This document shows, in pieces, positions 1-64,000 of a stretch of DNA of 64,000 bases. The DNA is taken from positions 1-64,000 of the IMG/VR virus record IMGVR_UViG_3300043436_001870; one strand, 5' to 3'. The position numbers and the translations under genes are program-made. Within the stretch, counting starts at the first letter, position 1. Each line of letters begins with the position of its first letter. The notes under the pieces are model-generated. The model saw nothing but the letters and a program-made list of their open reading frames with translations. It was not told where the DNA came from and made no database searches. The stretch is from a virus.

Positions 1-41
1 TTATCATACAGAGGTATGTCAGTGTAGAAATATGAGTCCAT
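1..41 (-). CDS. N-terminus of a gene running off the left edge
   Basis: An ATG at 41-39 overlaps the stop of the 172-aa gene (TAATG). The frame stays open to base 1, giving a 13-residue start, MDSYFYTDIPLYD. The overlap and the tight packing of this operon make it a likely real gene start. The product cannot be identified from 13 residues. In crAss-like phages, portal, terminase and tail-adaptor genes often lie near the IHF-like gene. Confidence 0.6.
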   Translation of the reverse strand, partial: MDSYFYTDIPLYD

Positions 42-559
42 TACATTTGGTCATATGCAAGACCAGCTCCTCCACGGACACGGCCTTTTTGTTCTTCTTG
101 TAAATCTTTGTAGGCTCCTTTGAATGACTGTCTGATATCATCAAAGTCTTTGGCCATAGCTCTAATCTGACCAATATTACCATCCCTACCATCAGTAATT
201 CTAGTATTTTTCATATAACCAGCAATGTTATCAAGAGCTATTTTAATACCCTCATAAGCTCTGCTAGTTGGTGTCTCATACATTTTCCGGCAGAAGTCCA
301 AAGCAATAAGAATATCAGTGTCCTCTGTGCTGAACTCAGCATTAATTTCATTGATGATGATGTCCTCTTTTTCAGCGTCTAGTAAATGAAAAAATGGATT
401 AAGATCAGGATTAGGACAGGTCATGTAGAACAAGTATTCGTAGATCTTGATATGATCTTCTGGATAGTCATCCATGATTTTCTTTAATGTCTTGAGGGTG
501 TAACAATGCTCCGTAGGAACAACCTTACCACCCTGTATATCAAATAGTTTTATTGTCAT
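41..559 (-). CDS. Conserved-looking hypothetical protein, 172 aa
   Basis: Soluble, mostly helical protein with no signal peptide and no motif I recognise. It overlaps the PD-(D/E)XK nuclease gene upstream by 20 nt, and its stop overlaps the next start (TAATG), so it is translationally coupled in the leftward operon with the IHF-like gene. The C-terminus is Gly/Arg-rich (GRVRGGAGLAYDQM). The setting suggests a virion-assembly or packaging accessory protein, but that is inference from position only. Confidence 0.8.
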   Translation of the reverse strand: MTIKLFDIQGGKVVPTEHCYTLKTLKKIMDDYPEDHIKIYEYLFYMTCPNPDLNPFFHLLDAEKEDIIINEINAEFSTEDTDILIALDFCRKMYETPTSRAYEGIKIALDNIAGYMKNTRITDGRDGNIGQIRAMAKDFDDIRQSFKGAYKDLQEEQKGRVRGGAGLAYDQM

Positions 560-1364
560 CTTTCATGTAATTTATAATACTAATTACCTCATCTTTAAGA
601 TAAGGCAAATGATATTGTACAATCTTATCTACAACCGGTTCTCCTTTGTCATCATAAAGAACTACTCTGTTATCATATGCATCCTTACCAGCTTCTTTGA
701 ATAGAATATGTTCAATCACAAGCTTCCCAGCTTTAAGCTTAGGATTGTGCTTAAGAATAATATACATATAGATACTCAACTGAATGTTGTAATGATTTAG
801 ATTACAGTCATCCAAATGATTAACTGGAGCTAACATTTTCTTGGTAATACCCTCCCAGTTGGTAAAACCCTCTGATTTGATTTCCTTGTTAGTCTTATAG
901 TCATAGATGTTGACTATACCATTAATTACTTCTACTCTATCAGCCTGACCACAGATACCGGCTGATTTAAGATAGACCATATGTTCAGGATAAATACCAT
1001 TATCAAGTTTCTGAACTGGAGCCTGTTTGATTCCATCCTTTTCTATATATGGTACTATGGGAATGACACAGTCTTCAATACTAATTGTGCTACAAGATAG
1101 AAGATCACGTTCTCTCTGGGCATGATACCAAGACCCAAGGTTCACGGCTTTTAGAGATTCATTTTTCCAGGCTTCCTTGATTACCTCTGGATCAAGACCA
1201 TACCATTTACTTTTTTTGTTCTTTGCTGCTTTTGCTGCAATGGTATCAGCATCAAAAGGTTCTTTGAATTTAGAAATAACACTTGTAACACTAGTCCATT
1301 CAATTGATTCAGAAGGATCTATGTTAATGTATTTATGTTCCTGCGGTAGAAAAAGTATAGCCAT
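540..1364 (-). CDS. PD-(D/E)XK nuclease, RecB-like
   Basis: 274 aa. The nuclease core is readable: GQADRV near residue 139 (Asp142), then DYKTNK (Asp155, Lys157), then a QLSIYMYI segment near 195 matching the QxxxY motif of RecB/AddB-type nucleases. His81 in the early helix could be a further ligand. Such proteins cleave DNA with Mg2+. It lies in the unit with the IHF-like gene, so a role in DNA processing during packaging or maturation is possible (inference). A second, RecE-like PD-(D/E)XK gene lies at 43.5 kb and is only distantly similar. Confidence 0.8.
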   Translation of the reverse strand: MAILFLPQEHKYINIDPSESIEWTSVTSVISKFKEPFDADTIAAKAAKNKKSKWYGLDPEVIKEAWKNESLKAVNLGSWYHAQRERDLLSCSTISIEDCVIPIVPYIEKDGIKQAPVQKLDNGIYPEHMVYLKSAGICGQADRVEVINGIVNIYDYKTNKEIKSEGFTNWEGITKKMLAPVNHLDDCNLNHYNIQLSIYMYIILKHNPKLKAGKLVIEHILFKEAGKDAYDNRVVLYDDKGEPVVDKIVQYHLPYLKDEVISIINYMKDDNKTI

Positions 1365-1581
1365 GTTGTGTGTTTAGAATAGTTTTTGCAATAAAGTAAT
1401 CAGTTTGATCACGTGAGTTCAACATCTGATCTAGTCTGTCTGATTCTTCTTGTGATATTTTTTTATGTTCTAACAAGAAATCTAAGTAATCAAGCATGTT
1501 TCTTAATTCCATCTCCTCTCTGATAGCAGCATCAATCCTCTCAATTCCGGCTGGACCGGTGTACATCTTATACGTTCTCAT
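1333..1581 (-). CDS. Hypothetical protein, 82 aa
   Basis: Small helical, charged protein. It overlaps its neighbours by 32 nt downstream and 14 nt upstream, which fits the compact operon. No family recognised. The middle is rich in Glu/Asp/Leu and could form a coiled coil. Confidence 0.7.
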   Translation of the reverse strand: MRTYKMYTGPAGIERIDAAIREEMELRNMLDYLDFLLEHKKISQEESDRLDQMLNSRDQTDYFIAKTILNTQHGYTFSTAGT

Positions 1582-1894
1582 TATCAGAGTTGATATGATT
1601 ATCTAATGCATCATCTTCTTCTTCGGATAATACAGCATCCCATTTACCAGCCTCACACTTTGAGGATAGAGATCTCTGCAAGAACTGTAAAGAACAGCCA
1701 CAGACACCACAGCATGGTTGAGTACCAGGCATAAAACATTTGTCACCAGATCTATCTATAAGATTACATGATTGACAAATAGCATCTCTCTGTAGTGCAA
1801 TCTCTTCTATATGTTCTTGTTTAAAGACAGAGTTCTTAATTCCCTCAAAAATTTTCCCCTTGTCCTTCCATATTTCCAATAGACTTTTTCCCAT
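1568..1894 (-). CDS. Cys-rich zinc-binding-like protein, 108 aa
   Basis: The protein has a dense cysteine cluster: Cys40, Cys43, Cys53, Cys61, Cys62, Cys65, Cys67 and Cys80. The C-x2-C and C-C-x2-C-x-C patterns suggest one or two structural zinc sites. The N-terminus is helical and the C-terminus acidic. It overlaps the IHF-like gene by 50 nt and the 82-aa gene by 14 nt. Function is not known; a small zinc protein beside an IHF-like gene could take part in DNA binding or virion assembly. Confidence 0.75.
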   Translation of the reverse strand: MGKSLLEIWKDKGKIFEGIKNSVFKQEHIEEIALQRDAICQSCNLIDRSGDKCFMPGTQPCCGVCGCSLQFLQRSLSSKCEAGKWDAVLSEEEDDALDNHINSDNENV

Positions 1895-2252
1895 ATCTTT
1901 CTTCTCTTAAATCTTTTTTCTTCAACATTTCCTTTAATATTTGCTCTTTGAGACCACCAAACTTAGTGAGTCTTTCAGTAGCAATCTTGTAGAGAGGATA
2001 CCTGTCATAGTTCTTAGGATTAATACCTCTCAGGTAAATCTGGTTTTTCTCAATCTCTTGCTGCAAATTCTTTAGTCTTACATAGAATGTCCCAAAGTTC
2101 TCAATATGAATATAGGCATCATTAAGATTTTCCATTTTCTTTCTAAGATTAGTCCAATAGAAAGATACAATGTCTGATACTTCAGACTCAGGAATTCCTA
2201 ACTGATCAGCTAGTTCCTTATAAAGATCATTTGCCTTCTTTGGGTTCAACAT
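1845..2252 (-). CDS. IHF/HU-like DNA-binding protein
   Basis: 135 aa. The segment around residues 25-60 (FYWTNLRKKM, then IHIENFGTFYVR) fits the HU/IHF fold: a helical dimerisation part followed by the G-x-F beta-strand region. IHF-like subunits next to structural genes are a typical crAss-like feature. They bend DNA, for instance in packaging or replication. The C-terminal 40 residues are a Lys/Glu-rich extension beyond the usual 90-100 aa. It overlaps the upstream winged-helix-like gene by 26 nt. Confidence 0.75.
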   Translation of the reverse strand: MLNPKKANDLYKELADQLGIPESEVSDIVSFYWTNLRKKMENLNDAYIHIENFGTFYVRLKNLQQEIEKNQIYLRGINPKNYDRYPLYKIATERLTKFGGLKEQILKEMLKKKDLREERYGKKSIGNMEGQGENF

Positions 2253-2601
2253 ATATAAACTTGTAGTCTAATAGAATATTACCTGTAATCTGAATTTTCA
2301 TATCTGGGTTCAAGGATATCTTCTTTTTACTCTTACCATTCTTCACAATTAGTCCTTTTTTCTCAGCCTTTGTAATAGCATTTCTAACTGATTGGCTACT
2401 ACCAAAGATTTTATTCTTGGTAGCAGCCTCACAAAACTCAGTTAGTTCTTTTTCACCGGCAAGAGCCAAAAAGGCTAAACAAGACAAATCTTGATCAGAT
2501 ACGTTCAATTGTTTCAGATGACAATGCACAGCAAGCTGGAACTTTACAATGCCCCAGAGATCCATCTTTACATTTTTCCGTACTTGATTAACTATTGCCA
2601 T
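2227..2601 (-). CDS. Winged-helix-like protein, 124 aa
   Basis: Residues about 45-100 read as helix-turn-helix plus wing: a KELTEFCEAA helix, SSQSVRNAITKAEKKGLI as recognition helix, and a Lys-rich KNGKSKKK loop before a strand. This resembles replication or transcription regulators. It sits between a small coiled-coil gene and the IHF-like gene, sharing base 2601 with the first (stop/start overlap). DNA binding is inferred from pattern, with no family assigned. Confidence 0.65.
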   Translation of the reverse strand: MAIVNQVRKNVKMDLWGIVKFQLAVHCHLKQLNVSDQDLSCLAFLALAGEKELTEFCEAATKNKIFGSSQSVRNAITKAEKKGLIVKNGKSKKKISLNPDMKIQITGNILLDYKFIYVEPKEGK

Positions 2602-2873
2602 TACTGTTCTTTTCTAAGGGTTCTTGGTTTTGAACCATCAGTTGGTTCTGAATTAGGTTGGTCTGTATTAGCTGCCTGAGGAGCCATAATCTGAGCCACT
2701 CTCATTACAGCCATAGCACGTCTTGCTTCTAATTCTTGAAGCTCTGTAATTAGAGTTTCATAATCCTTCTGAACTTGTAGGAAAGGAATCTGTGATTCAT
2801 AGTAGCTCTGAATCTCCTTTTGTTTTGCAGCCATTTCTTCTGCATTGAACTGTTGTTCTGCTTGATTTAACAT
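2601..2873 (-). CDS. Small coiled-coil protein, 90 aa
   Basis: I start it at the ATG at 2873 (MLNQAEQQFN) because the longer frame begins inside the promoter upstream. Residues 10-60 are Glu/Gln/Ala-rich helix (heptad-like), and the tail is Pro/Thr/Ser-rich. It is the first gene of the unit driven by the promoter at 2897-2927. No family recognised; a scaffold-like role is possible but unsupported. Confidence 0.75.
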   Translation of the reverse strand: MLNQAEQQFNAEEMAAKQKEIQSYYESQIPFLQVQKDYETLITELQELEARRAMAVMRVAQIMAPQAANTDQPNSEPTDGSKPRTLRKEQ

Positions 2874-2896
2874 GTTGTTGGTTTTAAATTGTAAGA

Positions 2897-2927
2897 CAAA
2901 TATAGTAAAAGGTTTAAACTTTACAAA
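2897..2927 (-). promoter_or_regulatory. Bacteroidota-type promoter
   Basis: Read on the minus strand, TTTG at 2927-2924 is followed by a 19-nt spacer and TATATTTG at 2904-2897. This matches the Bacteroidota primary-sigma consensus (TTTG, N19, TAnnTTTG) exactly. Transcription would start about 2890, just before the ATG at 2873, and serve the leftward unit with the IHF-like gene. Confidence 0.8.
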
Positions 2928-2929
2928 TT

Positions 2930-2965
2930 TAAACAAAAGAAAAGCCTGAGTTTACACCCAGGCTT
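2930..2965 (-). terminator. Rho-independent terminator of the lysis/tail unit
   Basis: On the minus strand a 7-bp stem (AAGCCTG/CAGGCTT, 2965-2959 with 2948-2942) is followed by a T-rich run (+ strand A-run at 2929-2941). It lies right after the 122-aa gene and before the next promoter, so it ends the unit that starts at 10621. Confidence 0.75.
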
Positions 2966-3001
2966 CTTAACCCATAAAACACTAAACAATGACAAGAAAG
3001 C

Positions 3002-3370
3002 TTAACCGTCTTTCTTGGCTTTTATATATCCTGTCAATTCTGAAAGATTGGTATTCATAGTAGACAAGTGTCCAGACATAGCATCTATTTTTACTTCTAA
3101 CTTCTCATGAGCAATTTTCTGCTCTTCTTTAATCTCATCAATTCTTTTGTAGATTAGTTGTTCTTTTTTATCAGAATCATCTTTGTGGTCTTTCATAGCC
3201 TGCATAACAGATTGGTGATCATTTTTTTGTTTAGATTCTAGATCCTCAAGATCATTACCAACCTTTTCTACAGATCTTTTAAGAGCATAGTAGAAGCCAA
3301 GAAAAGAGCCAATCCCTACAACTATGGTGACTACATCCTTGACATTAAAAGTTAGAGAAGTTACTTCCAT
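3002..3370 (-). CDS. Membrane-anchored coiled-coil protein, 122 aa
   Basis: A hydrophobic segment near residues 12-30 (VVTIVVGIGSFLGFYYAL) is followed by a long charged coiled coil to the end. The one-anchor-plus-coil layout is shared with holin-like and spanin-like phage proteins. It is last in the leftward lysis/tail unit and starts directly after the 210-aa gene stops. A lysis-accessory role is inference. Confidence 0.75.
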   Translation of the reverse strand: MEVTSLTFNVKDVVTIVVGIGSFLGFYYALKRSVEKVGNDLEDLESKQKNDHQSVMQAMKDHKDDSDKKEQLIYKRIDEIKEEQKIAHEKLEVKIDAMSGHLSTMNTNLSELTGYIKAKKDG

Positions 3371-4003
3371 TTAGTATGTCTTATTTAAAATAAATATGTC
3401 ACTGTAAATACTATTTCCAGCATTAGCACTTCCCCATTGTACAGTAATATCTAATGTATTAGCTATTGTAGTATTAAAGGTAGTGTTGTTTACTGTATTA
3501 AATGCAAATCCTTGAGTACTACTATTTGATGTCTTAACATAGTGAAAGGTACCTAAAGACACAATAGAACCAACACCAGCAGCACCTAATTGTCTAATGG
3601 TGAAGTCTACATTTAAAGAAAATACATCATTAGTGATATTTGAAATAGGTTGAGCTCCGCTATCTATAAGAACCACACTACCAGTCTTTACTCTAATTCT
3701 TATGGTTTGATTATTTACAGTATTTAAAACACCTGCTACTATAGCTCTAAAGCTATCTCCCACTTTAAATCCATTTGCTGGGATAGAAAGAGTACCCACA
3801 CCTCCATTTACTAAAGATGTCTCAACAGTAGTATTTGTAATAGGGATGCTGTCTGCTGTTTGTGCAAACAAACCAAGATTTGTTGTATCAGCTTTGTTTT
3901 CTAAGGTTTCAGCAATAGAATCCAAGGCCTGTAAAACCTTAAGTTCATAATTAAAATTTGAACCTTTGTCTCCTGATTTTGGATTTCCGTTACCTAGTGC
4001 CAT
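3371..4003 (-). CDS. Virion appendage-like protein, N-terminal paralog 3 (210 aa)
   Basis: The first about 30 residues (MALGNGNPKSGDKGSNFNYE, then LKVLQALDSIA) closely match the 193-aa gene at 4153 and the 35-aa gene at 4734. The rest is Thr/Asn/Val-rich beta structure with no similarity to the 193-aa protein, as in adsorption proteins with a common base and variable head. The location between lysis and tail-fibre genes fits a virion surface protein. Function is inferred. Confidence 0.75.
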   Translation of the reverse strand: MALGNGNPKSGDKGSNFNYELKVLQALDSIAETLENKADTTNLGLFAQTADSIPITNTTVETSLVNGGVGTLSIPANGFKVGDSFRAIVAGVLNTVNNQTIRIRVKTGSVVLIDSGAQPISNITNDVFSLNVDFTIRQLGAAGVGSIVSLGTFHYVKTSNSSTQGFAFNTVNNTTFNTTIANTLDITVQWGSANAGNSIYSDIFILNKTY

Positions 4004-4151
4004 AATTTATTAATCTTAATGAATTGCTATAATCAGATAGCATTCCGCGATAAGTATCAATTATATCTTCTGAACAGCCTCCCTTTTCTCCACATCTTGA
4101 CTCTGAGTCAAAATATGTTCTGAATGATATTGTAGGTATTTTTTGTGCCAT
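3990..4151 (-). CDS. Small hypothetical protein, 53 aa
   Basis: An ATG at 4151 opens one base after the stop of the 193-aa gene, and the frame ends at 3990, 14 nt inside the next gene. The product begins MAQKIPTISF and has two Cys in a CGEKGGC motif. Position and coupling support expression. No family recognised. Confidence 0.6.
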   Translation of the reverse strand: MAQKIPTISFRTYFDSESRCGEKGGCSEDIIDTYRGMLSDYSNSLRLINYGTR

Positions 4152-4152
4152 G

Positions 4153-4734
4153 TTAGTTTGCAAATGTTACTGTTGTACCTACTGGTACACCAAAGTCCAT
4201 ATCAATATAAATATCACAGGAAAAATTAGCAGATCCTGTTGTAAGGAATGTAATAAACCACTCATTAGATAGTGCTATACTATTATCCAATATAACAAAA
4301 CCATTGACTGCTAATGGGTTACCTGACAAGTCATCAACAGCTAAACTGCTGGTACCGTAAGGAGTAGTAATAACATTAAACACATTAACTTCTCTAGCAA
4401 CTACTTGGTTTTGCGTTGTTAGTGGCAAAAGCTTACTAGATGCAACTAAGACTCCCACAAGATTAGCATAGAATGTGGTACCACCTAAATTAATGATACC
4501 TTTTAGTTTATATACTTCACACTCTATATCATCTTTAGTAGTTATGGTTTGATTCATTTTTACTAAAGCTGCTTGTGCAGCTGGCTCAATTATTCCTTCT
4601 GTATAGATAAAATCCTGTGAACCAACATTTTGGACACTGTTTGCTATACCATCCAATAGCTGCAAAACTTTGAGCTCATAATTAAAATTAGAGCCTTTAT
4701 CACCGTATTTAGGATTACCATTACCTAGTCCCAT
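4153..4734 (-). CDS. Virion appendage-like protein, N-terminal paralog 2 (193 aa)
   Basis: It shares its N-terminal 30 residues (MGLGNGNPKYGDKGSNFNYE, then LKVLQLLDGIA) with the 210-aa gene at 3371. The remaining part is a different beta-rich domain, with no transmembrane segment. It starts by a TAATG overlap with the 35-aa paralog. A structural role is likely from context; the exact role is unknown. Confidence 0.75.
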   Translation of the reverse strand: MGLGNGNPKYGDKGSNFNYELKVLQLLDGIANSVQNVGSQDFIYTEGIIEPAAQAALVKMNQTITTKDDIECEVYKLKGIINLGGTTFYANLVGVLVASSKLLPLTTQNQVVAREVNVFNVITTPYGTSSLAVDDLSGNPLAVNGFVILDNSIALSNEWFITFLTTGSANFSCDIYIDMDFGVPVGTTVTFAN

Positions 4735-4841
4735 TACTGTAATGCATTAAGGATTCTTTCTAAAAGTCTCAACACCTTTAATTGAAAGCTGTAGTTAGAC
4801 TTCTTTGATCCTGATTGATAATTATTATTTCCTAGTGACAT
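4734..4841 (-). CDS. 35-aa short paralog of the appendage N-terminus
   Basis: The ATG at 4841 overlaps the previous stop (TAATG), and the stop at 4736-4734 overlaps the next ATG (TAATG). The product starts MSLGNNNYQSGSKKSNYSFQ and continues LKVLRLLERI, the same pattern as the first 30 residues of the 193- and 210-aa proteins, but it ends there. It is either a free-standing base domain or the remnant of a longer paralog. The perfect couplings at both ends favour a translated gene. Confidence 0.65.
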   Translation of the reverse strand: MSLGNNNYQSGSKKSNYSFQLKVLRLLERILNALQ

Positions 4842-5389
4842 TATACTATAGTTTGAAGTTCATAATAGACAAGAAACTCTCCAGTAAACTGATTGGTACT
4901 TCCAACATTAAGCGGAGCTAGATCATAGATATCTGCTATGTAAACACCTGGATTAGTAGTTACACCCATAATATAGGGTTTAGAAGTATCCTTAATATTT
5001 ATAACAGCATAGGCTGTTGTAAACTGAACATAACACTTATCAGCATCAGCAATACCAGCAAGCCCGAGTTCAAATGTAAGCACAGCATTAAAAGGACCCA
5101 GTGCTGAAGTAAATACTGTATCAGCTCCAGATACCTTAATAATACCTTTCTTTGTGGTAATATTAACTGTAGTACTAGTAGGAACATCCATCGTGTAATA
5201 TCCAATAGTTTCCTGACCAGCACCAATTGCCTGGGCAAAATCAGAAACACTCATACCATATGAGAGATATTTATCATCTCTTTTTTCATAGGTAACATTA
5301 GTTCCTAGTACCACGAGATCATCTGGTGATTGAAGCTGTTGTTTAACTAACTTCTTTTTTACTAAGTAAATCCAATTTAGAATATCCAT
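4841..5389 (-). CDS. Virion-like beta-rich protein, 182 aa
   Basis: I take the ATG at 5389 (MDILNWIYLVKKK) rather than the TTG at 5404. The N-terminus is a short amphipathic/hydrophobic helix; the rest is rich in Val, Thr, Ile and Gly as in phage structural domains. It is followed by a TAATG overlap into the 35-aa paralog and so belongs to the same appendage cluster. No family recognised. Confidence 0.7.
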   Translation of the reverse strand: MDILNWIYLVKKKLVKQQLQSPDDLVVLGTNVTYEKRDDKYLSYGMSVSDFAQAIGAGQETIGYYTMDVPTSTTVNITTKKGIIKVSGADTVFTSALGPFNAVLTFELGLAGIADADKCYVQFTTAYAVINIKDTSKPYIMGVTTNPGVYIADIYDLAPLNVGSTNQFTGEFLVYYELQTIV

Positions 5390-5408
5390 AACTATAAAAT
5401 ACAATAAT

Positions 5409-5954
5409 TTATCTTGATATCAAAGGTTTTACTAAACCAAAATATAAAGTTGTTACACCCAATGTAATTGTGCCTGTTTTCCAAATAAAATTTCCAAGTT
5501 CTAACTGACTGTTCTCTTTGGTTAGTTTAACATTTGTAGCTTCCATGTCTTTAAATAAGGTTCTGTAATGCTCCATATTAGCCGTTGCATAAACAGCCTG
5601 AGTCTCAGCCTTTTGAAGATCTTGTTCTAACTTTATATTACGAGCAATTACCTCATTAATTCTTTCTTCAAGTGCTTTGTTTACCCAATACATGGACACA
5701 GCATCCTGACGGTACTGCTCTTTCCACAAAAGTTTTTCCAGGGTGATCTGTTCCTGAAGTTCATTCAAGAATACACCTTTCTCCTGTTGATATGTAATTC
5801 TCTTAGGAGGTAGAACAGGTTTGGGTAAACTATCAATAAGGGAGACTGTCCTTTCTACTCCATTCGTCTGTCCATAAGCTGTCCCGGAACTCAGTACTAG
5901 GATTAGACTTAATACGCTGAATAGTAGCACCAGTCTGTTTACGTGATTTTTCAT
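5409..5954 (-). CDS. Secreted coiled-coil protein, spanin-like, 181 aa
   Basis: A signal peptide or anchor at residues about 7-28 (LVLLFSVLSLILVLSSGTAYG) is followed by a Pro-rich stretch, a long coiled coil (about 60-150), and a second hydrophobic segment near the C-terminus (TGTITLGVTTLYFGLV). It overlaps the 121-aa membrane gene by 122 nt in another frame, which recalls nested Rz/Rz1 spanin pairs. It lies directly downstream of the endolysin. Spanin function is inference; no lipobox is seen. Confidence 0.65.
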   Translation of the reverse strand: MKNHVNRLVLLFSVLSLILVLSSGTAYGQTNGVERTVSLIDSLPKPVLPPKRITYQQEKGVFLNELQEQITLEKLLWKEQYRQDAVSMYWVNKALEERINEVIARNIKLEQDLQKAETQAVYATANMEHYRTLFKDMEATNVKLTKENSQLELGNFIWKTGTITLGVTTLYFGLVKPLISR

Positions 5955-6198
5955 TCTTCAAAAGTATGTAATTAATTTTTGCTGTTCTCAAACTGTCTCT
6001 GTATCTAAAAGCTTCAAGATCCTTAGCACGGATAATCTGTCTAATCTTTATGCTGTCCTCTACTGACTTAGCCTCCTGGTAGTTTAATTCCTCTTTCAGG
6101 GCTTTATGTTTCTGGGCAGCATACTCATACATCAGTATCAAAGCTAATGACATGATTATAAATATGATAAGTCTCCAATGTTTTTGTATTAGTACCAT
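5833..6198 (-). CDS. Inner-membrane spanin-like protein, 121 aa
   Basis: One N-terminal transmembrane helix (residues about 9-26, LIIFIIMSLALILMYEY) is followed by a highly charged helical periplasmic-type domain. This is the layout of an i-spanin (Rz). It overlaps the endolysin stop by 10 nt and the following coiled-coil gene by 122 nt. Together with the holin-like and endolysin genes it forms a lysis cassette. Assignment rests on topology and context. Confidence 0.6.
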   Translation of the reverse strand: MVLIQKHWRLIIFIIMSLALILMYEYAAQKHKALKEELNYQEAKSVEDSIKIRQIIRAKDLEAFRYRDSLRTAKINYILLKNEKSRKQTGATIQRIKSNPSTEFRDSLWTDEWSRKDSLPY

Positions 6199-6824
6199 GA
6201 TGATATTGAATGTATTGTTCCTATTGGTCTGAGGATAACATAAACTCCATCACCCTCTCTTGATTTTCTGTCATTTGTATTACCCTCTACTGTCTGTATA
6301 ATTCCCTCATCAGCCCAACCATCAAAAAATCCGGTGTGTCCTATTCTACCTTTCTTAGGGTAGTAAAGAGTAAAAACATGGCCAGGTTCAGGCATATCTA
6401 AAAATTTACCTTTGTCATACACCAGAGCTTTTCTATTATGAGCTGTAGGTGACCAGGCTGTAATTGTATTACTAAATCCTGCAAGATCTAGGCAGAAAGA
6501 TACAAAGGCTGCACACCATGCATATCCTTTACCAAGTCCTTCATGAGCCAAAAACTCTTCAACTTCAGGACCATCATTCTTACCTGTCTTCTCCCTAACT
6601 CCAACATACCCTCTGTATATCTCTACAAGCTTATTCTTTCTATCTTGTAGGGAAACTGCTTGTTCCCATTCTGGAGCATCCTGAACTACCTCGGGCTCCT
6701 CAGGAGTAAGGTAATCAATGCTGCCAGTAGTAGGAGAGATTACTTGACTACGTCCACAACTACATAGAAGTAGAGTGCTAATAATAGCAATTGCAAGACC
6801 GGTATAAAAATTACTCTTACCCAT
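6189..6824 (-). CDS. Lipid-anchored CHAP-type endolysin
   Basis: 211 aa. The N-terminal signal ends in a lipobox (LLLC, Cys22), so the enzyme is probably a lipoprotein. The catalytic domain has AWCAAF (nucleophile Cys), GHTGFF (His) and EGNTN (Asn), the Cys-His-Asn triad of CHAP/NlpC-like peptidoglycan hydrolases. It should cut cell-wall peptide bonds in the periplasm. Its start lies 85 nt inside the holin-like gene, and spanin-like genes follow. A lipid-anchored lysin is unusual and would tie activity to export by the host Sec/Lol route. Confidence 0.8.
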   Translation of the reverse strand: MGKSNFYTGLAIAIISTLLLCSCGRSQVISPTTGSIDYLTPEEPEVVQDAPEWEQAVSLQDRKNKLVEIYRGYVGVREKTGKNDGPEVEEFLAHEGLGKGYAWCAAFVSFCLDLAGFSNTITAWSPTAHNRKALVYDKGKFLDMPEPGHVFTLYYPKKGRIGHTGFFDGWADEGIIQTVEGNTNDRKSREGDGVYVILRPIGTIHSISSWY

Positions 6825-7153
6825 GCTGGTACTTTTTCAAAATCATTCTTTACGTGAGGAGTCAATTCTGCAGTCAGTTTACTTCTCTTTGAGTAGTAAT
6901 ATCTAAACCATCCTCTGTGGTACAAATTTATGGTAATATTTACTACACTCAACCCTAGGAAGTAAACAAATGTTCCAAGGAACACCTTGTTAATCAATCC
7001 AGGACGGAATATTCCTACCTCTGGTCCCCATAGATAAACCAGGAAACTAGACATTACTAGGAAAAGAATAAAGAGTATTGGAACTAACCACACTCCCTCC
7101 CATAGTTGTAGCCATCTAAGTAATTTTTTAGCAATTTTTTTCATATTATTCAT
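6740..7153 (-). CDS. Holin-like membrane protein, 137 aa
   Basis: Three hydrophobic segments are visible, at about residues 19-41 (WLVPILFILFLVMSSFLVYL), 55-75 and 115-136, separated by charged loops. The N-terminus is basic. Three membrane spans and a location directly before the endolysin match class I holins. No family signature is known to me, so the call rests on topology and gene order. Confidence 0.6.
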   Translation of the reverse strand: MNNMKKIAKKLLRWLQLWEGVWLVPILFILFLVMSSFLVYLWGPEVGIFRPGLINKVFLGTFVYFLGLSVVNITINLYHRGWFRYYYSKRSKLTAELTPHVKNDFEKVPAWVRVIFIPVLQLLLLALYFYVVVDVVK

Positions 7154-7430
7154 TATTTAATTCATCTTCCAATACCTGCGGATCACCAAGATCTTCAGTA
7201 ACAACTACTGGAATTACAGCAGTATACTGAGCAAGTGTCAATTCGGTTACAGTTATTGTAACAATTGGTTCCTCTCCTCCACACATTCTTTTAGCAGATA
7301 CCCTTGCATGTAGCTCAGCATGAACAGTTTCCTGATCATAATTGATATCTTCACAGGACTGATATATTGTACTTGTATTTGAATTTCCATTAGGAAGAAC
7401 AAACTCAGCAACCAATTTAAAGTATCTCAT
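7146..7430 (-). CDS. Hypothetical protein, 94 aa
   Basis: Beta-rich small protein with three Cys and an acidic C-terminus. It overlaps the tail-fibre gene stop by 4 nt (ATGA type) and the holin-like start by 8 nt. Its position between a tail-fibre-like and a holin-like gene suggests a fibre-associated or assembly role, but nothing in the sequence proves it. Confidence 0.7.
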   Translation of the reverse strand: MRYFKLVAEFVLPNGNSNTSTIYQSCEDINYDQETVHAELHARVSAKRMCGGEEPIVTITVTELTLAQYTAVIPVVVTEDLGDPQVLEDELNNE

Positions 7431-8755
7431 ATTGTACCTCCTTTCTTACTAAGTGCAAGATAGTCAACATCTAAGGTTCTAGAAGTTGTACCAGCAGATT
7501 TTTGAATACCCATACTTGGTGCACCACCATAAGCTGATGATACTCTAACAAACATGCTATTTACAGTATAGACAACACCACCATCCGCTGAGTAGAAATA
7601 TACACAGTCTCCATTGGTATTAGGATACCAGCATCCAAGCACTACAGAATTAGTACTTAAAGGTAATGCTGATATGGTAGTACTAATTATAGTATTTGAT
7701 GTATTTGCTGCACGACATTGCCAGAAGGTACTATTAATATCAGCGACCCATCCAACACCAGAAGTAAAGTTAACACCACTAGAAAGAGCAGTCTGAGAAA
7801 CACCCATCATAGCATACCAGTTTTCAGCAACTGTAGGTGCCGTTGGTAATTGAAGTCTTGATACAACAAGAGCTTTAGACCCACCACCACCTGTTACCAA
7901 ATTCCATTGTCCACGAGGATTTGACTTAATTGTAGATGCTCCTGTAGTTGTAGTACCAGTGCTTAAACCAATAGTACCAATTGCTTGAGACAAAGGATTT
8001 TCATTTCTTGCCAATGCTCCTGTTCCAGTAGCCAAAGCAAATCCTGTGTTACTGAATGCAGAAGTAACAGCAGCTCCATAGTTAACACCTAGAAAATCTT
8101 CATAGTAATCATGACCATTATTTGTCTTACTTCCAAACTGAGCCCATTCAACTCCATCATAAAGGAGAGTTACTGTTTCTTCTGGAAAGAGGAAGTATGC
8201 TCCCCGACCATCAAATCTGAATCGATTGGCAGCAAGAGATCCTGTACCACCATTCTCTAAAAGAATGAGGTTATCCGTAGACATATTACGAATAGATACA
8301 ATTCTACCAGCAGTACCATTGGCTAAACCACTGATAATATTGATCTTGTTAGTAATGTTTGGTGTATGATGAATAACCTTGATAATATCTGTTGTACCAG
8401 GCCATCCAACAGGAGCCCAGTTATCCAATCTCTCAGTAGTAGTTGATGTAGCTAGTACAGCTAAATCAATATTACCAACATTTAAAGTTGTTCCTGATAA
8501 ATCTAAACCGGTTCCAAGAGTAATCTCCTCCATAACTCCTGTACCTGCACTACCCCTACCAATTAATCTATTGGTATTCATCAGGGTGGATATTACAGGA
8601 GTCAAACCACCAGATGAGGTAATAGGACTTGTAGCAGTTACAGAGGTAACCCCACCACCACCGGCAGGAAACTTCTGTTTACCATTGGCACCATAGACCC
8701 TTACTAAAACGGATCCAAATACCTGACCTTGTATGTCTGTTACTCCAAATGCCAT
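7427..8755 (-). CDS. Tail-fibre-like receptor-binding protein, 442 aa
   Basis: Residues about 30-95 carry the repetitive Gly/Thr/Ser pattern typical of phage fibre shafts (VTSVTATSPITSSGGLTPVI, then NRLIGRGSAGTG and LGTGLDLSGTTLNVG). The C-terminal half is a larger beta-rich domain with aromatic residues, likely the receptor-contacting head. No transmembrane segment. It is coupled by overlap to a 108-aa virion-like gene upstream. The exact receptor is not predictable. Confidence 0.8.
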   Translation of the reverse strand: MAFGVTDIQGQVFGSVLVRVYGANGKQKFPAGGGGVTSVTATSPITSSGGLTPVISTLMNTNRLIGRGSAGTGVMEEITLGTGLDLSGTTLNVGNIDLAVLATSTTTERLDNWAPVGWPGTTDIIKVIHHTPNITNKINIISGLANGTAGRIVSIRNMSTDNLILLENGGTGSLAANRFRFDGRGAYFLFPEETVTLLYDGVEWAQFGSKTNNGHDYYEDFLGVNYGAAVTSAFSNTGFALATGTGALARNENPLSQAIGTIGLSTGTTTTGASTIKSNPRGQWNLVTGGGGSKALVVSRLQLPTAPTVAENWYAMMGVSQTALSSGVNFTSGVGWVADINSTFWQCRAANTSNTIISTTISALPLSTNSVVLGCWYPNTNGDCVYFYSADGGVVYTVNSMFVRVSSAYGGAPSMGIQKSAGTTSRTLDVDYLALSKKGGTI

Positions 8756-9081
8756 TATGCTGTAGTTGATGTTTCATTTATTTCAAAGAAACAGTTTGTA
8801 TTTGCAGCTGAGATGTTCACCTCAATTGAGTCACCTACATTCAGCTTGTAGGATGTGCTGTCAACTACAACATCCCCAGCCGATAATGTAAAACTATAAC
8901 CAACAACACTTGATGCTGGATTTATTCTATTTACCGTAAAGGTTATATTATATGCAGATGGGTTGTTAAACCTAATTGCAGATATTGATGCAAAGTATCC
9001 AGGAGGACATGTATACAATGTAGTAATACCAGCAGGTAATGTATCCTGATATAGTATACTTCTAAAAGGTAGTTGTGGCAT
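8755..9081 (-). CDS. Small virion-like beta protein, 108 aa
   Basis: A compact beta-sandwich-like sequence (alternating Val/Ile/Thr, Pro-rich N-terminus, YTCPPGYFASI). The composition resembles small head or fibre decoration proteins. It shares its last base with the start of the fibre gene and its first with the stop of the basic protein. No named family recognised. Confidence 0.7.
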   Translation of the reverse strand: MPQLPFRSILYQDTLPAGITTLYTCPPGYFASISAIRFNNPSAYNITFTVNRINPASSVVGYSFTLSAGDVVVDSTSYKLNVGDSIEVNISAANTNCFFEINETSTTA

Positions 9082-9371
9082 TACTTCTTCTTTTTATTGT
9101 TACCCTTACCATTTCTACGACGATTTGAGGACTGATTCTCCTTTACAAGCTTGCCCTCAGTAGTATGGGACATGTCCTTACCATCTCCATTACCATAGGT
9201 GCCGGCCCTACGGTTAGCTGTATTCAACTTTGCTCTATACTTGTTCCTCTCCTCAGATGAATGATACTCTTTATTATATGCATTCTTCTTAGCACGTGCC
9301 TCAGGATTAGCAGCAAAGTACTTAGCCGACTTAGATTTACCCGTAGATTTTCCTGCAAGCTTGTTTCTCAT
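9081..9371 (-). CDS. Basic protein, degenerate HNH-like, 96 aa
   Basis: Very Lys/Arg/Asn-rich. The core NRRAGTYGNGDGKDMSHT followed by SSNRRRNGKG resembles the NGDGK-D-x-H motif of small phage HNH-like proteins, but the second His/Asn half needed for catalysis is not evident. It is therefore likely a nucleic-acid binding virion protein rather than an active nuclease (inference). It lies among structural genes. Confidence 0.65.
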   Translation of the reverse strand: MRNKLAGKSTGKSKSAKYFAANPEARAKKNAYNKEYHSSEERNKYRAKLNTANRRAGTYGNGDGKDMSHTTEGKLVKENQSSNRRRNGKGNNKKKK

Positions 9372-9380
9372 ATGACAAAA

Positions 9381-9614
9381 TTAGTTATTTTTACTTAAGG
9401 CCTTGATAAACAGGTGCTGTTTTTCTTGCTCAGCAGCCATAATAGCCATGATACCTCTTAGCTCCTCATACGTAAACTGAGCAACCATATCACCATCAGG
9501 TGTATTTATCTGGATCAAGAGCTCATCAATATAAATCTCAGGAGCAACAAGATCATCATCCTTCCCTAAGTAAGGATCCGGCTGATAAAGACCGGCCTTA
9601 ATGCTAGTAGCCAT
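9381..9614 (-). CDS. Hypothetical protein, 77 aa
   Basis: Acidic small protein. It overlaps the phosphoesterase stop by one base (stop/start at 9614) and is followed closely by the basic protein. No motif recognised. The opposite charge to its neighbour could hint at pairing, which is speculation. Confidence 0.65.
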   Translation of the reverse strand: MATSIKAGLYQPDPYLGKDDDLVAPEIYIDELLIQINTPDGDMVAQFTYEELRGIMAIMAAEQEKQHLFIKALSKNN

Positions 9615-10621
9615 TAATGTACCTCCCCGTTAATTACTGTATAGTTCTTTATTATAAAAGTCTTGTCTGCTTTTAGGGAAATTCTAGCAAACCCATGCAC
9701 CCAGTCATTACCCTTAGGCATGTACTCAGGATTGAGTTCACATAGACACCCTGTTGTCCAGGCTCCGTAAACCTGTTCCCCTATATCTTTAGTAAGGAAC
9801 TCTGATTTTCTATGGAAGTGACCACAGATAGCAGATGACTTAGCCTTAAGATAAAGATTTCTAGCAGGGTTAACTGTACCAGAACCCTTGTACTCATGAC
9901 CGTGAAGCACATAAAGATTACCAGCTCTCATAATGGTGTTACTATGGATCAAGTGAATCTTATGTTCAGCAAATCCTAAAAGTACCTTTAGTTCAAACTC
10001 ATCAGTACCCAACCATTCAGGTGCCTTTAGTCTGAGCCACTTCTCTAATCTGGCTTCATGATTACCGATTTTAAAGTAAATCTGAGCCTTTGGGAATGTC
10101 TCTCTAAGAGCCTTCATTAACCAGCGGCCATACTCAAGCTCCTCTCTCATCTTAGGTTTGGATGGATCCTTATCAAATGAGGACAACCAATGAAAGTCCA
10201 GGGTATCCCCATTAAGTATAACACAATCAACCTCATCAACAACACCCTTCATAACAGCAGCCCGGAGAGCATCCTCATCATGATAAGGCATATGTATATC
10301 AGAGAGAAGAAGAATCTCCCTAATAGAACTTGGAAGATCATAGAACTCAGGACCAGAACCATATGACCTAGGAATATTATCAAAGGGATTATTAGTTGTA
10401 TTATAATCCTTAACTAGATCTGGATTAGCCTTTAAAGCATACTTCCTATCCAGCTTACCTTTTTTCCCAGTATAGTATCTAACCATAGTATATGCCTGCT
10501 TCTCAGAATTAAACAGGTGTGTATACTCATTATATACTAATCTACCTATGGTGCGGTCACCATGTTTAGGATACTTCCTAAGATATTCCTTAACAATATC
10601 AGATGCCTTCTTAACAGCCAT
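9614..10621 (-). CDS. Calcineurin-like metallophosphoesterase, 335 aa
   Basis: All metal-binding blocks are present in order: SDIHMP (D-x-H), NGDTLD (GD), GNHEAR (GNH-E), HGHEYK and GHFHRK (GH-x-H). Such enzymes hydrolyse phosphoesters with two metal ions. The N-terminal about 100 residues are an additional basic helical region that may bind DNA. It is the first gene of the leftward unit, expressed from the divergent intergenic region. The substrate (DNA ends, nucleotides or proteins) is unknown. Confidence 0.85.
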   Translation of the reverse strand: MAVKKASDIVKEYLRKYPKHGDRTIGRLVYNEYTHLFNSEKQAYTMVRYYTGKKGKLDRKYALKANPDLVKDYNTTNNPFDNIPRSYGSGPEFYDLPSSIREILLLSDIHMPYHDEDALRAAVMKGVVDEVDCVILNGDTLDFHWLSSFDKDPSKPKMREELEYGRWLMKALRETFPKAQIYFKIGNHEARLEKWLRLKAPEWLGTDEFELKVLLGFAEHKIHLIHSNTIMRAGNLYVLHGHEYKGSGTVNPARNLYLKAKSSAICGHFHRKSEFLTKDIGEQVYGAWTTGCLCELNPEYMPKGNDWVHGFARISLKADKTFIIKNYTVINGEVH

Positions 10622-10816
10622 GTTAATTGTGTTTACATTACAATATACGAATTATCCATGATATTTCCATCCCTACAAGAACAGTAACCTAATTTTCACA
10701 TTGTATATAAGAGAATGAGGTGGGTCTCTTATAAACAAGCCCCGGCTTCAAACCAGAAGTGGTGGTACCCCCTAGGCTTTGAGGGCAGCCTAGAAAAAAT
10801 TTGACCTAGTAGAAGA

Positions 10817-10834
10817 AGTTTATATTTACTTAAA
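10817..10834 (+). promoter_or_regulatory. Early-type promoter motif copy 1 (weaker)
   Basis: This copy matches the 18-nt core AGTTMATATTTACTTAAA with one change (T at position 5) but lacks the downstream TCCAT block. It lies 35 nt before copy 2, so the pair may act as tandem promoters. Confidence 0.5.
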
Positions 10835-10851
10835 AACAATTAACATAATGA

Positions 10852-10890
10852 AGTTAATATTTACTTAAATATATCCATGTAGTAGCTGAT
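10852..10890 (+). promoter_or_regulatory. Early-type promoter motif copy 2
   Basis: The core AGTTMATATTTACTTAAA is exact at 10852-10869, followed by the conserved TCCATGTAGT block. It precedes the GTG start at 10924 by 54 nt. It is unlike the Bacteroidota -33/-7 consensus, so it may be read by the phage polymerase (inference). Confidence 0.7.
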
Positions 10891-10923
10891 GATAATGTTG
10901 TCATCATTAATCCCTTTATCAAC

Positions 10924-11331
10924 GTGAGTAAAAATCATGGAGCAATCAGCATGGTGTCTGGTTACGGTATTAAGCCCGTGCAAGTTGACGGTGTCACCCT
11001 TGCAACAGTTCTCAAGTTTGCTGTCAAGAAGAACAGCCTATTACACATGGCCTATTGGGCTGCGTTTAGGATACATGACTTCAATGGCAGACCAACACTG
11101 TATCTGCACGAGCAGGATGTATGCAAGAACAAGTCTAACATTAGACTCTATTGCATGGCTAAGTCTAATCAGGAACTGGACCTTTGGGCTATCTATAAGA
11201 GAGCACAAATCCTTGTAAGGGAAGCAGAAATTGCTGACTTCAGGGGGAATGCACGTCCTGAATGGGTAGACATGTTCTGGGCTAGTAGAGAACAGTTTGT
11301 GCGATTCATTGATGATGAATTGCCATTCTAG
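10924..11331 (+). CDS. Early hypothetical protein, 135 aa, SSB-like C-tail
   Basis: GTG start preceded by the leader TAATCCCTTTATCAAC. The protein is basic with a central globular part and ends FIDDELPF, very like the acidic tip of bacterial SSB (DDDIPF) that recruits partner proteins. The main body is not recognisable as an OB fold. It is the first gene after the divergent region, driven by two promoter copies, so likely early. It may be a host-takeover or DNA-associated protein. Confidence 0.75.
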   Translation: MSKNHGAISMVSGYGIKPVQVDGVTLATVLKFAVKKNSLLHMAYWAAFRIHDFNGRPTLYLHEQDVCKNKSNIRLYCMAKSNQELDLWAIYKRAQILVREAEIADFRGNARPEWVDMFWASREQFVRFIDDELPF

Positions 11332-11338
11332 TCTTGTA

Positions 11339-11373
11339 GGGATATCTGGGTAACACCAGGTATCCCTTTATTT
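11339..11373 (+). terminator. Hairpin terminator after the first early gene
   Basis: An 11-bp stem (11339-11349 with 11356-11366, one G-T pair) around a GTAACA loop, followed by TTTATTT. The leader TAATCCTTTTAATAAATCAAC of the next gene follows, so some read-through or processing is likely. Confidence 0.75.
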
Positions 11374-11405
11374 ATGTTAACTATAATCCTTTTAATAAAT
11401 CAACA

Positions 11406-11645
11406 ATGAAACACACGTTAAAGTTTTTATACAAGGTATGTTTAATATGCCTTGTAGCAGCAGTAGTATTTGTATTGCCAGCTATCATAGCTTCATTAAT
11501 GTTCTTAGACTTATCATTATATCTCAAGGGTATAACAAGTCCAGAGTATTGTGTAATAATGTTCTTCATCACAATGTTTGTGACATGTACATATATAAGT
11601 TATATGGTAGATAAATCTAAGAGCAATGCAGATACTAGTAAATAA
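11406..11645 (+). CDS. Two-span membrane protein, 79 aa
   Basis: Hydrophobic segments at residues about 9-33 (YKVCLICLVAAVVFVLPAII) and 48-67 (CVIMFFITMFVTCTYISYMV), with basic ends. It overlaps the next gene by 20 nt. Early membrane proteins of phages often alter host uptake or exclude other phages, but nothing here shows that. No family recognised. Confidence 0.65.
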   Translation: MKHTLKFLYKVCLICLVAAVVFVLPAIIASLMFLDLSLYLKGITSPEYCVIMFFITMFVTCTYISYMVDKSKSNADTSK

Positions 11646-11808
11646 AGAGAATGCTGGTCACAATACAGTTGACCAGGTAGTACAGAATTATGTCTCTCAA
11701 GGCTGGAGACTCATTGGGTATTTCCTTGACCACAATGATAACAGGGCAGCACGTCTTGTCAAGCCTGAGAGTCACCGAGATTATCTGTTGAGAAACAGAC
11801 ATCGTTGA
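11626..11808 (+). CDS. Small hypothetical protein, 60 aa
   Basis: The N-terminus (NTVDQVVQNYVSQGWRLIGY) resembles the short DUF4177-like pattern of small proteins with V-x-x-Y-x-x-x-G-W. The C-terminus is basic. It overlaps the membrane gene by 20 nt. Function unknown. Confidence 0.6.
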   Translation: MQILVNKENAGHNTVDQVVQNYVSQGWRLIGYFLDHNDNRAARLVKPESHRDYLLRNRHR

Positions 11809-11825
11809 TAAAGGGGAAGGAACAG

Positions 11826-11854
11826 CAGATAGGGCAGCAATGCCTTATCTGTTT
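11826..11854 (+). terminator. Hairpin terminator
   Basis: An 11-bp stem (11826-11836 with 11841-11851, one G-T) capped by a GCAA tetraloop, followed by a short T-run. It ends the first early unit before promoter copy 3. Confidence 0.6.
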
Positions 11855-11868
11855 AACTTCTCTGGTTC

Positions 11869-11907
11869 AGTTCATATTTACTTAAACCTATCCACGTTGT
11901 GGCTAGG
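11869..11907 (+). promoter_or_regulatory. Early-type promoter motif copy 3
   Basis: Exact core AGTTMATATTTACTTAAA, followed by TCCACGTTGTGGCTAGG in the TCCAT block. No gene begins before promoter copy 4 (about 120 nt on), so it may yield a short RNA or act as a tandem promoter. Confidence 0.65.
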
Positions 11908-11915
11908 ATGGTATG

Positions 11916-11970
11916 GTTTACTATCACCTCTTGATCATACTCCTCCTACAAGAAATCCTCCTCCTCCTAC
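11916..11970 (+). repeat. GTTTACTATCACC + CTCCTAC repeat, copy 1
   Basis: The 13-mer GTTTACTATCACC occurs identically at 11916, 12745 and 13523. Each is followed by one or more CTCCTAC units and then an early promoter. In this copy there are two blocks of CTCCTCCTAC. The pyrimidine-rich units look like operator or RNA-binding sites. Confidence 0.6.
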
Positions 11971-11989
11971 AAGCTTAGCCTTAGTCATC

Positions 11990-12028
11990 AGTTAATATTT
12001 ACTTAAACTATTCCATGTAGTATCTAGG
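11990..12028 (+). promoter_or_regulatory. Early-type promoter motif copy 4
   Basis: Exact core followed by TTCCATGTAGTATCTAGGC, closest to copy 2. It precedes the 32-aa gene at 12075. Confidence 0.7.
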
Positions 12029-12074
12029 CATAAAGGATAGCCTGTAATATCCGTAACCTAATCCCTTATCAGCC

Positions 12075-12173
12075 ATGATGAACTTCTTTGAATGGCTTAA
12101 GACTCTGTCCCCCAAGGAGCAGAAAGAAGCTAGAGCTCTGTTTGCAGACACAACAGGGCTTGAGTTTGAGTAA
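12075..12173 (+). CDS. Early microprotein, 32 aa
   Basis: ATG at 12075 preceded by the leader TAATCCCTTATCAGCC shared with the other early genes. The product begins MMNFFEWLKTLSPKEQKEAR and ends acidic (TGLEFE). It is flanked by a promoter and a hairpin terminator, which supports expression. It forms an amphipathic helix pattern; function unknown. Confidence 0.6.
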   Translation: MMNFFEWLKTLSPKEQKEARALFADTTGLEFE

Positions 12174-12179
12174 CTTATA

Positions 12180-12204
12180 GGACAGGTGTAATAGCCTGTC
12201 CTTT
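12180..12204 (+). terminator. Intercistronic hairpin
   Basis: A 7-bp stem GGACAGG/CCTGTCC (12180-12186 with 12195-12201), then TTTAC. It is followed at once by the leader TAATCCCTTAATAA and the next gene, so it may be an attenuator or processing site rather than a full stop. Confidence 0.55.
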
Positions 12205-12232
12205 ACCATGTAATCCCTTAATAACCAATAAT

Positions 12233-12433
12233 ATGGAAACAACTGTTTGTGACAAAGTATCTGTAATCAAGTCAATAGCACACACCTGGTTTGACTTAAC
12301 AGGTAAAATTATTGACTCTAATGAGTTTGACTTCCTGTATGATCAGTGTATTGAAGACCTCACACTTTATGCTGAGCAGTTAAAGTTCAAGCTTAATTTG
12401 CACAACTTCCTAGTTGACTTAACCAAGAGATAG
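12233..12433 (+). CDS. Early hypothetical protein, 66 aa
   Basis: Small helical acidic protein with a Trp-Phe motif (THTWFDLTG). The stop codon lies inside the stem of the next hairpin. The leader TAATCCCTTAATAACC precedes it. No family recognised. Confidence 0.65.
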   Translation: METTVCDKVSVIKSIAHTWFDLTGKIIDSNEFDFLYDQCIEDLTLYAEQLKFKLNLHNFLVDLTKR

Positions 12434-12452
12434 GGTAACACCTATCTCTTTT
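12425..12452 (+). terminator. Intercistronic hairpin over a stop codon
   Basis: A 10-bp stem (12425-12434 with 12441-12450) with a GTAACA-type loop, the same loop as the hairpin at 11339, then T-rich bases. It includes the TAG stop of the 66-aa gene. The leader of the next gene follows directly. Confidence 0.6.
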
Positions 12453-12480
12453 ACATTGTAATCCCTTAATAATCAATTAT

Positions 12481-12705
12481 ATGAAGAAACCAACCAAAGC
12501 AGATCTCATCAATGAGATCCTCATAAAGTGGAAGAAACTAGGTAAACATGCTAAAAAACCTAGTCCTAAAGATTATGCCCATCTCAATAAGCAGAACAAA
12601 GACGGTCTTGAGTTTATACTGAATGTTATCAATAGCAGACTAGACATGCTGAGAATTGAGAAATATATAAACAAGTTAGAACGTAGTATAACCTTGCCAG
12701 ATTAA
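12481..12705 (+). CDS. Early basic protein, 74 aa
   Basis: Lys-rich helical protein (MKKPTKADLINEILIKWKKL). It has the leader TAATCCCTTAATAATCAATT upstream and a strong terminator after it. It may bind nucleic acid or a host protein; no family recognised. Confidence 0.65.
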   Translation: MKKPTKADLINEILIKWKKLGKHAKKPSPKDYAHLNKQNKDGLEFILNVINSRLDMLRIEKYINKLERSITLPD

Positions 12706-12714
12706 CCAGGAGAT

Positions 12715-12739
12715 GGGGAGCAATCCCCTTTTCTTTTTA
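12715..12739 (+). terminator. Rho-independent terminator
   Basis: Stem GGGGA/TCCCC (12715-12719 with 12724-12728), GCAA loop, then TTTTCTTTTT. It ends the unit of three small early genes. Confidence 0.85.
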
Positions 12740-12744
12740 TTGTT

Positions 12745-12797
12745 GTTTACTATCACCCATGTTGGGGGACCATCAGTCAACAATTTCCTCCTCCTAC
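12745..12797 (+). repeat. GTTTACTATCACC + CTCCTAC repeat, copy 2
   Basis: Second identical 13-mer, with TCCTCCTCCTAC 34 nt later. It sits between a terminator and promoter copy 5, the same order as the other copies. No gene is seen from 12706 to 12988. Confidence 0.6.
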
Positions 12798-12926
12798 AGC
12801 AGGCATTATTGGAATCCTATTGACTGTGCGGTCTCACATTTCTCGGGGTGGAGACCAAACATTAATGACAATGTGAACTGGTAATCAATTAGTTAAGTAA
12901 TTGTCTATTCTTGTAATCTTATTAAT

Positions 12927-12966
12927 AGTTCATATTTACTTAAATCTGTCCATTATGTCTCTAATA
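12927..12966 (+). promoter_or_regulatory. Early-type promoter motif copy 5
   Basis: Exact core AGTTMATATTTACTTAAA, then TGTCCATTATGTCTCTAAT. The ATG of the 159-aa gene lies 44 nt after the core. Confidence 0.7.
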
Positions 12967-12988
12967 TTAATTAAATAAATCAGTTATC

Positions 12989-13468
12989 ATGAGCAAAATG
13001 AATCTCACAGTTTCCTATCGTAACAAGTTTACACGTACAAATGAAGAAGACGGCAGTGTTTACAACATCTACTGCTATCTTGTGTCTAAGAACAACAATC
13101 CTTTGGCCATTGCTCAATTGGAGCAGGACATCAAGGATGCAGGCCACAACGTCATTGTTGATGAACCATCAGGCTCTATCCTGTTCAAGTCAACAAGACC
13201 AATCCCACGTGGATGCCAAATCACACGTACCTCTAAGGGTAAATGGATTGCAGACACAGCCAAATGGGATGAAATTGCAGCCCTTGACAAGCTATATCCA
13301 AACCTAGGATTGGGTGCAGCCATGGCCAAGGAACTCATGGCAGACATCATGAAGAAGGACAGGAACCAACCTGTTGATACACATGATGAACAGACTGAAC
13401 AGCACCAAGCTGAAAACCAGTCTACGGAAGGAACAGGTGATGCAGGGATAGACCCATTCAAGCTATAA
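12989..13468 (+). CDS. Early protein, paralog A (159 aa), DPF C-tail
   Basis: It aligns over its length with the 152-aa protein at 13700: similar N-terminal strands (the K-FTRT/PKRT region), the later ADT motif (WIADTAKW versus VVADTSQL) and the tail GIDPFKL versus GIDPFNI. The C-terminal third is acidic and Gln/Thr-rich, like SSB linkers. A single-gene unit with its own promoter and terminator indicates strong expression. Possible ssDNA-binding or partner-recruiting protein; no known family. Confidence 0.75.
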   Translation: MSKMNLTVSYRNKFTRTNEEDGSVYNIYCYLVSKNNNPLAIAQLEQDIKDAGHNVIVDEPSGSILFKSTRPIPRGCQITRTSKGKWIADTAKWDEIAALDKLYPNLGLGAAMAKELMADIMKKDRNQPVDTHDEQTEQHQAENQSTEGTGDAGIDPFKL

Positions 13469-13482
13469 CAGCTTGGGTGGGC

Positions 13483-13515
13483 AGGGTAGCCGTCTAAGGA
13501 CGGTTACCCTTTTTT
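13483..13515 (+). terminator. Strong Rho-independent terminator
   Basis: A 12-bp stem (13483-13494 with 13499-13510, one G-T) with a TAAG loop and a T6 run. Confidence 0.9.
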
Positions 13516-13522
13516 AACTGAA

Positions 13523-13554
13523 GTTTACTATCACCGTTTATACAGTTCTCCTAC
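13523..13554 (+). repeat. GTTTACTATCACC + CTCCTAC repeat, copy 3
   Basis: Third identical 13-mer, then CTCCTAC at 13548. Two CTACGGAA units (about 13551 and 13578) follow before promoter copy 6. The gap 13516-13699 holds no gene. Confidence 0.6.
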
Positions 13555-13616
13555 GGAAAATACTGTTAATCAGTTACCTACGGAATAAACAGTAAATCAG
13601 TTTGTATCTATTCTTT

Positions 13617-13656
13617 AGTTCATATTTACTTAAATTTTTCCATTCTGTTCCTAATT
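13617..13656 (+). promoter_or_regulatory. Early-type promoter motif copy 6
   Basis: Exact core, then TTTCCATTCTGTTCCTAAT, nearly the same spacing as copy 5. It precedes the 152-aa paralog at 13700. Confidence 0.7.
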
Positions 13657-13699
13657 ATATATTTCATACACAAATTAACAAACAAAACAGTTTAACAAA

Positions 13700-14158
13700 A
13701 TGAGAGCAAACTTTCAAAACAGTTACCCAAAGCGTACTAAGAACAACACAGTAGTAGATGTATTTGTCTACTCAGTTGAAGGTACAGATGCAGAATTAGA
13801 TGCATACCGTGATGCAAAAGGATCAGAGTACCGTGAGGACTCAGATACAGGTAAACCACTGTGGTTCAGTCTTAACTATGTAGGTGAGACATGTCCGATG
13901 ATCATTACTACCAATGGTAATGTAGTAGCTGATACCTCACAATTGAGGAAGGCAGCAAATCTTGTAGGGCAGTATGATTTCTTAAAGGAACAACTGGCAG
14001 ACCGTCTGTTGGGACAGCTTGGATTTGACAGTCCACGTAGCCGTCAATCTGTTCAGACACCTACTAATAAGGTAGAAACACCAGTTGAGAATAAAACTGA
14101 AGCTTCTGTTGATCAGAATGCAGGTTCTGACCCAGGAATTGATCCATTCAACATCTAA
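13700..14158 (+). CDS. Early protein, paralog B (152 aa), DPF C-tail
   Basis: Tandem paralog of the 159-aa protein with the same layout: beta-rich first half, helix around 95-115, a Glu/Thr-rich linker and the terminal GIDPFNI. Each copy has its own promoter, which suggests duplication of a whole transcription unit. An SSB-like role is only suggested by the tail. Confidence 0.75.
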   Translation: MRANFQNSYPKRTKNNTVVDVFVYSVEGTDAELDAYRDAKGSEYREDSDTGKPLWFSLNYVGETCPMIITTNGNVVADTSQLRKAANLVGQYDFLKEQLADRLLGQLGFDSPRSRQSVQTPTNKVETPVENKTEASVDQNAGSDPGIDPFNI

Positions 14159-14188
14159 TGGATTAATTTTCAGTTAGTTAAAGGAGGT

Positions 14189-14229
14189 TTGTGAGGGTGG
14201 GAGGACAACAATCCTCTCATCCTTTACAA
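14189..14229 (+). terminator. Long hairpin after paralog B
   Basis: About 17 bp with several G-T pairs (14189-14205 with 14212-14229), loop CAACAA. No T-run follows, so it may be an mRNA 3-prime stabiliser or a weak terminator rather than an intrinsic one. Confidence 0.5.
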
Positions 14230-14282
14230 GCCAAATCCTTAAAAATTACCAAACAGGTTCCTACTTAAACCATAGTATAGCA

Positions 14283-14546
14283 ATGATCAAGAAGAAAACC
14301 TACATTGTGAGTACCTATAACTCCTATGAATGGATTACTACCAGAGATACCTACTCTCTATTACTCCTTAAGTTGAAGTATATGAAAGAGGGTTACAGAG
14401 TGTTTACTTTTCCCCTATGGTTTGTTAAGGCTTGGTATAAGATTACTTCCCGGTCTATCTATAAGTCTAAGACTGCTGTTTTTGAGAAGTATGTCCCGGG
14501 GTCAGATCAGATTACCTACCACACACCATATCATAACTTCTATTAA
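14283..14546 (+). CDS. Hypothetical protein, 87 aa
   Basis: Basic, Tyr-rich small protein with a middle hydrophobic stretch (FTFPLWFVKAWYKI) that may touch a membrane. No early promoter core directly upstream, only a weak CTACTTAAAC. No family recognised. Confidence 0.6.
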   Translation: MIKKKTYIVSTYNSYEWITTRDTYSLLLLKLKYMKEGYRVFTFPLWFVKAWYKITSRSIYKSKTAVFEKYVPGSDQITYHTPYHNFY

Positions 14547-14564
14547 CCTTAAAACTATTAAGCC

Positions 14565-14882
14565 GTGAATAAAGCACAAGAACTATTTCTTACTGACTTT
14601 TCTCTTTCACCTATTAGTAAGGATCATACTGTTATTGACTATTCAGAGTTTTGGGATAAGATCCTAGATCCTAGGCATAATATTAACCTTGCCCAGAATG
14701 CATGTGAGAATAAGATTCACCGAGCTTCTTATTACCATGATGGATATGTATACTTCTACTATTCTGTCAAGAGTCATAGTGAACAGCTTGTAGATGAAGA
14801 TGTCTTTGCCTGCAAGTATATTGATGATGATTTACCTCTACCATCAGACCATTGGGATGGTGGTATGTATGAAGAGTTTTAA
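14565..14882 (+). CDS. Hypothetical protein, 105 aa
   Basis: Starts with GTG. Mixed alpha/beta, Tyr/Asp-rich, with an acidic end (DDDLPLPSDH near 86-95). It lies just before structured RNA A. No family recognised. Confidence 0.6.
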   Translation: MNKAQELFLTDFSLSPISKDHTVIDYSEFWDKILDPRHNINLAQNACENKIHRASYYHDGYVYFYYSVKSHSEQLVDEDVFACKYIDDDLPLPSDHWDGGMYEEF

Positions 14883-14888
14883 AATATT

Positions 14889-14998
14889 CCCCAGTGCACT
14901 AACCAAATGGGTGGGCAGTTGTAATGAGCATGGATAAGCTCTTAATACTATACGCTTAAATGTGTGTCCTTATAGTATTACAACTAAGTGCATTGGGG
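14889..14998 (+). ncRNA. Structured RNA A in the intergenic gap
   Basis: A closed fold is readable by eye. The outer 12-bp stem CCCCAGTGCACT (14889-14900) pairs with AGTGCATTGGGG (14987-14998, one G-T). The inner stem AGTTGT/ACAACT (14917-14922, 14980-14985) encloses a GAGC/GCTC hairpin (14926-14941) and a 9-bp AATACTATA/TATAGTATT hairpin (14944-14979). The 3-prime half is shared with RNA B about 0.9 kb away. This could be a phage small RNA, a cis-regulator or a self-processing element. Confidence 0.6.
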
Positions 14999-15040
14999 AT
15001 TAACTTTAAATAGTACCCACAACCTTTAATATTAAACAAC

Positions 15041-15319
15041 ATGAAAGTAAGAACTCAAAAAGAACTTCTTGAGGTTATGCTGACTAACATAGGTAGTCTT
15101 AGATCAGGACTTTGTTTTCTTAGTAGTGAATTATTCACTCAAGGTATTATTACTTTTGACGAGCATATTGTTATTGGTAATTACATCATAGGCAACAAGC
15201 CTTCCATATTTAGTAGTTGTAATGCCTTCTGGAATGCTGGTAGCCGTTTCTATTGGACTAAAGGTGATGTTGAGCCACGTATCAAATGGCTAAAGCAACA
15301 TATTAAGAAACTATCATAA
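15041..15319 (+). CDS. Hypothetical protein, 92 aa
   Basis: Helical protein with a GLCFLSSEL segment and two Trp in the C-terminal part (FYWTKGDVEP, IKWLKQHIKKL). Its stop overlaps the next start (TAATG). It sits directly after RNA A. Similar to small phage proteins of unknown role; no named family. Confidence 0.65.
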   Translation: MKVRTQKELLEVMLTNIGSLRSGLCFLSSELFTQGIITFDEHIVIGNYIIGNKPSIFSSCNAFWNAGSRFYWTKGDVEPRIKWLKQHIKKLS

Positions 15320-15519
15320 TGCCTAATCCTATGGATACTTCTTCTATTATTCCTATTCTATACTTCCTTATCATGACTATTATCTGTAGTATGGTAGCCG
15401 GCAGGCTGCTTATACTTGCAGATGAAAAGGATAGTCCTGTTCATTTTATTACAGGATGTATTGTTACAGCACTTGCTGTTTTTAATTTATGCGTACTTGT
15501 AGTTGCTATTATAGAATAG
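15319..15519 (+). CDS. Two-span membrane protein, 66 aa
   Basis: Hydrophobic segments at about residues 8-30 and 42-65 (HFITGCIVTALAVFNLCVLV). Translationally coupled to the 92-aa gene by TAATG. Function unknown. Confidence 0.65.
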   Translation: MPNPMDTSSIIPILYFLIMTIICSMVAGRLLILADEKDSPVHFITGCIVTALAVFNLCVLVVAIIE

Positions 15520-15953
15520 TATTGTTGCCTTTTCTTTAACCAGGCATCTATCCAGTAAGCTGCTGGCGTGAGTTCAACACAGTACATAATGAATGTAGGC
15601 TGATATATCTGAATATATATCCATTAGGTAGTAATACCTGATGATTTAATGCACCATAACCTGAGTGGATATAAAGACTTCTTATTAATCTGCAGCTCTA
15701 ACCAATTGGAAACAGCTACTTATCTTTTAAGATGTAAAACCACATGATTAATTAACAATGTACAACAGGTAAACTGCTCAGCCTGTGTATTAGCAGTAAG
15801 TACATAAGTTAATCAGCTCCCAAGATCAGGCAGTTGTAGTGGGTACCTAAATGGTAGCTAAAACCCTTAACATACCGTGAGCTTCTCGAAGTATGCTACA
15901 ACTGAGTGCAGAGGGGATAAATCAATCAACTAAAAATTAATTCACACCAACCT
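15520..15953 (+). ncRNA. 434-nt gap with structured RNA B
   Basis: No gene seen. The 3-prime part holds CAGTTGTAG (15831-15839) pairing perfectly with CTACAACTG (15896-15904). Inside are GGGT/ACCC and CATAC/GTATG hairpins. The end GAGTGCAGAGGGGAT matches the RNA A end (AAGTGCATTGGGGAT). An upstream CTGCAGCTC (15690-15698) can pair with the GAGTGCAG end, with one bulge. Both RNAs also carry CTAACCAA-TGG downstream of the 5-prime arm. RNA B therefore looks like an enlarged relative of A. Confidence 0.5.
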
Positions 15954-16262
15954 ATGAGAAATGCCAAAGAAGAATTTTTACAGCATACTACTGGTAAAGT
16001 AGTTAAGTGTGCTCACATAGATTTAATTAATGCTGATTATAAGCTATATAACTTAGCTGATTTACCTGTTAATTATACACCGGAGAAACTAGATGTTTTT
16101 CTAAAAGCTCTTGACATCAGATATGACAGTGGCTATGGTTCACAAGAATTATTCGGAGTCATATGGTATATGGATGGTACATACTCTACAAGATGGGAGT
16201 ATGATGGTTCAGAAGGATGGGAGTATCATGCGTGTCCTACAATACCAGATAAACTTAAATGA
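15954..16262 (+). CDS. Hypothetical protein, 102 aa
   Basis: Begins MRNAKEEFLQHT. The C-terminal half (ELFGVIWYMDGTYSTRWEYD, then GWEYH) is a W/Y-rich beta pattern seen in small phage proteins of unknown role. The stop overlaps the next ATG (ATGA). It follows RNA B directly. Confidence 0.65.
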   Translation: MRNAKEEFLQHTTGKVVKCAHIDLINADYKLYNLADLPVNYTPEKLDVFLKALDIRYDSGYGSQELFGVIWYMDGTYSTRWEYDGSEGWEYHACPTIPDKLK

Positions 16263-16543
16263 TGACTAATATTTTTCTAGAACCTGGACAAGTATTCAGA
16301 GTTGTAAAAGATGATGAGCCCTTACAACCACACTTTCTTGTAAGAGAGATGTATGAGGATCCGCATACAGATGCTGGATGGGATACTACTTTCAAATCTA
16401 AAAAATGGTTAGGTACTGCTTGGCATACTGTTAAACAAGAACTTCCTGCCTGGATAGGAAAGAGTTATAATGATCTAAATGAAGGTATTACACCTCCATC
16501 TAGAAGATTTTACTATGAAATTATTGAAATCTTTGAATATTAA
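16259..16543 (+). CDS. Hypothetical protein, 94 aa
   Basis: Coupled by ATGA overlap to the 102-aa gene. Rich in aromatic residues (YEDPHTDAGWDTTFKSKKWL) and ending EIIEIFEY. No family recognised. Confidence 0.6.
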   Translation: MMTNIFLEPGQVFRVVKDDEPLQPHFLVREMYEDPHTDAGWDTTFKSKKWLGTAWHTVKQELPAWIGKSYNDLNEGITPPSRRFYYEIIEIFEY

Positions 16544-16558
16544 TCTAATCAAATAATT

Positions 16559-16687
16559 ATGATGTATTATTACTATGGCCGCAATGGTCAGGAGTTTATT
16601 ACTCCAAACAGAGACTTGGCTTTTGCTCGTGCTACCTTCCATGGTAGTGATGTGTTTACAATTGAAGAAAATTCTCAGGAACAATGA
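16559..16687 (+). CDS. Small protein, 42 aa
   Basis: ATG at 16559, stop TGA at 16685-16687 overlapping the next ATG (ATGA). The product begins MMYYYYGRNGQEFITPNRDL; the rest is a compact alpha/beta-like sequence. Tight coupling to the next gene supports it. The frame on the other strand here is a shadow. Confidence 0.6.
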   Translation: MMYYYYGRNGQEFITPNRDLAFARATFHGSDVFTIEENSQEQ

Positions 16688-16884
16688 TTAGCCTACTAGC
16701 AAACTTTATATCAGCATTTTTTATACTTATGGTGCTGATGTTCTCTTTTGCTTTTATAAGTGCAAAGTCTGAGGGAACCTGGATTGAGAAGGTGTTTGAT
16801 CTATTAATGGTTATAGTCTTTATTCTATTCATTGTTACAGTGATCTGCACCATTTATAATTTTATTCAAATCCTAATAGCATAA
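16684..16884 (+). CDS. Two-span membrane protein, 66 aa
   Basis: Two long hydrophobic helices (about residues 2-26 and 37-63) with few polar residues, resembling small phage inner-membrane proteins. The stop overlaps the next ATG (TAATG). Confidence 0.65.
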   Translation: MISLLANFISAFFILMVLMFSFAFISAKSEGTWIEKVFDLLMVIVFILFIVTVICTIYNFIQILIA

Positions 16885-17117
16885 TGAAAAACAAGGAAAA
16901 AAAGTCAAAGAAGGAAACCAACAAGATCTTAGAAAATCAGGTACAACTCCTACTACAAGAAGTAACCCTGCATGAGAATTTACTTGGCATGTTTAAAGCA
17001 CATCTTCAAGGATGTCTTACTCATGCTGGGAATATTACTCAAGATGATCTAGACTACTGCTACAAGCTTGCTAATAGAACCTTAACACATTCTAGAAAGA
17101 GCTGTGTACAACCATAA
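16884..17117 (+). CDS. Lys-rich coiled-coil protein, 77 aa
   Basis: A very basic N-terminus (MKNKEKKSKKETNK) followed by a helical segment with heptads. Coupled to the membrane gene before it. A structured noncoding gap follows. No family recognised. Confidence 0.6.
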   Translation: MKNKEKKSKKETNKILENQVQLLLQEVTLHENLLGMFKAHLQGCLTHAGNITQDDLDYCYKLANRTLTHSRKSCVQP

Positions 17118-17436
17118 TGGCACGTTCCATATAATCAATGGATAGTATGCCCAATATGATGAGAAATGGTGTGATAACCATATGGGTTTGTACTGTTACA
17201 AGATAACAGCAGGGTGATTACCTGATGATGAACTTCTGAATAATCAATCTAACCAAGGGCAATGCGGGCTCATACCTGCGGAGCAAGGTGACGGTCAGGA
17301 AAGACTGACAATAATGTTTGTAATAATCCAAAGGAGAAGCACATTTTTAATGGAGCAGTATCAAAAGGGATGAAGGTAATAAGAGTGAAGAATATCTTTA
17401 TTACAGACATTAACTTTCAACTAAAAACTTATTTAT
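17118..17436 (+). other. 319-nt gap, probably structured RNA C
   Basis: No gene seen. It contains GCGGG/CCTGC and GTCAG/CTGAC hairpins around 17257-17310, an ACCTGATGAT string also present in the RNA B gap (15647), and the CTAACCAA string shared by RNAs A and B. The closing stems of A and B are not found, so membership in the same family is uncertain. Confidence 0.4.
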
Positions 17437-17742
17437 ATGATACCTATAAAATACACAGTAAAGGGTGGTATTACCCATTTTCATTACAACTACTCAGAGC
17501 TGAGAGAGTTTGTAAGACTTGGTAAAGCCAATGGAAATGTAGGATTACTTCTTGTAAAGAGAGAAGGTGACTTCCTTACCTACAAAGGTTTTGGTACAAT
17601 TCAGAATCCTATGCGCTCTATGATTAGTATTAAATCAAGACATTTAGAAATGCTTGATGGACCAATGCCTTCTGATGATGAGAGATTGATTCCTCCTGCT
17701 TCTCCTTATACAGATTATAAAATGATCTTTCTAAATGAGTAG
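17437..17742 (+). CDS. Hypothetical protein, 101 aa
   Basis: Alpha/beta protein with a Gly-rich start (KYTVKGGITHFHYNYSELRE). The stop (TAG) lies 5 nt inside the next gene, showing TAG is read as stop here. No family recognised. Confidence 0.65.
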   Translation: MIPIKYTVKGGITHFHYNYSELREFVRLGKANGNVGLLLVKREGDFLTYKGFGTIQNPMRSMISIKSRHLEMLDGPMPSDDERLIPPASPYTDYKMIFLNE

Positions 17743-17959
17743 CTCTGATTATGGCTATCCTTACTACAATAAGAAGAAGCCAAAAAGTTATATCATGTCC
17801 CTGTATGATTCTAAGATTGAATCTATTGATCTTCAGATTAAAAAACTGCAGATAGAGAGGCAGAGTATCATAGATGAGATGAGTAAAATAAAATCAACTA
17901 TAAATCAATATGAAACAAAAAGAAGTTCCAATCAAACAAACAATTCTTCAGAGCCATAA
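17735..17959 (+). CDS. Small coiled-coil protein, 74 aa
   Basis: After a Tyr/Lys-rich head, residues 25-60 form a heptad-like coil (IESIDLQIKKLQIERQSIID). It overlaps the PcfJ-like gene by 50 nt. Possibly an accessory of that gene; unproven. Confidence 0.6.
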   Translation: MSSSDYGYPYYNKKKPKSYIMSLYDSKIESIDLQIKKLQIERQSIIDEMSKIKSTINQYETKRSSNQTNNSSEP

Positions 17960-19118
17960 TCATGATGTGCTGATGGCTGCATATAGCAGTGATGAGATTA
18001 CCCAGAGAAGTTTAGTATTTCTAGAACAGACTGTTGGTAGTATTATAAATATTTCAGAATTTGAGGATAAGATATGTCTTGGTAGATATGTTCTTAAACC
18101 AAGGTTTGTAAAGAAATACTGGGTTCAGTACAAAGCTGATTCTGGTATGACCTATAACAAGAAGACTAAGACTGTTAAGATGTGGTTTGGTAAGCAACTA
18201 TATACTACATCAGATCCTTTGGCTGGTCATTTCTATGAGTTTATGGTTGAGACTGTGAACATGAACTTCATACAAAAGGATCTATTTACAGCTCTTAATC
18301 CAAGTGTTAAAACAATCAATAGAATTCTCAAGGGTAAGATTACTAATCCAAAAGATTTTATTGCTTCTGTTTTTAGAGACAGGCATCCAGGTGTGAAGGT
18401 ATCAAAAGAATTACTTTGGCAGGTTTATAACAGTAATTATAGTAATGTGATTACAAACATATTGAGACCTAATGTGTATGTTGTTCAGACCTGTGAAAAT
18501 ATAGATAGATACCTGGCTTATGTTTTAAGCGGTGCTCTTCATGGAAGTTATTCTTTAGACATGACAATGAGAGACTTGAGTGCTCAGGCAATGGCATTGA
18601 ACAAGACATTTTCCTATTGCTGGTCTCCTAAAAGATTACAAGAGGTTCATACTGAATTATCTAGGGAGATTGCAATTGAAAAATTCAAGTCTGTTCCATT
18701 TATTGATTATGAGTATAAGGGTAAATTCCCTAAAGCCGACTTCATAGAACTCCTTACAAGCAATAAAGAGGTCTTTGCAGAAGGTAACATAATGAGTCAC
18801 TGTGTCTATGGTAGCTATGAATCAAGTATTAGAAACAAGACATACTTTGTATTAAAATATGAAGATGACAATGGTGTAAGAGGTACTGTTGGTATTAGAA
18901 AGTCTTTTGGAAGTAATTATTATACTGTAGATCAGTTCTATGGTAAAAAGAACTCAATCATTAATCCTGAAATACATGATTATGTTAATCAGTTTGTAGC
19001 AAGGGTAGATGTGCAAGACTTCTTTGTACAAAATAGTGTAACTGTACCATACACTACAGAAGTGCTTGATCATATATTAGGTGCCATAAGAGTTGAACCA
19101 ATCTTTGAAGCAATATGA
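17910..19118 (+). CDS. PcfJ-like protein, 402 aa
   Basis: The C-terminal third carries the PcfJ signature: EVFAEGNIMSHCVYGSYE (L/F-x-EG-x-x-M-x-HCV), a Gly/Ile strand region (GTVGIRKSFG) and YTVDQFYGKKN (the Q-x-x-G-x-x-N end). PcfJ proteins were first named on conjugative plasmids and are common in phages; their biochemistry is unclear. The N-terminal 250 residues are helical and not recognisable. It lies in a block of small unknown genes. Confidence 0.75.
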   Translation: MKQKEVPIKQTILQSHNHDVLMAAYSSDEITQRSLVFLEQTVGSIINISEFEDKICLGRYVLKPRFVKKYWVQYKADSGMTYNKKTKTVKMWFGKQLYTTSDPLAGHFYEFMVETVNMNFIQKDLFTALNPSVKTINRILKGKITNPKDFIASVFRDRHPGVKVSKELLWQVYNSNYSNVITNILRPNVYVVQTCENIDRYLAYVLSGALHGSYSLDMTMRDLSAQAMALNKTFSYCWSPKRLQEVHTELSREIAIEKFKSVPFIDYEYKGKFPKADFIELLTSNKEVFAEGNIMSHCVYGSYESSIRNKTYFVLKYEDDNGVRGTVGIRKSFGSNYYTVDQFYGKKNSIINPEIHDYVNQFVARVDVQDFFVQNSVTVPYTTEVLDHILGAIRVEPIFEAI

Positions 19119-19582
19119 GTGCAACTGTTTATATTCATGATCATGAATTAAATAAAATTATAGATTCTATTGTAAAAGATGGAATCAATAATAGGGCAGA
19201 TGTAGTTGAGTGTATTACATCTCTTATCAAAAGAGGTTATTCAAACCCTGAAGTTCTAGTAAAATGTATTCTTGGAGTATTGGATGAACCAATATTTGTT
19301 CCTGGTGATATAGTCTATGTAAGAATAGAGGGTTTATATCTTGGTAGTTATGATCCAGATCTAACCAATGATGCTGGAAATATGATTGAAGATAAGACCT
19401 ATATAAAAGGTAAGATAGTTAATATAGATAAGTTCAGTTCACAGTGTTATCATGCTGAGATTGAAACTGTTAGTACTAATGGTAATGTAGACAAGCGGTC
19501 TATTCATGTCAATCAAAATCAGTTAAATCTAAAGATTTTTATGCCAGCACCAGGAAGAATTAATGTTGGGGATATTTTATGA
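19115..19582 (+). CDS. Hypothetical protein, 155 aa
   Basis: ATGA overlap with the PcfJ-like gene. N-terminal helices are followed by a beta-rich domain around IFVPGDIVYVRIEGLYLGSY, which looks like a small SH3/KOW-type barrel. No family assigned. Coupling suggests it works with the PcfJ-like protein. Confidence 0.65.
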   Translation: MSATVYIHDHELNKIIDSIVKDGINNRADVVECITSLIKRGYSNPEVLVKCILGVLDEPIFVPGDIVYVRIEGLYLGSYDPDLTNDAGNMIEDKTYIKGKIVNIDKFSSQCYHAEIETVSTNGNVDKRSIHVNQNQLNLKIFMPAPGRINVGDIL

Positions 19583-19812
19583 GTAAAGACACAAGAGTGG
19601 TGTATATGGGCACCTTTGAAATTAACAAGAAGCTTACAGATGAAAAGATTACTAACCTAAGGTTAGATGTTCTTGATAAACAAGAGCGGTTATTACAGTT
19701 AAGAAATGACTATGAGAATGATACAAGGTATATCAATAAAAAGCTCATACTCATTGCTATATGTACTATTATTAATACAGTAGCTATATTACTGCAATAT
19801 ATTTTTAGCTAG
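19579..19812 (+). CDS. C-terminal membrane-anchored protein, 77 aa
   Basis: A charged coil (about 15-50) followed by a tail anchor (KLILIAICTIINTVAILLQY). Coupled by ATGA to the gene before. Function unknown. Confidence 0.6.
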   Translation: MSKDTRVVYMGTFEINKKLTDEKITNLRLDVLDKQERLLQLRNDYENDTRYINKKLILIAICTIINTVAILLQYIFS

Positions 19813-19858
19813 AGCTTGTAATTTGTGAGAAGTTTTATTATGTAGATTATATTTGGAT

Positions 19859-20149
19859 ATGTATTATCAACTTCCTAATGGTAAGACAGTTTGGGTAGAT
19901 CCTTCGGATGCAATTGACATGACACCGGAGGATATACAGCTGTTGTTAGCCATGAACATGGGAGAGTATGTACACAATCCTTTTAAGAGAGGAGTTCTTG
20001 ATAAGGCTCCTGATCCTCCAGAAGCTGATGAGGATGAAACTGAAGAAGAAACTGAAACTGAGAATGTATCTGACTATTACCGGGAATTCTATCCCGATGA
20101 GTTTCCAGATGTCCCTGATGAGGATGTAGATCTGGACAACTTTGAATAA
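19859..20149 (+). CDS. Acidic protein, 96 aa
   Basis: I start at ATG 19859 rather than the TTG six bases upstream. The N-terminal half is a small fold (MYYQLPNGKTVWVDPSDAID); the C-terminal half is a Glu/Asp run. A TATATTTG box sits right at the start but with no proper -33 partner. The strong acidity recalls DNA-mimic or chaperone-like phage proteins (speculative). Confidence 0.65.
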   Translation: MYYQLPNGKTVWVDPSDAIDMTPEDIQLLLAMNMGEYVHNPFKRGVLDKAPDPPEADEDETEEETETENVSDYYREFYPDEFPDVPDEDVDLDNFE

Positions 20150-20170
20150 TTATCCTAAACTAATTTTAAT

Positions 20171-20641
20171 ATGTTTAATCAAGTAATCGTTACTGGCAAT
20201 GATGCCGGTGAGACTGTTATTGTCTCAAAAGAAAATCCAAAGTTTGGTCACATTCGTGTAGAACAAAAGAGAACTATCCTGAATAATAAGGGCTGGGTAA
20301 ATACAAAAGTACTTAGTTCACTTATCCATGGATCAGTTGAGGAATTACAATCATTGGATTTTGTTGCAGGTCAGGTATTACCTGGTAAGATTGTTATCAA
20401 AGAATCTTTGTTTCCTTTTAATACAAAGGAACCTAGTGCTGATTACAAGATTGCAGGTCGTACCAACATCGTGTGTACAGTAGGAGGTCAACCTATTTAC
20501 AGAAAGACTTTCTATAATCAGAGTGGAACAGAGAATGATGAGTTTGTTTCACATGATAATGTAGAAGACATTCGTCGTGCTAACATGCATCAAGCAGAAG
20601 TTAGTGTTGAGGATACAGACACTGTAGATTTCAATCTATAG
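20171..20641 (+). CDS. Hypothetical protein with acidic DFNL tail, 156 aa
   Basis: Beta-rich N-terminal domain (FNQVIVTGNDAGETVIV onward) with basic patches, then a helix and an acidic tail ending DTVDFNL. The whole resembles an SSB-like plan (beta barrel, linker, acidic tip), but I cannot confirm an OB fold. Alternative: a small nucleic-acid binding or capping protein. Confidence 0.65.
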   Translation: MFNQVIVTGNDAGETVIVSKENPKFGHIRVEQKRTILNNKGWVNTKVLSSLIHGSVEELQSLDFVAGQVLPGKIVIKESLFPFNTKEPSADYKIAGRTNIVCTVGGQPIYRKTFYNQSGTENDEFVSHDNVEDIRRANMHQAEVSVEDTDTVDFNL

Positions 20642-20694
20642 ATGGTCTAACATCCTGTGCCAATTCAATTACAAATTAAAACCAACTTATTACA

Positions 20695-21168
20695 ATGCCT
20701 ACCTATCAGAAAATTGTCTACAATGGTAGACTTGCTGACTATCAGAGATTTGGTAATCAGTTCAAGAAGTCTAATGTTGAGTATGAAAGAGACAAGTACA
20801 ACCCCTATCAGAACTTTCTTTACAAGAGAGCACTGTTTGGTTTATCTGTCTATAGTGAAGAGGAGAAGGCAATAATGCACAATGACAAGAAGAAGAGAAT
20901 TGCAAAGGTTAATGAAAGAGCCCAGCAGATTCTGAATGCATGGAAGCAGGAACTTACTCATGACTATACTGCTACTCTACTGAGTGGTATGTTTCATCAT
21001 AGTAGTTTCATAAAGGATTATTGTGAGAAATTTGCTGGAGTAACTGATCCCGACTATATTAGCCCTATGGAATTTAAGGATCTTGGTATTACTAAAGATC
21101 ATATAGTTCAAAAGCTTGTAGAGGAGAGGATACTTCCGTTTAACTTTTATCAATTGAACCAGCCATGA
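20695..21168 (+). CDS. Hypothetical protein, 157 aa
   Basis: Basic helical protein starting MPTYQKIVYNGRLADYQRFG. No signal peptide or known motif. Its stop overlaps the next start (ATGA). Confidence 0.65.
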   Translation: MPTYQKIVYNGRLADYQRFGNQFKKSNVEYERDKYNPYQNFLYKRALFGLSVYSEEEKAIMHNDKKKRIAKVNERAQQILNAWKQELTHDYTATLLSGMFHHSSFIKDYCEKFAGVTDPDYISPMEFKDLGITKDHIVQKLVEERILPFNFYQLNQP

Positions 21169-21473
21169 CATTCCAAGACTTAACAAATGAAGAGATATTG
21201 TTCTTGTTTCATGAGATAAACCAAGAACTTCACAGGTATAATGAAATACTTGAAACAAAAAAAGTAAGAGAGTCAGTTGAACTATTTGACTACGGTCAGA
21301 TTACAGTTGACTATATACTTACTAATGATGAAGTTGAGGAGCTCTCGAGTGACAGACACTATCTCTTTGTTGTTAGTCTACATAAGAAGCTTGAGCTGAT
21401 TACCTCTATGATTTCTGAGGCTGATCCATCACTTGCTTCTAAAGTTGAAGTATCATTCCAAAAAAGATTCTAA
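21165..21473 (+). CDS. Hypothetical acidic helical protein, 102 aa
   Basis: Glu-rich helices (LTNEEILFLFHEINQELHRY) and a short beta part. ATGA overlap with the 157-aa gene. No family recognised. Confidence 0.6.
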   Translation: MTFQDLTNEEILFLFHEINQELHRYNEILETKKVRESVELFDYGQITVDYILTNDEVEELSSDRHYLFVVSLHKKLELITSMISEADPSLASKVEVSFQKRF

Positions 21474-21647
21474 ATGAAAGTAGTATCAATCTATGATTCA
21501 AAATTAAAACTCATACTTACTCCTGAAACAAAGACGGAGGAAGCATTGCTTGATGAATTAACCAAGCAGTCTGAGTGTGCAACCAAACTAAGTGATTCAC
21601 CTGAGCATGCCCATAACTATGGGTCCGGTTCAATTATGATTCAGTAA
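21474..21647 (+). CDS. Small hypothetical protein, 57 aa
   Basis: The ATG follows the preceding stop directly, and its own stop overlaps the HNH gene start (TAATG). The product begins MKVVSIYDSKLKLILTPETK. Perfect packing on both sides supports it. Confidence 0.6.
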   Translation: MKVVSIYDSKLKLILTPETKTEEALLDELTKQSECATKLSDSPEHAHNYGSGSIMIQ

Positions 21648-22045
21648 TGTTGCAATCAAAACCTAAGGTCTGTTCTGGCTGCGGGAAAGAAAAGAAAATA
21701 TGGAAGAGGAGGGGGACTGAGAAGTTCTGTAAAGAATGCTGGAGTTGCCATTCTAGCAAAGATATTAAACCAACAAAGCAGAAACCTCTGTCCCCTAAAT
21801 CTTCTAAGCAGCAGAAGTTAGATGCTATTTACTCTATCCTACGGGAGAAGTACCTGAAGCATCATCCCATGTGTGAGGCAAATCTGCCTGGCTGTTCCTT
21901 ACAAGCTCATGATATACACCACAGTAAAGGAAGAACTGGTAATCTAATGTTAGATGATGCTGAGTTCATTGCTGTCTGTAGGAGCTGTCATACATGGATC
22001 CATGAGAATCCTAAGCAGGCTAAAGAACTAGGCTTGTATCACTAA
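21647..22045 (+). CDS. HNH-type endonuclease-like protein, 132 aa
   Basis: N-terminal zinc ribbon (CSGCGK and CKECWSC). The C-terminal core has HDIHHSKGRTG, then FIAVCRSCHTWIHENP: the HH of the HNH motif, the C-x2-C zinc site and the final His with Asn, as in NinG/Rap-like and other HNH recombination nucleases. It should cut or nick DNA, likely in recombination or replication, as it is followed by a helicase. Confidence 0.75.
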   Translation: MLQSKPKVCSGCGKEKKIWKRRGTEKFCKECWSCHSSKDIKPTKQKPLSPKSSKQQKLDAIYSILREKYLKHHPMCEANLPGCSLQAHDIHHSKGRTGNLMLDDAEFIAVCRSCHTWIHENPKQAKELGLYH

Positions 22046-22057
22046 TTCCCTAAAAGA

Positions 22058-22285
22058 ATGGAAATTACTATTTACACTGATAGTCTAACAGTGGATAAGG
22101 CATATAGTCAAGTAAAAGTAACTATTGATGTTGATGTTGAAGATATGCTTAGTCAACTAAATGCTGTTCACAAAAATGATCATACAATATTAAATGATCA
22201 ATATGAGAAATTAAGTGAACAGTTTGATGAACTTAAGGAAGCATATGATGAACTCTGTGAAAAGTTTGACATGTTAGACCCGTAA
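22058..22285 (+). CDS. Acidic coiled-coil protein, 75 aa
   Basis: The second half is a heptad-rich coil (YEKLSEQFDELKEAYDELCE). It lies between the HNH and helicase genes. Unknown role. Confidence 0.6.
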   Translation: MEITIYTDSLTVDKAYSQVKVTIDVDVEDMLSQLNAVHKNDHTILNDQYEKLSEQFDELKEAYDELCEKFDMLDP

Positions 22286-22296
22286 ACCCCGTTTGT

Positions 22297-23418
22297 ATGA
22301 ATAAAGATCAAATTCAACAGCATGCTCTGTCTGTTTTACTATCACTGTTCTCCTGTCCAGGCCGTCTACGTGTTGGCCTTGACATCAGCATGGGCGTAGG
22401 TAAAACATTATTAGCACTCAAGTTTCTTAATCAGACAGCCGTCAGTGCAAAGATCCTAGTTGTAGGACCCAAACTAACCGTTAAGAAGACATGGTTGGAT
22501 GAATGTGATACTCATGGTCTATCCCATATCAAGGATGACATGAGTTTTGTTGTTTACCGTTCTCTCAATAAGATTCCTGATATCAACTCTTACCAGTATA
22601 TTATACTAGATGAGTGTCACAATCTTTTAGAGAGTCACCGAGGTATTCTAACCAAGTTTAATGGTCATATCATAGGACTTACTGGTACACCACCAAGGTA
22701 TAAGCATACAGGTAAAGGAAAGATGGTCAATGACTTCTGTCCCATTACATATAACTATAAGACTGATGAGGCCGTTGATGACGGAATTCTGAATGATTAT
22801 GTTATTTATGTGCACCTGATTGACCTGAACACTGATAACACCTTCCACAAGAAGAATAAGAAGGGTGGTGGTTACTATACATCTGAGAAAAAGATGTACG
22901 AGTATTGGTGTAATGCCATTGATGATGCTCCAGATGGACATCAACATTTAGCCAGAATCATGAGGATGAAGTCCATGATGAGTTTTCCAAGCAAAGAAAA
23001 GTATGCTAGGGAGCTGATTGACTTCATTGATGACAAGGTATTACTGTTTGCCAATACAAAAGATCAGGCATCTAAACTTTGTAATAACACTTATTTCAGT
23101 GGTAATTCAGAGTCAGAAGTTAACCTTGAAAAGTTTAAAGCTGGGGTGATTACTAAACTTGCAGCTGTACTCCAGCTCAATGAGGGTATAAACATTCCTG
23201 ATTTAAAGCAAGGTATCATCATGCATGCATATGGTAATGAGAGGACTACTTCCCAGAGATTGGGCAGATTGCTTCGTTTAAAACCTAATGAAACAGGTAA
23301 GATTCACATCCTCTGCTACAAGAATACTGTAGATGTCCAGTGGGTTGAATCGGCACTAGCAAGTTTTGATCAGTCCAAGATTCAATGGGTAGAACGTAAA
23401 AAATCTATTACTAAATGA
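22297..23418 (+). CDS. SF2 DNA helicase, 373 aa
   Basis: Motif I SMGVGKT (31-37), motif II DECH (104-107), motif III LTGTPP (about 128-133) and motif VI TTSQRLGRLLRL near 325 are all present, giving a complete two-RecA-domain SF2 translocase of compact size. It probably remodels or unwinds DNA during replication or repair. Overlaps the ClpS gene by ATGA. Similar SF2 helicases are standard in crAss-like phages. Confidence 0.85.
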   Translation: MNKDQIQQHALSVLLSLFSCPGRLRVGLDISMGVGKTLLALKFLNQTAVSAKILVVGPKLTVKKTWLDECDTHGLSHIKDDMSFVVYRSLNKIPDINSYQYIILDECHNLLESHRGILTKFNGHIIGLTGTPPRYKHTGKGKMVNDFCPITYNYKTDEAVDDGILNDYVIYVHLIDLNTDNTFHKKNKKGGGYYTSEKKMYEYWCNAIDDAPDGHQHLARIMRMKSMMSFPSKEKYARELIDFIDDKVLLFANTKDQASKLCNNTYFSGNSESEVNLEKFKAGVITKLAAVLQLNEGINIPDLKQGIIMHAYGNERTTSQRLGRLLRLKPNETGKIHILCYKNTVDVQWVESALASFDQSKIQWVERKKSITK

Positions 23419-23687
23419 GTACTGAAACTCTAGAAGTTACTAAAACAGATGTAGACACGGAACAAGAGCCTAAGATTGTAGTATTTAATGATAATCACAA
23501 CAGTTTTGACCATGTGATTATGTGTCTTGTTACGTTTTGTAAACACAGTACAACCCAGGCAGAACAATGTGCCTGGATTATCCACACCAAAGGTAAGTAT
23601 GCTGTTAAGCATGGTTCTCTAGAAGAACTATTACCAATTAATGAAGCTCTTGGAGCAAATGATTTAACAACAGAAATTCAATTTTAA
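23415..23687 (+). CDS. clpS: ClpS-like protease adaptor
   Basis: 90 aa. The sequence VVFNDNHNSFDHVIMCLVTF, then QAEQCAWIIHTKGKYAVKHG, matches the ClpS core and especially the Bacteroidota form (FDHVI, QAEQCA, KHGS). The N-degron pocket ligands are kept: Asn25, Asp26 and His57. ClpS delivers N-end-rule substrates to ClpAP/ClpCP. The flexible N-terminus needed to engage the unfoldase is present (about 18 residues, acidic). It lies between the helicase and the ParB-like gene, with one-base overlap to the latter. No ClpP or Clp ATPase is seen, so it would use host machinery. Confidence 0.85.
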   Translation: MSTETLEVTKTDVDTEQEPKIVVFNDNHNSFDHVIMCLVTFCKHSTTQAEQCAWIIHTKGKYAVKHGSLEELLPINEALGANDLTTEIQF

Positions 23688-24418
23688 TGGAAGCAAAATT
23701 TCACAACTACACCCAAGTATCAGTAGAAAAAGTAAAAGAACTAAGTTTTAACAGAAACAAGAGTGAAAAGCATATTAAGACCTTATCAAGATCAATACAT
23801 AAGGTTGGTGTTTTGAGAACACCTGTGATTGCAAAAACCAAGGCTCTAAGTGGTACCACAGAATACTACATTATTGACGGTCAACATCTTATAGAGAGTC
23901 TGAAGAGACTTGAGGTAGAGAAGGTTTATGCAATTGTTGTAGAGACTGACTCTATTGCTGAGATTGTAGATATGATGGCCCTGTTGAATAATGTTCAGCA
24001 GAAGTGGACCCTCATGAACTATGTAGATGCATATATTGGCATGGGTGTTCAGGATTACTTTATCCTAAAGGAACACAGCAAGAAAAATGGCTTTAGTATC
24101 AATCTATCTGCAGGTATTTTAGGAGGCTGTAGACACTATGGTAGAGGTACAGATCCTGTAAAGAATGGTACTTTTAAAGTATCTGCTGCAGATTCAGATG
24201 AATTAACATCTAGACTTCAAGAAATCTGTGCTATTACTGGTGTTACCGGCAATAAGTTCCAGAGTGCTTATATTGAATTCTTCAGAGCAAACTATAAGGC
24301 TTACAACCATAGTAAGTTCATGAAGAGAATCAAAGATAACTTGAGCATGTTTGAAAACATGCCCCATGACATAAACTATTGTCATTCTCTACTGGTCAAG
24401 CTTTACAAAAGCAAATAA
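23687..24418 (+). CDS. ParB/Srx-fold nuclease-like protein, 243 aa
   Basis: The N-terminal domain has the ParB/sulfiredoxin pattern: R-N-x-S-E-K, the VLRTPVIA strand, then YYIIDGQHLIESLKRL (GQH in place of GER/GHR). The C-terminal 120 residues are helical without a clear HTH. Family members bind or nick DNA or hydrolyse CTP. Coupled to ClpS by one base. Exact role unclear. Confidence 0.75.
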   Translation: MEAKFHNYTQVSVEKVKELSFNRNKSEKHIKTLSRSIHKVGVLRTPVIAKTKALSGTTEYYIIDGQHLIESLKRLEVEKVYAIVVETDSIAEIVDMMALLNNVQQKWTLMNYVDAYIGMGVQDYFILKEHSKKNGFSINLSAGILGGCRHYGRGTDPVKNGTFKVSAADSDELTSRLQEICAITGVTGNKFQSAYIEFFRANYKAYNHSKFMKRIKDNLSMFENMPHDINYCHSLLVKLYKSK

Positions 24419-24450
24419 TAGTTTCTATATATTAGCATAAAAATTACCAG

Positions 24451-24858
24451 ATGGCAACTCTCATTCTACTTCTAATAATTGCAGGACTAGCTAAGGCTTG
24501 GTCAGATGCTTTGTCTGACGAAGAAATCAAAGAAAATGATTGGCATAACAAGTATGATTTTACAAAACCTGGTGAATTTAATCACTGGTGGTACTTTGGG
24601 TTGTACAAACCTAAGTACCCAGAAAAGTTCCCGTTTAGTTCAACAATACTTGTATTCATTACAGACAGATGGCATCTTAGCCAGTTTATTATGCTAAGAT
24701 CATTCTATACTGCTATTGCAACATCCTTAACAGATAACTTCTGGTTGATTATGTTTAGCATATTCATTATATTCCCTATAACCTTGGGAATAGCCTTTGA
24801 AGCAGGATACAATCAGATCAGAGAGCATTATAAATCCAGTAAAAAAATAAAGAAATGA
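24451..24858 (+). CDS. Membrane protein, 135 aa
   Basis: N-terminal hydrophobic start (LILLLIIAGLAKAWS), a Trp/Tyr/Pro-rich middle (FNHWWYFGLYKPKYPEKFPF) and a second long hydrophobic stretch (FWLIMFSIFIIFPITLGIAF). Two spans are likely. Overlaps the next gene by ATGA. No family recognised. Confidence 0.65.
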   Translation: MATLILLLIIAGLAKAWSDALSDEEIKENDWHNKYDFTKPGEFNHWWYFGLYKPKYPEKFPFSSTILVFITDRWHLSQFIMLRSFYTAIATSLTDNFWLIMFSIFIIFPITLGIAFEAGYNQIREHYKSSKKIKK

Positions 24859-25064
24859 AATTTGTCATCTGGTTAGTTAAATCAACCTTATTTCATCTGC
24901 TAATCTTATTAGCGATGATTATTATGGCAACTACCTGGGAAGCAGGTGTAGATAAAACTGTAGCATTATACATGACAGTTATCACACTTGTTGTACTTGT
25001 AGTAGGGAAGCTAATTTATTTTAGAAAAAATGCAAAACAATCTAACAAAACAGACCAGAAGTAA
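24855..25064 (+). CDS. Two-span membrane protein, 69 aa
   Basis: Hydrophobic helices at about residues 4-25 and 34-54. Coupled with the 135-aa membrane gene; the two may form a complex. Ends basic. Confidence 0.6.
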   Translation: MKFVIWLVKSTLFHLLILLAMIIMATTWEAGVDKTVALYMTVITLVVLVVGKLIYFRKNAKQSNKTDQK

Positions 25065-25263
25065 ATCTAAACCTTCTTGGAATACAGAAGACTTCTGTAG
25101 ATACTGTGACCTTGATACTCTAAAAGACATTGCTAAAGACAATGTATCAGATCCTGATGATGAGTATGAGTATGACAAAGTGTTTAATGAAATCTATATC
25201 AGTACAGGTATCTGCCGTCATTGTAAAGAAGAAGAGACGGCAGATTTCAGGGATGATGATTAA
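25030..25263 (+). CDS. Small zinc-ribbon-like protein, 77 aa
   Basis: Two C-x2-C pairs (CRYC near 23, CRHC near 64) could hold one zinc. Acidic middle. Overlaps the preceding gene by 35 nt. Function unknown. Confidence 0.6.
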   Translation: MQNNLTKQTRSKSKPSWNTEDFCRYCDLDTLKDIAKDNVSDPDDEYEYDKVFNEIYISTGICRHCKEEETADFRDDD

Positions 25264-25274
25264 ATCTTTCTAAC

Positions 25275-25535
25275 ATGAAAACAATTTTTAAAGTGGTGGC
25301 TGCACAAATATTTGTGACGGCCCTGATTGCTATTTTTATATTTAACAAGCCAAATATTGACAAGAAACTTGTTGAGCATAAGATACCTTGTGAATACTTA
25401 GAAGCTAGGTATGAATCTTTGATAGATAGTGTAGCAGACCTTGAAGAAAAGGCAGAAATACTTAACAGATACTTGAATATGAAACATATTGAGTATATGG
25501 AAGTATGTGATTTGGTGCACAAGTCTAAAAAATAA
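25275..25535 (+). CDS. Membrane-anchored coiled-coil protein, 86 aa
   Basis: An N-terminal anchor (VVAAQIFVTALIAIFIF) followed by an acidic coiled coil. Single-pass layout. No family recognised. Confidence 0.6.
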   Translation: MKTIFKVVAAQIFVTALIAIFIFNKPNIDKKLVEHKIPCEYLEARYESLIDSVADLEEKAEILNRYLNMKHIEYMEVCDLVHKSKK

Positions 25536-25537
25536 TC

Positions 25538-25545
25538 TATATTTG
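25538..25545 (+). promoter_or_regulatory. Candidate -7 box before the GroES-like gene
   Basis: TATATTTG is an exact Bacteroidota -7 element, 19 nt before the ATG at 25565. A TTTG lies upstream at 25511, but the spacer is 23 nt rather than about 19, so promoter strength is uncertain. Confidence 0.4.
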
Positions 25546-25564
25546 ATCTATAAAACCATCAAAC

Positions 25565-25843
25565 ATGAAAGCAGTATTAGGTAAAAGAGTTATTATTAAG
25601 AAACCAGTAATCAAAAAAGAATCTCTTATTGAGTTTACTCCAGCAATGGAAGCTGAGCATGAACAAGAGATGATGAAAAAGTACAGCCAACTTGAAGTAT
25701 TTGCTGTAGGAAATGCTGTAACAGATGTGAAAGCTGGTGACCTAGTTTATGTAGGCTCAGCCATTGCACATTCTGAAGTATTAGAAATTGAAGGTAACAT
25801 TTATTTCATGGTCAATGAGCAAGCTATTTCCATTATTTGGTAA
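25565..25843 (+). CDS. GroES-like co-chaperonin, 92 aa
   Basis: The start (KAVLGKRVIIKKP) and C-terminal half (VFAVGNAVTDVKAGDLVYVG, then YFMVNEQAISIIW) follow the GroES beta-barrel pattern (VxAVG, V-x-x-GD-x-V, final I-x-x-I). The mobile-loop region is replaced by an acidic helix-like insert, without the usual GGI-x-L, so interaction with host GroEL may differ, as with T4 gp31. It would help fold phage proteins such as capsid. Moderately sure. Confidence 0.6.
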   Translation: MKAVLGKRVIIKKPVIKKESLIEFTPAMEAEHEQEMMKKYSQLEVFAVGNAVTDVKAGDLVYVGSAIAHSEVLEIEGNIYFMVNEQAISIIW

Positions 25844-26072
25844 AATAATTCTTGTAGGAATGTTAACAGCTGTGGGGTGTAAAGCTCCACAGCCTACTCC
25901 TTCTGCATATGATTCAGCAAACTACCTATTCTTGGTAGAAGATGCTGCAAAAAACCGTTACTACACCAATGATTATAAGCAGGTAACAGCTACCTGTATT
26001 ACATTCATGGCCCAGGATTCTATTCCAAAGAAGGTGTGTGGTAACTATACAATCAGTCTTTTAAGGTATTAG
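25815..26072 (+). CDS. Small lipoprotein, 85 aa
   Basis: I start at ATG 25815 (MSKLFPLFGK); the longer frame would lie deeper in the GroES-like gene. The signal peptide ends in a lipobox (TAVGC), so it is exported and lipidated. It overlaps the GroES-like gene by 29 nt. Possibly a surface or periplasmic protein involved in superinfection exclusion (inference). Confidence 0.6.
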   Translation: MSKLFPLFGKIILVGMLTAVGCKAPQPTPSAYDSANYLFLVEDAAKNRYYTNDYKQVTATCITFMAQDSIPKKVCGNYTISLLRY

Positions 26073-26102
26073 ACATACCAAATCAATTTAATTTTAGTAT
26101 AG

Positions 26103-26993
26103 ATGAGCAAAGTTAGTTTTGTTCAGAGGAAATCTATGGAGATTAAGTCCTCTGGAAGATCAACTGATTTTATTGGACCAAGCTTTGGCTTTGGATGCTT
26201 ATTTGACTGCTCTTACTGCTATTGTAAGAGACATGTTAATGATGGTGTTAAGGTTGCCGAAAATGTAGATGACATTTTAGAAGCAATTATTGATCATGCA
26301 TATACCCATTTACATAATGGATGGGTGATAAAAAATAAACCTAATCAAACTGATAGTCATTTTATTACCTATGATATTGGTTGCAATGAAGATTTAGCAC
26401 TTCATGCTAAGTATTATGATATGCAGAAGATATTTAGAACTGCCGGAAGATCATCTTACATAAAGTTTTCATTTGCTACTAAGTATGTTAACTATGATTT
26501 GCCCAATCTATATATTGATTATGTTGGTAAGGTTAGAATCAGATTCAGTCTAATGCCTCAGAAGTATTCTGATATACTTGAACCTAATACTAGTCTTATC
26601 ATAGATAGAATCAAAGCAATTGATAAGTTTATAGAAAAAGGCTATGAGGTGCACATCAATTTCAGTCCTGTTATAGTGACTGATACTTGGCACCAAGACT
26701 ATTCAGATCTATTCCTTCTTGTAGACAAGTTTGTTTCTGATGAGAATAAGGATAAGGTCAAAGCTGAAGTTATCTTTCTTACTCATAATGAGAAGAAACA
26801 TGAATACAACTTGAAACATAACCTTCCTGGAGAGGACATGTTATGGAGACCTGAGTTACAGGAGGCCAAAAAATCCCAGTATGGAGGAGACAACATCCGT
26901 TACAACCACATCCTAAAAGCCCAGTATGTTCATGAGTTTAAGGCATTGCATAATCTTATAATTCCTTGGAATACAATTAGATATTGTTTTTAA
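26103..26993 (+). CDS. Radical SAM protein, photoproduct-lyase-like, 296 aa
   Basis: The Fe-S motif C-x3-C-x2-C is at Cys32, Cys36 and Cys39 (GCLFDCSYCYCKRH), the pattern of the SPL-type radical SAM family. A TIM-barrel-like body follows (FITYDIGCNEDLAL, IRFSLMPQKYSDIL, VHINFSPVIV). Spore photoproduct lyase repairs UV thymine dimers, and relatives modify other substrates. In a phage it could repair or modify DNA. Stands just before the tRNA-like region. Confidence 0.8.
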   Translation: MSKVSFVQRKSMEIKSSGRSTDFIGPSFGFGCLFDCSYCYCKRHVNDGVKVAENVDDILEAIIDHAYTHLHNGWVIKNKPNQTDSHFITYDIGCNEDLALHAKYYDMQKIFRTAGRSSYIKFSFATKYVNYDLPNLYIDYVGKVRIRFSLMPQKYSDILEPNTSLIIDRIKAIDKFIEKGYEVHINFSPVIVTDTWHQDYSDLFLLVDKFVSDENKDKVKAEVIFLTHNEKKHEYNLKHNLPGEDMLWRPELQEAKKSQYGGDNIRYNHILKAQYVHEFKALHNLIIPWNTIRYCF

Positions 26994-26997
26994 AAAT

Positions 26998-27129
26998 AGT
27001 TAGGTGGCGGAAATATAGACGCTGTTAGTTGTGTAAGGGAAAGGTAAGGGTGGAATCTTACTTGTCCGTCAGGTAACCACACCAGAGAAGCAACTATACC
27101 ATTACAGGTATTTAATCCTGTTCTAACCA
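26998..27129 (+). tRNA. tRNA-like cloverleaf with expanded anticodon loop
   Basis: Arms that fit: acceptor AGTTAGG/TCTAACC (26998-27004, 27122-27128; six of seven pair, A129 as discriminator), a tRNA-Leu-like D arm (TGGCGGAA to GACGC, 27005-27022), stem TAGTTG/CAACTA (27026-27031, 27091-27096), and T arm ACAGG/CCTGT (27104-27121, 8-nt loop). But 59 nt lie between the anticodon-stem halves, far more than a 7-nt loop. It is either a tRNA with an insertion, a degenerate tRNA or another structured RNA. The anticodon is not determinable. Confidence 0.4.
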
Positions 27130-27132
27130 AAC

Positions 27133-27223
27133 CCCCTGTTAGTGTAACCAGGAATAAATACTGGCATTGAGAGTAACACCAGTCATTATTGACTGAATGT
27201 GGGTTCGAATCCCACACAGGGAG
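27133..27223 (+). tRNA. tRNA-like element with canonical T arm
   Basis: The T arm GTGGG-TTCGAAT-CCCAC (27199-27215) is a textbook tRNA sequence. ACAGGGA after it pairs with CCCCTGT at 27133-27139 except for C1-A72, a mismatch seen in initiator tRNAs. Two other arms form (GTGT/ACAC enclosing CCAG/CTGG; CAGTCA/TGACTG) but do not give a standard D arm and 7-nt anticodon loop. It may be a degraded tRNA or a tRNA mimic. Confidence 0.45.
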
Positions 27224-27226
27224 CTG

Positions 27227-27284
27227 ATACCTTTTAGGGTATAATAACATGCATTTACTAATCTATTATACCTTATAGGGTATA
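27227..27284 (+). repeat. Two similar short hairpins
   Basis: ATACC-TTTTAG-GGTAT (27227-27242) and TATACC-TTATAG-GGTATA (27267-27284) share the string ACCTTWTAGGGTATA. They lie between the tRNA-like elements and the next gene and may be paired operator sites. Confidence 0.55.
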
Positions 27285-27302
27285 TAAAACTAATTACAGT
27301 CT

Positions 27303-27680
27303 ATGGCAAAGAAAAAACCAACACAAAAGGTAGAAGAGATTCTATCAAATGAGCAAATCTATTTTGTATTAGATAAAACTAATAGTGAACATGAGATAGA
27401 GTATGTTATCAAGACATATGATACTGAAAAAGGTACTCTTGTACAGATGTTTATTGCAGATAATGGTTCATGGAGTCCTTCAGTTGCAGGTAATAAGGTA
27501 GCTTCTGTTACTGATACCGGTGAAGGGTATGAATGGGACATGCTGCCTGTAACTAAAAAGCATGACTATTCTGATGCATCTGTTATGTGGATTATGTTGA
27601 GCTTCTTGGATTCAGTAAACTCTCTAAGATCTAGTTATGAGATCATTAAAACAGAGGTAAAAATTAAGGTAAATGTCTAG
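27303..27680 (+). CDS. Hypothetical protein, 125 aa
   Basis: Begins with a Lys-rich start (MAKKKPTQKVEEIL); the rest is an alpha/beta fold without recognised motifs. It follows the tRNA-like region and two hairpins. No family named. Confidence 0.65.
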   Translation: MAKKKPTQKVEEILSNEQIYFVLDKTNSEHEIEYVIKTYDTEKGTLVQMFIADNGSWSPSVAGNKVASVTDTGEGYEWDMLPVTKKHDYSDASVMWIMLSFLDSVNSLRSSYEIIKTEVKIKVNV

Positions 27681-27687
27681 TCTATAA

Positions 27688-27695
27688 TATCTTTG
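27688..27695 (+). promoter_or_regulatory. Candidate -7 box with start-codon hairpin
   Basis: TATCTTTG fits TAnnTTTG, though I find no -33 partner. The following inverted repeat TTTGGATTA/TAATCCAAA (27692-27715) overlaps the start of the lipoprotein gene and could block translation. Confidence 0.4.
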
Positions 27696-27714
27696 GATTA
27701 TAAATTTAATCCAA

Positions 27715-28341
27715 ATGAAAACACTTATCTTATTTTCTCTGCTACTGTTAACAGCATGTACTCCTGATTATTTGATGATGCCATCTAATCCTAGTGAGTT
27801 TGAACTTAGTCAAAGTCAAGTTAACACTTTACTTTATAATGAAAATGGTCAGCTATTACTTGACTTTATTCCTGCACTGCAGCCATTTGTAAATGAAGGA
27901 TGCAACACTGCTTGGGACAATCTATCTGCTATTGTCAATCCTGATGGTAGCTTAGTTTACTTTACCAATTTACCAGCATATACTGAGAGTCCTACTGACC
28001 TAGATAAAAGTAGATTTACATTTATCTATCAAGCACAGAATCCTTGGTTCGGAGTTTTCCCTGAGGAAGAACCTTATGCTCAGATTGCAGGAGCAGGATG
28101 GTACACACTTCCAATAGATGACTATGGAAATATGACATGTCAGGGCTTGCAGGAGATAAGGATATGGGTACTTGATGAAGTAACTAATCAGTGGTATATG
28201 AATTCCCAAGTTTGTTGGGCCGCTTTATTATGTAATGGTCAGTCTGACTGTGACCAAGGTTGGTCATTTGATCAGATAGAATTTACAAGTTATCAATCCG
28301 GGTATGTCCATTTAAGTAATGTACCTATAAATAATAATTGA
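27715..28341 (+). CDS. Lipoprotein, 208 aa
   Basis: The signal peptide MKTLILFSLLLLTAC has a clear lipobox (LTAC, Cys15). The mature part is rich in Asn, Gln, Tyr and Trp with several Cys pairs, suggesting a disulphide-stabilised periplasmic or surface domain. Its ATG sits at the end of a 9-bp inverted repeat. Phage lipoproteins often block receptor use by other phages; here that is inference. No family recognised. Confidence 0.7.
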   Translation: MKTLILFSLLLLTACTPDYLMMPSNPSEFELSQSQVNTLLYNENGQLLLDFIPALQPFVNEGCNTAWDNLSAIVNPDGSLVYFTNLPAYTESPTDLDKSRFTFIYQAQNPWFGVFPEEEPYAQIAGAGWYTLPIDDYGNMTCQGLQEIRIWVLDEVTNQWYMNSQVCWAALLCNGQSDCDQGWSFDQIEFTSYQSGYVHLSNVPINNN

Positions 28342-28523
28342 ACTTGCAAAAGAGACTAAGTAAAATCTATTACACCGTCATCTATGTTACTCTTCAATTG
28401 GCAATAGTGAGATTTGTTGTCCATATTGAACATAAGTGTAAGACTACATTGCCCGGACAATGGCATTGGACAGATGGTTATTATGATTATGTTGAATGTT
28501 TAAGAAAGAAAATCTATGAGTGA
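28338..28523 (+). CDS. Small membrane protein, 61 aa
   Basis: TTG start overlapping the previous stop (TTGA). One hydrophobic helix (about 8-28, KIYYTVIYVTLQLAIVRFVV), then a short Cys/Trp/Tyr-rich tail. Overlaps the next gene by 8 nt. Start uncertain. Confidence 0.5.
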   Translation: MNLQKRLSKIYYTVIYVTLQLAIVRFVVHIEHKCKTTLPGQWHWTDGYYDYVECLRKKIYE

Positions 28524-28737
28524 ACAAGAAAAAATAGAATACATGAGACTTGCATTGGCACTTCAAAGAATAAGTGTTGATGAAGCTGTAGCTGACACAA
28601 TAGTTCAGACATACGGAGCTATCCTAAAACTTGGTAGCAAGTTCAGTATAGAGGATGCAGTCAAGATTGAAATGGATATCCGTGAGAAATATGCTAAAAA
28701 ATCCTTGGAGGCAGACAATGTGGATAAGAACAGTTAA
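28516..28737 (+). CDS. Small helical protein, 73 aa
   Basis: Three predicted helices, charged surface. Shares its layout with the 62-aa gene at 28892 (both have a V/L-DEA-V/I-A-x-x-I motif), hinting at distant paralogy. The C-terminal end overlaps a 28-aa microgene. Confidence 0.6.
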   Translation: MSEQEKIEYMRLALALQRISVDEAVADTIVQTYGAILKLGSKFSIEDAVKIEMDIREKYAKKSLEADNVDKNS

Positions 28738-28804
28738 TGGAATAACTTGGATAGAAGTTGAGCAAACTTCACAAGGAATTTGGATACCAAAAATACGGAG
28801 GTGA
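28718..28804 (+). CDS. Microprotein, 28 aa
   Basis: The frame starts MWIRTVNGITWIEVEQTSQG and ends PKIRR. Its last codons form CGGAGGTGA, so the stop sits inside a perfect Shine-Dalgarno for the next microgene. Weak beta-hairpin pattern. Supported by coupling only. Confidence 0.45.
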   Translation: MWIRTVNGITWIEVEQTSQGIWIPKIRR

Positions 28805-28807
28805 GCA

Positions 28808-28888
28808 ATGATATACTTAGTACTGATATATTCGCTTGCTCTTTTAGGTTATGTATTTTTAATACGGACAATTAGAAAATGGAGGTGA
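28808..28888 (+). CDS. Membrane microprotein, 26 aa
   Basis: The ATG lies 8 nt after GGAGG. A single hydrophobic helix (MIYLVLIYSLALLGYVFLIR) with a basic end. Its last codons again make TGGAGGTGA, the ribosome site of the 62-aa gene. The doubled arrangement makes both microgenes credible. Confidence 0.55.
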   Translation: MIYLVLIYSLALLGYVFLIRTIRKWR

Positions 28889-28891
28889 CAA

Positions 28892-29080
28892 ATGAGTAAC
28901 ATGGAAAATAAGTTAATGACAGCTGCTGAATATATAGCTGATCAAGGTAAGAATCTTGATGAAGCTATTGCAGGTGATATTTTTGAGATTATGGCTGATT
29001 ATACTAAGTATGTCTTGTTTTTTATGAAACTGAATAACTTAAAGCCTGATCAAGTAGAAGTTAAAGGAAGTGACAAATGA
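28892..29080 (+). CDS. Small helical protein, 62 aa
   Basis: Ribosome site GGAGGTGA upstream. Helical, with ADQGKNLDEAIAGDIF similar in style to the 73-aa gene. ATGA overlap into the next gene. Confidence 0.6.
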   Translation: MSNMENKLMTAAEYIADQGKNLDEAIAGDIFEIMADYTKYVLFFMKLNNLKPDQVEVKGSDK

Positions 29081-29268
29081 GTCCGGATATATCTATGTGT
29101 AAGAACAAGACATGTCCTTTGAGGAATACTTGTTACAGGTTTATTGCAAAACCTAATCCATGGGCTCAGACTTACTCTGACTTCCAGTGGAATGAAGATA
29201 ATGAAGGTAGAGTTACCTGTGATGATTACTGGGACTCTGCTCCCTACAAGAGTAACTATGATGAGTAA
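29077..29268 (+). CDS. Cys-rich small protein, 63 aa
   Basis: CKNKTCPLRNTC (N-terminal) and a later single Cys (VTCDDYW) could form a zinc site. The WxxTYSDFQW stretch is typical of small phage/bacterial Cys proteins with the motif C-x4-C-P-x4-C. No function known. Confidence 0.6.
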   Translation: MSPDISMCKNKTCPLRNTCYRFIAKPNPWAQTYSDFQWNEDNEGRVTCDDYWDSAPYKSNYDE

Positions 29269-29446
29269 TGAAATCAAGATTCACCTACAGTTTGATTTAA
29301 CTTTACTCTATTTTGATGACGTGATTACTACTGAGGAACATGACCGTCTTGTAGAGATGTTCAAGTCTCCAGATAATGAGAATCATGTTCTTGCTATTCT
29401 TGCTATTGAATCATTTAAAAAAAGAGCCCATGAGAAAAGAAAGTGA
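29258..29446 (+). CDS. Hypothetical protein, 62 aa
   Basis: I start at ATG 29258 (MMSNEIKIHLQFD), which overlaps the previous gene by 11 nt; the longer frame upstream is a shadow. Acidic, helical. No family recognised. Confidence 0.6.
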   Translation: MMSNEIKIHLQFDLTLLYFDDVITTEEHDRLVEMFKSPDNENHVLAILAIESFKKRAHEKRK

Positions 29447-29693
29447 AATTAGAGAAAGACTAGAGCAGGTTAAGAAAGATCTTGAGCATGCTAATGCATG
29501 GCATGATCAGGCTTATAAAAAGTATATAGAAGAAAGAAAGAATTGGGGTAAAGATGCTGACCATGGTGAAATGGATGCAGCATCTGATGTTGCCACTAAT
29601 TGTGCAAATGAAATAAGATTTTTAGAATGGGTATTGGCTAATGCTAAACCTGGGAACCCTATTAAATTTAATACTGATGAAGGAGATGAATAA
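29430..29693 (+). CDS. Coiled-coil protein, 87 aa
   Basis: Start at ATG 29430 (MRKESEIRERLEQ). Long charged helix with heptads, Trp residues and an acidic end. Overlaps neighbours on both sides by short stretches. Confidence 0.6.
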   Translation: MRKESEIRERLEQVKKDLEHANAWHDQAYKKYIEERKNWGKDADHGEMDAASDVATNCANEIRFLEWVLANAKPGNPIKFNTDEGDE

Positions 29694-29838
29694 AAAAGTA
29701 TTTGTTAGACATAATCTCAGACTCAAGGAAGAAGTCTTCTTAAAAGTTGAAAAACTAGCAGAGATTGAAAATAGAACCATTAATAATATGGTAGAAACTC
29801 TTCTTATAAGAGGTACTGATCATGTTGGAAAACAATAA
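29686..29838 (+). CDS. Ribbon-helix-helix (Arc-type) regulator, 50 aa
   Basis: VFVRHNLRLKEEVFLKVEKL followed by NRTINNMVETLL gives the strand-helix-helix pattern of Arc/MetJ repressors. Start 29686 overlaps the previous stop; ATG 29677 with AAGGAG nearby is an alternative. Likely a small DNA-binding repressor; targets unknown. Confidence 0.65.
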   Translation: MNKKVFVRHNLRLKEEVFLKVEKLAEIENRTINNMVETLLIRGTDHVGKQ

Positions 29839-29858
29839 CTGTATTATATATCAAGACT

Positions 29859-30101
29859 ATGAATAAATTAATTAGACTTTTTGGGGTTATAGCATTGACC
29901 CTTATGATGGCATCCTGCTCAAAGGATGAAGAATGTAACTGTGGAGTTATTGTGAGTGATGGTATCACTGGTGACTGCAGTTGGTTGGATATCAGAAATG
30001 ATTGCACCAATAACACAAAGAGATTTTGTTTTGATGAGTACACCTGGTCGAATAACTACGTAGGTGATAATTTCTGTGTTACAAATGAAACCCAATGGTA
30101 A
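29859..30101 (+). CDS. Cys-rich lipoprotein, 80 aa
   Basis: Signal peptide with lipobox (MMASC, Cys20), then CNCG and three further Cys, probably disulphide-linked in the periplasm or at the cell surface. Resembles small secreted proteins used for exclusion, but this is inference. Confidence 0.65.
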   Translation: MNKLIRLFGVIALTLMMASCSKDEECNCGVIVSDGITGDCSWLDIRNDCTNNTKRFCFDEYTWSNNYVGDNFCVTNETQW

Positions 30102-30105
30102 TATT

Positions 30106-30438
30106 ATGTCAGAAGAAGACAAGCTAAAAGTCATAAATCTACTGATGTTACTACAGGTTGCAGTTTATGCAGCTGATGAAACAATGCATATAACTTGGTT
30201 TAATAGACACAAAACTAAGGCTATATCAAAAAATTTTCTTAATATTGTCCTTCAGGAACACGGAGATGTGATCAAAGTATTTTGGGATATCCCACAGCTA
30301 GACATTAATCAGATCATCAAAACCTTAGATGAATTTGGTAAAGCTGCAGGAAGTCTTAATTATTATGATCTCAAACCTGTTACTGAATTAATAAACCAAT
30401 ATAAACAACAAGAAAAAACAAAAAAAGATGGACATTAA
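30106..30438 (+). CDS. Hypothetical helical protein, 110 aa
   Basis: I start at ATG 30106 (MSEEDKLKVINLLM); the upstream frame extension overlaps the lipoprotein. Entirely helical with no motif. Overlaps the next gene by 11 nt. Confidence 0.6.
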   Translation: MSEEDKLKVINLLMLLQVAVYAADETMHITWFNRHKTKAISKNFLNIVLQEHGDVIKVFWDIPQLDINQIIKTLDEFGKAAGSLNYYDLKPVTELINQYKQQEKTKKDGH

Positions 30439-30889
30439 AATGATTGCCATTATCGGATTATCCCTTGCAGCAGTATGGGGATTTGTGTCAGCATTAATCA
30501 ATGCAGCAGCTAACAGACAATTGACTCATGACAATGAGGAATTGTCATCTGAAAACAACAAGCTTAATCATAGTATCTCCAGAAGAGAGAAGGATGTAGC
30601 AAAGCAACTTGATCAGATTACTCATCTTGAAAGTAAGTTGAGTACTGCTAATCTACTCCTGCATAATAAGGATGTGGAGATTGCTGAACTTGAAGGTAAG
30701 CTTAAGGCTACCTCCAGAACTAATACTAAGTTGCTTAAAGAAGTAGCCGATGACATTACTGTAAATGTTAAAGCTGGTGATGATGCACCTGTTAATGTCC
30801 AAAAGCCAAAGAGACGTAAACCTTATAAGAAGAAGAAGTCAAATGCCGGATCAACTACCAGTAACAATCAAGCTGGAGAAAAGAAGTAA
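30428..30889 (+). CDS. Membrane-anchored coiled-coil protein with basic tail, 153 aa
   Basis: N-terminal anchor (MIAIIGLSLAAVWGFVSALI), a coiled coil (about 35-105), then a Lys/Arg-rich tail (KPKRRKPYKKKKS). The topology would place a basic, nucleic-acid-binding tail near the membrane. No family recognised. Confidence 0.65.
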   Translation: MDIKMIAIIGLSLAAVWGFVSALINAAANRQLTHDNEELSSENNKLNHSISRREKDVAKQLDQITHLESKLSTANLLLHNKDVEIAELEGKLKATSRTNTKLLKEVADDITVNVKAGDDAPVNVQKPKRRKPYKKKKSNAGSTTSNNQAGEKK

Positions 30890-31220
30890 TCAGCTTGTTG
30901 TAAGCAACGAATTAGGTAGAACAAAATTGGACCTGTTCATCAAAGGATTAGCCGATGGTGAACAGGTCTTTGTAACTTATGAAGTTGCTAGTAATAGTGG
31001 AAACTATGCTCAATTATCAAAGCTGCATAAATGTATCAGAGAACTTGCCAGTTTTACTGGTAACACCTTTGAGGACATGAAGCTGCAGGTGAAGATGAGA
31101 GCTGGTCTATGTATGGATAATAACTGCAGATCTTTTGGAGATTGTTCTGTTCAAGAACTAAGTCTAGCCATTCAGGCTGCAGTTGAGATTGGAGACATTG
31201 TAGGATTTAATCTTCATTAA
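30843..31220 (+). CDS. NinB-like or unknown protein, 125 aa
   Basis: I start at ATG 30843 (MPDQLPVTIKLEKRSNQLVV). The middle (AQLSKLHKCIRELASFTGNT, FEDMKLQVKMRAGLC) and the end (SVQELSLAIQAAVEIGDI) recall the helical NinB-type recombination proteins, but similarity is loose. It overlaps both the coiled-coil gene (47 nt) and the antisense gene end (14 nt). Confidence 0.5.
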   Translation: MPDQLPVTIKLEKRSNQLVVSNELGRTKLDLFIKGLADGEQVFVTYEVASNSGNYAQLSKLHKCIRELASFTGNTFEDMKLQVKMRAGLCMDNNCRSFGDCSVQELSLAIQAAVEIGDIVGFNLH

Positions 31221-31524
31221 CTTCTGTTCTTGTCTTTGTTTCTGGGTCATATTCAACTGACTTAAGTAGACTCTGCTCTCTTGCAGAACTCTCTACAAGA
31301 TTTAAAAAGGCCAACACAGTTGACATGTGGTACTCAAAAGGTCCTTCAATTTTTCCGTCTGTTATATTTTTCATGACGGAATTAAAATGTTCTTGATCTT
31401 TAAAAGGTATAAACTCTAATAGAAGCTGGTTGAATCTATAAACATATTCAACAGGAAGATCTAATTTTACAGTTGTTCCTTCTTTATATACTTCAAGAAT
31501 CATTTTCTTTTTTTCTTCACTCAT
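31207..31524 (-). CDS. Lone minus-strand gene, 105 aa
   Basis: A single leftward gene inside a long rightward block. The product (start MSEEKKKMILEVYKEGTTVK) has a normal globular composition and is followed by no other leftward gene. Its end overlaps the end of the plus-strand gene by 14 nt. A host-type promoter lies at 31542-31572. An independently controlled regulator is plausible; no family recognised. Confidence 0.7.
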   Translation of the reverse strand: MSEEKKKMILEVYKEGTTVKLDLPVEYVYRFNQLLLEFIPFKDQEHFNSVMKNITDGKIEGPFEYHMSTVLAFLNLVESSAREQSLLKSVEYDPETKTRTEVNED

Positions 31525-31541
31525 TTTTATTATAGTTTATA

Positions 31542-31572
31542 CAAACATACAATGGAACAAATCAACCTGCAA
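31542..31572 (-). promoter_or_regulatory. Bacteroidota-type promoter for the lone minus gene
   Basis: On the minus strand, TTG (31572-31570), 20-nt spacer, TATGTTTG (31549-31542). The transcript would start about 31535, giving a short leader to the ATG at 31524. It overlaps the UDG start codon on the other strand, so the two genes could interfere. Confidence 0.55.
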
Positions 31573-32256
31573 GAAATCCAAACTAAACTGTATGAGAAAG
31601 TCAAGGTATCAGGTTGGGGACCAGCTATGGTTAACCAAGTTATGAGCCAGGACTTTCTGAAGATCCTTCAGACTCTCTTAAAAGAGTCTCAGGATGGTAA
31701 GAAATTTACTCCTCAGATTAAGTATCTGTTTAATGCCTTTGAGAGTTGTCAATATGATAAATTGCAAGTTGTAATCATTGGCCAAGATCCTTATCCAAAT
31801 GTAAATGTTGCTGATGGTATTGCATTTAGTTGCAGTAATCTAGGTGTTGTTGAGAAATCACTTGAATATATGTTCAAGTCTATTGAAGAGACTGTTAATC
31901 CTGATTATGTTCAGGATCCTGATCTTAGAAGATGGGCTAGTCAAGGTGTTTTACTTTTGAATTCTGCTTTGACAACAACATTAAACAAACCAGGATCTCA
32001 TCAATTGTTATGGAAACAATTCATGACAGAGATACTTGATCATCTTTTATGGAATAAACCTGATATTGTTTATGTATTCATGGGTAAGAAAGCTGCAGAG
32101 TTTGCAGACATGATACCTGATAATCATCTAAAGATACATGTATCTCATCCGGCTAGTGCTGCCTACATGAAATCTTCAAAGTGGGACTGTGGTGACATGT
32201 GGAACAAAATAAATAAATATCTAGAAGAGAATGATAAAAGAAAGATACATTGGTAA
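31552..32256 (+). CDS. ung: Uracil-DNA glycosylase, family 1
   Basis: 234 aa, the usual UNG length. Catalytic water-activating motif GQDPYP (Asp79), then LLLNSALTT (uracil-binding Asn), and the minor-groove loop SHPASAAY near 203 (His). It removes uracil from DNA, giving base-excision repair. UDG near the replication genes is typical for crAss-like phages. Overlaps the following gene by 26 nt. It may protect phage DNA or clear host uracil DNA. Confidence 0.9.
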   Translation: MEQINLQEIQTKLYEKVKVSGWGPAMVNQVMSQDFLKILQTLLKESQDGKKFTPQIKYLFNAFESCQYDKLQVVIIGQDPYPNVNVADGIAFSCSNLGVVEKSLEYMFKSIEETVNPDYVQDPDLRRWASQGVLLLNSALTTTLNKPGSHQLLWKQFMTEILDHLLWNKPDIVYVFMGKKAAEFADMIPDNHLKIHVSHPASAAYMKSSKWDCGDMWNKINKYLEENDKRKIHW

Positions 32257-32521
32257 AGTTGTAATTAGTAGTGCTCTTAATGCTAAATCAGGAGAATGCT
32301 GGTTTTATATTGGATCTGAAAACTTTACAAGAGTAGTAGAAAATAAGTGTCTTTATGATGCTCTTTCAGACTATGGTATTGGTTATGAGAAGGCTAAAGA
32401 AATAGTAAAAGAATGTGCAAAATCTTTTGATTCTAAAAATAGATTTGATCTCTATACTACTGATCTTTACAAGCCTTTAGGGAATAGTACCAAACCTGCA
32501 AAAAGAAATAATAATGAATGA
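32231..32521 (+). CDS. Hypothetical basic protein, 96 aa
   Basis: Begins inside the end of the UDG gene. Alpha/beta pattern with a Lys/Arg-rich tail. Overlaps the next gene by 8 nt. No family recognised. Confidence 0.6.
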   Translation: MIKERYIGKVVISSALNAKSGECWFYIGSENFTRVVENKCLYDALSDYGIGYEKAKEIVKECAKSFDSKNRFDLYTTDLYKPLGNSTKPAKRNNNE

Positions 32522-33104
32522 TTTTTATGAATATATTGAGAAGTTGGGTATAACACCCAATGCCTTCTTTGTATTATGGTCAATCAAGGTTAGTAGAAGA
32601 ACTAATATTCTCAACCCTTGGGGAGAACTAAGACTTCTCAAAATTGCTGAGCTTATTGATGATCAGTATAAGATCAGTACTAAAGGTCAAGATGTGCTTG
32701 TAGAGGGTGAACAACTGCTCTGCAATGGGTCTATGCCTAAGAAAAAGCCAGGGCCTGTTATTGCACACCTTGAGGAGAATGCTGTTAAGTATCTTTTGTT
32801 GTTTCCTGCTGGTAAGTTACCTAGTGGTAAAGCTGCTAGAGTAAACATAAAGGATATCATAAAAGCATTTGTATGGTTTTTTAATAACTATGACTATAGT
32901 TGGGAAACCATTCTTACTGCTACTGCTTACTACATTGATACATATGAGCAGAATAAATTCATGTACATGAAGAACTCTCAGTACTTTATTCGTAAACAGA
33001 TAACAGGTGTCAACTTTGAGTCTGATCTTGCAAGCTATTGTGAGATTATATTAAACGGAGGTTATGATGAATCCGGTAACCAAATAATTGAGAAAGTTGT
33101 ATGA
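32514..33104 (+). CDS. Replication-linked hypothetical, winged-helix-like, 196 aa
   Basis: N-terminal helices followed by RLLKIAELIDDQYKISTKGQ suggest a winged-helix fold. The C-terminal half is helical (IKDIIKAFVWFFNNYDYSWE). It lies two genes before the DnaB-type helicase, where loaders or initiators often sit. A loader role is inference only. Confidence 0.6.
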   Translation: MNDFYEYIEKLGITPNAFFVLWSIKVSRRTNILNPWGELRLLKIAELIDDQYKISTKGQDVLVEGEQLLCNGSMPKKKPGPVIAHLEENAVKYLLLFPAGKLPSGKAARVNIKDIIKAFVWFFNNYDYSWETILTATAYYIDTYEQNKFMYMKNSQYFIRKQITGVNFESDLASYCEIILNGGYDESGNQIIEKVV

Positions 33105-33295
33105 CAAAACCACGAGTTAGTTATAGTCTAATTGTATTTATGCTTGCCCTAAGTATTTTATTCTCAGTATTTATTTGGGTAATTGCAAACATCTTCTTTG
33201 AGATATCTCTTGTTCAGCTCTTTTTTATTGAATTAATGTTGTTCATCTCAAGGAAATTATATATGTTTATATCCCGTAAAGTCTTATCAGAATAA
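33101..33295 (+). CDS. Two-span membrane protein, 64 aa
   Basis: Hydrophobic segments about residues 9-32 and 36-54. ATGA overlap with the preceding gene. A membrane protein inside the replication block may tether replication to the membrane (speculative). Confidence 0.55.
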   Translation: MTKPRVSYSLIVFMLALSILFSVFIWVIANIFFEISLVQLFFIELMLFISRKLYMFISRKVLSE

Positions 33296-33327
33296 ACTGT
33301 AATTCTTACGGTTTAATTCCAACTCCT

Positions 33328-34317
33328 ATGTCAATTACTAATAAGCCCTGGAAGGGGCAGAGGGATGGTTTTACTGAAGCTTTGCAATACATGCAAGGAA
33401 GGCAGAAGGGATTGATCAAAAGTATCAAGACACCTTGGCCAAAATTTAATGATGCCGGCACAGATGGAATAGAATGGAACACTCTTACTGTAATAGGTGG
33501 CCGTTCTGGTGCAGGTAAAACTCTTGTTAAAGACAACATCATTAACAAAGCCTTTGACCTAAACAAAGGAGAGAATTTCCGGATACTAGAATTTCAGTTT
33601 GAAATGCTTGCCCGGGTAACTGCAATACGTGAGTTCTCAAGTATTGTAAGAAGGTCTTATAAGGATTTATGTTCAGCTAATGAACCACTAGATTCTGGAA
33701 TATTACAGACCTGTTATGATTATGCTAAAGAGAAGATCAAACATCCAATTGATGTTGTAGAAACACCAATGTCTGTTTCAGAGATTGAGAATACTATTGC
33801 TGAATATATGGAGGATCATATTAACCATGAAGGTTCTTCTCCTATGTATACTAAGACAATAATTACATTGGACCACTCTTACCTGATTAAGGTAACAGGT
33901 TCTCAGAGTAAGCAGGACATGCTATATGATTTTGCTGAAATGCTGACCAAGCTCAAGAGAAGGTATCCAATTGCTTTTATTATTCTGAGTCAATTGAATA
34001 GAAACATTGACAATCCTGAACGTAATGAGGATGGTCGTGCTGGTAACTACATTATGACATCAGATCTAATGGGTGCTGATGCTTTGCTGCAGCATGCTGA
34101 TATTGTAGTTGGTCTGAATAGACCAGGGTACTTCAAGATTAAGTACTATGGTCCTGAAAGATATATGATTCATGATGAGACTGTCATGGTTATGCACTTT
34201 CTAAAGTGTAGAAATGGTGACACCAGAATGAGTTTTTTTAGAGGAGACTTTGGAACAATGACTGTTGAAGAAATACCAACTCCTCCAAAGCAAGAAAAAC
34301 GTTTAACAACCAAGTAA
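33328..34317 (+). CDS. dnaB: DnaB-type replicative helicase (SF4), 329 aa
   Basis: Walker A GGRSGAGKT (57-65) and the later TIITLDHSYLI (Walker B region) and FIILSQLNRN (motif H3-like Q) fit the RecA-type SF4 core. It is shorter than host DnaB, lacking the N-terminal primase-interaction domain. It should unwind the fork 5-prime to 3-prime. The DnaG-like primase gene follows 2 kb downstream, which supports the role. Confidence 0.85.
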   Translation: MSITNKPWKGQRDGFTEALQYMQGRQKGLIKSIKTPWPKFNDAGTDGIEWNTLTVIGGRSGAGKTLVKDNIINKAFDLNKGENFRILEFQFEMLARVTAIREFSSIVRRSYKDLCSANEPLDSGILQTCYDYAKEKIKHPIDVVETPMSVSEIENTIAEYMEDHINHEGSSPMYTKTIITLDHSYLIKVTGSQSKQDMLYDFAEMLTKLKRRYPIAFIILSQLNRNIDNPERNEDGRAGNYIMTSDLMGADALLQHADIVVGLNRPGYFKIKYYGPERYMIHDETVMVMHFLKCRNGDTRMSFFRGDFGTMTVEEIPTPPKQEKRLTTK

Positions 34318-34318
34318 T

Positions 34319-34846
34319 ATGTTGAGTACAGTAAAAAAAACAGAAGACAAAAAAAAGATTTATCAAGAACTAAAAGATTATCATCAACCATTATTTACAG
34401 CATTAGGAATTGAGGAGCCTTTTTATGTTACATCTATGGCATATAAGCCAATAGGTAAGACAGAAAAGTACATCAGTCTATTTCCTAGTCAAATGAAAAG
34501 AGGTGTAGATATCTACACTGAGTTTACAAACAAAGAACTAAAGCCAGAAGATCCAGCACGTACTCTTTATAAGTGGAGATTCAATCCACATTGGAATGAG
34601 GAGTATGAGTCAGTTGAGATTGAAGGTAGTACAGATTCACGTTATCTTGTACCAGTTGCAGAACTTATCTCTTTATCATTACCTGATCCTAAAAGTAAGG
34701 GAGTGGTAACATTTGAAAGTTTTGATGATATTATGGATCCTGATCAGGATTGTCCTATGGACCAAATGACAGCTAGAGATCTTGCTGCTATCTTGTTAAA
34801 GAAGCCAGTCAGTAAGAAGAAGTGGTTGAATGATCTTATCAAGTAA
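34319..34846 (+). CDS. Hypothetical protein, 175 aa
   Basis: Starts MLSTVKKTEDKKK, two bases after the helicase stop. Alpha/beta with an acidic end (MDPDQDCPMDQMTARDLAAI). Located between helicase and Sak4 genes. No family recognised. It shares the MLST start with two neighbours. Confidence 0.65.
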   Translation: MLSTVKKTEDKKKIYQELKDYHQPLFTALGIEEPFYVTSMAYKPIGKTEKYISLFPSQMKRGVDIYTEFTNKELKPEDPARTLYKWRFNPHWNEEYESVEIEGSTDSRYLVPVAELISLSLPDPKSKGVVTFESFDDIMDPDQDCPMDQMTARDLAAILLKKPVSKKKWLNDLIK

Positions 34847-34865
34847 AATTAATTAGTTATTTATT

Positions 34866-35609
34866 ATGGATATTATACTTCCCAAAAAGAAGGTACCCAT
34901 GGCATCTACAAGCCCTGAGAACCTGATCATTTTTAGTAAGCCTAAAGTAGGTAAGACAAGTCTATTTGCTGCTCTTGATGACTGCCTGATTCTTGACCTG
35001 GAGAAAGGTTCAAGATATGTTGAGGCATTAAAGATTGCTGCATCTAGTGTGGATGAGATTATGGCTATTGGTAAACAAATCAAAGCTGAAGGATTCCCTT
35101 ACAAGTATGTAGCAGTAGATACTGTTACTGCATTAGAAGAGATGTGTATTCCTCTTGCTGAGCAATTGTATTCACAGTCTGCTCAAGGTAAGAACTGGTT
35201 TACAGAAGGTAAGCTAAAGTATGGTAGTATCTTGAATATGCCGCAAGGTGCCGGCTATCCCTGGTTAAGGGAAGCCATGACTAAGGTTACTAACTATATC
35301 AAGCTATGGGCTCCTAGAGTAATCTTCTCTGGTCACGTAAAGGACATCCTTTTAGAGAAGAATGGTACTGAGTTTTCAGCAATGGACCTGGATCTTACAG
35401 GTAAACTTAAGAGGATAATGACCTCACAATCAGATGCTATTGGGTATTTGTACCGTAAAGGAGATACTAACATCCTTAGTTTTAAGACTAAAGATGATGT
35501 ATCTTGTGGTGCAAGGCCAGAGCATTTGCGTAATAAAGAATTTGAAATTTCAAAGATTAACCCAGACGGTCAAATAGTAGTTGACTGGTCACAAATTTTC
35601 ATCGATTAA
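34866..35609 (+). CDS. Sak4-like RecA-fold ATPase, 247 aa
   Basis: Walker A FSKPKVGKTSL (about 23-33), a KYVAVDTVTALEEM segment (Walker B), and the conserved IIFSGHVKDIL strand with a following Asp pattern match phage Sak4/AAA_24-type single-strand annealing ATPases. Sak4 usually works with an SSB, and the next gene looks like one. Likely strand annealing or recombination during replication. Confidence 0.8.
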   Translation: MDIILPKKKVPMASTSPENLIIFSKPKVGKTSLFAALDDCLILDLEKGSRYVEALKIAASSVDEIMAIGKQIKAEGFPYKYVAVDTVTALEEMCIPLAEQLYSQSAQGKNWFTEGKLKYGSILNMPQGAGYPWLREAMTKVTNYIKLWAPRVIFSGHVKDILLEKNGTEFSAMDLDLTGKLKRIMTSQSDAIGYLYRKGDTNILSFKTKDDVSCGARPEHLRNKEFEISKINPDGQIVVDWSQIFID

Positions 35610-35619
35610 TTTAAAAGTT

Positions 35620-36321
35620 ATGTTAAGTACTAAAAACATCAACACAGGTGGTGGATCTTCTGTCCCCAAAACATTATCTCCAGGAAACACAGAGATTAAA
35701 ATTAACAAAATAAGACTTGAAACAGTGCCTTACAAGGCAGATGGTTATCATCTTATCCTAGAAGCTGAAGGTCCTGATATGGGTCCTGATTATCAAGGCT
35801 TCCTTATCAATAAAGATGATGCAAGCAGTGGATATTACAAAGGTCAGGTAGGCCGTATCCGTATGTCTGAGTATGCATATGCTGATGGTGTCACTAAAAG
35901 AGGTGATATAATCAAACGTGATGAGGAAATTCTTGCAGCAATCAAGAAGCTGTGTGAAAACTTTGGCTGTGTTGAATGGTTTGATAACCAGGATGAGAAG
36001 CATGATACAATTGAATCTTTTGTTTCTCAGTTTGACCAGGACAAACCATTTGCTGGTAAATACTTACGTGTATGCATTGCAGGCCGTGAGTATAAAAATA
36101 GAGCAGGATATACTGCCTATGATCTTTTCCTACCAAAACCTTCTAGAGAGGGTATACAAATGGAAAGTATCAGTGTACCTGCAGACCTGTCACGTGTTGT
36201 ACAGTACAACGAAGGTCTTCACATAAGAAAAGCTAAGACACAAGATGTTACATCTTTTGGTACTGATGCTGGAGCTAGTGTGACTACCACTAATGATGTG
36301 GCAACTAATTTTGAATTATAA
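35620..36321 (+). CDS. Probable single-stranded DNA-binding protein, 233 aa
   Basis: I start at ATG 35620 (MLSTKNINTGGG). A beta-rich core (IKINKIRLETVPYKADGYHL, YLRVCIAGREYKN, TAYDLFLPKP) with a flexible Ser/Thr/Asp-rich C-terminus ending NFEL looks like an OB-fold SSB. Its pairing with Sak4 and a strong terminator fit. Not proven; other OB-fold proteins are possible. Confidence 0.6.
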   Translation: MLSTKNINTGGGSSVPKTLSPGNTEIKINKIRLETVPYKADGYHLILEAEGPDMGPDYQGFLINKDDASSGYYKGQVGRIRMSEYAYADGVTKRGDIIKRDEEILAAIKKLCENFGCVEWFDNQDEKHDTIESFVSQFDQDKPFAGKYLRVCIAGREYKNRAGYTAYDLFLPKPSREGIQMESISVPADLSRVVQYNEGLHIRKAKTQDVTSFGTDAGASVTTTNDVATNFEL

Positions 36322-36323
36322 TT

Positions 36324-36356
36324 AAGGGGGAGAGAAATCTCCCCTTTCTTATTTTT
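36324..36356 (+). terminator. Rho-independent terminator
   Basis: Stem GGGGAGA/TCTCCCC (36327-36333 with 36338-36344), GAAA loop, then T-rich. It lies 5 nt after the SSB-like gene and before the primase gene. Partial read-through is likely since no promoter is seen after it. Confidence 0.85.
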
Positions 36357-36362
36357 ATTACT

Positions 36363-37334
36363 ATGCTAAGTACTAAGGTTGTATGCAATATCAATGAGGT
36401 TCCTGTAACTTGGATATATGAAACGTATTGTAATCTTACTGAGTCATTGACCGGTCAAGATATTATGATGAAATCTATATTCAATCTTAATGATAAGAAC
36501 CCAAGTTTTTCTATCTATTACAAGAATGGAATGTATAAATGGAGAGACTTCTCAATTGGAGATGGCGGAGATCATATCAATCTTGTAAGGGGTCTGTTTG
36601 ATTTGGATCATGTTAGTGCAGTAAGAAAGGTCATGAAAGATTACCAGACCTTTCTAAGGAGTAATAGGGATGGTTATTCTAGTAATATTATAATTCCACA
36701 GGCTAGGTATTCTGTATCTTCTGTAAATGCTAGATCATGGAATAACCTAGATGCTGTATACTGGACTCAATATAATATTGATTCAGATACATTATCTAAA
36801 TTCAATGTCCGTGCTCTTGAAGAATATACTTTCTCTACAGATGATGACAGCCGACCTGCCATTATCAAAGGTGGTAACTTCATCTATGGTTTCTTTAATA
36901 ATGATGGTCAGATCATGAAGATCTATCAGCCAAGAAATCTTGATATGAAGTTCATTAAGATCCGCGATTACATCCAAGGTATAGAACAACTGGAGTATAA
37001 TCAACCTAATCTAATCATCACCAAGTCCCTAAAAGATGTCATGTGCTTATCCAAGTTTGGTTATAATGCTGAGTACATTGCTGTAGAAAGTGAAGGTGTC
37101 ATGCTTAGAAAAGAAATGATTGATATCTTTAAAAAGAGATACAAGTCTGTGTGCACATTGTTTGACAATGATGGGCCAGGTATAAAAGCCAAGCAAGCCT
37201 ATAAGACTAATTTTGATATAGATGGTATTCACTGCACACTTGCAAAAGATCCTTCTGATTCAGTAGAAAAGTTTGGTCTTGATAAAACAAGAGAAAATCT
37301 AACCCCCTTATTAAGAGAGGTATTAAAGAAATGA
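36363..37334 (+). CDS. dnaG: DnaG-like primase with degenerate zinc domain, 323 aa
   Basis: The N-terminal part (NDKNPSFSIYYKNGMYKWRD, then GGDHINLV) has the CHC2-primase fold pattern but lacks its Cys/His zinc ligands. The Toprim half has ITKSLKDVM (the usual Glu is absent or shifted) and TLFDNDGPG (Asp-x-Asp near 266). Toprim primases make RNA primers for the fork. Lost ligands make the activity uncertain. Overlaps the RuvC gene by ATGA. Confidence 0.8.
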   Translation: MLSTKVVCNINEVPVTWIYETYCNLTESLTGQDIMMKSIFNLNDKNPSFSIYYKNGMYKWRDFSIGDGGDHINLVRGLFDLDHVSAVRKVMKDYQTFLRSNRDGYSSNIIIPQARYSVSSVNARSWNNLDAVYWTQYNIDSDTLSKFNVRALEEYTFSTDDDSRPAIIKGGNFIYGFFNNDGQIMKIYQPRNLDMKFIKIRDYIQGIEQLEYNQPNLIITKSLKDVMCLSKFGYNAEYIAVESEGVMLRKEMIDIFKKRYKSVCTLFDNDGPGIKAKQAYKTNFDIDGIHCTLAKDPSDSVEKFGLDKTRENLTPLLREVLKK

Positions 37335-37849
37335 AAACATATATTGGTATTGATATAGGTAAGAAGGGATCCATTGTGGTTCTTTCCCCAGAAGGTATCC
37401 AGACTCATCCTATGCCTATGATTAAAGATGAGCTTGCTTATTCTGATCTATTTGACTTACTTCAGCATATTCAAATGACTGAGGTAGCTAAAACAGGAGG
37501 CAATCCTCATGTAGTATTTGAGAAGCTAGGTGTCATCTTTGGATCTAGTAAAGTAACAGCATTTAGCATGGGTTACCAGTCTGGAGCTATAGAGATGATG
37601 GCTATTGCCTTAGGTATTCCTTACACAAAGGTACCTGCAAAACAATGGCAGAAAGATATGTTCCAGGGTGTTGATGTTATTAAGAAGACTGGTAAGTCAT
37701 CTAATGATACCAAGGCAATGGCACTTATTGCTGCTAAAAGATTATTTCCCAATCAAAAACTGGTATTTGGAGACAGAGCAACTAAACCACATGATGGATT
37801 AGTGGATGCTCTACTAATGGCAGAATATGCAAAAAGAAAAAACCTATGA
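37331..37849 (+). CDS. ruvC: RuvC-like Holliday-junction resolvase, 172 aa
   Basis: Acidic residues typical of RuvC: Asp in GIDIGKKGS, Glu in VVFEKLGV, and Asp in DGLVDALLMA, plus the KVPAKQWQKDMF region before the last helix. Should cut branched DNA before packaging. ATGA overlaps on both sides. Length fits the family. Confidence 0.85.
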   Translation: MKTYIGIDIGKKGSIVVLSPEGIQTHPMPMIKDELAYSDLFDLLQHIQMTEVAKTGGNPHVVFEKLGVIFGSSKVTAFSMGYQSGAIEMMAIALGIPYTKVPAKQWQKDMFQGVDVIKKTGKSSNDTKAMALIAAKRLFPNQKLVFGDRATKPHDGLVDALLMAEYAKRKNL

Positions 37850-38217
37850 CAAAAGAACTAAATGTAAAAGGAATGTTCATTGCACTTGAACAACTAGGAG
37901 TACATCATATTGATATAGCTTATTCAGGAGGAGGAGATTCAGGAGCAATTGATGAAGTAAGATTTTATGATAAGGACAAAGATGCAATTGAAGTTGATTC
38001 TAACATAGACCAGATTGTAAATGATCTTGGCTATCATATTCTAGACAAACATTATGATGTTGATTGGTATAATAATGAGGGTGGTTTTGGAACTATTGAA
38101 ATAAATATACCAGATCAAAATTGGACTATTGATGGTTATATCAATGTACAAACTAGTGAAGAGGCTTTTGAATCAGGTTCTTTGACTGATGTTATTGAAG
38201 CATATACTAAAGACTAA
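37846..38217 (+). CDS. Hypothetical protein, 123 aa
   Basis: The segment IDIAYSGGGDSGAIDEVRFY resembles the conserved GxGDSG motif of DUF6878-like proteins, which are of unknown function. Acidic overall. Overlaps the next gene by one base (TAATG). Confidence 0.65.
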   Translation: MTKELNVKGMFIALEQLGVHHIDIAYSGGGDSGAIDEVRFYDKDKDAIEVDSNIDQIVNDLGYHILDKHYDVDWYNNEGGFGTIEINIPDQNWTIDGYINVQTSEEAFESGSLTDVIEAYTKD

Positions 38218-38558
38218 TGGCACATCCTTATGATCATGCAAGATCCTCTGCTAAGAAATGGGGAGGAGAGCCTGAAGAGTACATGCACATTCACAACTGG
38301 TTTGATGAAACAAAGTCCTGGTATGCTCACAGTACGCACAGATTATTCAGACATCATAGTGAAGGTATATTTGAATGTGAGAGGGTCTTCGGACCCTTTT
38401 TTATTAACTCTGTAGGTAAAAAAGTAATGACCCGGTATGTAGGGGAACAACATGTAAAAGAAGATTGCTATGGTTATATACCAAGTGCAAAAGAGTGGCT
38501 TCTTAATAGAAACAAGCCACCTGAGTGGATGATTAGAACTTTAAAAATAGAAGACTAA
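38217..38558 (+). CDS. DUF6915-like protein, 113 aa
   Basis: Closely matches a widespread small-protein pattern: MAHPYDHARSSAKKWGGEPE, IHNWFDE, HRLFRHHSEGIFECE, then VGEQHVKED and IPSAKEWL. Function is unknown. A terminator-like hairpin lies inside the coding sequence at 38383-38402. Coupled to both neighbours by TAATG. Confidence 0.7.
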   Translation: MAHPYDHARSSAKKWGGEPEEYMHIHNWFDETKSWYAHSTHRLFRHHSEGIFECERVFGPFFINSVGKKVMTRYVGEQHVKEDCYGYIPSAKEWLLNRNKPPEWMIRTLKIED

Positions 38559-38989
38559 TGGAAGAAACATTAAAACTTACACCAGAAACATGTGATAATA
38601 TTTTGAAGATCATGGAAAGCAATGACCAATCTAATTTAGTTATTGCTACTGAGACAATTAGAAATATTAATGTTGTAGAAAATTTACCTTATTTGTTAAT
38701 CATGTACAAACAGTCATCAGTTACAAATCGTCAAACAGTTTTTCTTGATACAATTAAAGACAAGATTCAGAGTACTTGTAAGACAATAACCTTTACAGAC
38801 AAGGTAAAGGATCTTACATATAATAAGTTGTACTATGAATTGAAAGCTCATAAAGAAATTGATCCTGAGGCAATGAATTACTTCCTTGATAAGTTTTCTG
38901 ATAGTTTGTCAGAGGTTATGATTAGCTGGGGGTTCAGTTTTATGGAAGATTTCAAATTGAAACTTATACCAAGAAAGAATGGATTATAA
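38558..38989 (+). CDS. Hypothetical protein, 143 aa
   Basis: Helical protein, coupled to the previous gene by TAATG and overlapping the metallopeptidase gene by 11 nt. No motif recognised. Confidence 0.65.
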   Translation: MEETLKLTPETCDNILKIMESNDQSNLVIATETIRNINVVENLPYLLIMYKQSSVTNRQTVFLDTIKDKIQSTCKTITFTDKVKDLTYNKLYYELKAHKEIDPEAMNYFLDKFSDSLSEVMISWGFSFMEDFKLKLIPRKNGL

Positions 38990-40181
38990 TACATTATCCA
39001 AAGCCAGTAAAGAACTAATGTTGATGGAGCCCTTTTATGGGCTCTTTCTTATTAGTCTTAACAAGGAGTTTGATGAGAAGAGAATACCTACAGCAGGTGT
39101 GTCTAGAAATGGAATCAACTATCAATTGTTGATTAATCCTACATTCTGGACTGAACTACCAAATGAGCATAGAATAGGTCTTCTTAAACACGAGCTTCTT
39201 CATATTGCTTTATTTCACCTTGAGTATGATAACAAGGGGAAAGATAAGGAACTTGTAAATATTGCAATGGACCTTGAGATTAATCAGTACATTGAAAAGA
39301 AATATCTTCCTGAAGGAGGATGCACTATTGACAATGAGACATTTGCTCCAATGAATCTGCCTATAAAAGCTGGCTGGCATACCTATTATGATCTTCTCCT
39401 ACAAGAAGCACAGAATCAGGCACAGTCTCCTATGGGTCAGAAGATTCAGCAAATGGTAGATGCTATTGCTAAAGGTCTATCTCAAACAGAAGATGGAACT
39501 CCTGTACCAGATCACAGCACATGGGAAGAGTTTGAAGGACTCAGTGAAGCTGAGAAAAAGCTTATTAAGTCTCAGATTGAACATAACCTACAACAAGTTG
39601 CTGAGCAGATAGAAAAATCTAGAGGTACAATTCCAGGTGAGCTATCTGGTATTATCAAGAAATTAAAAGAGAAAGAACCACCCAAGTTTGATTGGAAAGG
39701 TTATCTGAGAAGATTTGCCGGTGGTTCTCAGATTGTATATACAAAGAAGCTGAGAAGGAAGGATAACAAGAGATTTGAGGATAACCCAGGTCTTAAGATT
39801 AAGCAACGTAGACATGTTCTTGTTGCTATTGATACTTCACAATCAGTAAGTGATAAAGAATTGATAGAGTTCTTTTCAGAGATTGATCATATTAATGCAA
39901 CTGGTAGTGAGATTACAGTTATACAATGTGATGTAGCAATTAAATCTATCAAGGCTTATAGGAAAGGAGATGAGGTTACAGTTCATGGCCGTGGAGGCAC
40001 AAGCTTTGACCCAGTCTTGGAGTATTATAATGAGAACTTAAGAAAATATTCTTGTCTTGTATACCTCACAGATGGTGAGTGTTATACAGATGTCAATGTA
40101 AGAGGTAGAATGCTTTGGGTTATATCAACCCGTGGGCAAATAAACAAATCATTAAAAGGACCACAAATCAAGTTAAATTAA
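38979..40181 (+). CDS. Metallopeptidase-VWA protein (DUF2201 type), 400 aa
   Basis: The N-terminal domain has HELLHIALFH (His71-His75, His80; HExxH type) for zinc. The C-terminal domain is a VWA fold: LVAIDTSQSVSDKE (D-x-S-x-S, MIDAS), GGTSFDPV and YLTDGEC. Such proteins pair with MoxR ATPases as metal-insertion or assembly chaperones, and the MoxR gene is next. Conserved in crAss-like phages; the target is unknown. Confidence 0.85.
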   Translation: MDYNTLSKASKELMLMEPFYGLFLISLNKEFDEKRIPTAGVSRNGINYQLLINPTFWTELPNEHRIGLLKHELLHIALFHLEYDNKGKDKELVNIAMDLEINQYIEKKYLPEGGCTIDNETFAPMNLPIKAGWHTYYDLLLQEAQNQAQSPMGQKIQQMVDAIAKGLSQTEDGTPVPDHSTWEEFEGLSEAEKKLIKSQIEHNLQQVAEQIEKSRGTIPGELSGIIKKLKEKEPPKFDWKGYLRRFAGGSQIVYTKKLRRKDNKRFEDNPGLKIKQRRHVLVAIDTSQSVSDKELIEFFSEIDHINATGSEITVIQCDVAIKSIKAYRKGDEVTVHGRGGTSFDPVLEYYNENLRKYSCLVYLTDGECYTDVNVRGRMLWVISTRGQINKSLKGPQIKLN

Positions 40182-40183
40182 TT

Positions 40184-41374
40184 ATGGCACAAGTAAATCT
40201 TAATACTGATGAACTTAAGAAGTTCATGAACCACATTGTAAGTAACAATCAGTATCTTCAAACTAATGGTAAGATTCCAGTAGCTGTTGCTGTTGAGGGT
40301 GAGGCTGGTATTGGTAAAACCAGTACAATTTTGCAGATTGGTAAAGAACTTGGACTTCAAGTAGTAAAGATTAATCTATCTCAGATTGAGGAGATTGGTG
40401 ACCTTACTGGTTTTCCACTTAAGGAATTTGAAGTAAAGAAACAAGGTGAAGACGGCAAGGTAGTTACCAAGTGGGTACCTGAGTCTTTGATGCCTATGTA
40501 TGTACAGAATAAATATATTCCTTCTGGAGAGAAGAGAATGTCTCATGCTGCTCCTGAATGGATTCAAGGTAGAGGAGAAGGTGGTCTTCTAATATTGGAT
40601 GACTATACTCGTGCTGACCAGAGATTCCTACAAGCTTGTATGGAATTGATTGACCGTCAGGAGTACATCTCTTGGAAGCTTCCAAAGAACTGGCACATCA
40701 TCCTTACTACTAATCCAGACAATGGTGATTACAATGTAAACTCTGTTGACATTGCACAGAAGACCAGATTCATTACTGCAAACTTGAAGTTTGATATTAA
40801 TTGCTGGGCCCAGTGGGCAGAGGAAAATGGTATTGACTCACGTTGTATCAACTTCCTATTGATGAATCCAGATGTTGTAAAGAAGGAAACTAATGCTCGT
40901 GCTATTACTACTTTCTTTAATAGTATTTCAAGCATTCCAAACTTTGAAACTACAGAATCCCTTGCTATGATTCAATTCATTGCTGAAGGTTCTGTTGGAC
41001 CAGAGATTGGTACCATGTTTACCTTGTTCATCAATAACAAGTTGGATAAATTGATGAGTCCAGACAAGGTTCTTCTTGGTGAAAAGTGGGAAGATGTTGA
41101 GAAAGAATTGTCAAGTATCATTGGTAGAGATGCTGCATACAGAGCAGACATTGCTAGTGTAATGGCAACACGTATTATCAATTACACAATTAATTATTCA
41201 AATACCCAAGATGTTACCCAGGCTATTACTGATCGTGTAACAAAGCTTGTAACCACTGAGGTATTCTCATTTGATCTTAAGTATCATATGTTAAAGTCTA
41301 TTCTTAATGGTAACAAGACAAAGTTTGCAAAGCTTATGATCAATACTGAGGTAGCAAAAATGGCTGTTAAATAA
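40184..41374 (+). CDS. MoxR-type AAA+ ATPase, 396 aa
   Basis: Starts at ATG 40184 two bases after the VWA gene. Walker A GEAGIGKTS (39-47), LLILDDYTRAD (Walker B) and an HIILTTNPDNGDYNV sensor-1 region give a MoxR/RavA-like AAA+ module. It likely works with the metallopeptidase-VWA protein as a chaperone that activates or remodels a phage or host complex. Confidence 0.85.
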   Translation: MAQVNLNTDELKKFMNHIVSNNQYLQTNGKIPVAVAVEGEAGIGKTSTILQIGKELGLQVVKINLSQIEEIGDLTGFPLKEFEVKKQGEDGKVVTKWVPESLMPMYVQNKYIPSGEKRMSHAAPEWIQGRGEGGLLILDDYTRADQRFLQACMELIDRQEYISWKLPKNWHIILTTNPDNGDYNVNSVDIAQKTRFITANLKFDINCWAQWAEENGIDSRCINFLLMNPDVVKKETNARAITTFFNSISSIPNFETTESLAMIQFIAEGSVGPEIGTMFTLFINNKLDKLMSPDKVLLGEKWEDVEKELSSIIGRDAAYRADIASVMATRIINYTINYSNTQDVTQAITDRVTKLVTTEVFSFDLKYHMLKSILNGNKTKFAKLMINTEVAKMAVK

Positions 41375-41380
41375 TAGCTT

Positions 41381-42403
41381 ATGAAATCAATTCTAAGTGA
41401 TGAGCAGTTATCTAAACTTAAGTTCATCAAAAATCAAGCTTATGTTTGTCCAAAAAGGCTTGCTGTTATTGTTGGGCATGTTGTAAATAAAGATTCATAT
41501 GACCGCATAGTGTCTCTCCTTAAGGGGAGAGATACTATGGATGGTATTATAAAAGGAAAGAAAGCATATGTTCTTCCTGAAGTAACAACCAGTGTAAATG
41601 TTTACAAAAACTTCTTGAGAAAGAATGGATATGGAGTAACAACCAATCCTAAAAATGCAGATTTTATTGTAGGTAGTGGTGAGCTTGCATCAATAGGAGC
41701 TGTTAGAGACTTTTATATTGCTCATTTTTTTGATGGTACTGAAGTTTTAAAGAAATGTAATGACCATCTATTACCTTACTTTATTGATTATACAGGAATA
41801 GTTTCACCTGAAAATTATGAATCTATATTTGATAGACACAATTTATGTCATAAGGCAACAACATTATATAGTGAGTGTGACTCATCTCTTACCTATGTTG
41901 TAAGAGACAACATTATGGAGGTTATATACTGGACCCTTGCAAACAAACTTCCTGTTGTAAATTGTGATACACTTTTTGATTCTTTTGATAAAGTTATAAT
42001 AGATCAAGAGATGTATGAAACACTAAAGCAAATGATTAGAAGTGGTAGAGAAGATTTAGAATTGGCTACAGAAATATTGTCTAATTGCAATTTGAATAAA
42101 TCAGCCTACTATCTTTCAAAACTGACTGGTCACAGGTACTCTTTTTTAGAAAAAACTGGTAAGACTAAGATTGGTATAAGATTGTATGATTATTTAAATG
42201 AATTAAATAACATAAGCAATATCAAGCTTTTGGATCTATTGCATAAAGAGGATGTACTTACAGAGGATATTTTTAATTCTATAATTGAAGATGAGCTGTC
42301 TCAGTATCATTACATAAAAACAGAGAGTGTTTTGCTAACAATAGATCCTAAACCAAAGTACTCTTATCAAGAGTTCATTCTAGAAAAATCAAACATTGAA
42401 TAA
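41381..42403 (+). CDS. Hypothetical protein, tandem paralog 1 (340 aa)
   Basis: Alpha/beta N-terminal domain with KNADFIVGSG and a C-terminal helical domain with EMYETLKQMIRSGREDLELA. It aligns with the next gene in both parts (KKADVVITHKG; EMCKGIEDLLKSDNRSDVAM), so the pair arose by duplication. No family recognised. Expressed from the replication block. Confidence 0.7.
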   Translation: MKSILSDEQLSKLKFIKNQAYVCPKRLAVIVGHVVNKDSYDRIVSLLKGRDTMDGIIKGKKAYVLPEVTTSVNVYKNFLRKNGYGVTTNPKNADFIVGSGELASIGAVRDFYIAHFFDGTEVLKKCNDHLLPYFIDYTGIVSPENYESIFDRHNLCHKATTLYSECDSSLTYVVRDNIMEVIYWTLANKLPVVNCDTLFDSFDKVIIDQEMYETLKQMIRSGREDLELATEILSNCNLNKSAYYLSKLTGHRYSFLEKTGKTKIGIRLYDYLNELNNISNIKLLDLLHKEDVLTEDIFNSIIEDELSQYHYIKTESVLLTIDPKPKYSYQEFILEKSNIE

Positions 42404-42405
42404 TA

Positions 42406-43518
42406 ATGAAACACTATTTTATTTATCCTCATACATATGATCTAAAGAGTCCTTTTGAGCATGTGAACAGTTCTAAAATAACTGGTTACAGTCTTGGTAT
42501 GTATCCTGACTTTAATATTGTTGAGTGCAAAGTATTTTCTAATAAGGAATTTTCAGAATTTTCAGAAACTTTCAAGTATAAACCTGAGGTTTCTGATATT
42601 GATTTTTCTGCACATAAGAAATTCTATTTTATGCCTGGTTGTACAATACCTAGATATAAAGTAAATGATTTGCTAGAAAAACATAATGCTGCAAGTATAA
42701 GAGATCCAAAAAAAGCTGATGTTGTTATTACTCACAAGGGAATTATTGATAGACAACTGAAGAAATGTTTCTTATCATATAAAAGTTTTGAGATAGACAA
42801 GAACACGTTAGATATTTATCTTTCACTGTCTAAGGTAAATGATTTTAAATTCTCAGCAGGCAGCTTGTTAGAAGGAATCTTACATGATCCTAATGTAAAA
42901 CTATGGGGACTTCCAAATACTAATCATCATCTAAAACTGTGTGTAACTGGTATTGCAATTCCAACAACATTTTCAAATGATGAGAGATACAATCATGGCT
43001 CTCTTAATCATATATTAAGTTTAGACGTAGATAATGTTCTTGCCAATCTTCACTTTCATAAAGCTGCTGATGAAAAAATATTATCTGGTCTTTTAGGTGA
43101 AACTGAGATTGATGAAGAAATGTGTAAGGGTATTGAAGATCTTTTGAAATCAGATAACCGTTCAGATGTTGCTATGGCTATCAATGTTATGGTCAATTCT
43201 TCTTTTGAAAAGAGTTACTTTAGATTAATGTATCTTGTTCACACATATTACCAAAAGCTTCATACAACAAAAGAAGCTTATTTGGTAGGATTCAAATCTC
43301 TAAAAGAGTACATAGGTTTCTCAAAATCTCATCTAAGTCGTAAGAATGGTATGCATCACATTGATCATGTAATCAAAGCAGCTATTCAAAATGGTATGTA
43401 TGATGACACCTTCATGCAAAAGATCTATGATGTGTATCCTGCTGAGTTTGATTATATTGGAAGTAAGTATGTAAAACCATTAACATTCATGCTTACTGAT
43501 CTTGGTAAAGGGCTTTAA
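42406..43518 (+). CDS. Hypothetical protein, tandem paralog 2 (370 aa)
   Basis: Second copy of the pair. Shared features: a strand-rich start, the K-x-AD-x-(I/V)V motif, and the C-terminal helix repeat. It has a C-terminal extension (SKSHLSRKNGMHHIDHVIKA) absent from copy 1. The first domain (FYFMPGCTIPRYKVNDLLEK) recalls BRCT-like folds (weak impression only). Confidence 0.7.
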   Translation: MKHYFIYPHTYDLKSPFEHVNSSKITGYSLGMYPDFNIVECKVFSNKEFSEFSETFKYKPEVSDIDFSAHKKFYFMPGCTIPRYKVNDLLEKHNAASIRDPKKADVVITHKGIIDRQLKKCFLSYKSFEIDKNTLDIYLSLSKVNDFKFSAGSLLEGILHDPNVKLWGLPNTNHHLKLCVTGIAIPTTFSNDERYNHGSLNHILSLDVDNVLANLHFHKAADEKILSGLLGETEIDEEMCKGIEDLLKSDNRSDVAMAINVMVNSSFEKSYFRLMYLVHTYYQKLHTTKEAYLVGFKSLKEYIGFSKSHLSRKNGMHHIDHVIKAAIQNGMYDDTFMQKIYDVYPAEFDYIGSKYVKPLTFMLTDLGKGL

Positions 43519-43535
43519 TTTTGTAAATTTAATCT

Positions 43536-44486
43536 ATGCGTGATATACTATTGGAAGAAGAGTTCTATTCCAAAAAATTCTATTTTAGTTACTCTGGTTT
43601 GAACAAGTTGTTGTTCTCACCAACAGTGTTTTACAGACACTACATTCTAAATCAATGGGAAGATAAGACAGATGCTCACCTGATTGAAGGTAAGCTTTTA
43701 CATTGTCTGCTTCTAGATGAACAAAGCTTTGAAGATCAATTTGTAATAATGCCAGGGATAGTTCCCAGTGGCCCAACAAAAATTGTTCTTGATACTGTTT
43801 ACAGAAAAGCTACAGAACTCAACGTTGATTTAGATTTGTCTAAGTTAAATGATCATGTGCTCCAGGCAATGACTGATGTAAACTTTCATCAAAGATTGAA
43901 GACAGATCAACAAAGACTAGACAAGATTATTACTGATGACAACATTAGTTATTTTCAGTTTTTAAGTGCAAAGAAGAACAGAGACATTATTGATCAGGAA
44001 ATACTCACAAAGGTTAAGGAGTATGTTGAAGTCATCACTTCTAATGTTAATGTTATGAATGTTCTACAAGGTCCTAATACCTACCAAAGTGAAGTAAAGT
44101 TGGCTGTTGATTTGCCAAATTACAAATTTGGTATTAAAGGTATTGTGGATAGAATTGTGGAGCATGATGATTACATACACATAATTGATCTGAAGACTAC
44201 AAACAAGACTCTTGCTGATTTCAAAGAAACTGTTGAGTATTACAATTATTGGTTACAAGCAGCAATCTATAAGAAATTAGTTTCTGTGAATGATGCTAGA
44301 CCAGTAAAATTCTCATTTGTTGTTATTGATAAATACCAGCAAGTATATGAGTTTGAAGTTTCTTATGACACCATGCAGATATGGACTGAAAAGATGAACC
44401 AAATGTTTGGCACTGCACAGTATCATTATGATACTAGACAGTATGATTTACCATATGAATTTGCAACATCTAAAGTAATTCTCTAA
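43536..44486 (+). CDS. RecE-like PD-(D/E)XK exonuclease, 316 aa
   Basis: N-terminal helix-rich part with LIEGKLLHCLLLDEQSFEDQ, then FGIKGIVDRIVEHDD and IIDLKTTNKT (Asp and D-x-K catalytic pattern) and YYNYWLQAAIYKKLV (Q-x3-Y motif). This is the RecE/exonuclease VIII-type order. It would chew DNA ends to give tails for Sak4 annealing, or supply nucleotides. Overlaps the next start by one base. Confidence 0.85.
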   Translation: MRDILLEEEFYSKKFYFSYSGLNKLLFSPTVFYRHYILNQWEDKTDAHLIEGKLLHCLLLDEQSFEDQFVIMPGIVPSGPTKIVLDTVYRKATELNVDLDLSKLNDHVLQAMTDVNFHQRLKTDQQRLDKIITDDNISYFQFLSAKKNRDIIDQEILTKVKEYVEVITSNVNVMNVLQGPNTYQSEVKLAVDLPNYKFGIKGIVDRIVEHDDYIHIIDLKTTNKTLADFKETVEYYNYWLQAAIYKKLVSVNDARPVKFSFVVIDKYQQVYEFEVSYDTMQIWTEKMNQMFGTAQYHYDTRQYDLPYEFATSKVIL

Positions 44487-45043
44487 TGATTAAGACACTT
44501 CATTCCGAGTATGTACAGAAATCAAGAATATTTCTTTACCCTCTTCTAAACATACCAAAAGGTTCTGATGCAGTTCCTTTGGAAAGTTATGTATCTTGGT
44601 CTGAAAAGTTTTTACCTAACTCCTACAAGTTTGTATGTACTTATTACCTAAGAGATGATACAAGTTTTATAAAGTTTGAAAAGACAATGCTTACTGGTAA
44701 TAAACTGTTTCATTCTTTCTATGAGACAGATGAATCACATGGTGTGTATGTTTTTGATTTTGAAGAATACTCTAAAGATTGGGACCACTTCCTACAAGGT
44801 AAGTACTCTAAGATGAGTAGTAATTCCAAGAACAACATACTTAAGTTCTTCTTGAAGAATAAAGCAACGTATCATCACATTAATAGCTACCTAAATCCTG
44901 AAATATACTTTGAAGAGTATGCTAAACTACTCAATGTAAATGAAGGGCTTGTAAGGAGTGTGGGTGAGCTGTGTTCTCCTCCAGATATGTCAAGAGAAAC
45001 CTTAGTTGCAAAGGAGAGGAGTATTGACATTTTTAAAATTTAA
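44486..45043 (+). CDS. Hypothetical protein, 185 aa
   Basis: Aromatic-rich alpha/beta protein. The C-terminal part (FFLKNKATYHHINSYLNPEI) is helical. A one-base stop/start overlap links it to the exonuclease gene, so it may assist it. The end of this gene contains the promoter of the PolB unit. Confidence 0.65.
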   Translation: MIKTLHSEYVQKSRIFLYPLLNIPKGSDAVPLESYVSWSEKFLPNSYKFVCTYYLRDDTSFIKFEKTMLTGNKLFHSFYETDESHGVYVFDFEEYSKDWDHFLQGKYSKMSSNSKNNILKFFLKNKATYHHINSYLNPEIYFEEYAKLLNVNEGLVRSVGELCSPPDMSRETLVAKERSIDIFKI

Positions 45044-45053
45044 CCTATCTTTG
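45024..45053 (+). promoter_or_regulatory. Bacteroidota-type promoter of the PolB unit
   Basis: TTG at 45024-45026, 19-nt spacer, TATCTTTG at 45046-45053: an exact fit to the host primary-sigma consensus. Transcription would start near 45060, 13 nt before the 134-aa gene, and feed PolB and the genes to 49.6 kb. Confidence 0.8.
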
Positions 45054-45072
45054 TAGGGTAAAACCAACAATT

Positions 45073-45477
45073 ATGAATAACATGATGCTTGTCACGTCTT
45101 CTTGGAAAGACGGAAAGACATTTAAAATGATTCCTACATCAACAGATTGTCCATTTGTTGAATGTATTTTTGATCCTCAGATCAAAGTTCTTGCTGTAAT
45201 CAGCCGTAATAAAAAGGAACAATTCCATATGGTAACAAGACTTGATGCCAATGGTGATCCTGAACAACGTAAAAATCCTGGTAGAAATGGTAATCCATAT
45301 AAGGAAGAAAGACGTGCTCTTGAGACTTATCAGGAATATTACATTGAAGTAAAATCTGAGATTGAGGCTTTTATAAAAGGATTTGGTGCAAACAGCGATG
45401 CTTTTGATTATGACCAATATCTAAACAAAGTTGTAGAAAATAATACTGCAGCTGATGCAGCTGGTATCCCTTCATAA
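45073..45477 (+). CDS. Hypothetical protein, 134 aa
   Basis: First gene after the PolB-unit promoter. Alpha/beta with a basic loop (PEQRKNPGRNGNPYKEERRA) and an acidic end. No family recognised. Promoter-proximal position suggests high expression. Confidence 0.65.
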   Translation: MNNMMLVTSSWKDGKTFKMIPTSTDCPFVECIFDPQIKVLAVISRNKKEQFHMVTRLDANGDPEQRKNPGRNGNPYKEERRALETYQEYYIEVKSEIEAFIKGFGANSDAFDYDQYLNKVVENNTAADAAGIPS

Positions 45478-45532
45478 GGGGTACCATTTTGAAAATAAAA
45501 AAATGGGGGAACAGCTTAACTGAACAGAACAT

Positions 45533-47539
45533 ATGCAATCACATTGGATAATGGACTATGAGACACTGATCAACTGTTTTGTTGCAGTGTTTCAGCATTA
45601 TAAAGAGGATGATGACATCCGGGTTTTTGTTATCTCTGATCTAAGAGATGACAGGGAAGCCCTGATAGATTTCCTGCACGAGAATGTTTTAAATACTGAA
45701 TGGCACATAGCATTCAACGGTCTAGATTTTGACTCCCAGCTTACACAATATCTTCTTTTACATTCTACTTCTATACTAAATGATTCACCTGACAAGGTTG
45801 CTCATAATCTGTATATAGAAGCTCAAAGAGTTATTGAACATAAGAATGAGCATAAGTATCCCTCCGTTTCAGAAAAGAATCTTAGTATAAAACAGATTGA
45901 TCTGTTTAAGTTAAATCACTGGGATAATCCAGCAAAGTCTTCTAGCTTAAAGTGGATTCAGTATAGCATGGATTGGTATAACATCCAGGAGATGCCTATA
46001 CATCATAGTACACTGATTGAAACACAGGATCAACTTGATACTGTTATTCAGTACTGTATTAATGACGTGAAGTCTACCTATAACATATTCCTTAAAAGCA
46101 AGGACCAGATTGCATTGAGATTAAATCTTACCAAAGACTATAGTATCTATGGTATTAATTTGACCAGTGCTTCTGAGCCAAGAATATCTAAGGAGTTGTT
46201 CTCATTATTCTTAGCTAAGAAGATTGGTATGACCAGGTATGACCTAAAGCAGTTACGTACTTATAGGGAATTCATAAATGTAGGCAGTATTCTGTTGCCA
46301 TACATAAAGTTTACACTTCCTGAGTTTAAACAAATACATACACAGTTTAAATCTTTGGTTATTAATACCAAGGATACTAAAGGTGGATTCAAGTATTCTG
46401 TTAAACACAAAGGAGTCACAACAGATTTTGGATTAGGTGGTGTGCATGGTGCCACAAAGCCTGGAGTATATGAGTCGGATAATCAGATGATAATCATGAC
46501 TTCAGATGTTACCAGCTTTTATCCTAATCTAGCAATTAAGAATAAGTGGGCACCTGCTCACTTACCAAAGGATGATTTTTCTGACCAGTATGAATGGTTC
46601 TTCCAGGAAAGAAAAAAGATTCCAAAGAAGGATCCAAAGAACTATGTCTACAAGATCATTCTCAATAGTACATACGGTCTAAGCAATGATGAGAATAGCT
46701 TTCTGTATGACCCAGAATTTACAATGAGGATTACAATCAATGGTCAGTTGAGCTTGACTATGTTGTATGAGATGTTGTCTGCAGGCATACCTGAGAGTAT
46801 TCCTTTAATGCAGAATACAGATGGTCTCGAGACAATGATACCTGTTCACATGAAAGATAAATATCTTGAGATATGTGCAGAGTGGGAAAGAATTACGGGA
46901 CTGCAGCTGGAACATGACCAGTACAAGAAACTTGTTATTGCTGATGTAAATAATTACATAGCACTATTCAATGAGAAGGAATGTTCCAAAGATGATTTTG
47001 ATAAGCTGAAGAAAGAAAATCCACATTATGTATTTACTGAAAGAGGTGGTAAGTATTACTACAATGCAAGTAAATGCAAGGGTAGATTTGAATTCTCAGA
47101 CTTAGCACTTCATAAGAATAAAAGCTTTCTAATTATTCCTAAGGGTATATACAATTACTTTATTCATAACATGCTACCTGAAGAAACAGTATCAAAGAGT
47201 AAAAACATCTTTGAATACTGTGGTGGTGTAAAAGCCAAAGGTGACTGGATGTTTAAAGAAGTGTGTTATGTCAAAGGAGTAAGATATGAAAGAGACCTTC
47301 AGAAAATTGTAAGATACTATGTAAGCACAACTGGGTGTAAGATTCACAAGATTAATAAGATCGATGGAAGAGAGATACAAGTTCAGGCAGGTAAGTGGTT
47401 ACTTACTGAGATGAATATGTTTGAGAGAAAGGACTGGTCTAATCGTGATGTAGATACTCAGTATTATGCTGATTCAATGTACAAGGAAATAAATAACATT
47501 ACTGGCTACAAGCCGGTGCAACAATTAAGTTTGTTTTAA
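45533..47539 (+). CDS. Family B DNA polymerase with exonuclease
   Basis: 668 aa. Exonuclease motifs DYET (8-11), FNGLDFD and YCINDV (Exo I-III) are present, so it proofreads. Polymerase motif A is DVTSFYPNL (near 324), motif B KIILNSTYG (near 373) and motif C NTDG (near 428; the usual first Asp of DTD is Asn but the key second Asp is kept). The last residues, VQQLSLF, are a textbook bacterial sliding-clamp motif. It should replicate the phage genome, probably held on DNA by the host clamp. Confidence 0.9.
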   Translation: MQSHWIMDYETLINCFVAVFQHYKEDDDIRVFVISDLRDDREALIDFLHENVLNTEWHIAFNGLDFDSQLTQYLLLHSTSILNDSPDKVAHNLYIEAQRVIEHKNEHKYPSVSEKNLSIKQIDLFKLNHWDNPAKSSSLKWIQYSMDWYNIQEMPIHHSTLIETQDQLDTVIQYCINDVKSTYNIFLKSKDQIALRLNLTKDYSIYGINLTSASEPRISKELFSLFLAKKIGMTRYDLKQLRTYREFINVGSILLPYIKFTLPEFKQIHTQFKSLVINTKDTKGGFKYSVKHKGVTTDFGLGGVHGATKPGVYESDNQMIIMTSDVTSFYPNLAIKNKWAPAHLPKDDFSDQYEWFFQERKKIPKKDPKNYVYKIILNSTYGLSNDENSFLYDPEFTMRITINGQLSLTMLYEMLSAGIPESIPLMQNTDGLETMIPVHMKDKYLEICAEWERITGLQLEHDQYKKLVIADVNNYIALFNEKECSKDDFDKLKKENPHYVFTERGGKYYYNASKCKGRFEFSDLALHKNKSFLIIPKGIYNYFIHNMLPEETVSKSKNIFEYCGGVKAKGDWMFKEVCYVKGVRYERDLQKIVRYYVSTTGCKIHKINKIDGREIQVQAGKWLLTEMNMFERKDWSNRDVDTQYYADSMYKEINNITGYKPVQQLSLF

Positions 47540-47540
47540 A

Positions 47541-48518
47541 ATGAGCAGAAAGCTTCAAGCCAATACAACAAAGGACTTTCTAAAGAATGTTCCTTTACCA
47601 ACACATGGAGGTAGATATACTCCAATCAGTCACACATCTATTATTGATCAATCTTTAAATGAACTTGCTGCCAACAATCTTGAAGTAAAAGCTGAACTGT
47701 ATAGATCAACTCTTACTGGTAATATTGCCAATGGCATTGTTCTGGTTGATCACGGATCAGAGCTGGATATGAAGATGGTTCTTGCCTGGGGTAATTCCTA
47801 TGACAAGTCAACCAAGTTTACATGTGGTATTGGTGCCTATATAATGAGCACCAAGACTTTCATATTTGCTGGAAATCTATCCAACTTTATCAGGAAGCAT
47901 ACAGGTAAGGCAGACCAGGAAGCTATTGAGAAAATCAAAGAACAGATTTCTAATGCAGATCAGTACTATGATATACTTGTAGAGACCAAGAAGAAACTTG
48001 AGGTAATCAATCTTACAGAAAGACAGATTGCTCATGCTATTGGTGTACTTCTAGTTGAGAAGCAGGCTTTAACCAAAGAGCAAGTTGGTGGTATCTTTGA
48101 TATGATCAAGACTAAGCAAGTTCTTTTTGTTGGGCTTAACTATAATAATGCATGGAATGTTTACAACATCTTTGCTAAGTACTTGAGAGAATCACATCCT
48201 AAGGTATGGTTCCAATCTCAGTTTGAGGTGCACAGATACTTCATGCATGAAATAGTAAAACAGGTTGTCCCTGTTGCTGTTAAGGAAGATGTTGATGTTA
48301 TTAGTTCTGATGTTCCTGAGGTTCCTACTAATCAGTTGAATCTGTTTGATGCAATAGCAGAGGCGGAAAAAGAGCAGGAGCCGGAAGAGTGTCCGGAGCC
48401 AGAGGAAGAAACAACAATAAATTCCCTACAAGAAGAGGAAGAAATAGTTGGAGATTCAGATGAATTTGTTACTTTTGATACTGGTTCAGACAGTGGTTTT
48501 GAATTACCTGAACTATAA
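47541..48518 (+). CDS. PolB-linked protein with clamp motif, 325 aa
   Basis: Starts one base after the PolB stop. The N-terminal 240 residues are a globular domain (HGGRYTPISHTSIIDQSLNE, GIGAYIMSTKTFIFAG) that faintly resembles DUF932 proteins. Near 264 is TNQLNLFD, a clamp-binding motif, followed by a Glu-rich region and an ending FELPEL. Pairing with PolB and the shared clamp motif point to a replication accessory role. Not identified further. Confidence 0.7.
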   Translation: MSRKLQANTTKDFLKNVPLPTHGGRYTPISHTSIIDQSLNELAANNLEVKAELYRSTLTGNIANGIVLVDHGSELDMKMVLAWGNSYDKSTKFTCGIGAYIMSTKTFIFAGNLSNFIRKHTGKADQEAIEKIKEQISNADQYYDILVETKKKLEVINLTERQIAHAIGVLLVEKQALTKEQVGGIFDMIKTKQVLFVGLNYNNAWNVYNIFAKYLRESHPKVWFQSQFEVHRYFMHEIVKQVVPVAVKEDVDVISSDVPEVPTNQLNLFDAIAEAEKEQEPEECPEPEEETTINSLQEEEEIVGDSDEFVTFDTGSDSGFELPEL

Positions 48519-48537
48519 ATTTAGTTGTTTGAGGTAT

Positions 48538-48563
48538 GAGGGGGAGAAATCCCCCTTTACTTT
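48538..48563 (+). terminator. Rho-independent terminator inside the operon
   Basis: Stem GGGGG/CCCCC (48540-48544 with 48551-48555), loop AGAAAT, then TTTACTTT. It follows the clamp-motif gene and precedes the next start at 48578, so downstream genes likely depend on read-through. Confidence 0.8.
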
Positions 48564-48577
48564 CTAAATCCCTAACT

Positions 48578-48931
48578 ATGGAAAGACATGAATTTGTAAA
48601 GATTGCAGAGGATACCTTATCCCAAATCAATGAGGTCATTGCAAAAAAAGGTAAAGAGTATTCTACTGGTGATGCCTTCTCTAATTTTAAGGATGCTGCA
48701 GGTGGTCTAAGCTTTCATAATAAACCAGAGATGGTTGCTTGGGAGTTTGCTACTAAGCACTTCCAGTCTATTAAAGATATCATCTCAGGAAAAGTCCCTG
48801 CAGATCAAGCTGTGATAGATGAGAAGATTGGAGATGCCATTGTGTATCTTCTACTAATCAAAGGTATGATGTCTGAAAAGATTCATAACATTGAAGAGGT
48901 TCGTATTAGATATGAACTTACACGTGATTAA
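48578..48931 (+). CDS. Nmad1/MazG-like nucleotide protein, 117 aa
   Basis: I start at ATG 48578 (MERHEFVKIAEDT); the longer frame begins inside the terminator stem. The sequence KKGKEYSTGDAFSNFKDAAG and DEKIGDAIVYLLLIKGMM fits the all-alpha Nmad1/DUF1599-type domain, linked to modified nucleotides or nucleotide hydrolysis. It precedes a MazG-like gene. Confidence 0.65.
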   Translation: MERHEFVKIAEDTLSQINEVIAKKGKEYSTGDAFSNFKDAAGGLSFHNKPEMVAWEFATKHFQSIKDIISGKVPADQAVIDEKIGDAIVYLLLIKGMMSEKIHNIEEVRIRYELTRD

Positions 48932-48946
48932 TTTCTAAACCTGTAT

Positions 48947-49330
48947 ATGAAGCAATATGTAAATATGGTGGGAGAATTCCACCAGGTCTTTGACCAAAAG
49001 GATGCTACTAAACCAACACTGGTACCTAAGAACCTTGGCAAGCTAAGATACTCTCTCCTGTTAGAGGAGAATAAAGAATATCTGGAAGCTGTTGAGAAAG
49101 AGGATCTTGTAGAGATTGCTGATGCCTTAGGTGATCAGCTTTACATTATCTATGGTACTATATTAAAACACGGTCTTCAAGATAAAATTGAGGACGTATT
49201 CAAAGAAATTCATCGGTCCAATATGAGTAAACTGGGTGCAGATGGTAGACCCATCTACAGAGAGGATGGTAAAATACTCAAGGGTCCCGGTTATACAAGA
49301 CCAGACATTGCTTCAATAATCAATAAATAA
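48947..49330 (+). CDS. MazG-like pyrophosphohydrolase, 127 aa
   Basis: The all-alpha NTP pyrophosphohydrolase metal motif is seen as LLEENKEYLEA followed by EIADALGDQLYI (E-x3-E then D-x3-D). These enzymes cut (d)NTPs to monophosphate and pyrophosphate, cleaning or shaping pools. Usual length. Works beside the Nmad1-like gene. Confidence 0.8.
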   Translation: MKQYVNMVGEFHQVFDQKDATKPTLVPKNLGKLRYSLLLEENKEYLEAVEKEDLVEIADALGDQLYIIYGTILKHGLQDKIEDVFKEIHRSNMSKLGADGRPIYREDGKILKGPGYTRPDIASIINK

Positions 49331-49337
49331 ATAAAAC

Positions 49338-49580
49338 ATGGAAGCTTCAAGACCAATGACATTTGGTGAAATGTTGGTGGGCATTACATTTAACCCATCA
49401 CAGGATGATAAAGTAGCAAAAGCAAAACAGCTCTGTGCTGAATTAGCTGATCTACTTAATGATCATAATGAAAGCAGAGGAGAGAAGTCTCAAGATTCTC
49501 AAAGACTGTTCTCCCATGCAGTAGGAGAAATCCTTAATGCTCAAATGAATGTAGTTAAGGTTCTTACTTACAAGTACTAA
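49338..49580 (+). CDS. Hypothetical protein, 80 aa
   Basis: Small helical protein (GEMLVGITFN; AKQLCAELADLLNDHNESRG) resembling the Acb2-like or DUF7681-type phage helical proteins (Acb2-like proteins sequester cyclic nucleotides), though this is a weak impression. Last plus-strand gene before the terminator. Worth a structural check. Confidence 0.6.
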   Translation: MEASRPMTFGEMLVGITFNPSQDDKVAKAKQLCAELADLLNDHNESRGEKSQDSQRLFSHAVGEILNAQMNVVKVLTYKY

Positions 49581-49633
49581 GTAGTCGGTCTCCCACACTC
49601 TGTAAGACTCTTAGATAAATTAAGGGGAAAGAG

Positions 49634-49665
49634 AACCCCGGTGTAATTGCCGGGGTTTTTCTTTT
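49634..49665. terminator. Bidirectional terminator between converging units
   Basis: An 8-bp stem AACCCCGG/CCGGGGTT (49634-49641 with 49650-49657), loop TGTAATTG, then T-runs on the plus strand; A-rich bases upstream give a weaker T-run on the minus strand. It separates the rightward replication genes from the leftward giant genes. Confidence 0.85.
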
Positions 49666-49804
49666 ATCCTTGTCCTCTGTTCAGTTTCTTGTAAAGCTTA
49701 CTAGACTTCAGCTTACTGAACTTGGTTTTTGCCTGCACTCCAGGACGTTTTTTTTTACTTCCTTTTGGTGCATAGTTGTTTTTTGATGTTACTGTCTTTG
49801 CCAT
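49664..49804 (-). CDS. Small basic protein, 46 aa
   Basis: The ATG at 49804 lies 5 nt after the zincin gene stop. The product is very basic (KGSKKKRPGVQAKTK, SKLKSSKLYKKLNRGQG); the ending GQG with R/K-P-G inside is a pattern seen in small phage proteins. Likely a nucleic-acid or virion-associated protein; last gene of the leftward giant-gene unit. Confidence 0.65.
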   Translation of the reverse strand: MAKTVTSKNNYAPKGSKKKRPGVQAKTKFSKLKSSKLYKKLNRGQG

Positions 49805-49808
49805 TCTA

Positions 49809-52800
49809 TTATCTCCAATTTTGTGCTTTTACAAAGTTAGTTACTGCCATTGCAGGATCCAAAGATTTACCTGTTGCTCCAAATGATCTAGCTAAATATG
49901 TTAAGGGTTTATACCCTTCAATCGGATTATCAGTGCCTCCTTCCTGCATCCATACATATGGTCCTTCACGTTGATCAAAGTAGGCCTTTGAATCATCAGT
50001 ACCAAAAAGACTATGCATAGCACTTGTAGTTAAGCCTCCTATGATTTTCCCATAGTTGTCAAATGTATTGTGCATTGCAACTGAGTCAAACTTTAACATC
50101 TCTAGATAGTTACCACCAGTTAACCATTGTTGTTGTTCATTTTTTAAACCCATAGCCATCATCAATGCATGGTTAGATAACCAACCCATAAACTTAAAAT
50201 CTGTTTCAGTTTCTGATGTGCCTATGAATGGTAATGGTCCAGACTTCTTACGGAGTTTTTCAAACTTATCTGGATCATCATAATCAAATCCAAATATCAT
50301 TGATATTGATAATACAAGTAATGCTAAGCTTCCTACATCAACTAGTGATTTAATCACAGCAATTTTTTCAGAATCTGTTCTAGATCTATAGTAGTCACTA
50401 CCTTGTCTGATACTTCTTACAAGAAGTCTTAATGACTCAACGTGGTAACCCATTACTGTATCTCCTACTGCTGCATCAAATCTATATTGAGGATCTCTCC
50501 ATGAACCTCTAAACTGGAATCGATTTAAGAACATTCTTACAAACCATCTCTTGAATGCAATGATCCATTTGAATAGTAAGTATCTATCAGCATCAGCATA
50601 GTCAAACTTAGCAAATGAACCGGCCAGGTTATTTGTTACACCCTGTACCTTATTCTTAAATGCTTTGAATTTTTCTCCACCAACTCCCCATTCAGGATCT
50701 ACTCCTTCTTTAATTCTTATCTGACCATCTACAGTTTCCCATGCATCCATGTAGGGAATTCTTTCTGTTCTACCATTTACAGTTCTTTCTACGGTTTGAT
50801 GATACATCATGGCACCAAAGATTGAAACTGTTGAGTTTAATTCTGTCCATTTTCTAAAGCTAGTCATCCAACTCAAACCACCAAGGGCATCCTGTGCAAA
50901 GGATCTTGACATCTGCTCACCAAACTTTTCCTCAAATCTTCCCTGATATGCATCAAAGACCATGATCAATTGTTCATTATGAGTCTTTGGTTTACCTGTA
51001 TATAAGTTCATGCTGAGATCCATTGCTGCATTTGTTGCCCACAATTGACCTTTACCATAGTTAGCAGTATTAAAGTATCTACCTCCTGCTGCTTCAATCA
51101 TAGATTGAATTCTTAATGAGAAGTCATTCTTTAATGCTGATGGAATGTCTAATGCAAAATAACCAAAAGCAGAATACTTCATGATCTGCTGTGCTGTTTT
51201 TGTTACCCATCTTGCATCATTATCATTACCAAGAGCACCCTTTGCCATCACACCTTCAAATTCTCTTTCAATAAAGTTGTCTATAGCTCTTTGTCTTACT
51301 GATTTATCCTTCTGTTCCTGTTGCCAAAGAGCCTTCTGTTTAATATTATTAGCAATGTTTCTTGCTTTTATTTGGCTATTAGATATACCTTTCTGAATGT
51401 TTACATAGTTAGATGGATCATGTAGTACAGACTGTAAAGCTCGGGCCATTGGATTCATCTCAATCAGAGCTCTTTGTTTTTCAGCTGACAACATATATCT
51501 AAGCATACCTCCTACAACATCCAATGATACATCACTTACACCTAAGTCGGACAAACCATGAATAGGAATACCTGCATACTGATCATCATATAAATCTCCA
51601 TCCATAATCATTGATTGCTCTTCATAATTGAAGCCACGATCAAAGTCATCTGATGAACCTTTAAATAAATTTCTGACATTCCTCCACCATCCAGATATAG
51701 GATTTTCTGGTTTCTTATCTGCATTTAGGAAGTTCAGATTTCTTTCATAGTTACTAGTCATGAATCTTGGAATGTCCAAGAATAATTTAGATTGACTAGG
51801 ACTTCCCTCTTGAAATCTTAAATGATATTTAGAGAGAGCAAGAATAGCATCATAAAGAGGCTTATCATTCTTCTTAATATCAAAGAACTGTTGATTGATG
51901 AATCTATTATCAGGAGCATCAAGACGTGGTAAGTGTCTACCATAATTATCTACAGTAGCCAATGTAGGATCACCTTGTTCTAATGCCTCAAGCATTGTTA
52001 CTTCCTTTACAATATACTCATCCTTTACAATACGTTTGGTATACTGCTGTGAAGGAACACCAAGAACTGTTTCAGTTTCACCCTTAGAATTAGTAAATGT
52101 AAATGTCTCATAGTGTTTAGCATTGCTAGGTCTTGTGACATTCCATGCTCTTACTCTTGAGATCTTTGTTGTAGGTGCCCCTGTTTTATCTCGGGTCTGC
52201 TTCATTGTATGGTTTTCATCAAACCATGCCTTTACTTCAGGATATTTTGAGATAACTGTGTTATAGAATGTTGGATCAAGAATTTTATCTGCATTATCTG
52301 GAGTAATATCCTTAGAACCAATTGTATCTATAAGAGTTTTAATAGGAATAAGACTAAATATTGAATTGGCTGTATCAAGATAATAAACTGTAGGAACAGA
52401 CTGTCTCAATTCTGAGAGCTCGTTGTATAGTTCCATGATTCTTTGCTTGTCTGCCTTTGACAAACCATACAAGGATCTCTTATCCATAAGACTACTAAAT
52501 CTTGAAGACTCAAATTGATCTAGTCCTCTTGTAGATTTGATTTCAAATAAATCATTTAATTCCTGCTGCTCTAATTTAGTGAGACCGGTGATACCTATAA
52601 GAGCATCCTTAGCCTTTTCAATCTTCTCCTCAACAGCTTTAATTGCAGCAATGTTGTTTACACTCATTGCTGTACCATCTGGCTGCATATCCTCATCTCT
52701 ATAAGGATTAAGGAGCTGTCTCATTTCTTCATACAACTCATCAATCTTAATAGTAGCAGCAACAGTTGCAGGGAGTTTAGCTTTGATAGCATTGATCTCA

Positions 52801-55529
52801 TCCACTATTCTCTGCTGTTCTTGGTAGTAACTTTCCTTCAGTTGAATTCTTGTATTCTTTGCTATCCACTGAAGTCTGAGTTTATCCTTTACTTGTTGAG
52901 GATAGTTCTTTCTGCTAAGCTCATCCTCATATCTTGTAAGGGCATCTGTAAACAAGGTAGGCATGACCTCTGATGTATAGAAGTCCTTTGAGGCTTCTCT
53001 AAACTCTCTCAGTCTCTGTGCTATTGCAATTTCCTCAGGGCTCTTTAGTTGACCGGCTGCATTAAAATTTGAATGCATTAGTCTATACTCCTTCCATAAT
53101 ACATCAAGACCTTCAGTTACGGCCTTGTTTTCTTCCTCACTGTTTCTATCTACAGTAGTACTAAGGTTTTGAATTCTAGCAAGCAAATCTTTTCTTCTTG
53201 CCTCAGCTATAGGACCAACTGTATCATTATCATCCTTCTTAAATATTTTATATCTTTCATAATACTCTTTTACAAAAGGAGTATGAAAGTATGTTCTCAT
53301 GAAAATATCCTTCTCTAACTTGAGACGGATTGCTTCTGAGTCATCACCTGTTTGCTGAGCTTTTAATACGGCATCTTCAATGTCTTTGTCCATCTTAGCT
53401 GTTGCAGCTCTATAATCCTTGTAAGGATTGATGATGGTTCTCACTTCTTTGTCACTTGTAGTGCCACTTGCATCTCTTGCTGGTCTGCGATCAACAAATG
53501 TAATCTTTGCACCAAATGCTGCTGGATTGCTTTGATTGTATCCTGCTCTATCAAGTATTGGTTTTACATCACTAATAAAAGCATTACCTCTACTCTGTGC
53601 AGTAGTCATGACATCAGTTACTCTGTTCTTTACCCACATTGCAAATCCAAATACAATTGGATCCTGGTTATAAATGTAACCTTCCAAGAATGAATTTAAA
53701 GCACTGGCATCACCAATGTTACCCTGCATCAAATAATCAATTTTCTCTTCAGAGAGATATGCTCCTTTCTTAAAGGAGATTCTCTTAAGCTTCTCATAGT
53801 TCTCAGCAGCTACACCAGTAAGCTTTTCTCCTTTTTCAATTCTTTCTTTAAATGACAAGAATGCTTTTAGCTGATCTGGTTCAAGACCCCAGTAATCTTT
53901 CATACGGAGAAGTCTAGTTTGTTCAGATAAACCAAGTTTGTCTATATCTTGCATCAACTTCTTGTACTTATCATCAATGTACTGCTGCATTGGTTTCAAC
54001 TGAGTTTTAATTAACTCACTTGTACCATTGAAATATACCTTTCTTGTAGAGATCTTAGCTGTATCTATCTGACCCTTGATATTCTCTACCAATTCAAAAA
54101 TAGGATTCTCTGCCTCAATGTATCCATCTTGTTGAGCCTGTGCAAGAGTTTCCTTGAAATTATCAATGAAATTTTCCCATCCATTAAGAACATCATTGAA
54201 GTAGAATACAGTAGCAATATTATCCTTAGAATTTGGATCCTTTACAAGCCCAGTAATAGCACGGTTCATTTTAGTAGCCATACTTAATAGTCTGTCCAAA
54301 CTCTGAACAAATGCTGTAGTGTGACTTTGTGCAGTACGTATCTCCTGCATTATTTTGTCAATCTCCTGGGTTATAAAAGTAGTTGCATCCTGAAATGGTG
54401 TAAGGTTTCTTTTAATTTCCTCAAGGTCATTTCTATTATACTTATCTTTGATAATCTCAGCAGCAGCTGCATAGTCCTTGTTCTTTTGAATAAGACCTAA
54501 GTACTTATTCATTACAACATACATCTCATTAGTAGACTCAATGAGTGCATTCTTTGGTAAGTTATCTAACCCCTGTATTACTTCTTGTAGGTCAGTATAG
54601 TATTTGACTACATCTTCTTCAGACACAGCATCTAGATCAAGAATAAACTTGTCTAGAACAAGCATGTCTGCTAGTTGATCTAATGTGGTGTCTACACTTA
54701 ACTTCTCAATGGTAATCTTTTCCTCCTTGCCAAAAATCTTTCTTAAGATTTGGCGGATTGCATATAGAATATCAGAGATGAACTTATTAAAGGCACTGTC
54801 TTTCTTCTCTACTGCAGCTTCAGTAAGAGCCATTACTAATAGCTCTTCCATAATAACAGGATCGTCCTCTGCTAATTCAGGGTAAGCTTGTTTAGCTGCC
54901 TCAAGAAGTTTTGGACCCATTGATGTCTGAAGTACCTGGCTAACCAGTTTATCAAACAATGGTTTATTAGATAACTGAATTGCTCTAATTACAGGGTGAG
55001 CAAACTCGTGGAATGCAGTCTTCTCTGTAATCAAATTAGGAATTACATATACTCTCCCCTGAAAGAAGAATGCTGGCTGACCTTTCCATGGATTGGCAGA
55101 ACCTGCTGTAATTTCTGCAGCTGTCTCTGCTGTAATAACATCATAAGGAATACTTGTACTCTGACTTAAAGCAAAAAGAAACTGAGTCATTCTTGCTGTT
55201 ACCTTAAGACTACCCTGTGACTTTGCATCAAGAGTAATAGGATTAACAATTGTACTGTATGCTGGATCTGTATTTATTGATGTTTGAAATCCATTATACA
55301 TAGCACCAAGTGGTACATTCTTTAATCCCGGAGCATGAATTGCTAATGTCTCAAGCATGTCATTAAACTGCTCAATTGTAGGAATCTCTATATCCTCACC
55401 AGCTTGTTTGTTCTGGTTAATTGTAAGATATGCACGTTTTACTTCCTGCTCTGCTATTTCAGCAAGACCAATTGATTTAGCATATTCAATAAGGGGATCA
55501 AGCACCCCAGGCATAGGACAAGCTACCAT
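49809..55529 (-). CDS. Giant virion protein with zincin domain, 1906 aa
   Basis: Near residue 173 is TAFHEFAHPVI, an HExxH zinc-protease motif, with a following EELLVMAL segment that may give the third ligand. The middle is long helical and coiled-coil stretches. Near 1735 is one strong membrane-like segment (SLVDVGSLALLVLSISMIFG). Large internal virion proteins with such domains are ejected with DNA in crAss-like phages. It starts right at the RNA polymerase stop. A role in crossing the host envelope is inference. Confidence 0.8.
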   Translation of the reverse strand: MVACPMPGVLDPLIEYAKSIGLAEIAEQEVKRAYLTINQNKQAGEDIEIPTIEQFNDMLETLAIHAPGLKNVPLGAMYNGFQTSINTDPAYSTIVNPITLDAKSQGSLKVTARMTQFLFALSQSTSIPYDVITAETAAEITAGSANPWKGQPAFFFQGRVYVIPNLITEKTAFHEFAHPVIRAIQLSNKPLFDKLVSQVLQTSMGPKLLEAAKQAYPELAEDDPVIMEELLVMALTEAAVEKKDSAFNKFISDILYAIRQILRKIFGKEEKITIEKLSVDTTLDQLADMLVLDKFILDLDAVSEEDVVKYYTDLQEVIQGLDNLPKNALIESTNEMYVVMNKYLGLIQKNKDYAAAAEIIKDKYNRNDLEEIKRNLTPFQDATTFITQEIDKIMQEIRTAQSHTTAFVQSLDRLLSMATKMNRAITGLVKDPNSKDNIATVFYFNDVLNGWENFIDNFKETLAQAQQDGYIEAENPIFELVENIKGQIDTAKISTRKVYFNGTSELIKTQLKPMQQYIDDKYKKLMQDIDKLGLSEQTRLLRMKDYWGLEPDQLKAFLSFKERIEKGEKLTGVAAENYEKLKRISFKKGAYLSEEKIDYLMQGNIGDASALNSFLEGYIYNQDPIVFGFAMWVKNRVTDVMTTAQSRGNAFISDVKPILDRAGYNQSNPAAFGAKITFVDRRPARDASGTTSDKEVRTIINPYKDYRAATAKMDKDIEDAVLKAQQTGDDSEAIRLKLEKDIFMRTYFHTPFVKEYYERYKIFKKDDNDTVGPIAEARRKDLLARIQNLSTTVDRNSEEENKAVTEGLDVLWKEYRLMHSNFNAAGQLKSPEEIAIAQRLREFREASKDFYTSEVMPTLFTDALTRYEDELSRKNYPQQVKDKLRLQWIAKNTRIQLKESYYQEQQRIVDEINAIKAKLPATVAATIKIDELYEEMRQLLNPYRDEDMQPDGTAMSVNNIAAIKAVEEKIEKAKDALIGITGLTKLEQQELNDLFEIKSTRGLDQFESSRFSSLMDKRSLYGLSKADKQRIMELYNELSELRQSVPTVYYLDTANSIFSLIPIKTLIDTIGSKDITPDNADKILDPTFYNTVISKYPEVKAWFDENHTMKQTRDKTGAPTTKISRVRAWNVTRPSNAKHYETFTFTNSKGETETVLGVPSQQYTKRIVKDEYIVKEVTMLEALEQGDPTLATVDNYGRHLPRLDAPDNRFINQQFFDIKKNDKPLYDAILALSKYHLRFQEGSPSQSKLFLDIPRFMTSNYERNLNFLNADKKPENPISGWWRNVRNLFKGSSDDFDRGFNYEEQSMIMDGDLYDDQYAGIPIHGLSDLGVSDVSLDVVGGMLRYMLSAEKQRALIEMNPMARALQSVLHDPSNYVNIQKGISNSQIKARNIANNIKQKALWQQEQKDKSVRQRAIDNFIEREFEGVMAKGALGNDNDARWVTKTAQQIMKYSAFGYFALDIPSALKNDFSLRIQSMIEAAGGRYFNTANYGKGQLWATNAAMDLSMNLYTGKPKTHNEQLIMVFDAYQGRFEEKFGEQMSRSFAQDALGGLSWMTSFRKWTELNSTVSIFGAMMYHQTVERTVNGRTERIPYMDAWETVDGQIRIKEGVDPEWGVGGEKFKAFKNKVQGVTNNLAGSFAKFDYADADRYLLFKWIIAFKRWFVRMFLNRFQFRGSWRDPQYRFDAAVGDTVMGYHVESLRLLVRSIRQGSDYYRSRTDSEKIAVIKSLVDVGSLALLVLSISMIFGFDYDDPDKFEKLRKKSGPLPFIGTSETETDFKFMGWLSNHALMMAMGLKNEQQQWLTGGNYLEMLKFDSVAMHNTFDNYGKIIGGLTTSAMHSLFGTDDSKAYFDQREGPYVWMQEGGTDNPIEGYKPLTYLARSFGATGKSLDPAMAVTNFVKAQNWR

Positions 55530-58500
55530 TTACTTAAAGCATTTATTATTAAACTCAGCAATTTCTTCATCTGTTACAGGAGCACCATATTGTACAACAA
55601 TACGTCCTTCACCAAAAGTCAAGTAGTGAGGATTGATATATCCAAACTTCTCAAATAATTGTTGTGAAAGATACAAAAAGGTTTGGACACCTATGGTTGT
55701 TTTATCAGCATACTGTGCATCAGCAGCTGCCGGGAAGTATTCATTGTAACCAATGAGGTACTGACCATATCCATTAGAATCAAATGCAAGGTTGACACCA
55801 GATTCTTTCTTCTCCATAAGAGCAGCAATGTCTTCATCAATCATTGCTTTGTTCTCTTTAAGAGTAGCATCTGTCCATGCAGCCTTAGCATTGAAGTCCT
55901 TGATCTTACCTTCCTTAGCTTGAGAGACACGTGGTAATGATTTAGTTCTTATACCCAAAGAATTGTCACCCATAGCTCTGTAAACAACATTAGTACCAGC
56001 TGTATCTCTACTTTGTGTTGATGCTTCATTCCTCACAAATATTGTATTAGGATAGTCAACACTTAGCTGTATAGCATTCTGATCTGTTAGTTTATCAAAC
56101 TGATTAACTACCTTTTTGGTTTTTTCATCTGTGCTTGTAAGGAGGTTGAATGTAAGTACACCTGTAGATGTATCCTGCAGCAATTCAAACAAAGTTAAAG
56201 TCTGAATATCACCAACTCTTTTCTTATTTGTAGACTTACTGATTTTACCAGCAACTACTTTTTTAGAACCAAAGTCACCGTTCCATTCAATGTTTTGACC
56301 CCCCGATTGACCATTTCTATTTAGAGCATAAGCAATGTTTGTCGCTCTAGATAAAGCTACATACTTTAATTGGTTTTTTTCTTCTAGGGAAACAGGTGCC
56401 TCAATAATTGACTCTGTATCTACAAACACATTTGTATATGTTGATCCTTGTGACTTATGAATAGTATGAGCATAGCCATAGTCTATTGACTTTTTAAGAA
56501 CTACTCTACCTTTTTTATCCGTAACGTCAAATGGAGTCATTATAGAATCTTTCAATCCACTGTATATTGCAAATGCTTGATTTGCTCTTAGCTCTCCTGA
56601 TTCAACCTGAGCATCTAAAGATTTTTGATATTCAACCAGTTTCTGAGCAAGAAGATTAATAATTTCTTGAGAGGTGCTTCTACTTAATACAAACTTCTCA
56701 TATATATCACCATCACCATCTATTTCTTGTAGTTGTATTGTATATCCAGTTAGTTCAAGACCTCCTAGACCATTAAATGTCATTTTATTTTCTGCTTGAA
56801 CGGATAGTACTTCATAATCAACAGAGTTATTTATTTGAAATGTTCCACCTTTTTTATAGCCTACATTTTCATATGCCATAATAATGTCACCTATAACATA
56901 TTCTAGAATCTTAGACGTATCTACTTCTTTATCAAACCAGATTTTGTTTCTTACAACCTGGTTAAAATCCTCTACCCTTTCATTAGAATGTGACAATATT
57001 CTTACAAAGTTTCTATTGTTCTTAAAGTTTTCAGACTTAAAAGCAGCAATAGCTTGTCTTGTGAAATCAACTCCAGTCTTTGTTGTAACAATGCCTTGAT
57101 TACCAGAAAGTTCTGTTTTAGCATCTATAGCTGATGTATCCTTTTTCTGATTATTACGAATGTCTTCAAGTATAGGACCTAATGGATTTGATCCAGCTTG
57201 TCTTTCTACTTTAGTCAGTTCATACTTATAGGGATGATCAAATGCTTTAGATCTCTTAGAGGTAGTCTTATCTTCCTCTACAGGATTAAGCTGTGCAGGA
57301 TCTCCAATGAATAAGATCTTTGTTTTACCTTCTCCAGCATAATCAGACAGAGCATCAAATAACTCATCACCTACAAGTGAAGCCTCATCTACAATTACTA
57401 CATCAGGTTTATAAAGAGATTCTTTTTGTACAGTTAACTTAATTTTACGAAGGTCTGTCTTAGTAAGCTTAGATGAGCTACCAAGACCTAGAAGCTTCTG
57501 TAATGTCACAGCTCCTGTCTTTGCTAGTTTGGCAATTACCTTCTTAGCTTTATGAGTAGGTGCTGTTACATTAATAGAGAGACCTCTTTGTCTCATGTAC
57601 TCAAGGGCAATCTTTGTGATACTTGATTTACCTGTACCAGCATAACCCATCAGAGTAAATACATCCTGGTTAGGATTATCAATGAAGTCAGCAATCTGCT
57701 GCAATGCTTCAAGCTGTTGATCATTAGGTGTAAATGGTATATCAAGCTTATCAAGATTTAGATTAATACCATTTATTGTAACAATACGACCAGGAGTCTC
57801 TTCCTCTGTTTCAAGTGGTGTTTCTAATTCAGATACAGTGTCATCTGTAATTCTAACAATATCTGAAGGTATTCCCTCAGGATTAAATGCGTAGTTCTTA
57901 AGCTTGTTACTTACATTCTTATTGTCAATTCTATACTGATTATTAAACAATGATGTATACTCATCAAGAACAGTATTAGGTCTAGCCTTTAGATCAGTAA
58001 GAAACTTATCATAGGATGACTTAAGAAGACCATAGAACATATCATTAGGAACAGCTCTGATTAAGCTGAACGCAGATGTAGTATCAATACCTGTCTGAAG
58101 TAATGCATATAAACCAAATCTTGCAAATACCTTTGAGATTCTTTCATTCTCAATTGGATCTTCTACCTTAATTACATTAGGGTCAGCTAGTTCTTCAATC
58201 TGCTGAGTATATAGATCAAGTTCTTCAGGTGTAGGTCTGTCACCAGTAAACTTAAGGTTGTTAATAGTAACCTCTTGTTTCTTACCATCATTGGTTACAA
58301 ATGATGATCCTCCTGTACTAATCTCAAGTCTATCAAGAACCTCATACTTGTCTAAAAGTGATGGGTTCTCCTTACCAATTTCAAGTACTTGCTTAGCATA
58401 AGATCTACCACCAAAGAACATGTGTCCATGGTAGTTGAGATTATCCAAAGCCATATCTCTTAGAGTAGCCTCATAAGCTTTAAATGCTGGCTTTGAATCA

Positions 58501-61500
58501 TTCTTGAATGTATTTAGATGCGTCTTATAGATAGATGAGTTCTTTAAGTTTTCTGGACTATTCTTCTCAAAAGATCTTAGGACTTCTCTTTCATATACAA
58601 ACTTAGTATAGAGAGCCTCAGCTGTCTTAGCATCATACAATGCAAATACAGATGACTCCACAGGTGCTACCTCGTTCTCCCACATAGAATCTTTAGAATA
58701 CAATTCCTGTTGGAAAGTTGTAAGGATATCAGACTTACTTGCATACAAGATACCATTTTTTACTCTTGCTCCGGCACGAAGATATGTGACACCTTCAATA
58801 GGAACTTGTACTTCAAATCCTCTGTATACACCTTGTGTCTGATTGAATCTATAGTAATTAGATTGGAATACATAGTTAATCAAATCACTTCTGAATCTTT
58901 CAATGTACTCATCAGCATCAAGACCAGTCATCTTCTTATATGCAGATATAGGAGGCATACCCGAGATATCCTTATCAGTAAGGGATGCTATTTTTCTATT
59001 TACCTCCTTGCTATCTCTTAATGGGAATAGGTCACTGAATAAATCAAGGATGAAGTCTTGAATCTTGTAGGCAGACACCGGTGAATTTTCAATGATGTTC
59101 TGAATAGACTCGGGCTCAATACCATTAGCAAGGTCATCAATCTTAGCTAGTCTTAATCTAGCATCAAGAAGTGTCTCTGTCTTAGTACGGTCAAAGTTCA
59201 AGTTCTGAGTAAGCTGAGTAATCTGTGAAGACATCTCACTTATTTCAAGGAAGTGAAGGAATACAGAACGGTCATAATTATCAAAATCATTTGACTTATT
59301 AAGACGGCCTGCTAGGTCTGCTTTCTTAAACTCACCTATACCTTCTACAAGTCTATCAATTTCTTCAAAAACAAGTCTCTTACTAGGCTTCTTGTTCTTA
59401 TACTTGGAGGTAGAATCCTTATCAGACTTCTCTTGGAAATCTGCTACAAGCCAGTTAAAGCCATACTTATTATCACCCTTATCAGCAAATAGTATACGGT
59501 CTCTTGCCTCATTTCTAAAGAAGTTACCTACATCACCATAGCCAATAGCTCTAGAGTACTGACTCTTAAACTTACGTTGCTCCTTAACAAAGTCACGTAT
59601 GATTGGTTGAGACAAGAAGTATACGGCATCCTCAACAGGTACACCTGCCATGGTCATAAAGAGAAGACTGTTAATCAGCTCCTTGTTACCCTGAACATCA
59701 AAGATCCATGCTTTCTTAGCCACGTCAACAGAACCGTTGATCAATTGGCTGATAATGTCTGAGATCTTGTTTAACTGTTCGGCATCATAATTTGCTGATA
59801 ATGTTATACTATCACCTATCTTGTTGTGTGCAAACTTCAGTCTTTGTGGGTGCTCTACCGAACCTCTTTGAGTCTGAGTAATAATACGATTCTTTGTAAG
59901 AACCAAACCTGATCTACCAAAGATTGATTGAAATGTATTTACAACTGCAATGATACCTAGTACATCCTTCCCTACGTTGTTTGACTGATGCTTATATAGG
60001 TTTCTTCCTACCTCAAATATTTCAGAAAGTCCTTTAGCCTTCTGTGTGCCTGCTCCTTTAGTTTCTTTAGCAATAGTCTCACCCAACGGTTCCATAGTGT
60101 CCGTTGTATTAGGTGTAATAAGACTGCTGAAGTTAAATGGATCAAGAAGAATATCCTTGATTACACCTAGAAGTTGGTTTTCAAGACCGGCCTTATCATC
60201 ACCAAAGTTCATTACTGCAGAGGTCTTGTCTTCATAGTAAGTATCAATAGCTCTAAGTATATCTTTCTCCTCTTCTGTAAGAGTAGAGATGTCTAGATCT
60301 TCACCTAGTTGAACTAATTCTTTTATTTCATTGACTATAGCAGCATCAATTCCAAAACCAAGAATATCAGATATTAAAGCATAGTCTTCCTCATTAACCT
60401 CTCTCTTTGTTTTGATGGTTGGGAAGAAGGTAAACATCTTATCAATGTCAAAGTCACCACCAGACTTAGCAACAATCTCTGCAGGAAGAATAACAATGTT
60501 ACCTGACTCCTCTGGAAGGAATTCAAACACCTCCATGACCTCCATAGAGTTTAGACCTTGAACTGGGATACGTACAGCAGCAGTTGTTACCATTGCTCTG
60601 TTGTCCCCTTGGTTCAACCACCACTCCTGCTTTATAAGATGATTTAATGCATCCAGTCTAGTTACTCCATTCTCATTAGAGTATTTTACTACATCAGCAT
60701 GATTTAGTAAGTTCTTAAATGGACCTTGTAAGGATATCTTGATCTTCATTGCTGATACAGATATCACATTACCTTTCTTATCTAATTTAGGATTATAGAA
60801 TGGTAGACCATTTGTACCACCATATCTTCCTATTTCTTCTTCTGTAGCTGTTCTTAATCTACCTTGTTCAAATCCTACTCCAGATACTTGTACTAATGAT
60901 TCACCAGTTAATTTCTGATTAAGTATTCTCTTCTGAGCAATGTTTACAAGAGCTCTTTCAATTACATCTGCTGATGGAGATAAGTCTAGATCTCTTAACA
61001 GAGTATCTGTAGCTTCATCTACACCTAAGAAGTCTACCTCATGCTCAGACAGTTTCTTACCTGGGCCAGACAATTCACTCTTAATGAATTCAATCAGACT
61101 TTTCTTAGTAGAACCTACCTGATCTCTGATTTTCTGTTTCTCAATCTCTACAAGACTGTCTAGAATCTTTTCAAATCTAGATGCATATCTAGCAAACTTT
61201 GTAGAAAGCTTATCATTCTCAGCATTCCAGAGTCTGTATCTTTCATTCTTGTCTGCTATATTTGGTTTGTAATCTACAGGAACCTTATTTTCAAATAGAC
61301 CCTGCTCAATTAATTTACGTAGCTGAGAAGAGAATGTAACTTTCTTTTTGTAATACTCAGCTACTTCTAACTGATCCTTGAAGTAATCAAGGAAAACAGT
61401 ATTCTTTGTAAACTGATAAGTTGGTGCATCAAATGCATAACCCTCAGTTGTTCTTTGATTATCATTGTAGAACTTATCTGCCTTACCATCTTTAGTAATA

Positions 61501-64000
61501 GTGCTAACCTTAGACCCTGACTGCATCAATGCATAGTCAATATCCTGGTCAACCATTTTGTTATGAAGGTTTTCTAATGGAGTATTCTTGATAACACTTG
61601 GAATCAACGGCATCAATGAGTATTTGTGGAATGCTGTTGCAGGTAATCCTGTACCCATAAGTGGGCCCCAATACTGCATCTTTTTAACTGGGAAGAAGTT
61701 TAGCACATCATCCATGGCTACTTCTTCACCCTTCACAATCTTGTTATATAGAAACTCCTGATTAGGTGTCCATTTATTCAATGACATCAATAATGCTCTA
61801 TAAGCATCAAAGCTGATCCAACCCTGACCATCTGCTTCAGTCATCTCAGTATACTTAGAGAATACTTTTTTAATAGATGCCTCGGCTTTAGCAACAGTTT
61901 CTGGACTTGCATTTACTTTCTTTAGACGGTCCTTCTCAATCTTGAGAGCTGCTTCTAAATACGTATCATAGTAAATTGATTTACTTACAACATCCTGCAT
62001 TACTGCAGAGTTCATAGTATTACCAAATGATGCTCTTGTCTTACCTCTTGTAGCAGCATAACTGACCTGAGCAAACTTGCTGTCAATATATGCCGTCATT
62101 GCTGGACCTGTTCTAGCAAAGTCACCGGTTGCTGCAATACCAGCATTACGTTTAAAGAAGTCATCTACATTCTTGTAGAGAGCTGGGTCACCATAGAACA
62201 TTACACTAAACTCATACTTATGGATCCAGTCATTAGCTGTATATCCATCAATAAGAGCCGTAATCATTTTTTCTCTTCGTTCAGCAGTAAGTCCGTTGAT
62301 AACATCCTTAGGTGATCTTTCTGAATCACCTGTCTCAAGCTTTTCCAAAAGACTGTTTATCACACCAGTATTACTCAGGATGCCACTTTCCTGAAGCATT
62401 TTAGCATTCTTCTGTCTTTGCTCAGTAAGATAATCTGTAATGTCTGTTTGTAATAAATTCTTGAGATCAAGATTACCATCAACAAACTTTAGAAACTGTT
62501 CTGATGTTTGCACCTCAGGACTTGTAGCTAACTGTTCCTTAAGGTTAGTAATTGTCTCGGGCTTAAGTATACCATTAAATATTACAAAGTCTTGAGCAAC
62601 TTCACCATAGGTTTTATCACCAACAGTTACTGTTGCCGATGGATCTCCATTCTTAAGTTTTTGTATACGTTCAAACTCTGAAGACAGGTACCCAATTAGT
62701 GTATCTGCAAATTCAGTTTTACCACCAGCAGTCTTAAAGTTTTTTAGATCAATGTAATGTAACTTACCATTAAGTAACTTGTACAATAATGTAGTAGCCT
62801 TGTCTGCATGTCGGGTTGCCTCAGTAGCACCGTACAGAGTAAGCATCAAGAAATCTCCTACAAGCTTTGTTGTTTCATCAGCAGAGGATGCATCAATACC
62901 ACTACGTTCCATTATGTTACGTGTGTTGGTATATTGATTCATGAACCCAGCCATGTTATTAAGCTGAATAGAAACAGGAACTTGCTGACCACTACTAGAA
63001 TCTTTATAAGTTCTTCTTACACCATTTTCATCAAAGGTTGATTTATATATGATGGTTGATTTTACAAATGGATTTCTAGAAGGACTAAGATGACTCATGC
63101 TTAAATCATTGGCATTAGGCACACCTTCCTGAGTAAGCTCTGTAATAGATTTAGCTCTATTCCATTTACCAATCTGATTAGATATAGTACTTCTTAATGA
63201 TCTTTCTTGCTGGCTTTGATTGTTTGCATTGTTTACTGTAGTATCTGCAAAATCATCAGACCATTTTAATTGGAACTTCTGTAATCCGTTGTATATACCA
63301 GAACCACCACCAAGAACTTGTCTTACAGAAACTTGTTCAATCTTTTTAGGAAGCTTATATGCTGAATCTGATTTATAGTTCTTATATATATCTGATGGTG
63401 CCTGAATTTTTATAGGATTTAATAGACCATCCTTTGATTTGTTATAGGCATAAATTGCCTGTAGGTAGTCCATGGTACGTTTACCATAGTTAGCAAGGCC
63501 TGACTTATAAGCATCAGCCTTAGCTGATTTACCATCTTCTAATACAATACCTATGCTATCAAAAAACTTATAGATATCATCTATATTGTCTTTTGTAAAT
63601 TTAGTATTTCGGAATTGTCTATAAACAGCATTAACATTTAGAATATTATTACCATAGATGTCTTTAGTAATATATTCTCCTTCATCTGCAATAGCAAAGT
63701 TATCATTCCATCTTCTTCCTACTTTTCTGAACTCACCAGTTGCCTCAACAGGACTTACAATATAGGATGTTTCTTTACGTCCAAATCCTCCTTGAACATC
63801 CTGAATAAATCTATCAGTCTGCTTAAGTTCAAGCATTCTCAGATTAATTCTAGGCATTGTCAGAATCTTTGTAAAGTCAGTCCAAAGATTCACTGATGCT
63901 TCATCTAAGTTCTGTGGAGAACCTATCTTGCTCATTAATTCCTTAATAATAGGATAGTCTTCAGCAGCAAGCTTTAACTTCTCATAAACTTCATTATCTG
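55530..64000 (-). CDS. Giant RNA polymerase-helicase polypeptide (partial)
   Basis: The frame is open past the right edge, so the ATG at 63935 (2801 aa) is probably not the true start. About residue 1160 (from 63935) is GGDFDIDKMF, the catalytic Asp triad of crAss-like virion RNA polymerases (phi14:2 gp66 type). From about 2060 is a full SF1 helicase: GYAGTGKSS, VDEASLVGDE, GDPAQLNP, THKSQGSTY-like HTIHKSQGSTY, and VALSRAT. After about 2630 a further domain (NTIFVRNEASTQSRDTAGTN, GIRTKSLP) resembles DUF7831-type proteins. It should transcribe early genes after injection. Confidence 0.85.
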   Translation of the reverse strand, partial: DNEVYEKLKLAAEDYPIIKELMSKIGSPQNLDEASVNLWTDFTKILTMPRINLRMLELKQTDRFIQDVQGGFGRKETSYIVSPVEATGEFRKVGRRWNDNFAIADEGEYITKDIYGNNILNVNAVYRQFRNTKFTKDNIDDIYKFFDSIGIVLEDGKSAKADAYKSGLANYGKRTMDYLQAIYAYNKSKDGLLNPIKIQAPSDIYKNYKSDSAYKLPKKIEQVSVRQVLGGGSGIYNGLQKFQLKWSDDFADTTVNNANNQSQQERSLRSTISNQIGKWNRAKSITELTQEGVPNANDLSMSHLSPSRNPFVKSTIIYKSTFDENGVRRTYKDSSSGQQVPVSIQLNNMAGFMNQYTNTRNIMERSGIDASSADETTKLVGDFLMLTLYGATEATRHADKATTLLYKLLNGKLHYIDLKNFKTAGGKTEFADTLIGYLSSEFERIQKLKNGDPSATVTVGDKTYGEVAQDFVIFNGILKPETITNLKEQLATSPEVQTSEQFLKFVDGNLDLKNLLQTDITDYLTEQRQKNAKMLQESGILSNTGVINSLLEKLETGDSERSPKDVINGLTAERREKMITALIDGYTANDWIHKYEFSVMFYGDPALYKNVDDFFKRNAGIAATGDFARTGPAMTAYIDSKFAQVSYAATRGKTRASFGNTMNSAVMQDVVSKSIYYDTYLEAALKIEKDRLKKVNASPETVAKAEASIKKVFSKYTEMTEADGQGWISFDAYRALLMSLNKWTPNQEFLYNKIVKGEEVAMDDVLNFFPVKKMQYWGPLMGTGLPATAFHKYSLMPLIPSVIKNTPLENLHNKMVDQDIDYALMQSGSKVSTITKDGKADKFYNDNQRTTEGYAFDAPTYQFTKNTVFLDYFKDQLEVAEYYKKKVTFSSQLRKLIEQGLFENKVPVDYKPNIADKNERYRLWNAENDKLSTKFARYASRFEKILDSLVEIEKQKIRDQVGSTKKSLIEFIKSELSGPGKKLSEHEVDFLGVDEATDTLLRDLDLSPSADVIERALVNIAQKRILNQKLTGESLVQVSGVGFEQGRLRTATEEEIGRYGGTNGLPFYNPKLDKKGNVISVSAMKIKISLQGPFKNLLNHADVVKYSNENGVTRLDALNHLIKQEWWLNQGDNRAMVTTAAVRIPVQGLNSMEVMEVFEFLPEESGNIVILPAEIVAKSGGDFDIDKMFTFFPTIKTKREVNEEDYALISDILGFGIDAAIVNEIKELVQLGEDLDISTLTEEEKDILRAIDTYYEDKTSAVMNFGDDKAGLENQLLGVIKDILLDPFNFSSLITPNTTDTMEPLGETIAKETKGAGTQKAKGLSEIFEVGRNLYKHQSNNVGKDVLGIIAVVNTFQSIFGRSGLVLTKNRIITQTQRGSVEHPQRLKFAHNKIGDSITLSANYDAEQLNKISDIISQLINGSVDVAKKAWIFDVQGNKELINSLLFMTMAGVPVEDAVYFLSQPIIRDFVKEQRKFKSQYSRAIGYGDVGNFFRNEARDRILFADKGDNKYGFNWLVADFQEKSDKDSTSKYKNKKPSKRLVFEEIDRLVEGIGEFKKADLAGRLNKSNDFDNYDRSVFLHFLEISEMSSQITQLTQNLNFDRTKTETLLDARLRLAKIDDLANGIEPESIQNIIENSPVSAYKIQDFILDLFSDLFPLRDSKEVNRKIASLTDKDISGMPPISAYKKMTGLDADEYIERFRSDLINYVFQSNYYRFNQTQGVYRGFEVQVPIEGVTYLRAGARVKNGILYASKSDILTTFQQELYSKDSMWENEVAPVESSVFALYDAKTAEALYTKFVYEREVLRSFEKNSPENLKNSSIYKTHLNTFKNDSKPAFKAYEATLRDMALDNLNYHGHMFFGGRSYAKQVLEIGKENPSLLDKYEVLDRLEISTGGSSFVTNDGKKQEVTINNLKFTGDRPTPEELDLYTQQIEELADPNVIKVEDPIENERISKVFARFGLYALLQTGIDTTSAFSLIRAVPNDMFYGLLKSSYDKFLTDLKARPNTVLDEYTSLFNNQYRIDNKNVSNKLKNYAFNPEGIPSDIVRITDDTVSELETPLETEEETPGRIVTINGINLNLDKLDIPFTPNDQQLEALQQIADFIDNPNQDVFTLMGYAGTGKSSITKIALEYMRQRGLSINVTAPTHKAKKVIAKLAKTGAVTLQKLLGLGSSSKLTKTDLRKIKLTVQKESLYKPDVVIVDEASLVGDELFDALSDYAGEGKTKILFIGDPAQLNPVEEDKTTSKRSKAFDHPYKYELTKVERQAGSNPLGPILEDIRNNQKKDTSAIDAKTELSGNQGIVTTKTGVDFTRQAIAAFKSENFKNNRNFVRILSHSNERVEDFNQVVRNKIWFDKEVDTSKILEYVIGDIIMAYENVGYKKGGTFQINNSVDYEVLSVQAENKMTFNGLGGLELTGYTIQLQEIDGDGDIYEKFVLSRSTSQEIINLLAQKLVEYQKSLDAQVESGELRANQAFAIYSGLKDSIMTPFDVTDKKGRVVLKKSIDYGYAHTIHKSQGSTYTNVFVDTESIIEAPVSLEEKNQLKYVALSRATNIAYALNRNGQSGGQNIEWNGDFGSKKVVAGKISKSTNKKRVGDIQTLTLFELLQDTSTGVLTFNLLTSTDEKTKKVVNQFDKLTDQNAIQLSVDYPNTIFVRNEASTQSRDTAGTNVVYRAMGDNSLGIRTKSLPRVSQAKEGKIKDFNAKAAWTDATLKENKAMIDEDIAALMEKKESGVNLAFDSNGYGQYLIGYNEYFPAAADAQYADKTTIGVQTFLYLSQQLFEKFGYINPHYLTFGEGRIVVQYGAPVTDEEIAEFNNKCFK

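What the first reader, a model, noticed from the sequence alone, without database searches (positions are those of the whole stretch)
23415..23687. Phage-encoded ClpS adaptor of Bacteroidota type
The 90-aa protein keeps the N-degron pocket residues (Asn25, Asp26, His57) and the Bacteroidota hallmarks FDHVI, QAEQCA and KHGS. No Clp protease or unfoldase is seen, so it could redirect or saturate host ClpAP/ClpCP N-end-rule proteolysis. It lies within the helicase/ParB-like operon, so timing with replication is plausible. I do not know of a described crAss-like ClpS.
Basis: partly seen in the sequence, partly recalled or inferred. Interest (0 to 1): 0.85.

Follow-up and report, generated by a model that had tools for sequence, protein, structure and literature searches.

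The report
Phage-carried ClpS protein-degradation adaptor
A deep-branching aquatic crAss-like phage carries a real, conserved ClpS gene, the small adaptor that hands proteins with certain N-terminal amino acids to the bacterial Clp protease, but no Clp protease of its own was found, so it probably steers the host's protein-degradation machine; ClpS genes in other phages were already known.

Summary
The 90-aa ORF at 23415-23687 (+) is a genuine ClpS: Pfam PF02617 at 4.6e-14, a confident predicted ClpS fold, and solved ClpS structures as its strong fold matches. The N-degron pocket residues match those of Bacteroidota ClpS. The genome is crAss-like by capsid profile and by the terminase of sister genomes, but is a deep lineage outside the named families sampled. 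The gene is not a stray: of 53 viral ClpS loci compared, 31 have it just downstream of the same helicase as here. Two sequence types occur there, both with the pocket intact, and close pairs show purifying selection (dN/dS about 0.06-0.19). Presence is patchy: 2 of 5 sampled capsid relatives that cover the helicase have it. No ClpP, Clp-type unfoldase or Aat was found in the record, so the likeliest function is a stand-alone N-recognin adaptor working on host ClpC/ClpA-ClpP. Phage ClpS was already described in jumbo phages, with the same proposed mechanism; I found no earlier crAss-like example. In vivo role, partner and substrates are untested.

The parts
23415..23687 (+). clpS: 90-aa ClpS adaptor; residues 1-14 low-confidence N-terminal extension, 20-90 folded core, pocket residues N25 D26 N29 F31 V34 A53 I56 H57 L84
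   Evidence: Pfam PF02617 4.6e-14; AlphaFold2 mean pLDDT 84, core above 90; Foldseek to solved ClpS 5.1e-07, TM (target) 0.87-0.91 for the best; residue table; dN/dS 0.07 and 0.16 to its two nearest relatives
22297..23418 (+). ResIII/SNF2-like DNA helicase directly upstream; the conserved syntenic neighbour of clpS
   Evidence: Pfam ResIII 2.5e-11, phrog_16 4.4e-31; helicase within 1.1 kb upstream of ClpS in 31 of 53 viral loci, within 250 bases in 26
23687..24418 (+). ParB-like protein, start overlaps the clpS stop; less conserved in the neighbourhood
   Evidence: Pfam ParB_N 3e-06, phrog_12305 1.1e-11; found in only 4 of the related loci, in three of them between helicase and clpS

Best explanation
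The gene encodes a functional ClpS derived from a Bacteroidota-type ClpS and kept by a deep-branching aquatic crAss-like lineage. It works as a stand-alone adaptor: the core binds the N-domain of the host's ClpC/ClpA-type unfoldase, its pocket captures proteins with bulky hydrophobic N-terminal residues, and its disordered N-terminal extension lets the host Clp protease take them. By raising the ClpS level in infection it would push host Clp towards N-degron substrates and away from others, as E. coli ClpS does. Shown: identity, predicted fold, intact pocket, N-terminal extension, conservation, synteny, no own Clp parts found in the record, presence of ClpS and Clp_N partners in host-type genomes. 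Inferred: binding to host Clp, direction of the effect, benefit to the phage, timing.
For: Family: Pfam 4.6e-14. Fold: ClpS in both phage sequence types. Pocket: positions equivalent to E. coli N34, D35, T38, M40, V43 and H66 have the residue usual in Bacteroidota in 78/78 host, 7/7 window-type and 17/17 divergent-type sequences; V65 and L99 keep similar residues. Selection: dN/dS 0.06-0.19 in ten close pairs. Synteny in 31 of 53 loci. No ClpP in the record or in ten other large ClpS-positive records, no Aat in any of them, no Clp-type unfoldase in the record. Host side: of 60 genomes of the class of a Crocinitomicaceae genome, 51 have ClpS and 58 have Clp_N domains. E. coli ClpS switches ClpAP specificity in this way (PMC9663308).
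Against: No binding or activity data. The host is unknown; Bacteroidota is inferred from ClpS type and crAss kinship. The extension is shorter than in hosts (24 residues before the ND motif against a median of 29, and 33 in E. coli) and has one junction Pro instead of the E. coli Pro-Pro, so delivery could be impaired. Positions recalled as E. coli ClpA contacts (E79, K84) are not conserved in Bacteroidota or phage, so the interface could not be tested by residues. Patchy presence shows the gene is dispensable in the lineage. Only 15 of 60 host-class genomes have Aat, so the source of N-degrons is unclear.
Confidence: 0.66

Rival explanations
1. Decoy or inhibitor: the phage ClpS docks on host ClpC/ClpA but delivers poorly because of its shorter extension, so it blocks the unfoldase's N-domain and protects phage or host proteins from degradation.
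For: Extension about 5 residues shorter than the host median and 9 shorter than E. coli; no Pro-Pro junction. Blocking the E. coli extension from the channel stops delivery (PMC9663308). Leptospira ClpS proteins strongly inhibit ClpA ATPase (PMC12493166).
Against: The N-degron pocket is fully kept under purifying selection, which a plain blocker would not need. Some host ClpS have extensions of 19-24 residues on the same measure, and divergent-type phage ClpS have about 31.
Confidence: 0.17
2. Sequestration: the protein binds N-degron proteins, of phage or host, without Clp, acting as a holder or as part of a replication-linked complex with the neighbouring helicase.
For: Fixed position next to the helicase in 31 loci; divergent-type sequences differ from host ClpS over the C-terminal half.
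Against: No example known to me; ClpS-fold core and N-terminal extension are both kept. Gene neighbours in phage genomes need not interact.
Confidence: 0.1
3. Neutral passenger: a recent host gene pick-up or mis-binned host DNA with no role.
For: Patchy distribution among capsid relatives.
Against: Same place in 31 loci, two phage-only clades with long stems, dN/dS 0.06-0.19, overlapping start and stop in the operon.
Confidence: 0.03

Closest known systems
Bacteroidota chromosomal ClpS (PF02617)
   Same: Up to 56-59% identity over the aligned stretch; same pocket residues, QAEQCA helix, short C-terminal region
   Different: Phage forms make separate clades on long stems; extension about 5 residues shorter in the window type; gene sits in a phage operon
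Jumbo-phage ClpS (Agrobacterium phage Atu_ph07, Klebsiella phage RaK2, AMM43882.1)
   Same: Phage-encoded ClpS, same proposed use of host ClpAP (PMC7824862, PMC6102473; fold matches)
   Different: Atu_ph07 and RaK2 proteins are 16% and 12% identical to the window protein in fold alignments; Atu_ph07 also encodes ClpX, ClpA, ClpB and ClpP-like proteins, none of which was found in the window's record
ClpS of 634-642 kb uncultured huge phages (LR756504, LR756502, LR745206)
   Same: Bacteroidota-type ClpS, 37-52% identity
   Different: Those phages carry two or three ClpP copies as well; the helicase is not next to ClpS
Crassvirales (Suoliviridae, Steigviridae)
   Same: Crass_capsid profile 1.3e-31; TerL of sister genomes groups on the Crassvirales side, 100/100 support
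   Different: No ClpS found in known Crassvirales records by tblastn with three queries; TerL only about 22-28% identical

Membership tests
ClpS (PF02617) adaptor family | Significant match to the ClpS profile | tested here: met
   4.6e-14, 52.4 bits over a cut-off of 23
[quoted passage not shown]
   AlphaFold2 core pLDDT above 90; all 38 matches below 1e-3 are ClpS chains except the malarial entry 4o2x; L7/L12 starts at 8e-3. The alignment used held host ClpS, so fold and homology are not independent
ClpS (PF02617) adaptor family | N-degron pocket: Asn34, Asp35, His66 and hydrophobic wall (E. coli numbers) | tested here: met
   N25, D26, H57; N29, F31, V34, A53, I56, L84 as in Bacteroidota
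ClpS (PF02617) adaptor family | Disordered N-terminal extension | tested here: met
   Residues 1-14 below pLDDT 50; shorter than the host median
ClpS (PF02617) adaptor family | Binding to ClpA/ClpC N-domain | not testable with these tools
   No complex prediction available; recalled E. coli contact residues vary within Bacteroidota
ClpS (PF02617) adaptor family | Delivery of N-degron substrates to Clp protease | not testable with these tools
   Needs biochemistry
Crassvirales / crAss-like phages | crAss-type major capsid protein | tested here: met
   PF23898 at 1.3e-31, 110 bits over a cut-off of 27
Crassvirales / crAss-like phages | crAss-type terminase large subunit | tested here: inconclusive
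   TerL was not found in the window's record, a fragment; TerL of sister genomes (capsid 90-97% identical) hits crAss-type records and groups with them 100/100, with long branches

The most novel reading that the evidence does not exclude
A lineage of crAss-like phages keeps two stand-alone ClpS types that retune the specificity of host ClpCP during infection: a proteolysis-hijacking system made of the adaptor only, possibly to remove host defence or regulatory proteins bearing N-degrons, or to shield phage proteins from other Clp degradation.
Probability: 0.35. Interest if true: 0.65.

Novelty: new member of a known kind. Interest (0 to 1): 0.45.

Why it matters
It extends phage-encoded ClpS from jumbo phages to a crAss-like lineage and gives a clean case in which only the adaptor is carried. 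If it changes host ClpCP specificity, the N-degron pathway of Bacteroidota, on which I found no study, becomes a direct phage target that can be tested with one small protein.

Tried and rejected
Host contamination or neutral passenger: rejected on synteny, selection and phage-only clades. L7/L12 C-terminal domain instead of ClpS (same fold): rejected, since solved ClpS match at 5e-07 and L7/L12 at 8e-03, and the pocket is kept. Own Clp system: searched for ClpP, Aat and Walker-A ATPases; nothing Clp-like found in the record. An undetected ClpS downstream of the helicase in ClpS-negative relatives: read, other genes are there. ClpS tree: 78 columns only, so the donor group could not be resolved. 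Papers on crAss-like ClpS: none held.

Full report
What was checked. Pfam names it ClpS, PF02617, at 4.6e-14 and 52.4 bits against a curated cut-off of 23. phmmer against solved structures gives a UBR1 chain at 3.8e-4 and weak hits to E. coli ClpS, so a profile was needed to see the family clearly. It is the only ClpS in the 113,164-base record.

The operon. The clpS start overlaps the stop of a ResIII/SNF2-like helicase (22297-23418), and its stop overlaps the start of a ParB-like gene (23687-24418), which fits translational coupling.

The phage. The capsid gene of the same record (genome 110643-112265) matches Pfam Crass_capsid at 1.3e-31. I did not find TerL in the record, which is a fragment. 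TerL of a sister genome with a 91% identical capsid hits 133 phage records; the rows listed are crAss-type or unnamed records, at 22-28% identity. In a TerL tree the window's clade falls on the Crassvirales side with 100/100 support, apart from Suoliviridae and Cellulophaga phage phi14:2, while csAssE-Sib, phi17:2 and Lbo-JY46 fall on the other side. Long branches are present, and three gut rows entered only as short fragments because my reading stopped at in-frame stop codons, so I call it a deep crAss-like lineage and go no further.

Relatives. An alignment search of IMG/VR found 51 loci that encode ClpS. Fifty of these and three from 634-642 kb huge phages were compared for gene order. In 31 of the 53 the same helicase lies less than 1.1 kb upstream of ClpS, and in 26 less than 250 bases. 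Within this lineage there are two main sequence types: the window type with QAEQCA, and a divergent one with KAAEIAMKVH at the same place. The remaining loci lack the helicase close by in the stretch fetched. They include the huge phages, which also encode two or three ClpP, and one 50-kb contig with ClpP and ClpS.

Presence and absence. Eighteen further contigs were picked by capsid similarity, not by ClpS. Two have ClpS, and a search with the divergent type added none. Only five of the eighteen cover the helicase: G022 and G024 have ClpS, while G021, G023 and G025 have other genes there; G023 ends about 1 kb after the helicase. So the gene is common but not fixed, and the sample is small.

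Selection and tree. Nei-Gojobori dN/dS is 0.07 and 0.16 between the window gene and its two nearest relatives, and 0.06-0.19 in ten close pairs. Some dS values are near saturation, so the ratios are rough, but none is near one. In a 136-row tree of only 78 columns the window type forms a supported clade of eight and the divergent type one of seventeen, both on long stems among Bacteroidota ClpS. The donor group is not resolved.

Pocket and fold. Mapped on E. coli ClpS, the phage residues are N25 (N34), D26 (D35), N29 (T38), F31 (M40), V34 (V43), A53 (M62), I56 (V65), H57 (H66) and L84 (L99). The first five, and H57, are the same in all 78 host, 7 window-type and 17 divergent-type sequences. 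The host rows were fetched with patterns that include VVFNDNHN-like and QAEQCA-like stretches, so their conservation there is partly a product of the search. The predicted structure has a core above pLDDT 90 and low confidence in residues 1-14. Solved ClpS chains match at 5e-07 to 2.6e-04; ribosomal L7/L12, which shares the fold, begins at 8e-03. The divergent type also folds as ClpS. Both alignments held host ClpS, so the fold supports the family call but is not independent of it.

Mechanism. E. coli ClpS docks on the ClpA N-domain, holds N-degrons in its pocket, threads its extension into the ClpA channel, and promotes N-degron substrates while inhibiting ssrA-tagged ones (PMC9663308; PMC12493166). 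The phage protein has the pocket, the core and an extension. No ClpP or Aat was found in this record or in ten other large ClpS-positive viral records. The Walker-A ATPases seen in the record are a DnaB-like helicase, a MoxR-like ATPase and a PIF1/AAA_30-type helicase domain in a 2801-aa protein, none Clp-like; the motif scan would miss an ATPase with a changed Walker-A, as it did the ResIII helicase. In 60 genomes of the class of a Crocinitomicaceae genome, 51 have ClpS, 58 have Clp_N domains, mostly four hits as expected for two double-repeat proteins such as ClpB and ClpC, and 15 have Aat. A stand-alone adaptor for host ClpC/ClpA is therefore the simplest reading. Whether it delivers or blocks is not settled: the extension is about five residues shorter than the host median and has a single junction proline.

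Known and new. ClpS in phages is known. It is annotated in Atu_ph07 together with other Clp proteins (PMC6102473), and a survey of jumbo phages proposes that it brings targets to host ClpAP (PMC7824862). The library of viral protein models also holds several phage ClpS entries. I found no paper on ClpS in crAss-like phages in the library held, and tblastn with three ClpS queries found none in the known Crassvirales records of the phage collection; that absence is at tblastn sensitivity. The finding is a new member of a known kind in a new phage lineage, of moderate interest.

Noticed in passing
window 26103-26993 (+): 296-aa radical-SAM protein matching spore photoproduct lyase (PF20903, 2.2e-21), with homologues in 18 related phage loci; a possible phage DNA-repair enzyme.
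   Followed up: partly
window 38979-40181 and 40184-41374 (+): DUF2201 metallopeptidase/VWA-like protein paired with a MoxR-like AAA ATPase (phrog_1314 and phrog_1297).
   Followed up: partly
LR756504.1, LR756502.1, LR745206.1 (L011-L013); contig of L034: 634-642 kb uncultured phages carry ClpS with two or three ClpP each; a 50-kb viral contig has ClpP and ClpS.
   Followed up: partly
BFVD entries A0A7M1RVY7, A0A7M1RW86, A0A7M1RYC8 and bL12-like entries: Gut crAss phages have small proteins with a fold like that of ClpS and the L7/L12 C-terminal domain; whether any is related to ClpS was not tested.
   Followed up: no
control genome Bacteroides ihuae: No ClpS or Aat hit although ClpP and Clp_N are found; gut Bacteroides may lack the pathway, which would fit the absence of ClpS in gut crAss phages.
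   Followed up: no
L010:2803-6543 (-), genome 99702-103442: 1246-aa protein in the structural region with Sortilin-Vps10/BNR-like and VWA matches.
   Followed up: no

What the first reader, a model, noticed from the sequence alone, without database searches (positions are those of the whole stretch)
55530..64000. RNA polymerase, SF1 helicase and a third domain in one giant polypeptide
One open frame carries the DFDID polymerase motif and, about 900 residues later, all SF1 helicase motifs and a further C-terminal domain (about 170 residues) that recalls DUF7831-like proteins. Physical linkage could let the injected polymerase open DNA as it enters. The true N-terminus is outside the window.
Basis: partly seen in the sequence, partly recalled or inferred. 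Interest (0 to 1): 0.8.

Follow-up and report, generated by a model that had tools for sequence, protein, structure and literature searches.

The report
Phage polymerase-helicase with cysteine-tipped ends
This crAss-like phage makes a 3,880-residue virion RNA polymerase with a built-in DNA helicase, and it and its two giant partner proteins lack cysteine except at the ends that face each other, which suggests that they are joined end to end like train cars when injected into the host.

Summary
The complete frame is 3,880 aa (genome 55530-67172, minus strand): zincin-like HExxH domain, two-barrel crAss-type RNA polymerase (closest solved structure 6vr4, phi14:2), intact Dda-like SF1 helicase, and a C-terminal DUF7831-type domain. 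It is no artefact: relatives down to 41% identity keep it, and deposited phages cr50_1 and cr118_1 carry RNAP-helicase fusions annotated only as 'DNA helicase'.

In most relatives the RNAP body runs straight into the C-terminal domain. The helicase is a lineage-specific insert in a variable slot, where other phages carry AlkB-like oxygenase, NADAR, SLOG or ART domains. Close relatives lack it.

A stronger regularity emerged. The RNAP and its two giant neighbours are practically cysteine-free, except for one Cys at each terminus facing its partner (RNAP C-terminus 84/85, downstream N-terminus 83/84, upstream C-terminus 49/51; nearly all exceptions explained). Where neighbours are fused, the junction Cys vanish; where one is split, new ones appear. 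The rule holds in phi14:2 and crAss001, even with partner genes on opposite strands. I infer disulfide-linked, head-to-tail cargo threaded through the tail and separated in the reducing cytoplasm. Non-reducing gels of cultured virions would test this.

The parts
55530..64000 (-). In-window part of the 3,880-aa virion RNA polymerase gene (complete gene 55530-67172 of the record; the zincin-like HEAWH domain, residues ~655-845, lies outside at 64638-65210)
57888..62375 (-). Two-barrel RNA polymerase body (residues 1600-3095), homologous to phi14:2 gp66 (6vr4) and crAss001 gp50
   Evidence: phmmer; AlphaFold model of residues 1600-2660 and Foldseek; profile-profile E=2e-48; homology end at ~3095
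60441..60455 (-). DFDID catalytic metal-binding motif (residues 2240-2244)
61605..61631 (-). FHKYSLMPL, likely second-barrel (DPBB-B) motif with conserved Lys1850
   Evidence: invariant K in the 42-sequence alignment; aligned to gp66 family; barrel assignment inferred
56298..57755 (-). Dda-like SF1 helicase domain (residues 3140-3625), inserted between RNAP body and C-terminal domain
55533..56105 (-). Conserved C-terminal alpha/beta domain, DUF7831-like (residues 3690-3880)
55539..55541 (-). Cys3878, the C-terminal cysteine; the protein's only other Cys is Cys4 (67161-67163, outside the window)
49809..55529 (-). Downstream giant cargo protein D (1,906 aa), starts MVAC; that Cys is its only one
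55518..55520 (-). Cys4 of the downstream protein, proposed partner of Cys3878

Best explanation
[quoted passage not shown] It is the middle unit (R) of a chain of three giant cargo proteins: the upstream 1,702-aa protein (U), the 3,880-aa polymerase (R) and the downstream 1,906-aa protein (D). Each protein is kept free of cysteine except one Cys at the terminus that faces its partner. Inferred mechanism: after assembly these end cysteines form disulfides, U C-end to R N-end and R C-end to D N-end. The trio is then threaded, partly unfolded, N to C and in order through the narrow tail as one ~7,500-residue chain. The reducing host cytoplasm separates the units, which refold, and R transcribes early genes. 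The SF1 helicase is an accessory module inserted between the RNAP body and a conserved C-terminal domain. It rides in this cargo and most likely acts on the incoming phage DNA in the first minutes, by strand opening or removal of bound proteins. Shown: domains, homology, insertion, Cys depletion, the terminal Cys rule and its covariation with fusion and splitting. Inferred: disulfide, threading, release, helicase task.
For: RNAP: 6vr4 by sequence and fold, profile E=2e-48 to the phi14:2/crAss001 family. Crassvirus context: muzzle protein PF25731 E=1e-28 in the same gene block; the equivalent proteins are found in virions of crAss001 (PMC10172136) and phi14:2 (MS/MS-annotated). Terminal Cys in 85 dereplicated loci: U C-end 49/51, R N-end 52/60, R C-end 84/85, D N-end 83/84, D C-end only 4/63; internal Cys 1 in 60,377, 27 in 288,069 and 16 in 154,468 aa. 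Exceptions obey the rule: the R ORFs without N-end Cys have no separate U and a >=1,600-aa extension before the zincin (7/7, against 49/49 with a separate U; Fisher p=4e-9) or are broken (L026). D with a C-end Cys are short and followed by a further D2 with N-end Cys (L051, L057, L068). Cultured phages: phi14:2 gp78 Cys1797 (last residue), RNAP Cys3 and Cys2179 of 2180, gp76 Cys3; crAss001 gp47 Cys2339 of 2341, gp50 Cys5 and Cys2404 of 2412, gp49 Cys5. In crAss001, cr85_1 and cr128_1 the U gene is on the other strand, so this is no DNA junction motif. Second sample with another query: R C-end 62/68, exceptions mostly R-D fusions or broken frames. Fused helicases have 1 Cys in 6,681 aa, standalone ones 69 in 4,359 (p=4e-27). 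Disulfides are documented in the crAss001 tail (PMC10172136).
Against: No disulfide has been seen; the crAss001 cargo proteins were not resolved in the maps. Conserved Cys codons prove only selection for the residue, not the bond. A disulfide must form after assembly in a reducing cytoplasm. L211, L226, L208 and L239 do not fit cleanly. Absence of Cys is also seen in the N4 vRNAP (0 in 3,500 aa) without terminal Cys, so depletion alone may serve threading or stability. Nothing here tests what the helicase does.
Confidence: 0.68

Rival explanations
1. One reading: the helicase is a working part of the polymerase. Dda-like SF1 activity in cis opens or translocates on the entering genome so that a polymerase lacking sigma factors can start and move.
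For: Helicase motifs are intact. SF1 helicases are found inside RNAP polypeptides in several RNAP lineages: the window clade, L022, Suoliviridae (cr50_1, cr118_1), L184/L187/L195/L211; the RNAP tree needs 4 changes, 3 forced by well supported branches.
Against: A close relative without it lies inside the fused clade (L020); the L015 genome has no Dda-like helicase anywhere; most relatives have none. Other enzymes occupy the same slot. The helicase tree does not exclude a single origin.
Confidence: 0.4
2. Polyvalent payload: the slot between RNAP body and C-terminal domain is only a delivery site. The helicase, like AlkB, NADAR, ART and SLOG domains elsewhere, is freed or acts independently of transcription (replication start, clearing host proteins, counter-defence), possibly after cleavage by the zincin domain.
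For: Different enzymes at the same site; zincin HExxH in 110 of 117 ORFs; precedent of polyvalent proteins with the N4 vRNAP (PMC5512222).
Against: No cleavage site or separate product is known; N4 vRNAP is packaged unprocessed according to PMC5512222; in some lineages (e.g. L079, L080, L089) the second His of HExxH is lost.
Confidence: 0.4
3. The terminal cysteines do not form disulfides between partners but serve another pairing role: metal bridging, a packaging or scaffold attachment tag, or another thiol adduct.
For: Position and identity of the end Cys are conserved, the chemistry is not tested. A tag could sit at any free end.
Against: The outer ends of the chain (U N-end in the phages checked, D C-end 4/63) lack the Cys, and fused junctions lose it, which a per-protein tag does not predict. 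Metal sites usually need more than two ligands (general knowledge).
Confidence: 0.27
4. The Cys codons reflect a DNA- or RNA-level signal at gene junctions, such as translational coupling or an insertion site.
For: Genes are adjacent or overlapping in most loci.
Against: U is on the opposite strand in crAss001, cr85_1 and cr128_1 and still ends in Cys; both TGT (69) and TGC (15) are used and the distance from the stop varies from 1 to 9 residues.
Confidence: 0.02
5. Frameshift, chimeric contig or assembly error produced the fusion.
For: L013 shows that such an error can occur: a frame break inside the helicase that the related L093 lacks.
Against: Same architecture in many independent contigs at 41-91% identity and in two deposited genomes.
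Confidence: 0.01

Closest known systems
Virion RNA polymerase of Cellulophaga phage phi14:2 (gp66, PDB 6vr4) and crAss001 gp50
   Same: Two-barrel single-chain RNAP with DFD(I/V)D motif, virion cargo, flanked by two giant partners; terminal Cys pattern identical
   Different: Those RNAPs lack the helicase, and the zincin domain and the C-terminal DUF7831-type domain were not found in them here; the U/R boundary lies elsewhere (crAss001 gp47 carries the zincin)
cr50_1 (Cohcovirus) and cr118_1 (Besingivirus), Suoliviridae, deposited 2020
   Same: RNAP and SF1 helicase in one ORF (4,774 and 4,946 aa), zincin upstream, C-end Cys
   Different: Helicase sits at the very C-terminus with 34-55 residues after it; U is fused to RNAP; RNAP core only about 26-29% identical; annotated only 'DNA helicase' or 'exonuclease V'
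Dda-like SF1 helicases (T4 Dda, PHROG 325; standalone in Intestiviridae beside UDG and PolB)
   Same: All SF1 motifs; PHROG E=6e-79; PDB Dda E=5e-17
   Different: Here inside a virion polymerase and purged of Cys
Polyvalent proteins (Iyer et al. 2017, PMC5512222), N4 vRNAP
   Same: Giant injected multi-domain protein with RNAP and zincin; exchangeable enzymatic modules
   Different: Unrelated polymerase fold (T7-like in N4); crAss phages not discussed there; N4 vRNAP has no Cys and no terminal Cys
Thermus phage P23-45 tape-measure-fused vRNAP (PMC10770324)
   Same: Two-barrel vRNAP fused to a giant injected protein
   Different: Fusion partner is the tape measure protein; no helicase reported

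Membership tests
crAss-like virion RNA polymerase | DxDxD catalytic motif in an RNAP-homologous barrel | tested here: met
   DFDID at 2240, invariant D/D/D in 42 relatives
crAss-like virion RNA polymerase | Fold of 6vr4, both barrels in one chain | tested here: met
   AlphaFold pLDDT 85; Foldseek 6vr4_A E=1.5e-32 over 1,068 columns; profile alignment of 753 columns
crAss-like virion RNA polymerase | Encoded in the cargo block of a crassvirus genome | tested here: met
   crAss muzzle protein PF25731 in the same block; MCP relatives are crAss-like or crAss-adjacent
crAss-like virion RNA polymerase | Present in virions and transcribes early genes | not testable with these tools
   Needs an isolate; known for phi14:2 and crAss001 relatives
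SF1 Dda-like helicase | Motifs I, Ia, II, III, IV/V, VI intact | tested here: met
   GYAGTGKS, APTHKA, DEAS, GDPAQL, KVER, HKSQG, LKYVALSRA (sequence)
SF1 Dda-like helicase | ATPase and unwinding activity | not testable with these tools
   Biochemistry needed
DUF7831 (PF25176) | Score above Pfam's cut-off | tested here: inconclusive
   Window protein 15.9 bits against 27; homologous domain of L071 30.4 bits
Polyvalent protein | Several unrelated enzymatic domains with zincin-like MPTase in one giant injected protein | tested here: met
   HEAWH zincin-like domain plus RNAP plus helicase; exchangeable modules in relatives. Injection inferred.
Zincin metallopeptidase | HExxH motif and proteolytic activity | tested here: inconclusive
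   HExxH present but no Pfam peptidase family matched; activity not testable
Disulfide-linked cargo chain (proposed) | Single Cys at each facing terminus, lost on fusion, gained on splitting | tested here: met
Disulfide-linked cargo chain (proposed) | Actual intermolecular disulfide in virions | not testable with these tools
   Non-reducing gel or mass spectrometry needed

The most novel reading that the evidence does not exclude
Crassviruses couple their giant injected proteins head to tail by disulfides between terminal cysteines. The injected RNA polymerase complex is thus a redox-releasable chain in which peptide fusion and Cys-Cys junctions are interchangeable, and any domain that joins the chain, such as the SF1 helicase, is purged of cysteine.
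Probability: 0.62. Interest if true: 0.93.

Novelty: new variant of a known kind. Interest (0 to 1): 0.86.

Why it matters
How a phage pushes megadaltons of folded polymerase through a tail constricted to under 50 angstroms, in order and in equal numbers, is open. A terminal cysteine rule across crassviruses, among the most abundant viruses of the human gut, gives a simple physical answer (a linked train, uncoupled by the host's reducing cytoplasm) that can be tested on cultured phages with one non-reducing gel. It also explains why domains that join the chain lose their cysteines, and gives a sequence signature for finding cargo chains in unannotated phages. The helicase and the other slot inserts show that the virion polymerase also serves as a carrier for exchangeable early enzymes.

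Tried and rejected
Assembly error or frameshift: rejected. DNA-level junction motif for the Cys codons: rejected by opposite-strand U genes and mixed codons. Single ancestral RNAP-helicase fusion inherited by all: the RNAP tree needs 4 changes, 3 forced by well supported branches; the helicase tree alone does not exclude one origin. Helicase moved from a standalone gene of the nearest relatives: only one of 44 unfused genomes searched has a clear standalone Dda-like helicase (L021's genome), and it does not group with the fused ones. Fold of the C-terminal domain: no PDB match by Foldseek (best E 0.15) and only generic alpha/beta matches with Z up to 4.3. U profile search in U-fused RNAP ORFs found nothing, so U fusion is judged from length, zincin position and lack of a separate U. 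Drobysheva 2021 and Yutin 2018 are not held, so a mention of terminal cysteines there cannot be excluded; searches of the held library found none. I could not see Fig. 3 of Yutin 2021 (PMC7886860), which may already draw a helicase domain in this gene block.

Full report
OBSERVATION. The window is bases 1-64000 of a 113,164-base virus record. The frame reported at 55530-64000 is on the minus strand and runs past the window edge; with the adjoining sequence it is a complete 3,880-aa ORF, 55530-67172. Its order is: ~600 variable residues; a zincin-like segment with HEAWH at 711; the RNA polymerase body with DFDID at 2240; an SF1 helicase (GYAGTGKS 3176, DEAS 3262, GDPAQL 3290, HKSQG 3572, LKYVALSRA 3602); and a C-terminal domain of ~190 residues.

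WHAT IT IS. The polymerase is the crAss-type two-barrel enzyme. phmmer finds 6vr4 (phi14:2) at E=5e-22. An AlphaFold model of residues 1600-2660 (pLDDT 85) has 6vr4 as its only significant Foldseek match (E=1.5e-32). A profile comparison with phi14:2 RNAP, crAss001 gp50 and two relatives aligns 753 columns at E=2e-48. The gene block holds a crassvirus muzzle protein (PF25731, E=1e-28). The closest named relative by major capsid protein is the cyanophage Lbo-JY46 (28.5%), followed by epsilon-group phages, so the phage belongs in or near Crassvirales.

THE HELICASE IS AN INSERT. Two scans of viral contigs gave some 135 related loci. Nearly all complete ones have zincin and RNAP in one frame; only 16 of 136 classified loci (cr50_1 and cr118_1 included) carry the Dda-like helicase in it. 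In the others, homology to the window protein runs to about residue 3095 and then, after few residues, into the same C-terminal domain, detected in 75 of 99 unfused tails. The helicase (3140-3625) therefore lies between two parts that are normally neighbours. Other phages have other domains at this place: 2OG-Fe(II) oxygenase (AlkB-like), circularly permuted YpsA/SLOG, NADAR, ART-PolyVal, and a divergent helicase in L110. Of 44 unfused genomes searched for PHROG 325, only one has a clear Dda-like helicase, as a separate 574-aa gene. In the RNAP tree L020, which lacks the helicase, lies inside the fused clade, and the fused label needs four changes, three of them forced by well supported branches. 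Helicases of the window clade (97/98), of L022 plus cr50_1 (100/100) and of L184/L187/L195/L211 (100/100) form separate groups, although one origin is not excluded by that tree alone.

THE TERMINAL CYSTEINE RULE. The RNAP ORFs are nearly without cysteine (0.06%, against 1.69% in shorter frames of the same loci; the latter set includes unselected frames), and the few they have are at the ends. Call U the giant protein upstream, R the polymerase and D the giant downstream. In 85 dereplicated loci: U has a Cys in its last 12 residues in 49/51, R in its first 15 in 52/60 and in its last 12 in 84/85, D in its first 15 in 83/84, but D in its last 12 in only 4/63. Between the ends there is 1 Cys in 60,377 aa of U, 27 in 288,069 of R and 16 in 154,468 of D. 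In the window phage U (1,702 aa) ends NSLDCK, R begins MINC and ends NKCFK, D (1,906 aa) begins MVAC; these are their only cysteines. The muzzle protein of the same genome has 15 and a 1,246-aa neighbour 43, so the genome is not short of Cys.

EXCEPTIONS FOLLOW THE RULE. The two U exceptions are not U: a 628-aa protein of cr118_1, where U is fused to R, and the first part of the broken R of L026. R ORFs without N-end Cys are those with no separate U and >=1,600 residues before the zincin (7/7; against 49/49 with a separate U that have it, p=4e-9), or broken. The one R without C-end Cys (L013) has a frame break in the helicase, and its second piece carries the Cys. The D proteins with a C-end Cys are short and followed by another protein that starts with Cys (L051, L057, L068). 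So a junction has a Cys on both sides when it is a gap between proteins and none when it is a peptide bond.

CULTURED PHAGES AND CONTROLS. phi14:2: gp78 Cys1797 of 1797; RNAP Cys3 and Cys2179 of 2180; gp76 Cys3, and no others. crAss001: gp47 Cys2339 of 2341; gp50 Cys5, 1334, 2404 of 2412; gp49 Cys5. crAssphage: gp45 Cys1956 of 1957, gp44 Cys3, with some internal ones. cr1_1, cr85_1 and cr128_1 agree; in cr110_1 the annotated RNAP ORF has its first Cys at 17. In crAss001, cr85_1 and cr128_1 U lies on the opposite strand from R and D, so the pattern is not a DNA junction signal. N4 vRNAP (3,500 aa) and its small cargo gp51 and gp52 have no Cys at all, so depletion is shared with another injected polymerase, while the terminal Cys are not. 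A second sample, found with a phi14:2/crAss001-type query and slightly wider limits (first 18, last 15), gave C-end Cys in 62/68; two of the six exceptions look like R fused to D, two are broken frames, L226 and L239 are unexplained. N-end Cys was 35/61; nearly all those without are long ORFs with a zincin 1,400-2,100 residues in, i.e. U-fused; L211 does not fit.

THE HELICASE OBEYS THE CHAIN. Fused helicase domains have 1 Cys in 6,681 residues, standalone Dda-like helicases 69 in 4,359 (p=4e-27; the rows are related, so the p-value is indicative). The module has thus been adapted to the cargo it rides in.

MECHANISM. Established by others: crAss001 virions contain gp47, gp49 and gp50; tail constrictions are under 50 angstroms so cargo must partly unfold; ejection of cargo protein gp45 is expected N to C; and disulfides stabilise the crAss001 tail (PMC10172136). 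I infer that U, R and D are linked by disulfides between facing termini in the mature particle, are drawn through the tail as one chain and are released by reduction in the cytoplasm. This predicts equal copy numbers and fixed order, and explains the removal of all other cysteines, which could mispair in an unfolded chain. The bond itself is untested. For the helicase, action on the entering DNA together with RNAP, or as an independent early payload, are about equally supported. The slot, the absence in near relatives and the unrelated enzymes at the same site favour the payload view; repeated occurrence of SF1 helicases in RNAP chains favours some link with transcription or entry.

NOVELTY. 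vRNAPs of this type, polyvalent injected proteins and zincin-RNAP links are known (PMC7886860, PMC5512222, PMC10136315; crAssphage gp45 is annotated as fused to a zincin protease). RNAP-helicase fusions have been in GenBank since 2020, labelled only as helicase. I found no mention of the insertion slot or of the terminal cysteine rule in the held literature, but key subscription papers are not held.

Noticed in passing
L007 (cr108_1, MT774385) 5605-14508 and 14799-17195: The RNAP gene is broken exactly inside the DFDID motif (first ORF ends ..AKAGSD, the next in-frame stretch continues LYDIDKMY) with roughly 290 bases between: an intron-like interruption at the active site.
   Followed up: partly
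L108, L117, L136, L143, L102, L095, L118, L071 RNAP ORF tails: AlkB-like 2OG-Fe(II) oxygenase, NADAR, cpYpsA/SLOG or ART-PolyVal domains sit in the slot between RNAP body and C-terminal end, suggesting DNA protection or counter-defence cargo.
   Followed up: partly
L169 (Leptolyngbya phage Lbo-JY46) 20603-25261 and 12355-20601: Cyanophage with crAss-like capsid and a two-protein version of the rule: 1,552 aa whose only Cys is the last residue, then 2,748 aa whose only Cys is residue 4. No RNAP profile match; all annotated hypothetical.
   Followed up: partly
L079, L080, L084, L088, L089: The zincin motif reads HEVFE instead of HExxH, so the peptidase is probably inactive in this lineage although the domain is kept.
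   Followed up: no
L008:8924-16345 (2,473 aa, window phage genome): Giant protein after the muzzle gene with a peptidoglycan-binding-like segment and an ART-PolyVal domain (E=1e-10); four Cys in two close pairs (458/467, 2268/2278).
   Followed up: no
L008:286-8922 (844, 927 and 1,083 aa): Three further proteins between muzzle and U in the window phage contain no cysteine at all, as expected for ejection cargo.
   Followed up: no
L162 crAssphage gp47 (30141-32714): This 857-aa protein also has its only Cys next to its C-terminus (856), though its gene neighbour gp46 has none; possibly a further linked unit.
   Followed up: no
L005 and L006 (cr50_1, cr118_1): GenBank and RefSeq annotate 4,774-aa and 4,946-aa RNAP ORFs only as 'DNA helicase' or 'exonuclease V', which hides the polymerase from searches by name.
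   Followed up: yes
L013 against L093: L013 has a frame break in a lysine-rich stretch of the helicase (..KKKKTRRV) that the related contig L093 lacks, probably a homopolymer sequencing error.
   Followed up: partly
L226, L211, L239: Three RNAP loci of the second sample that do not fit the cysteine rule cleanly (L226 has 10 internal Cys); unexplained.
   Followed up: no
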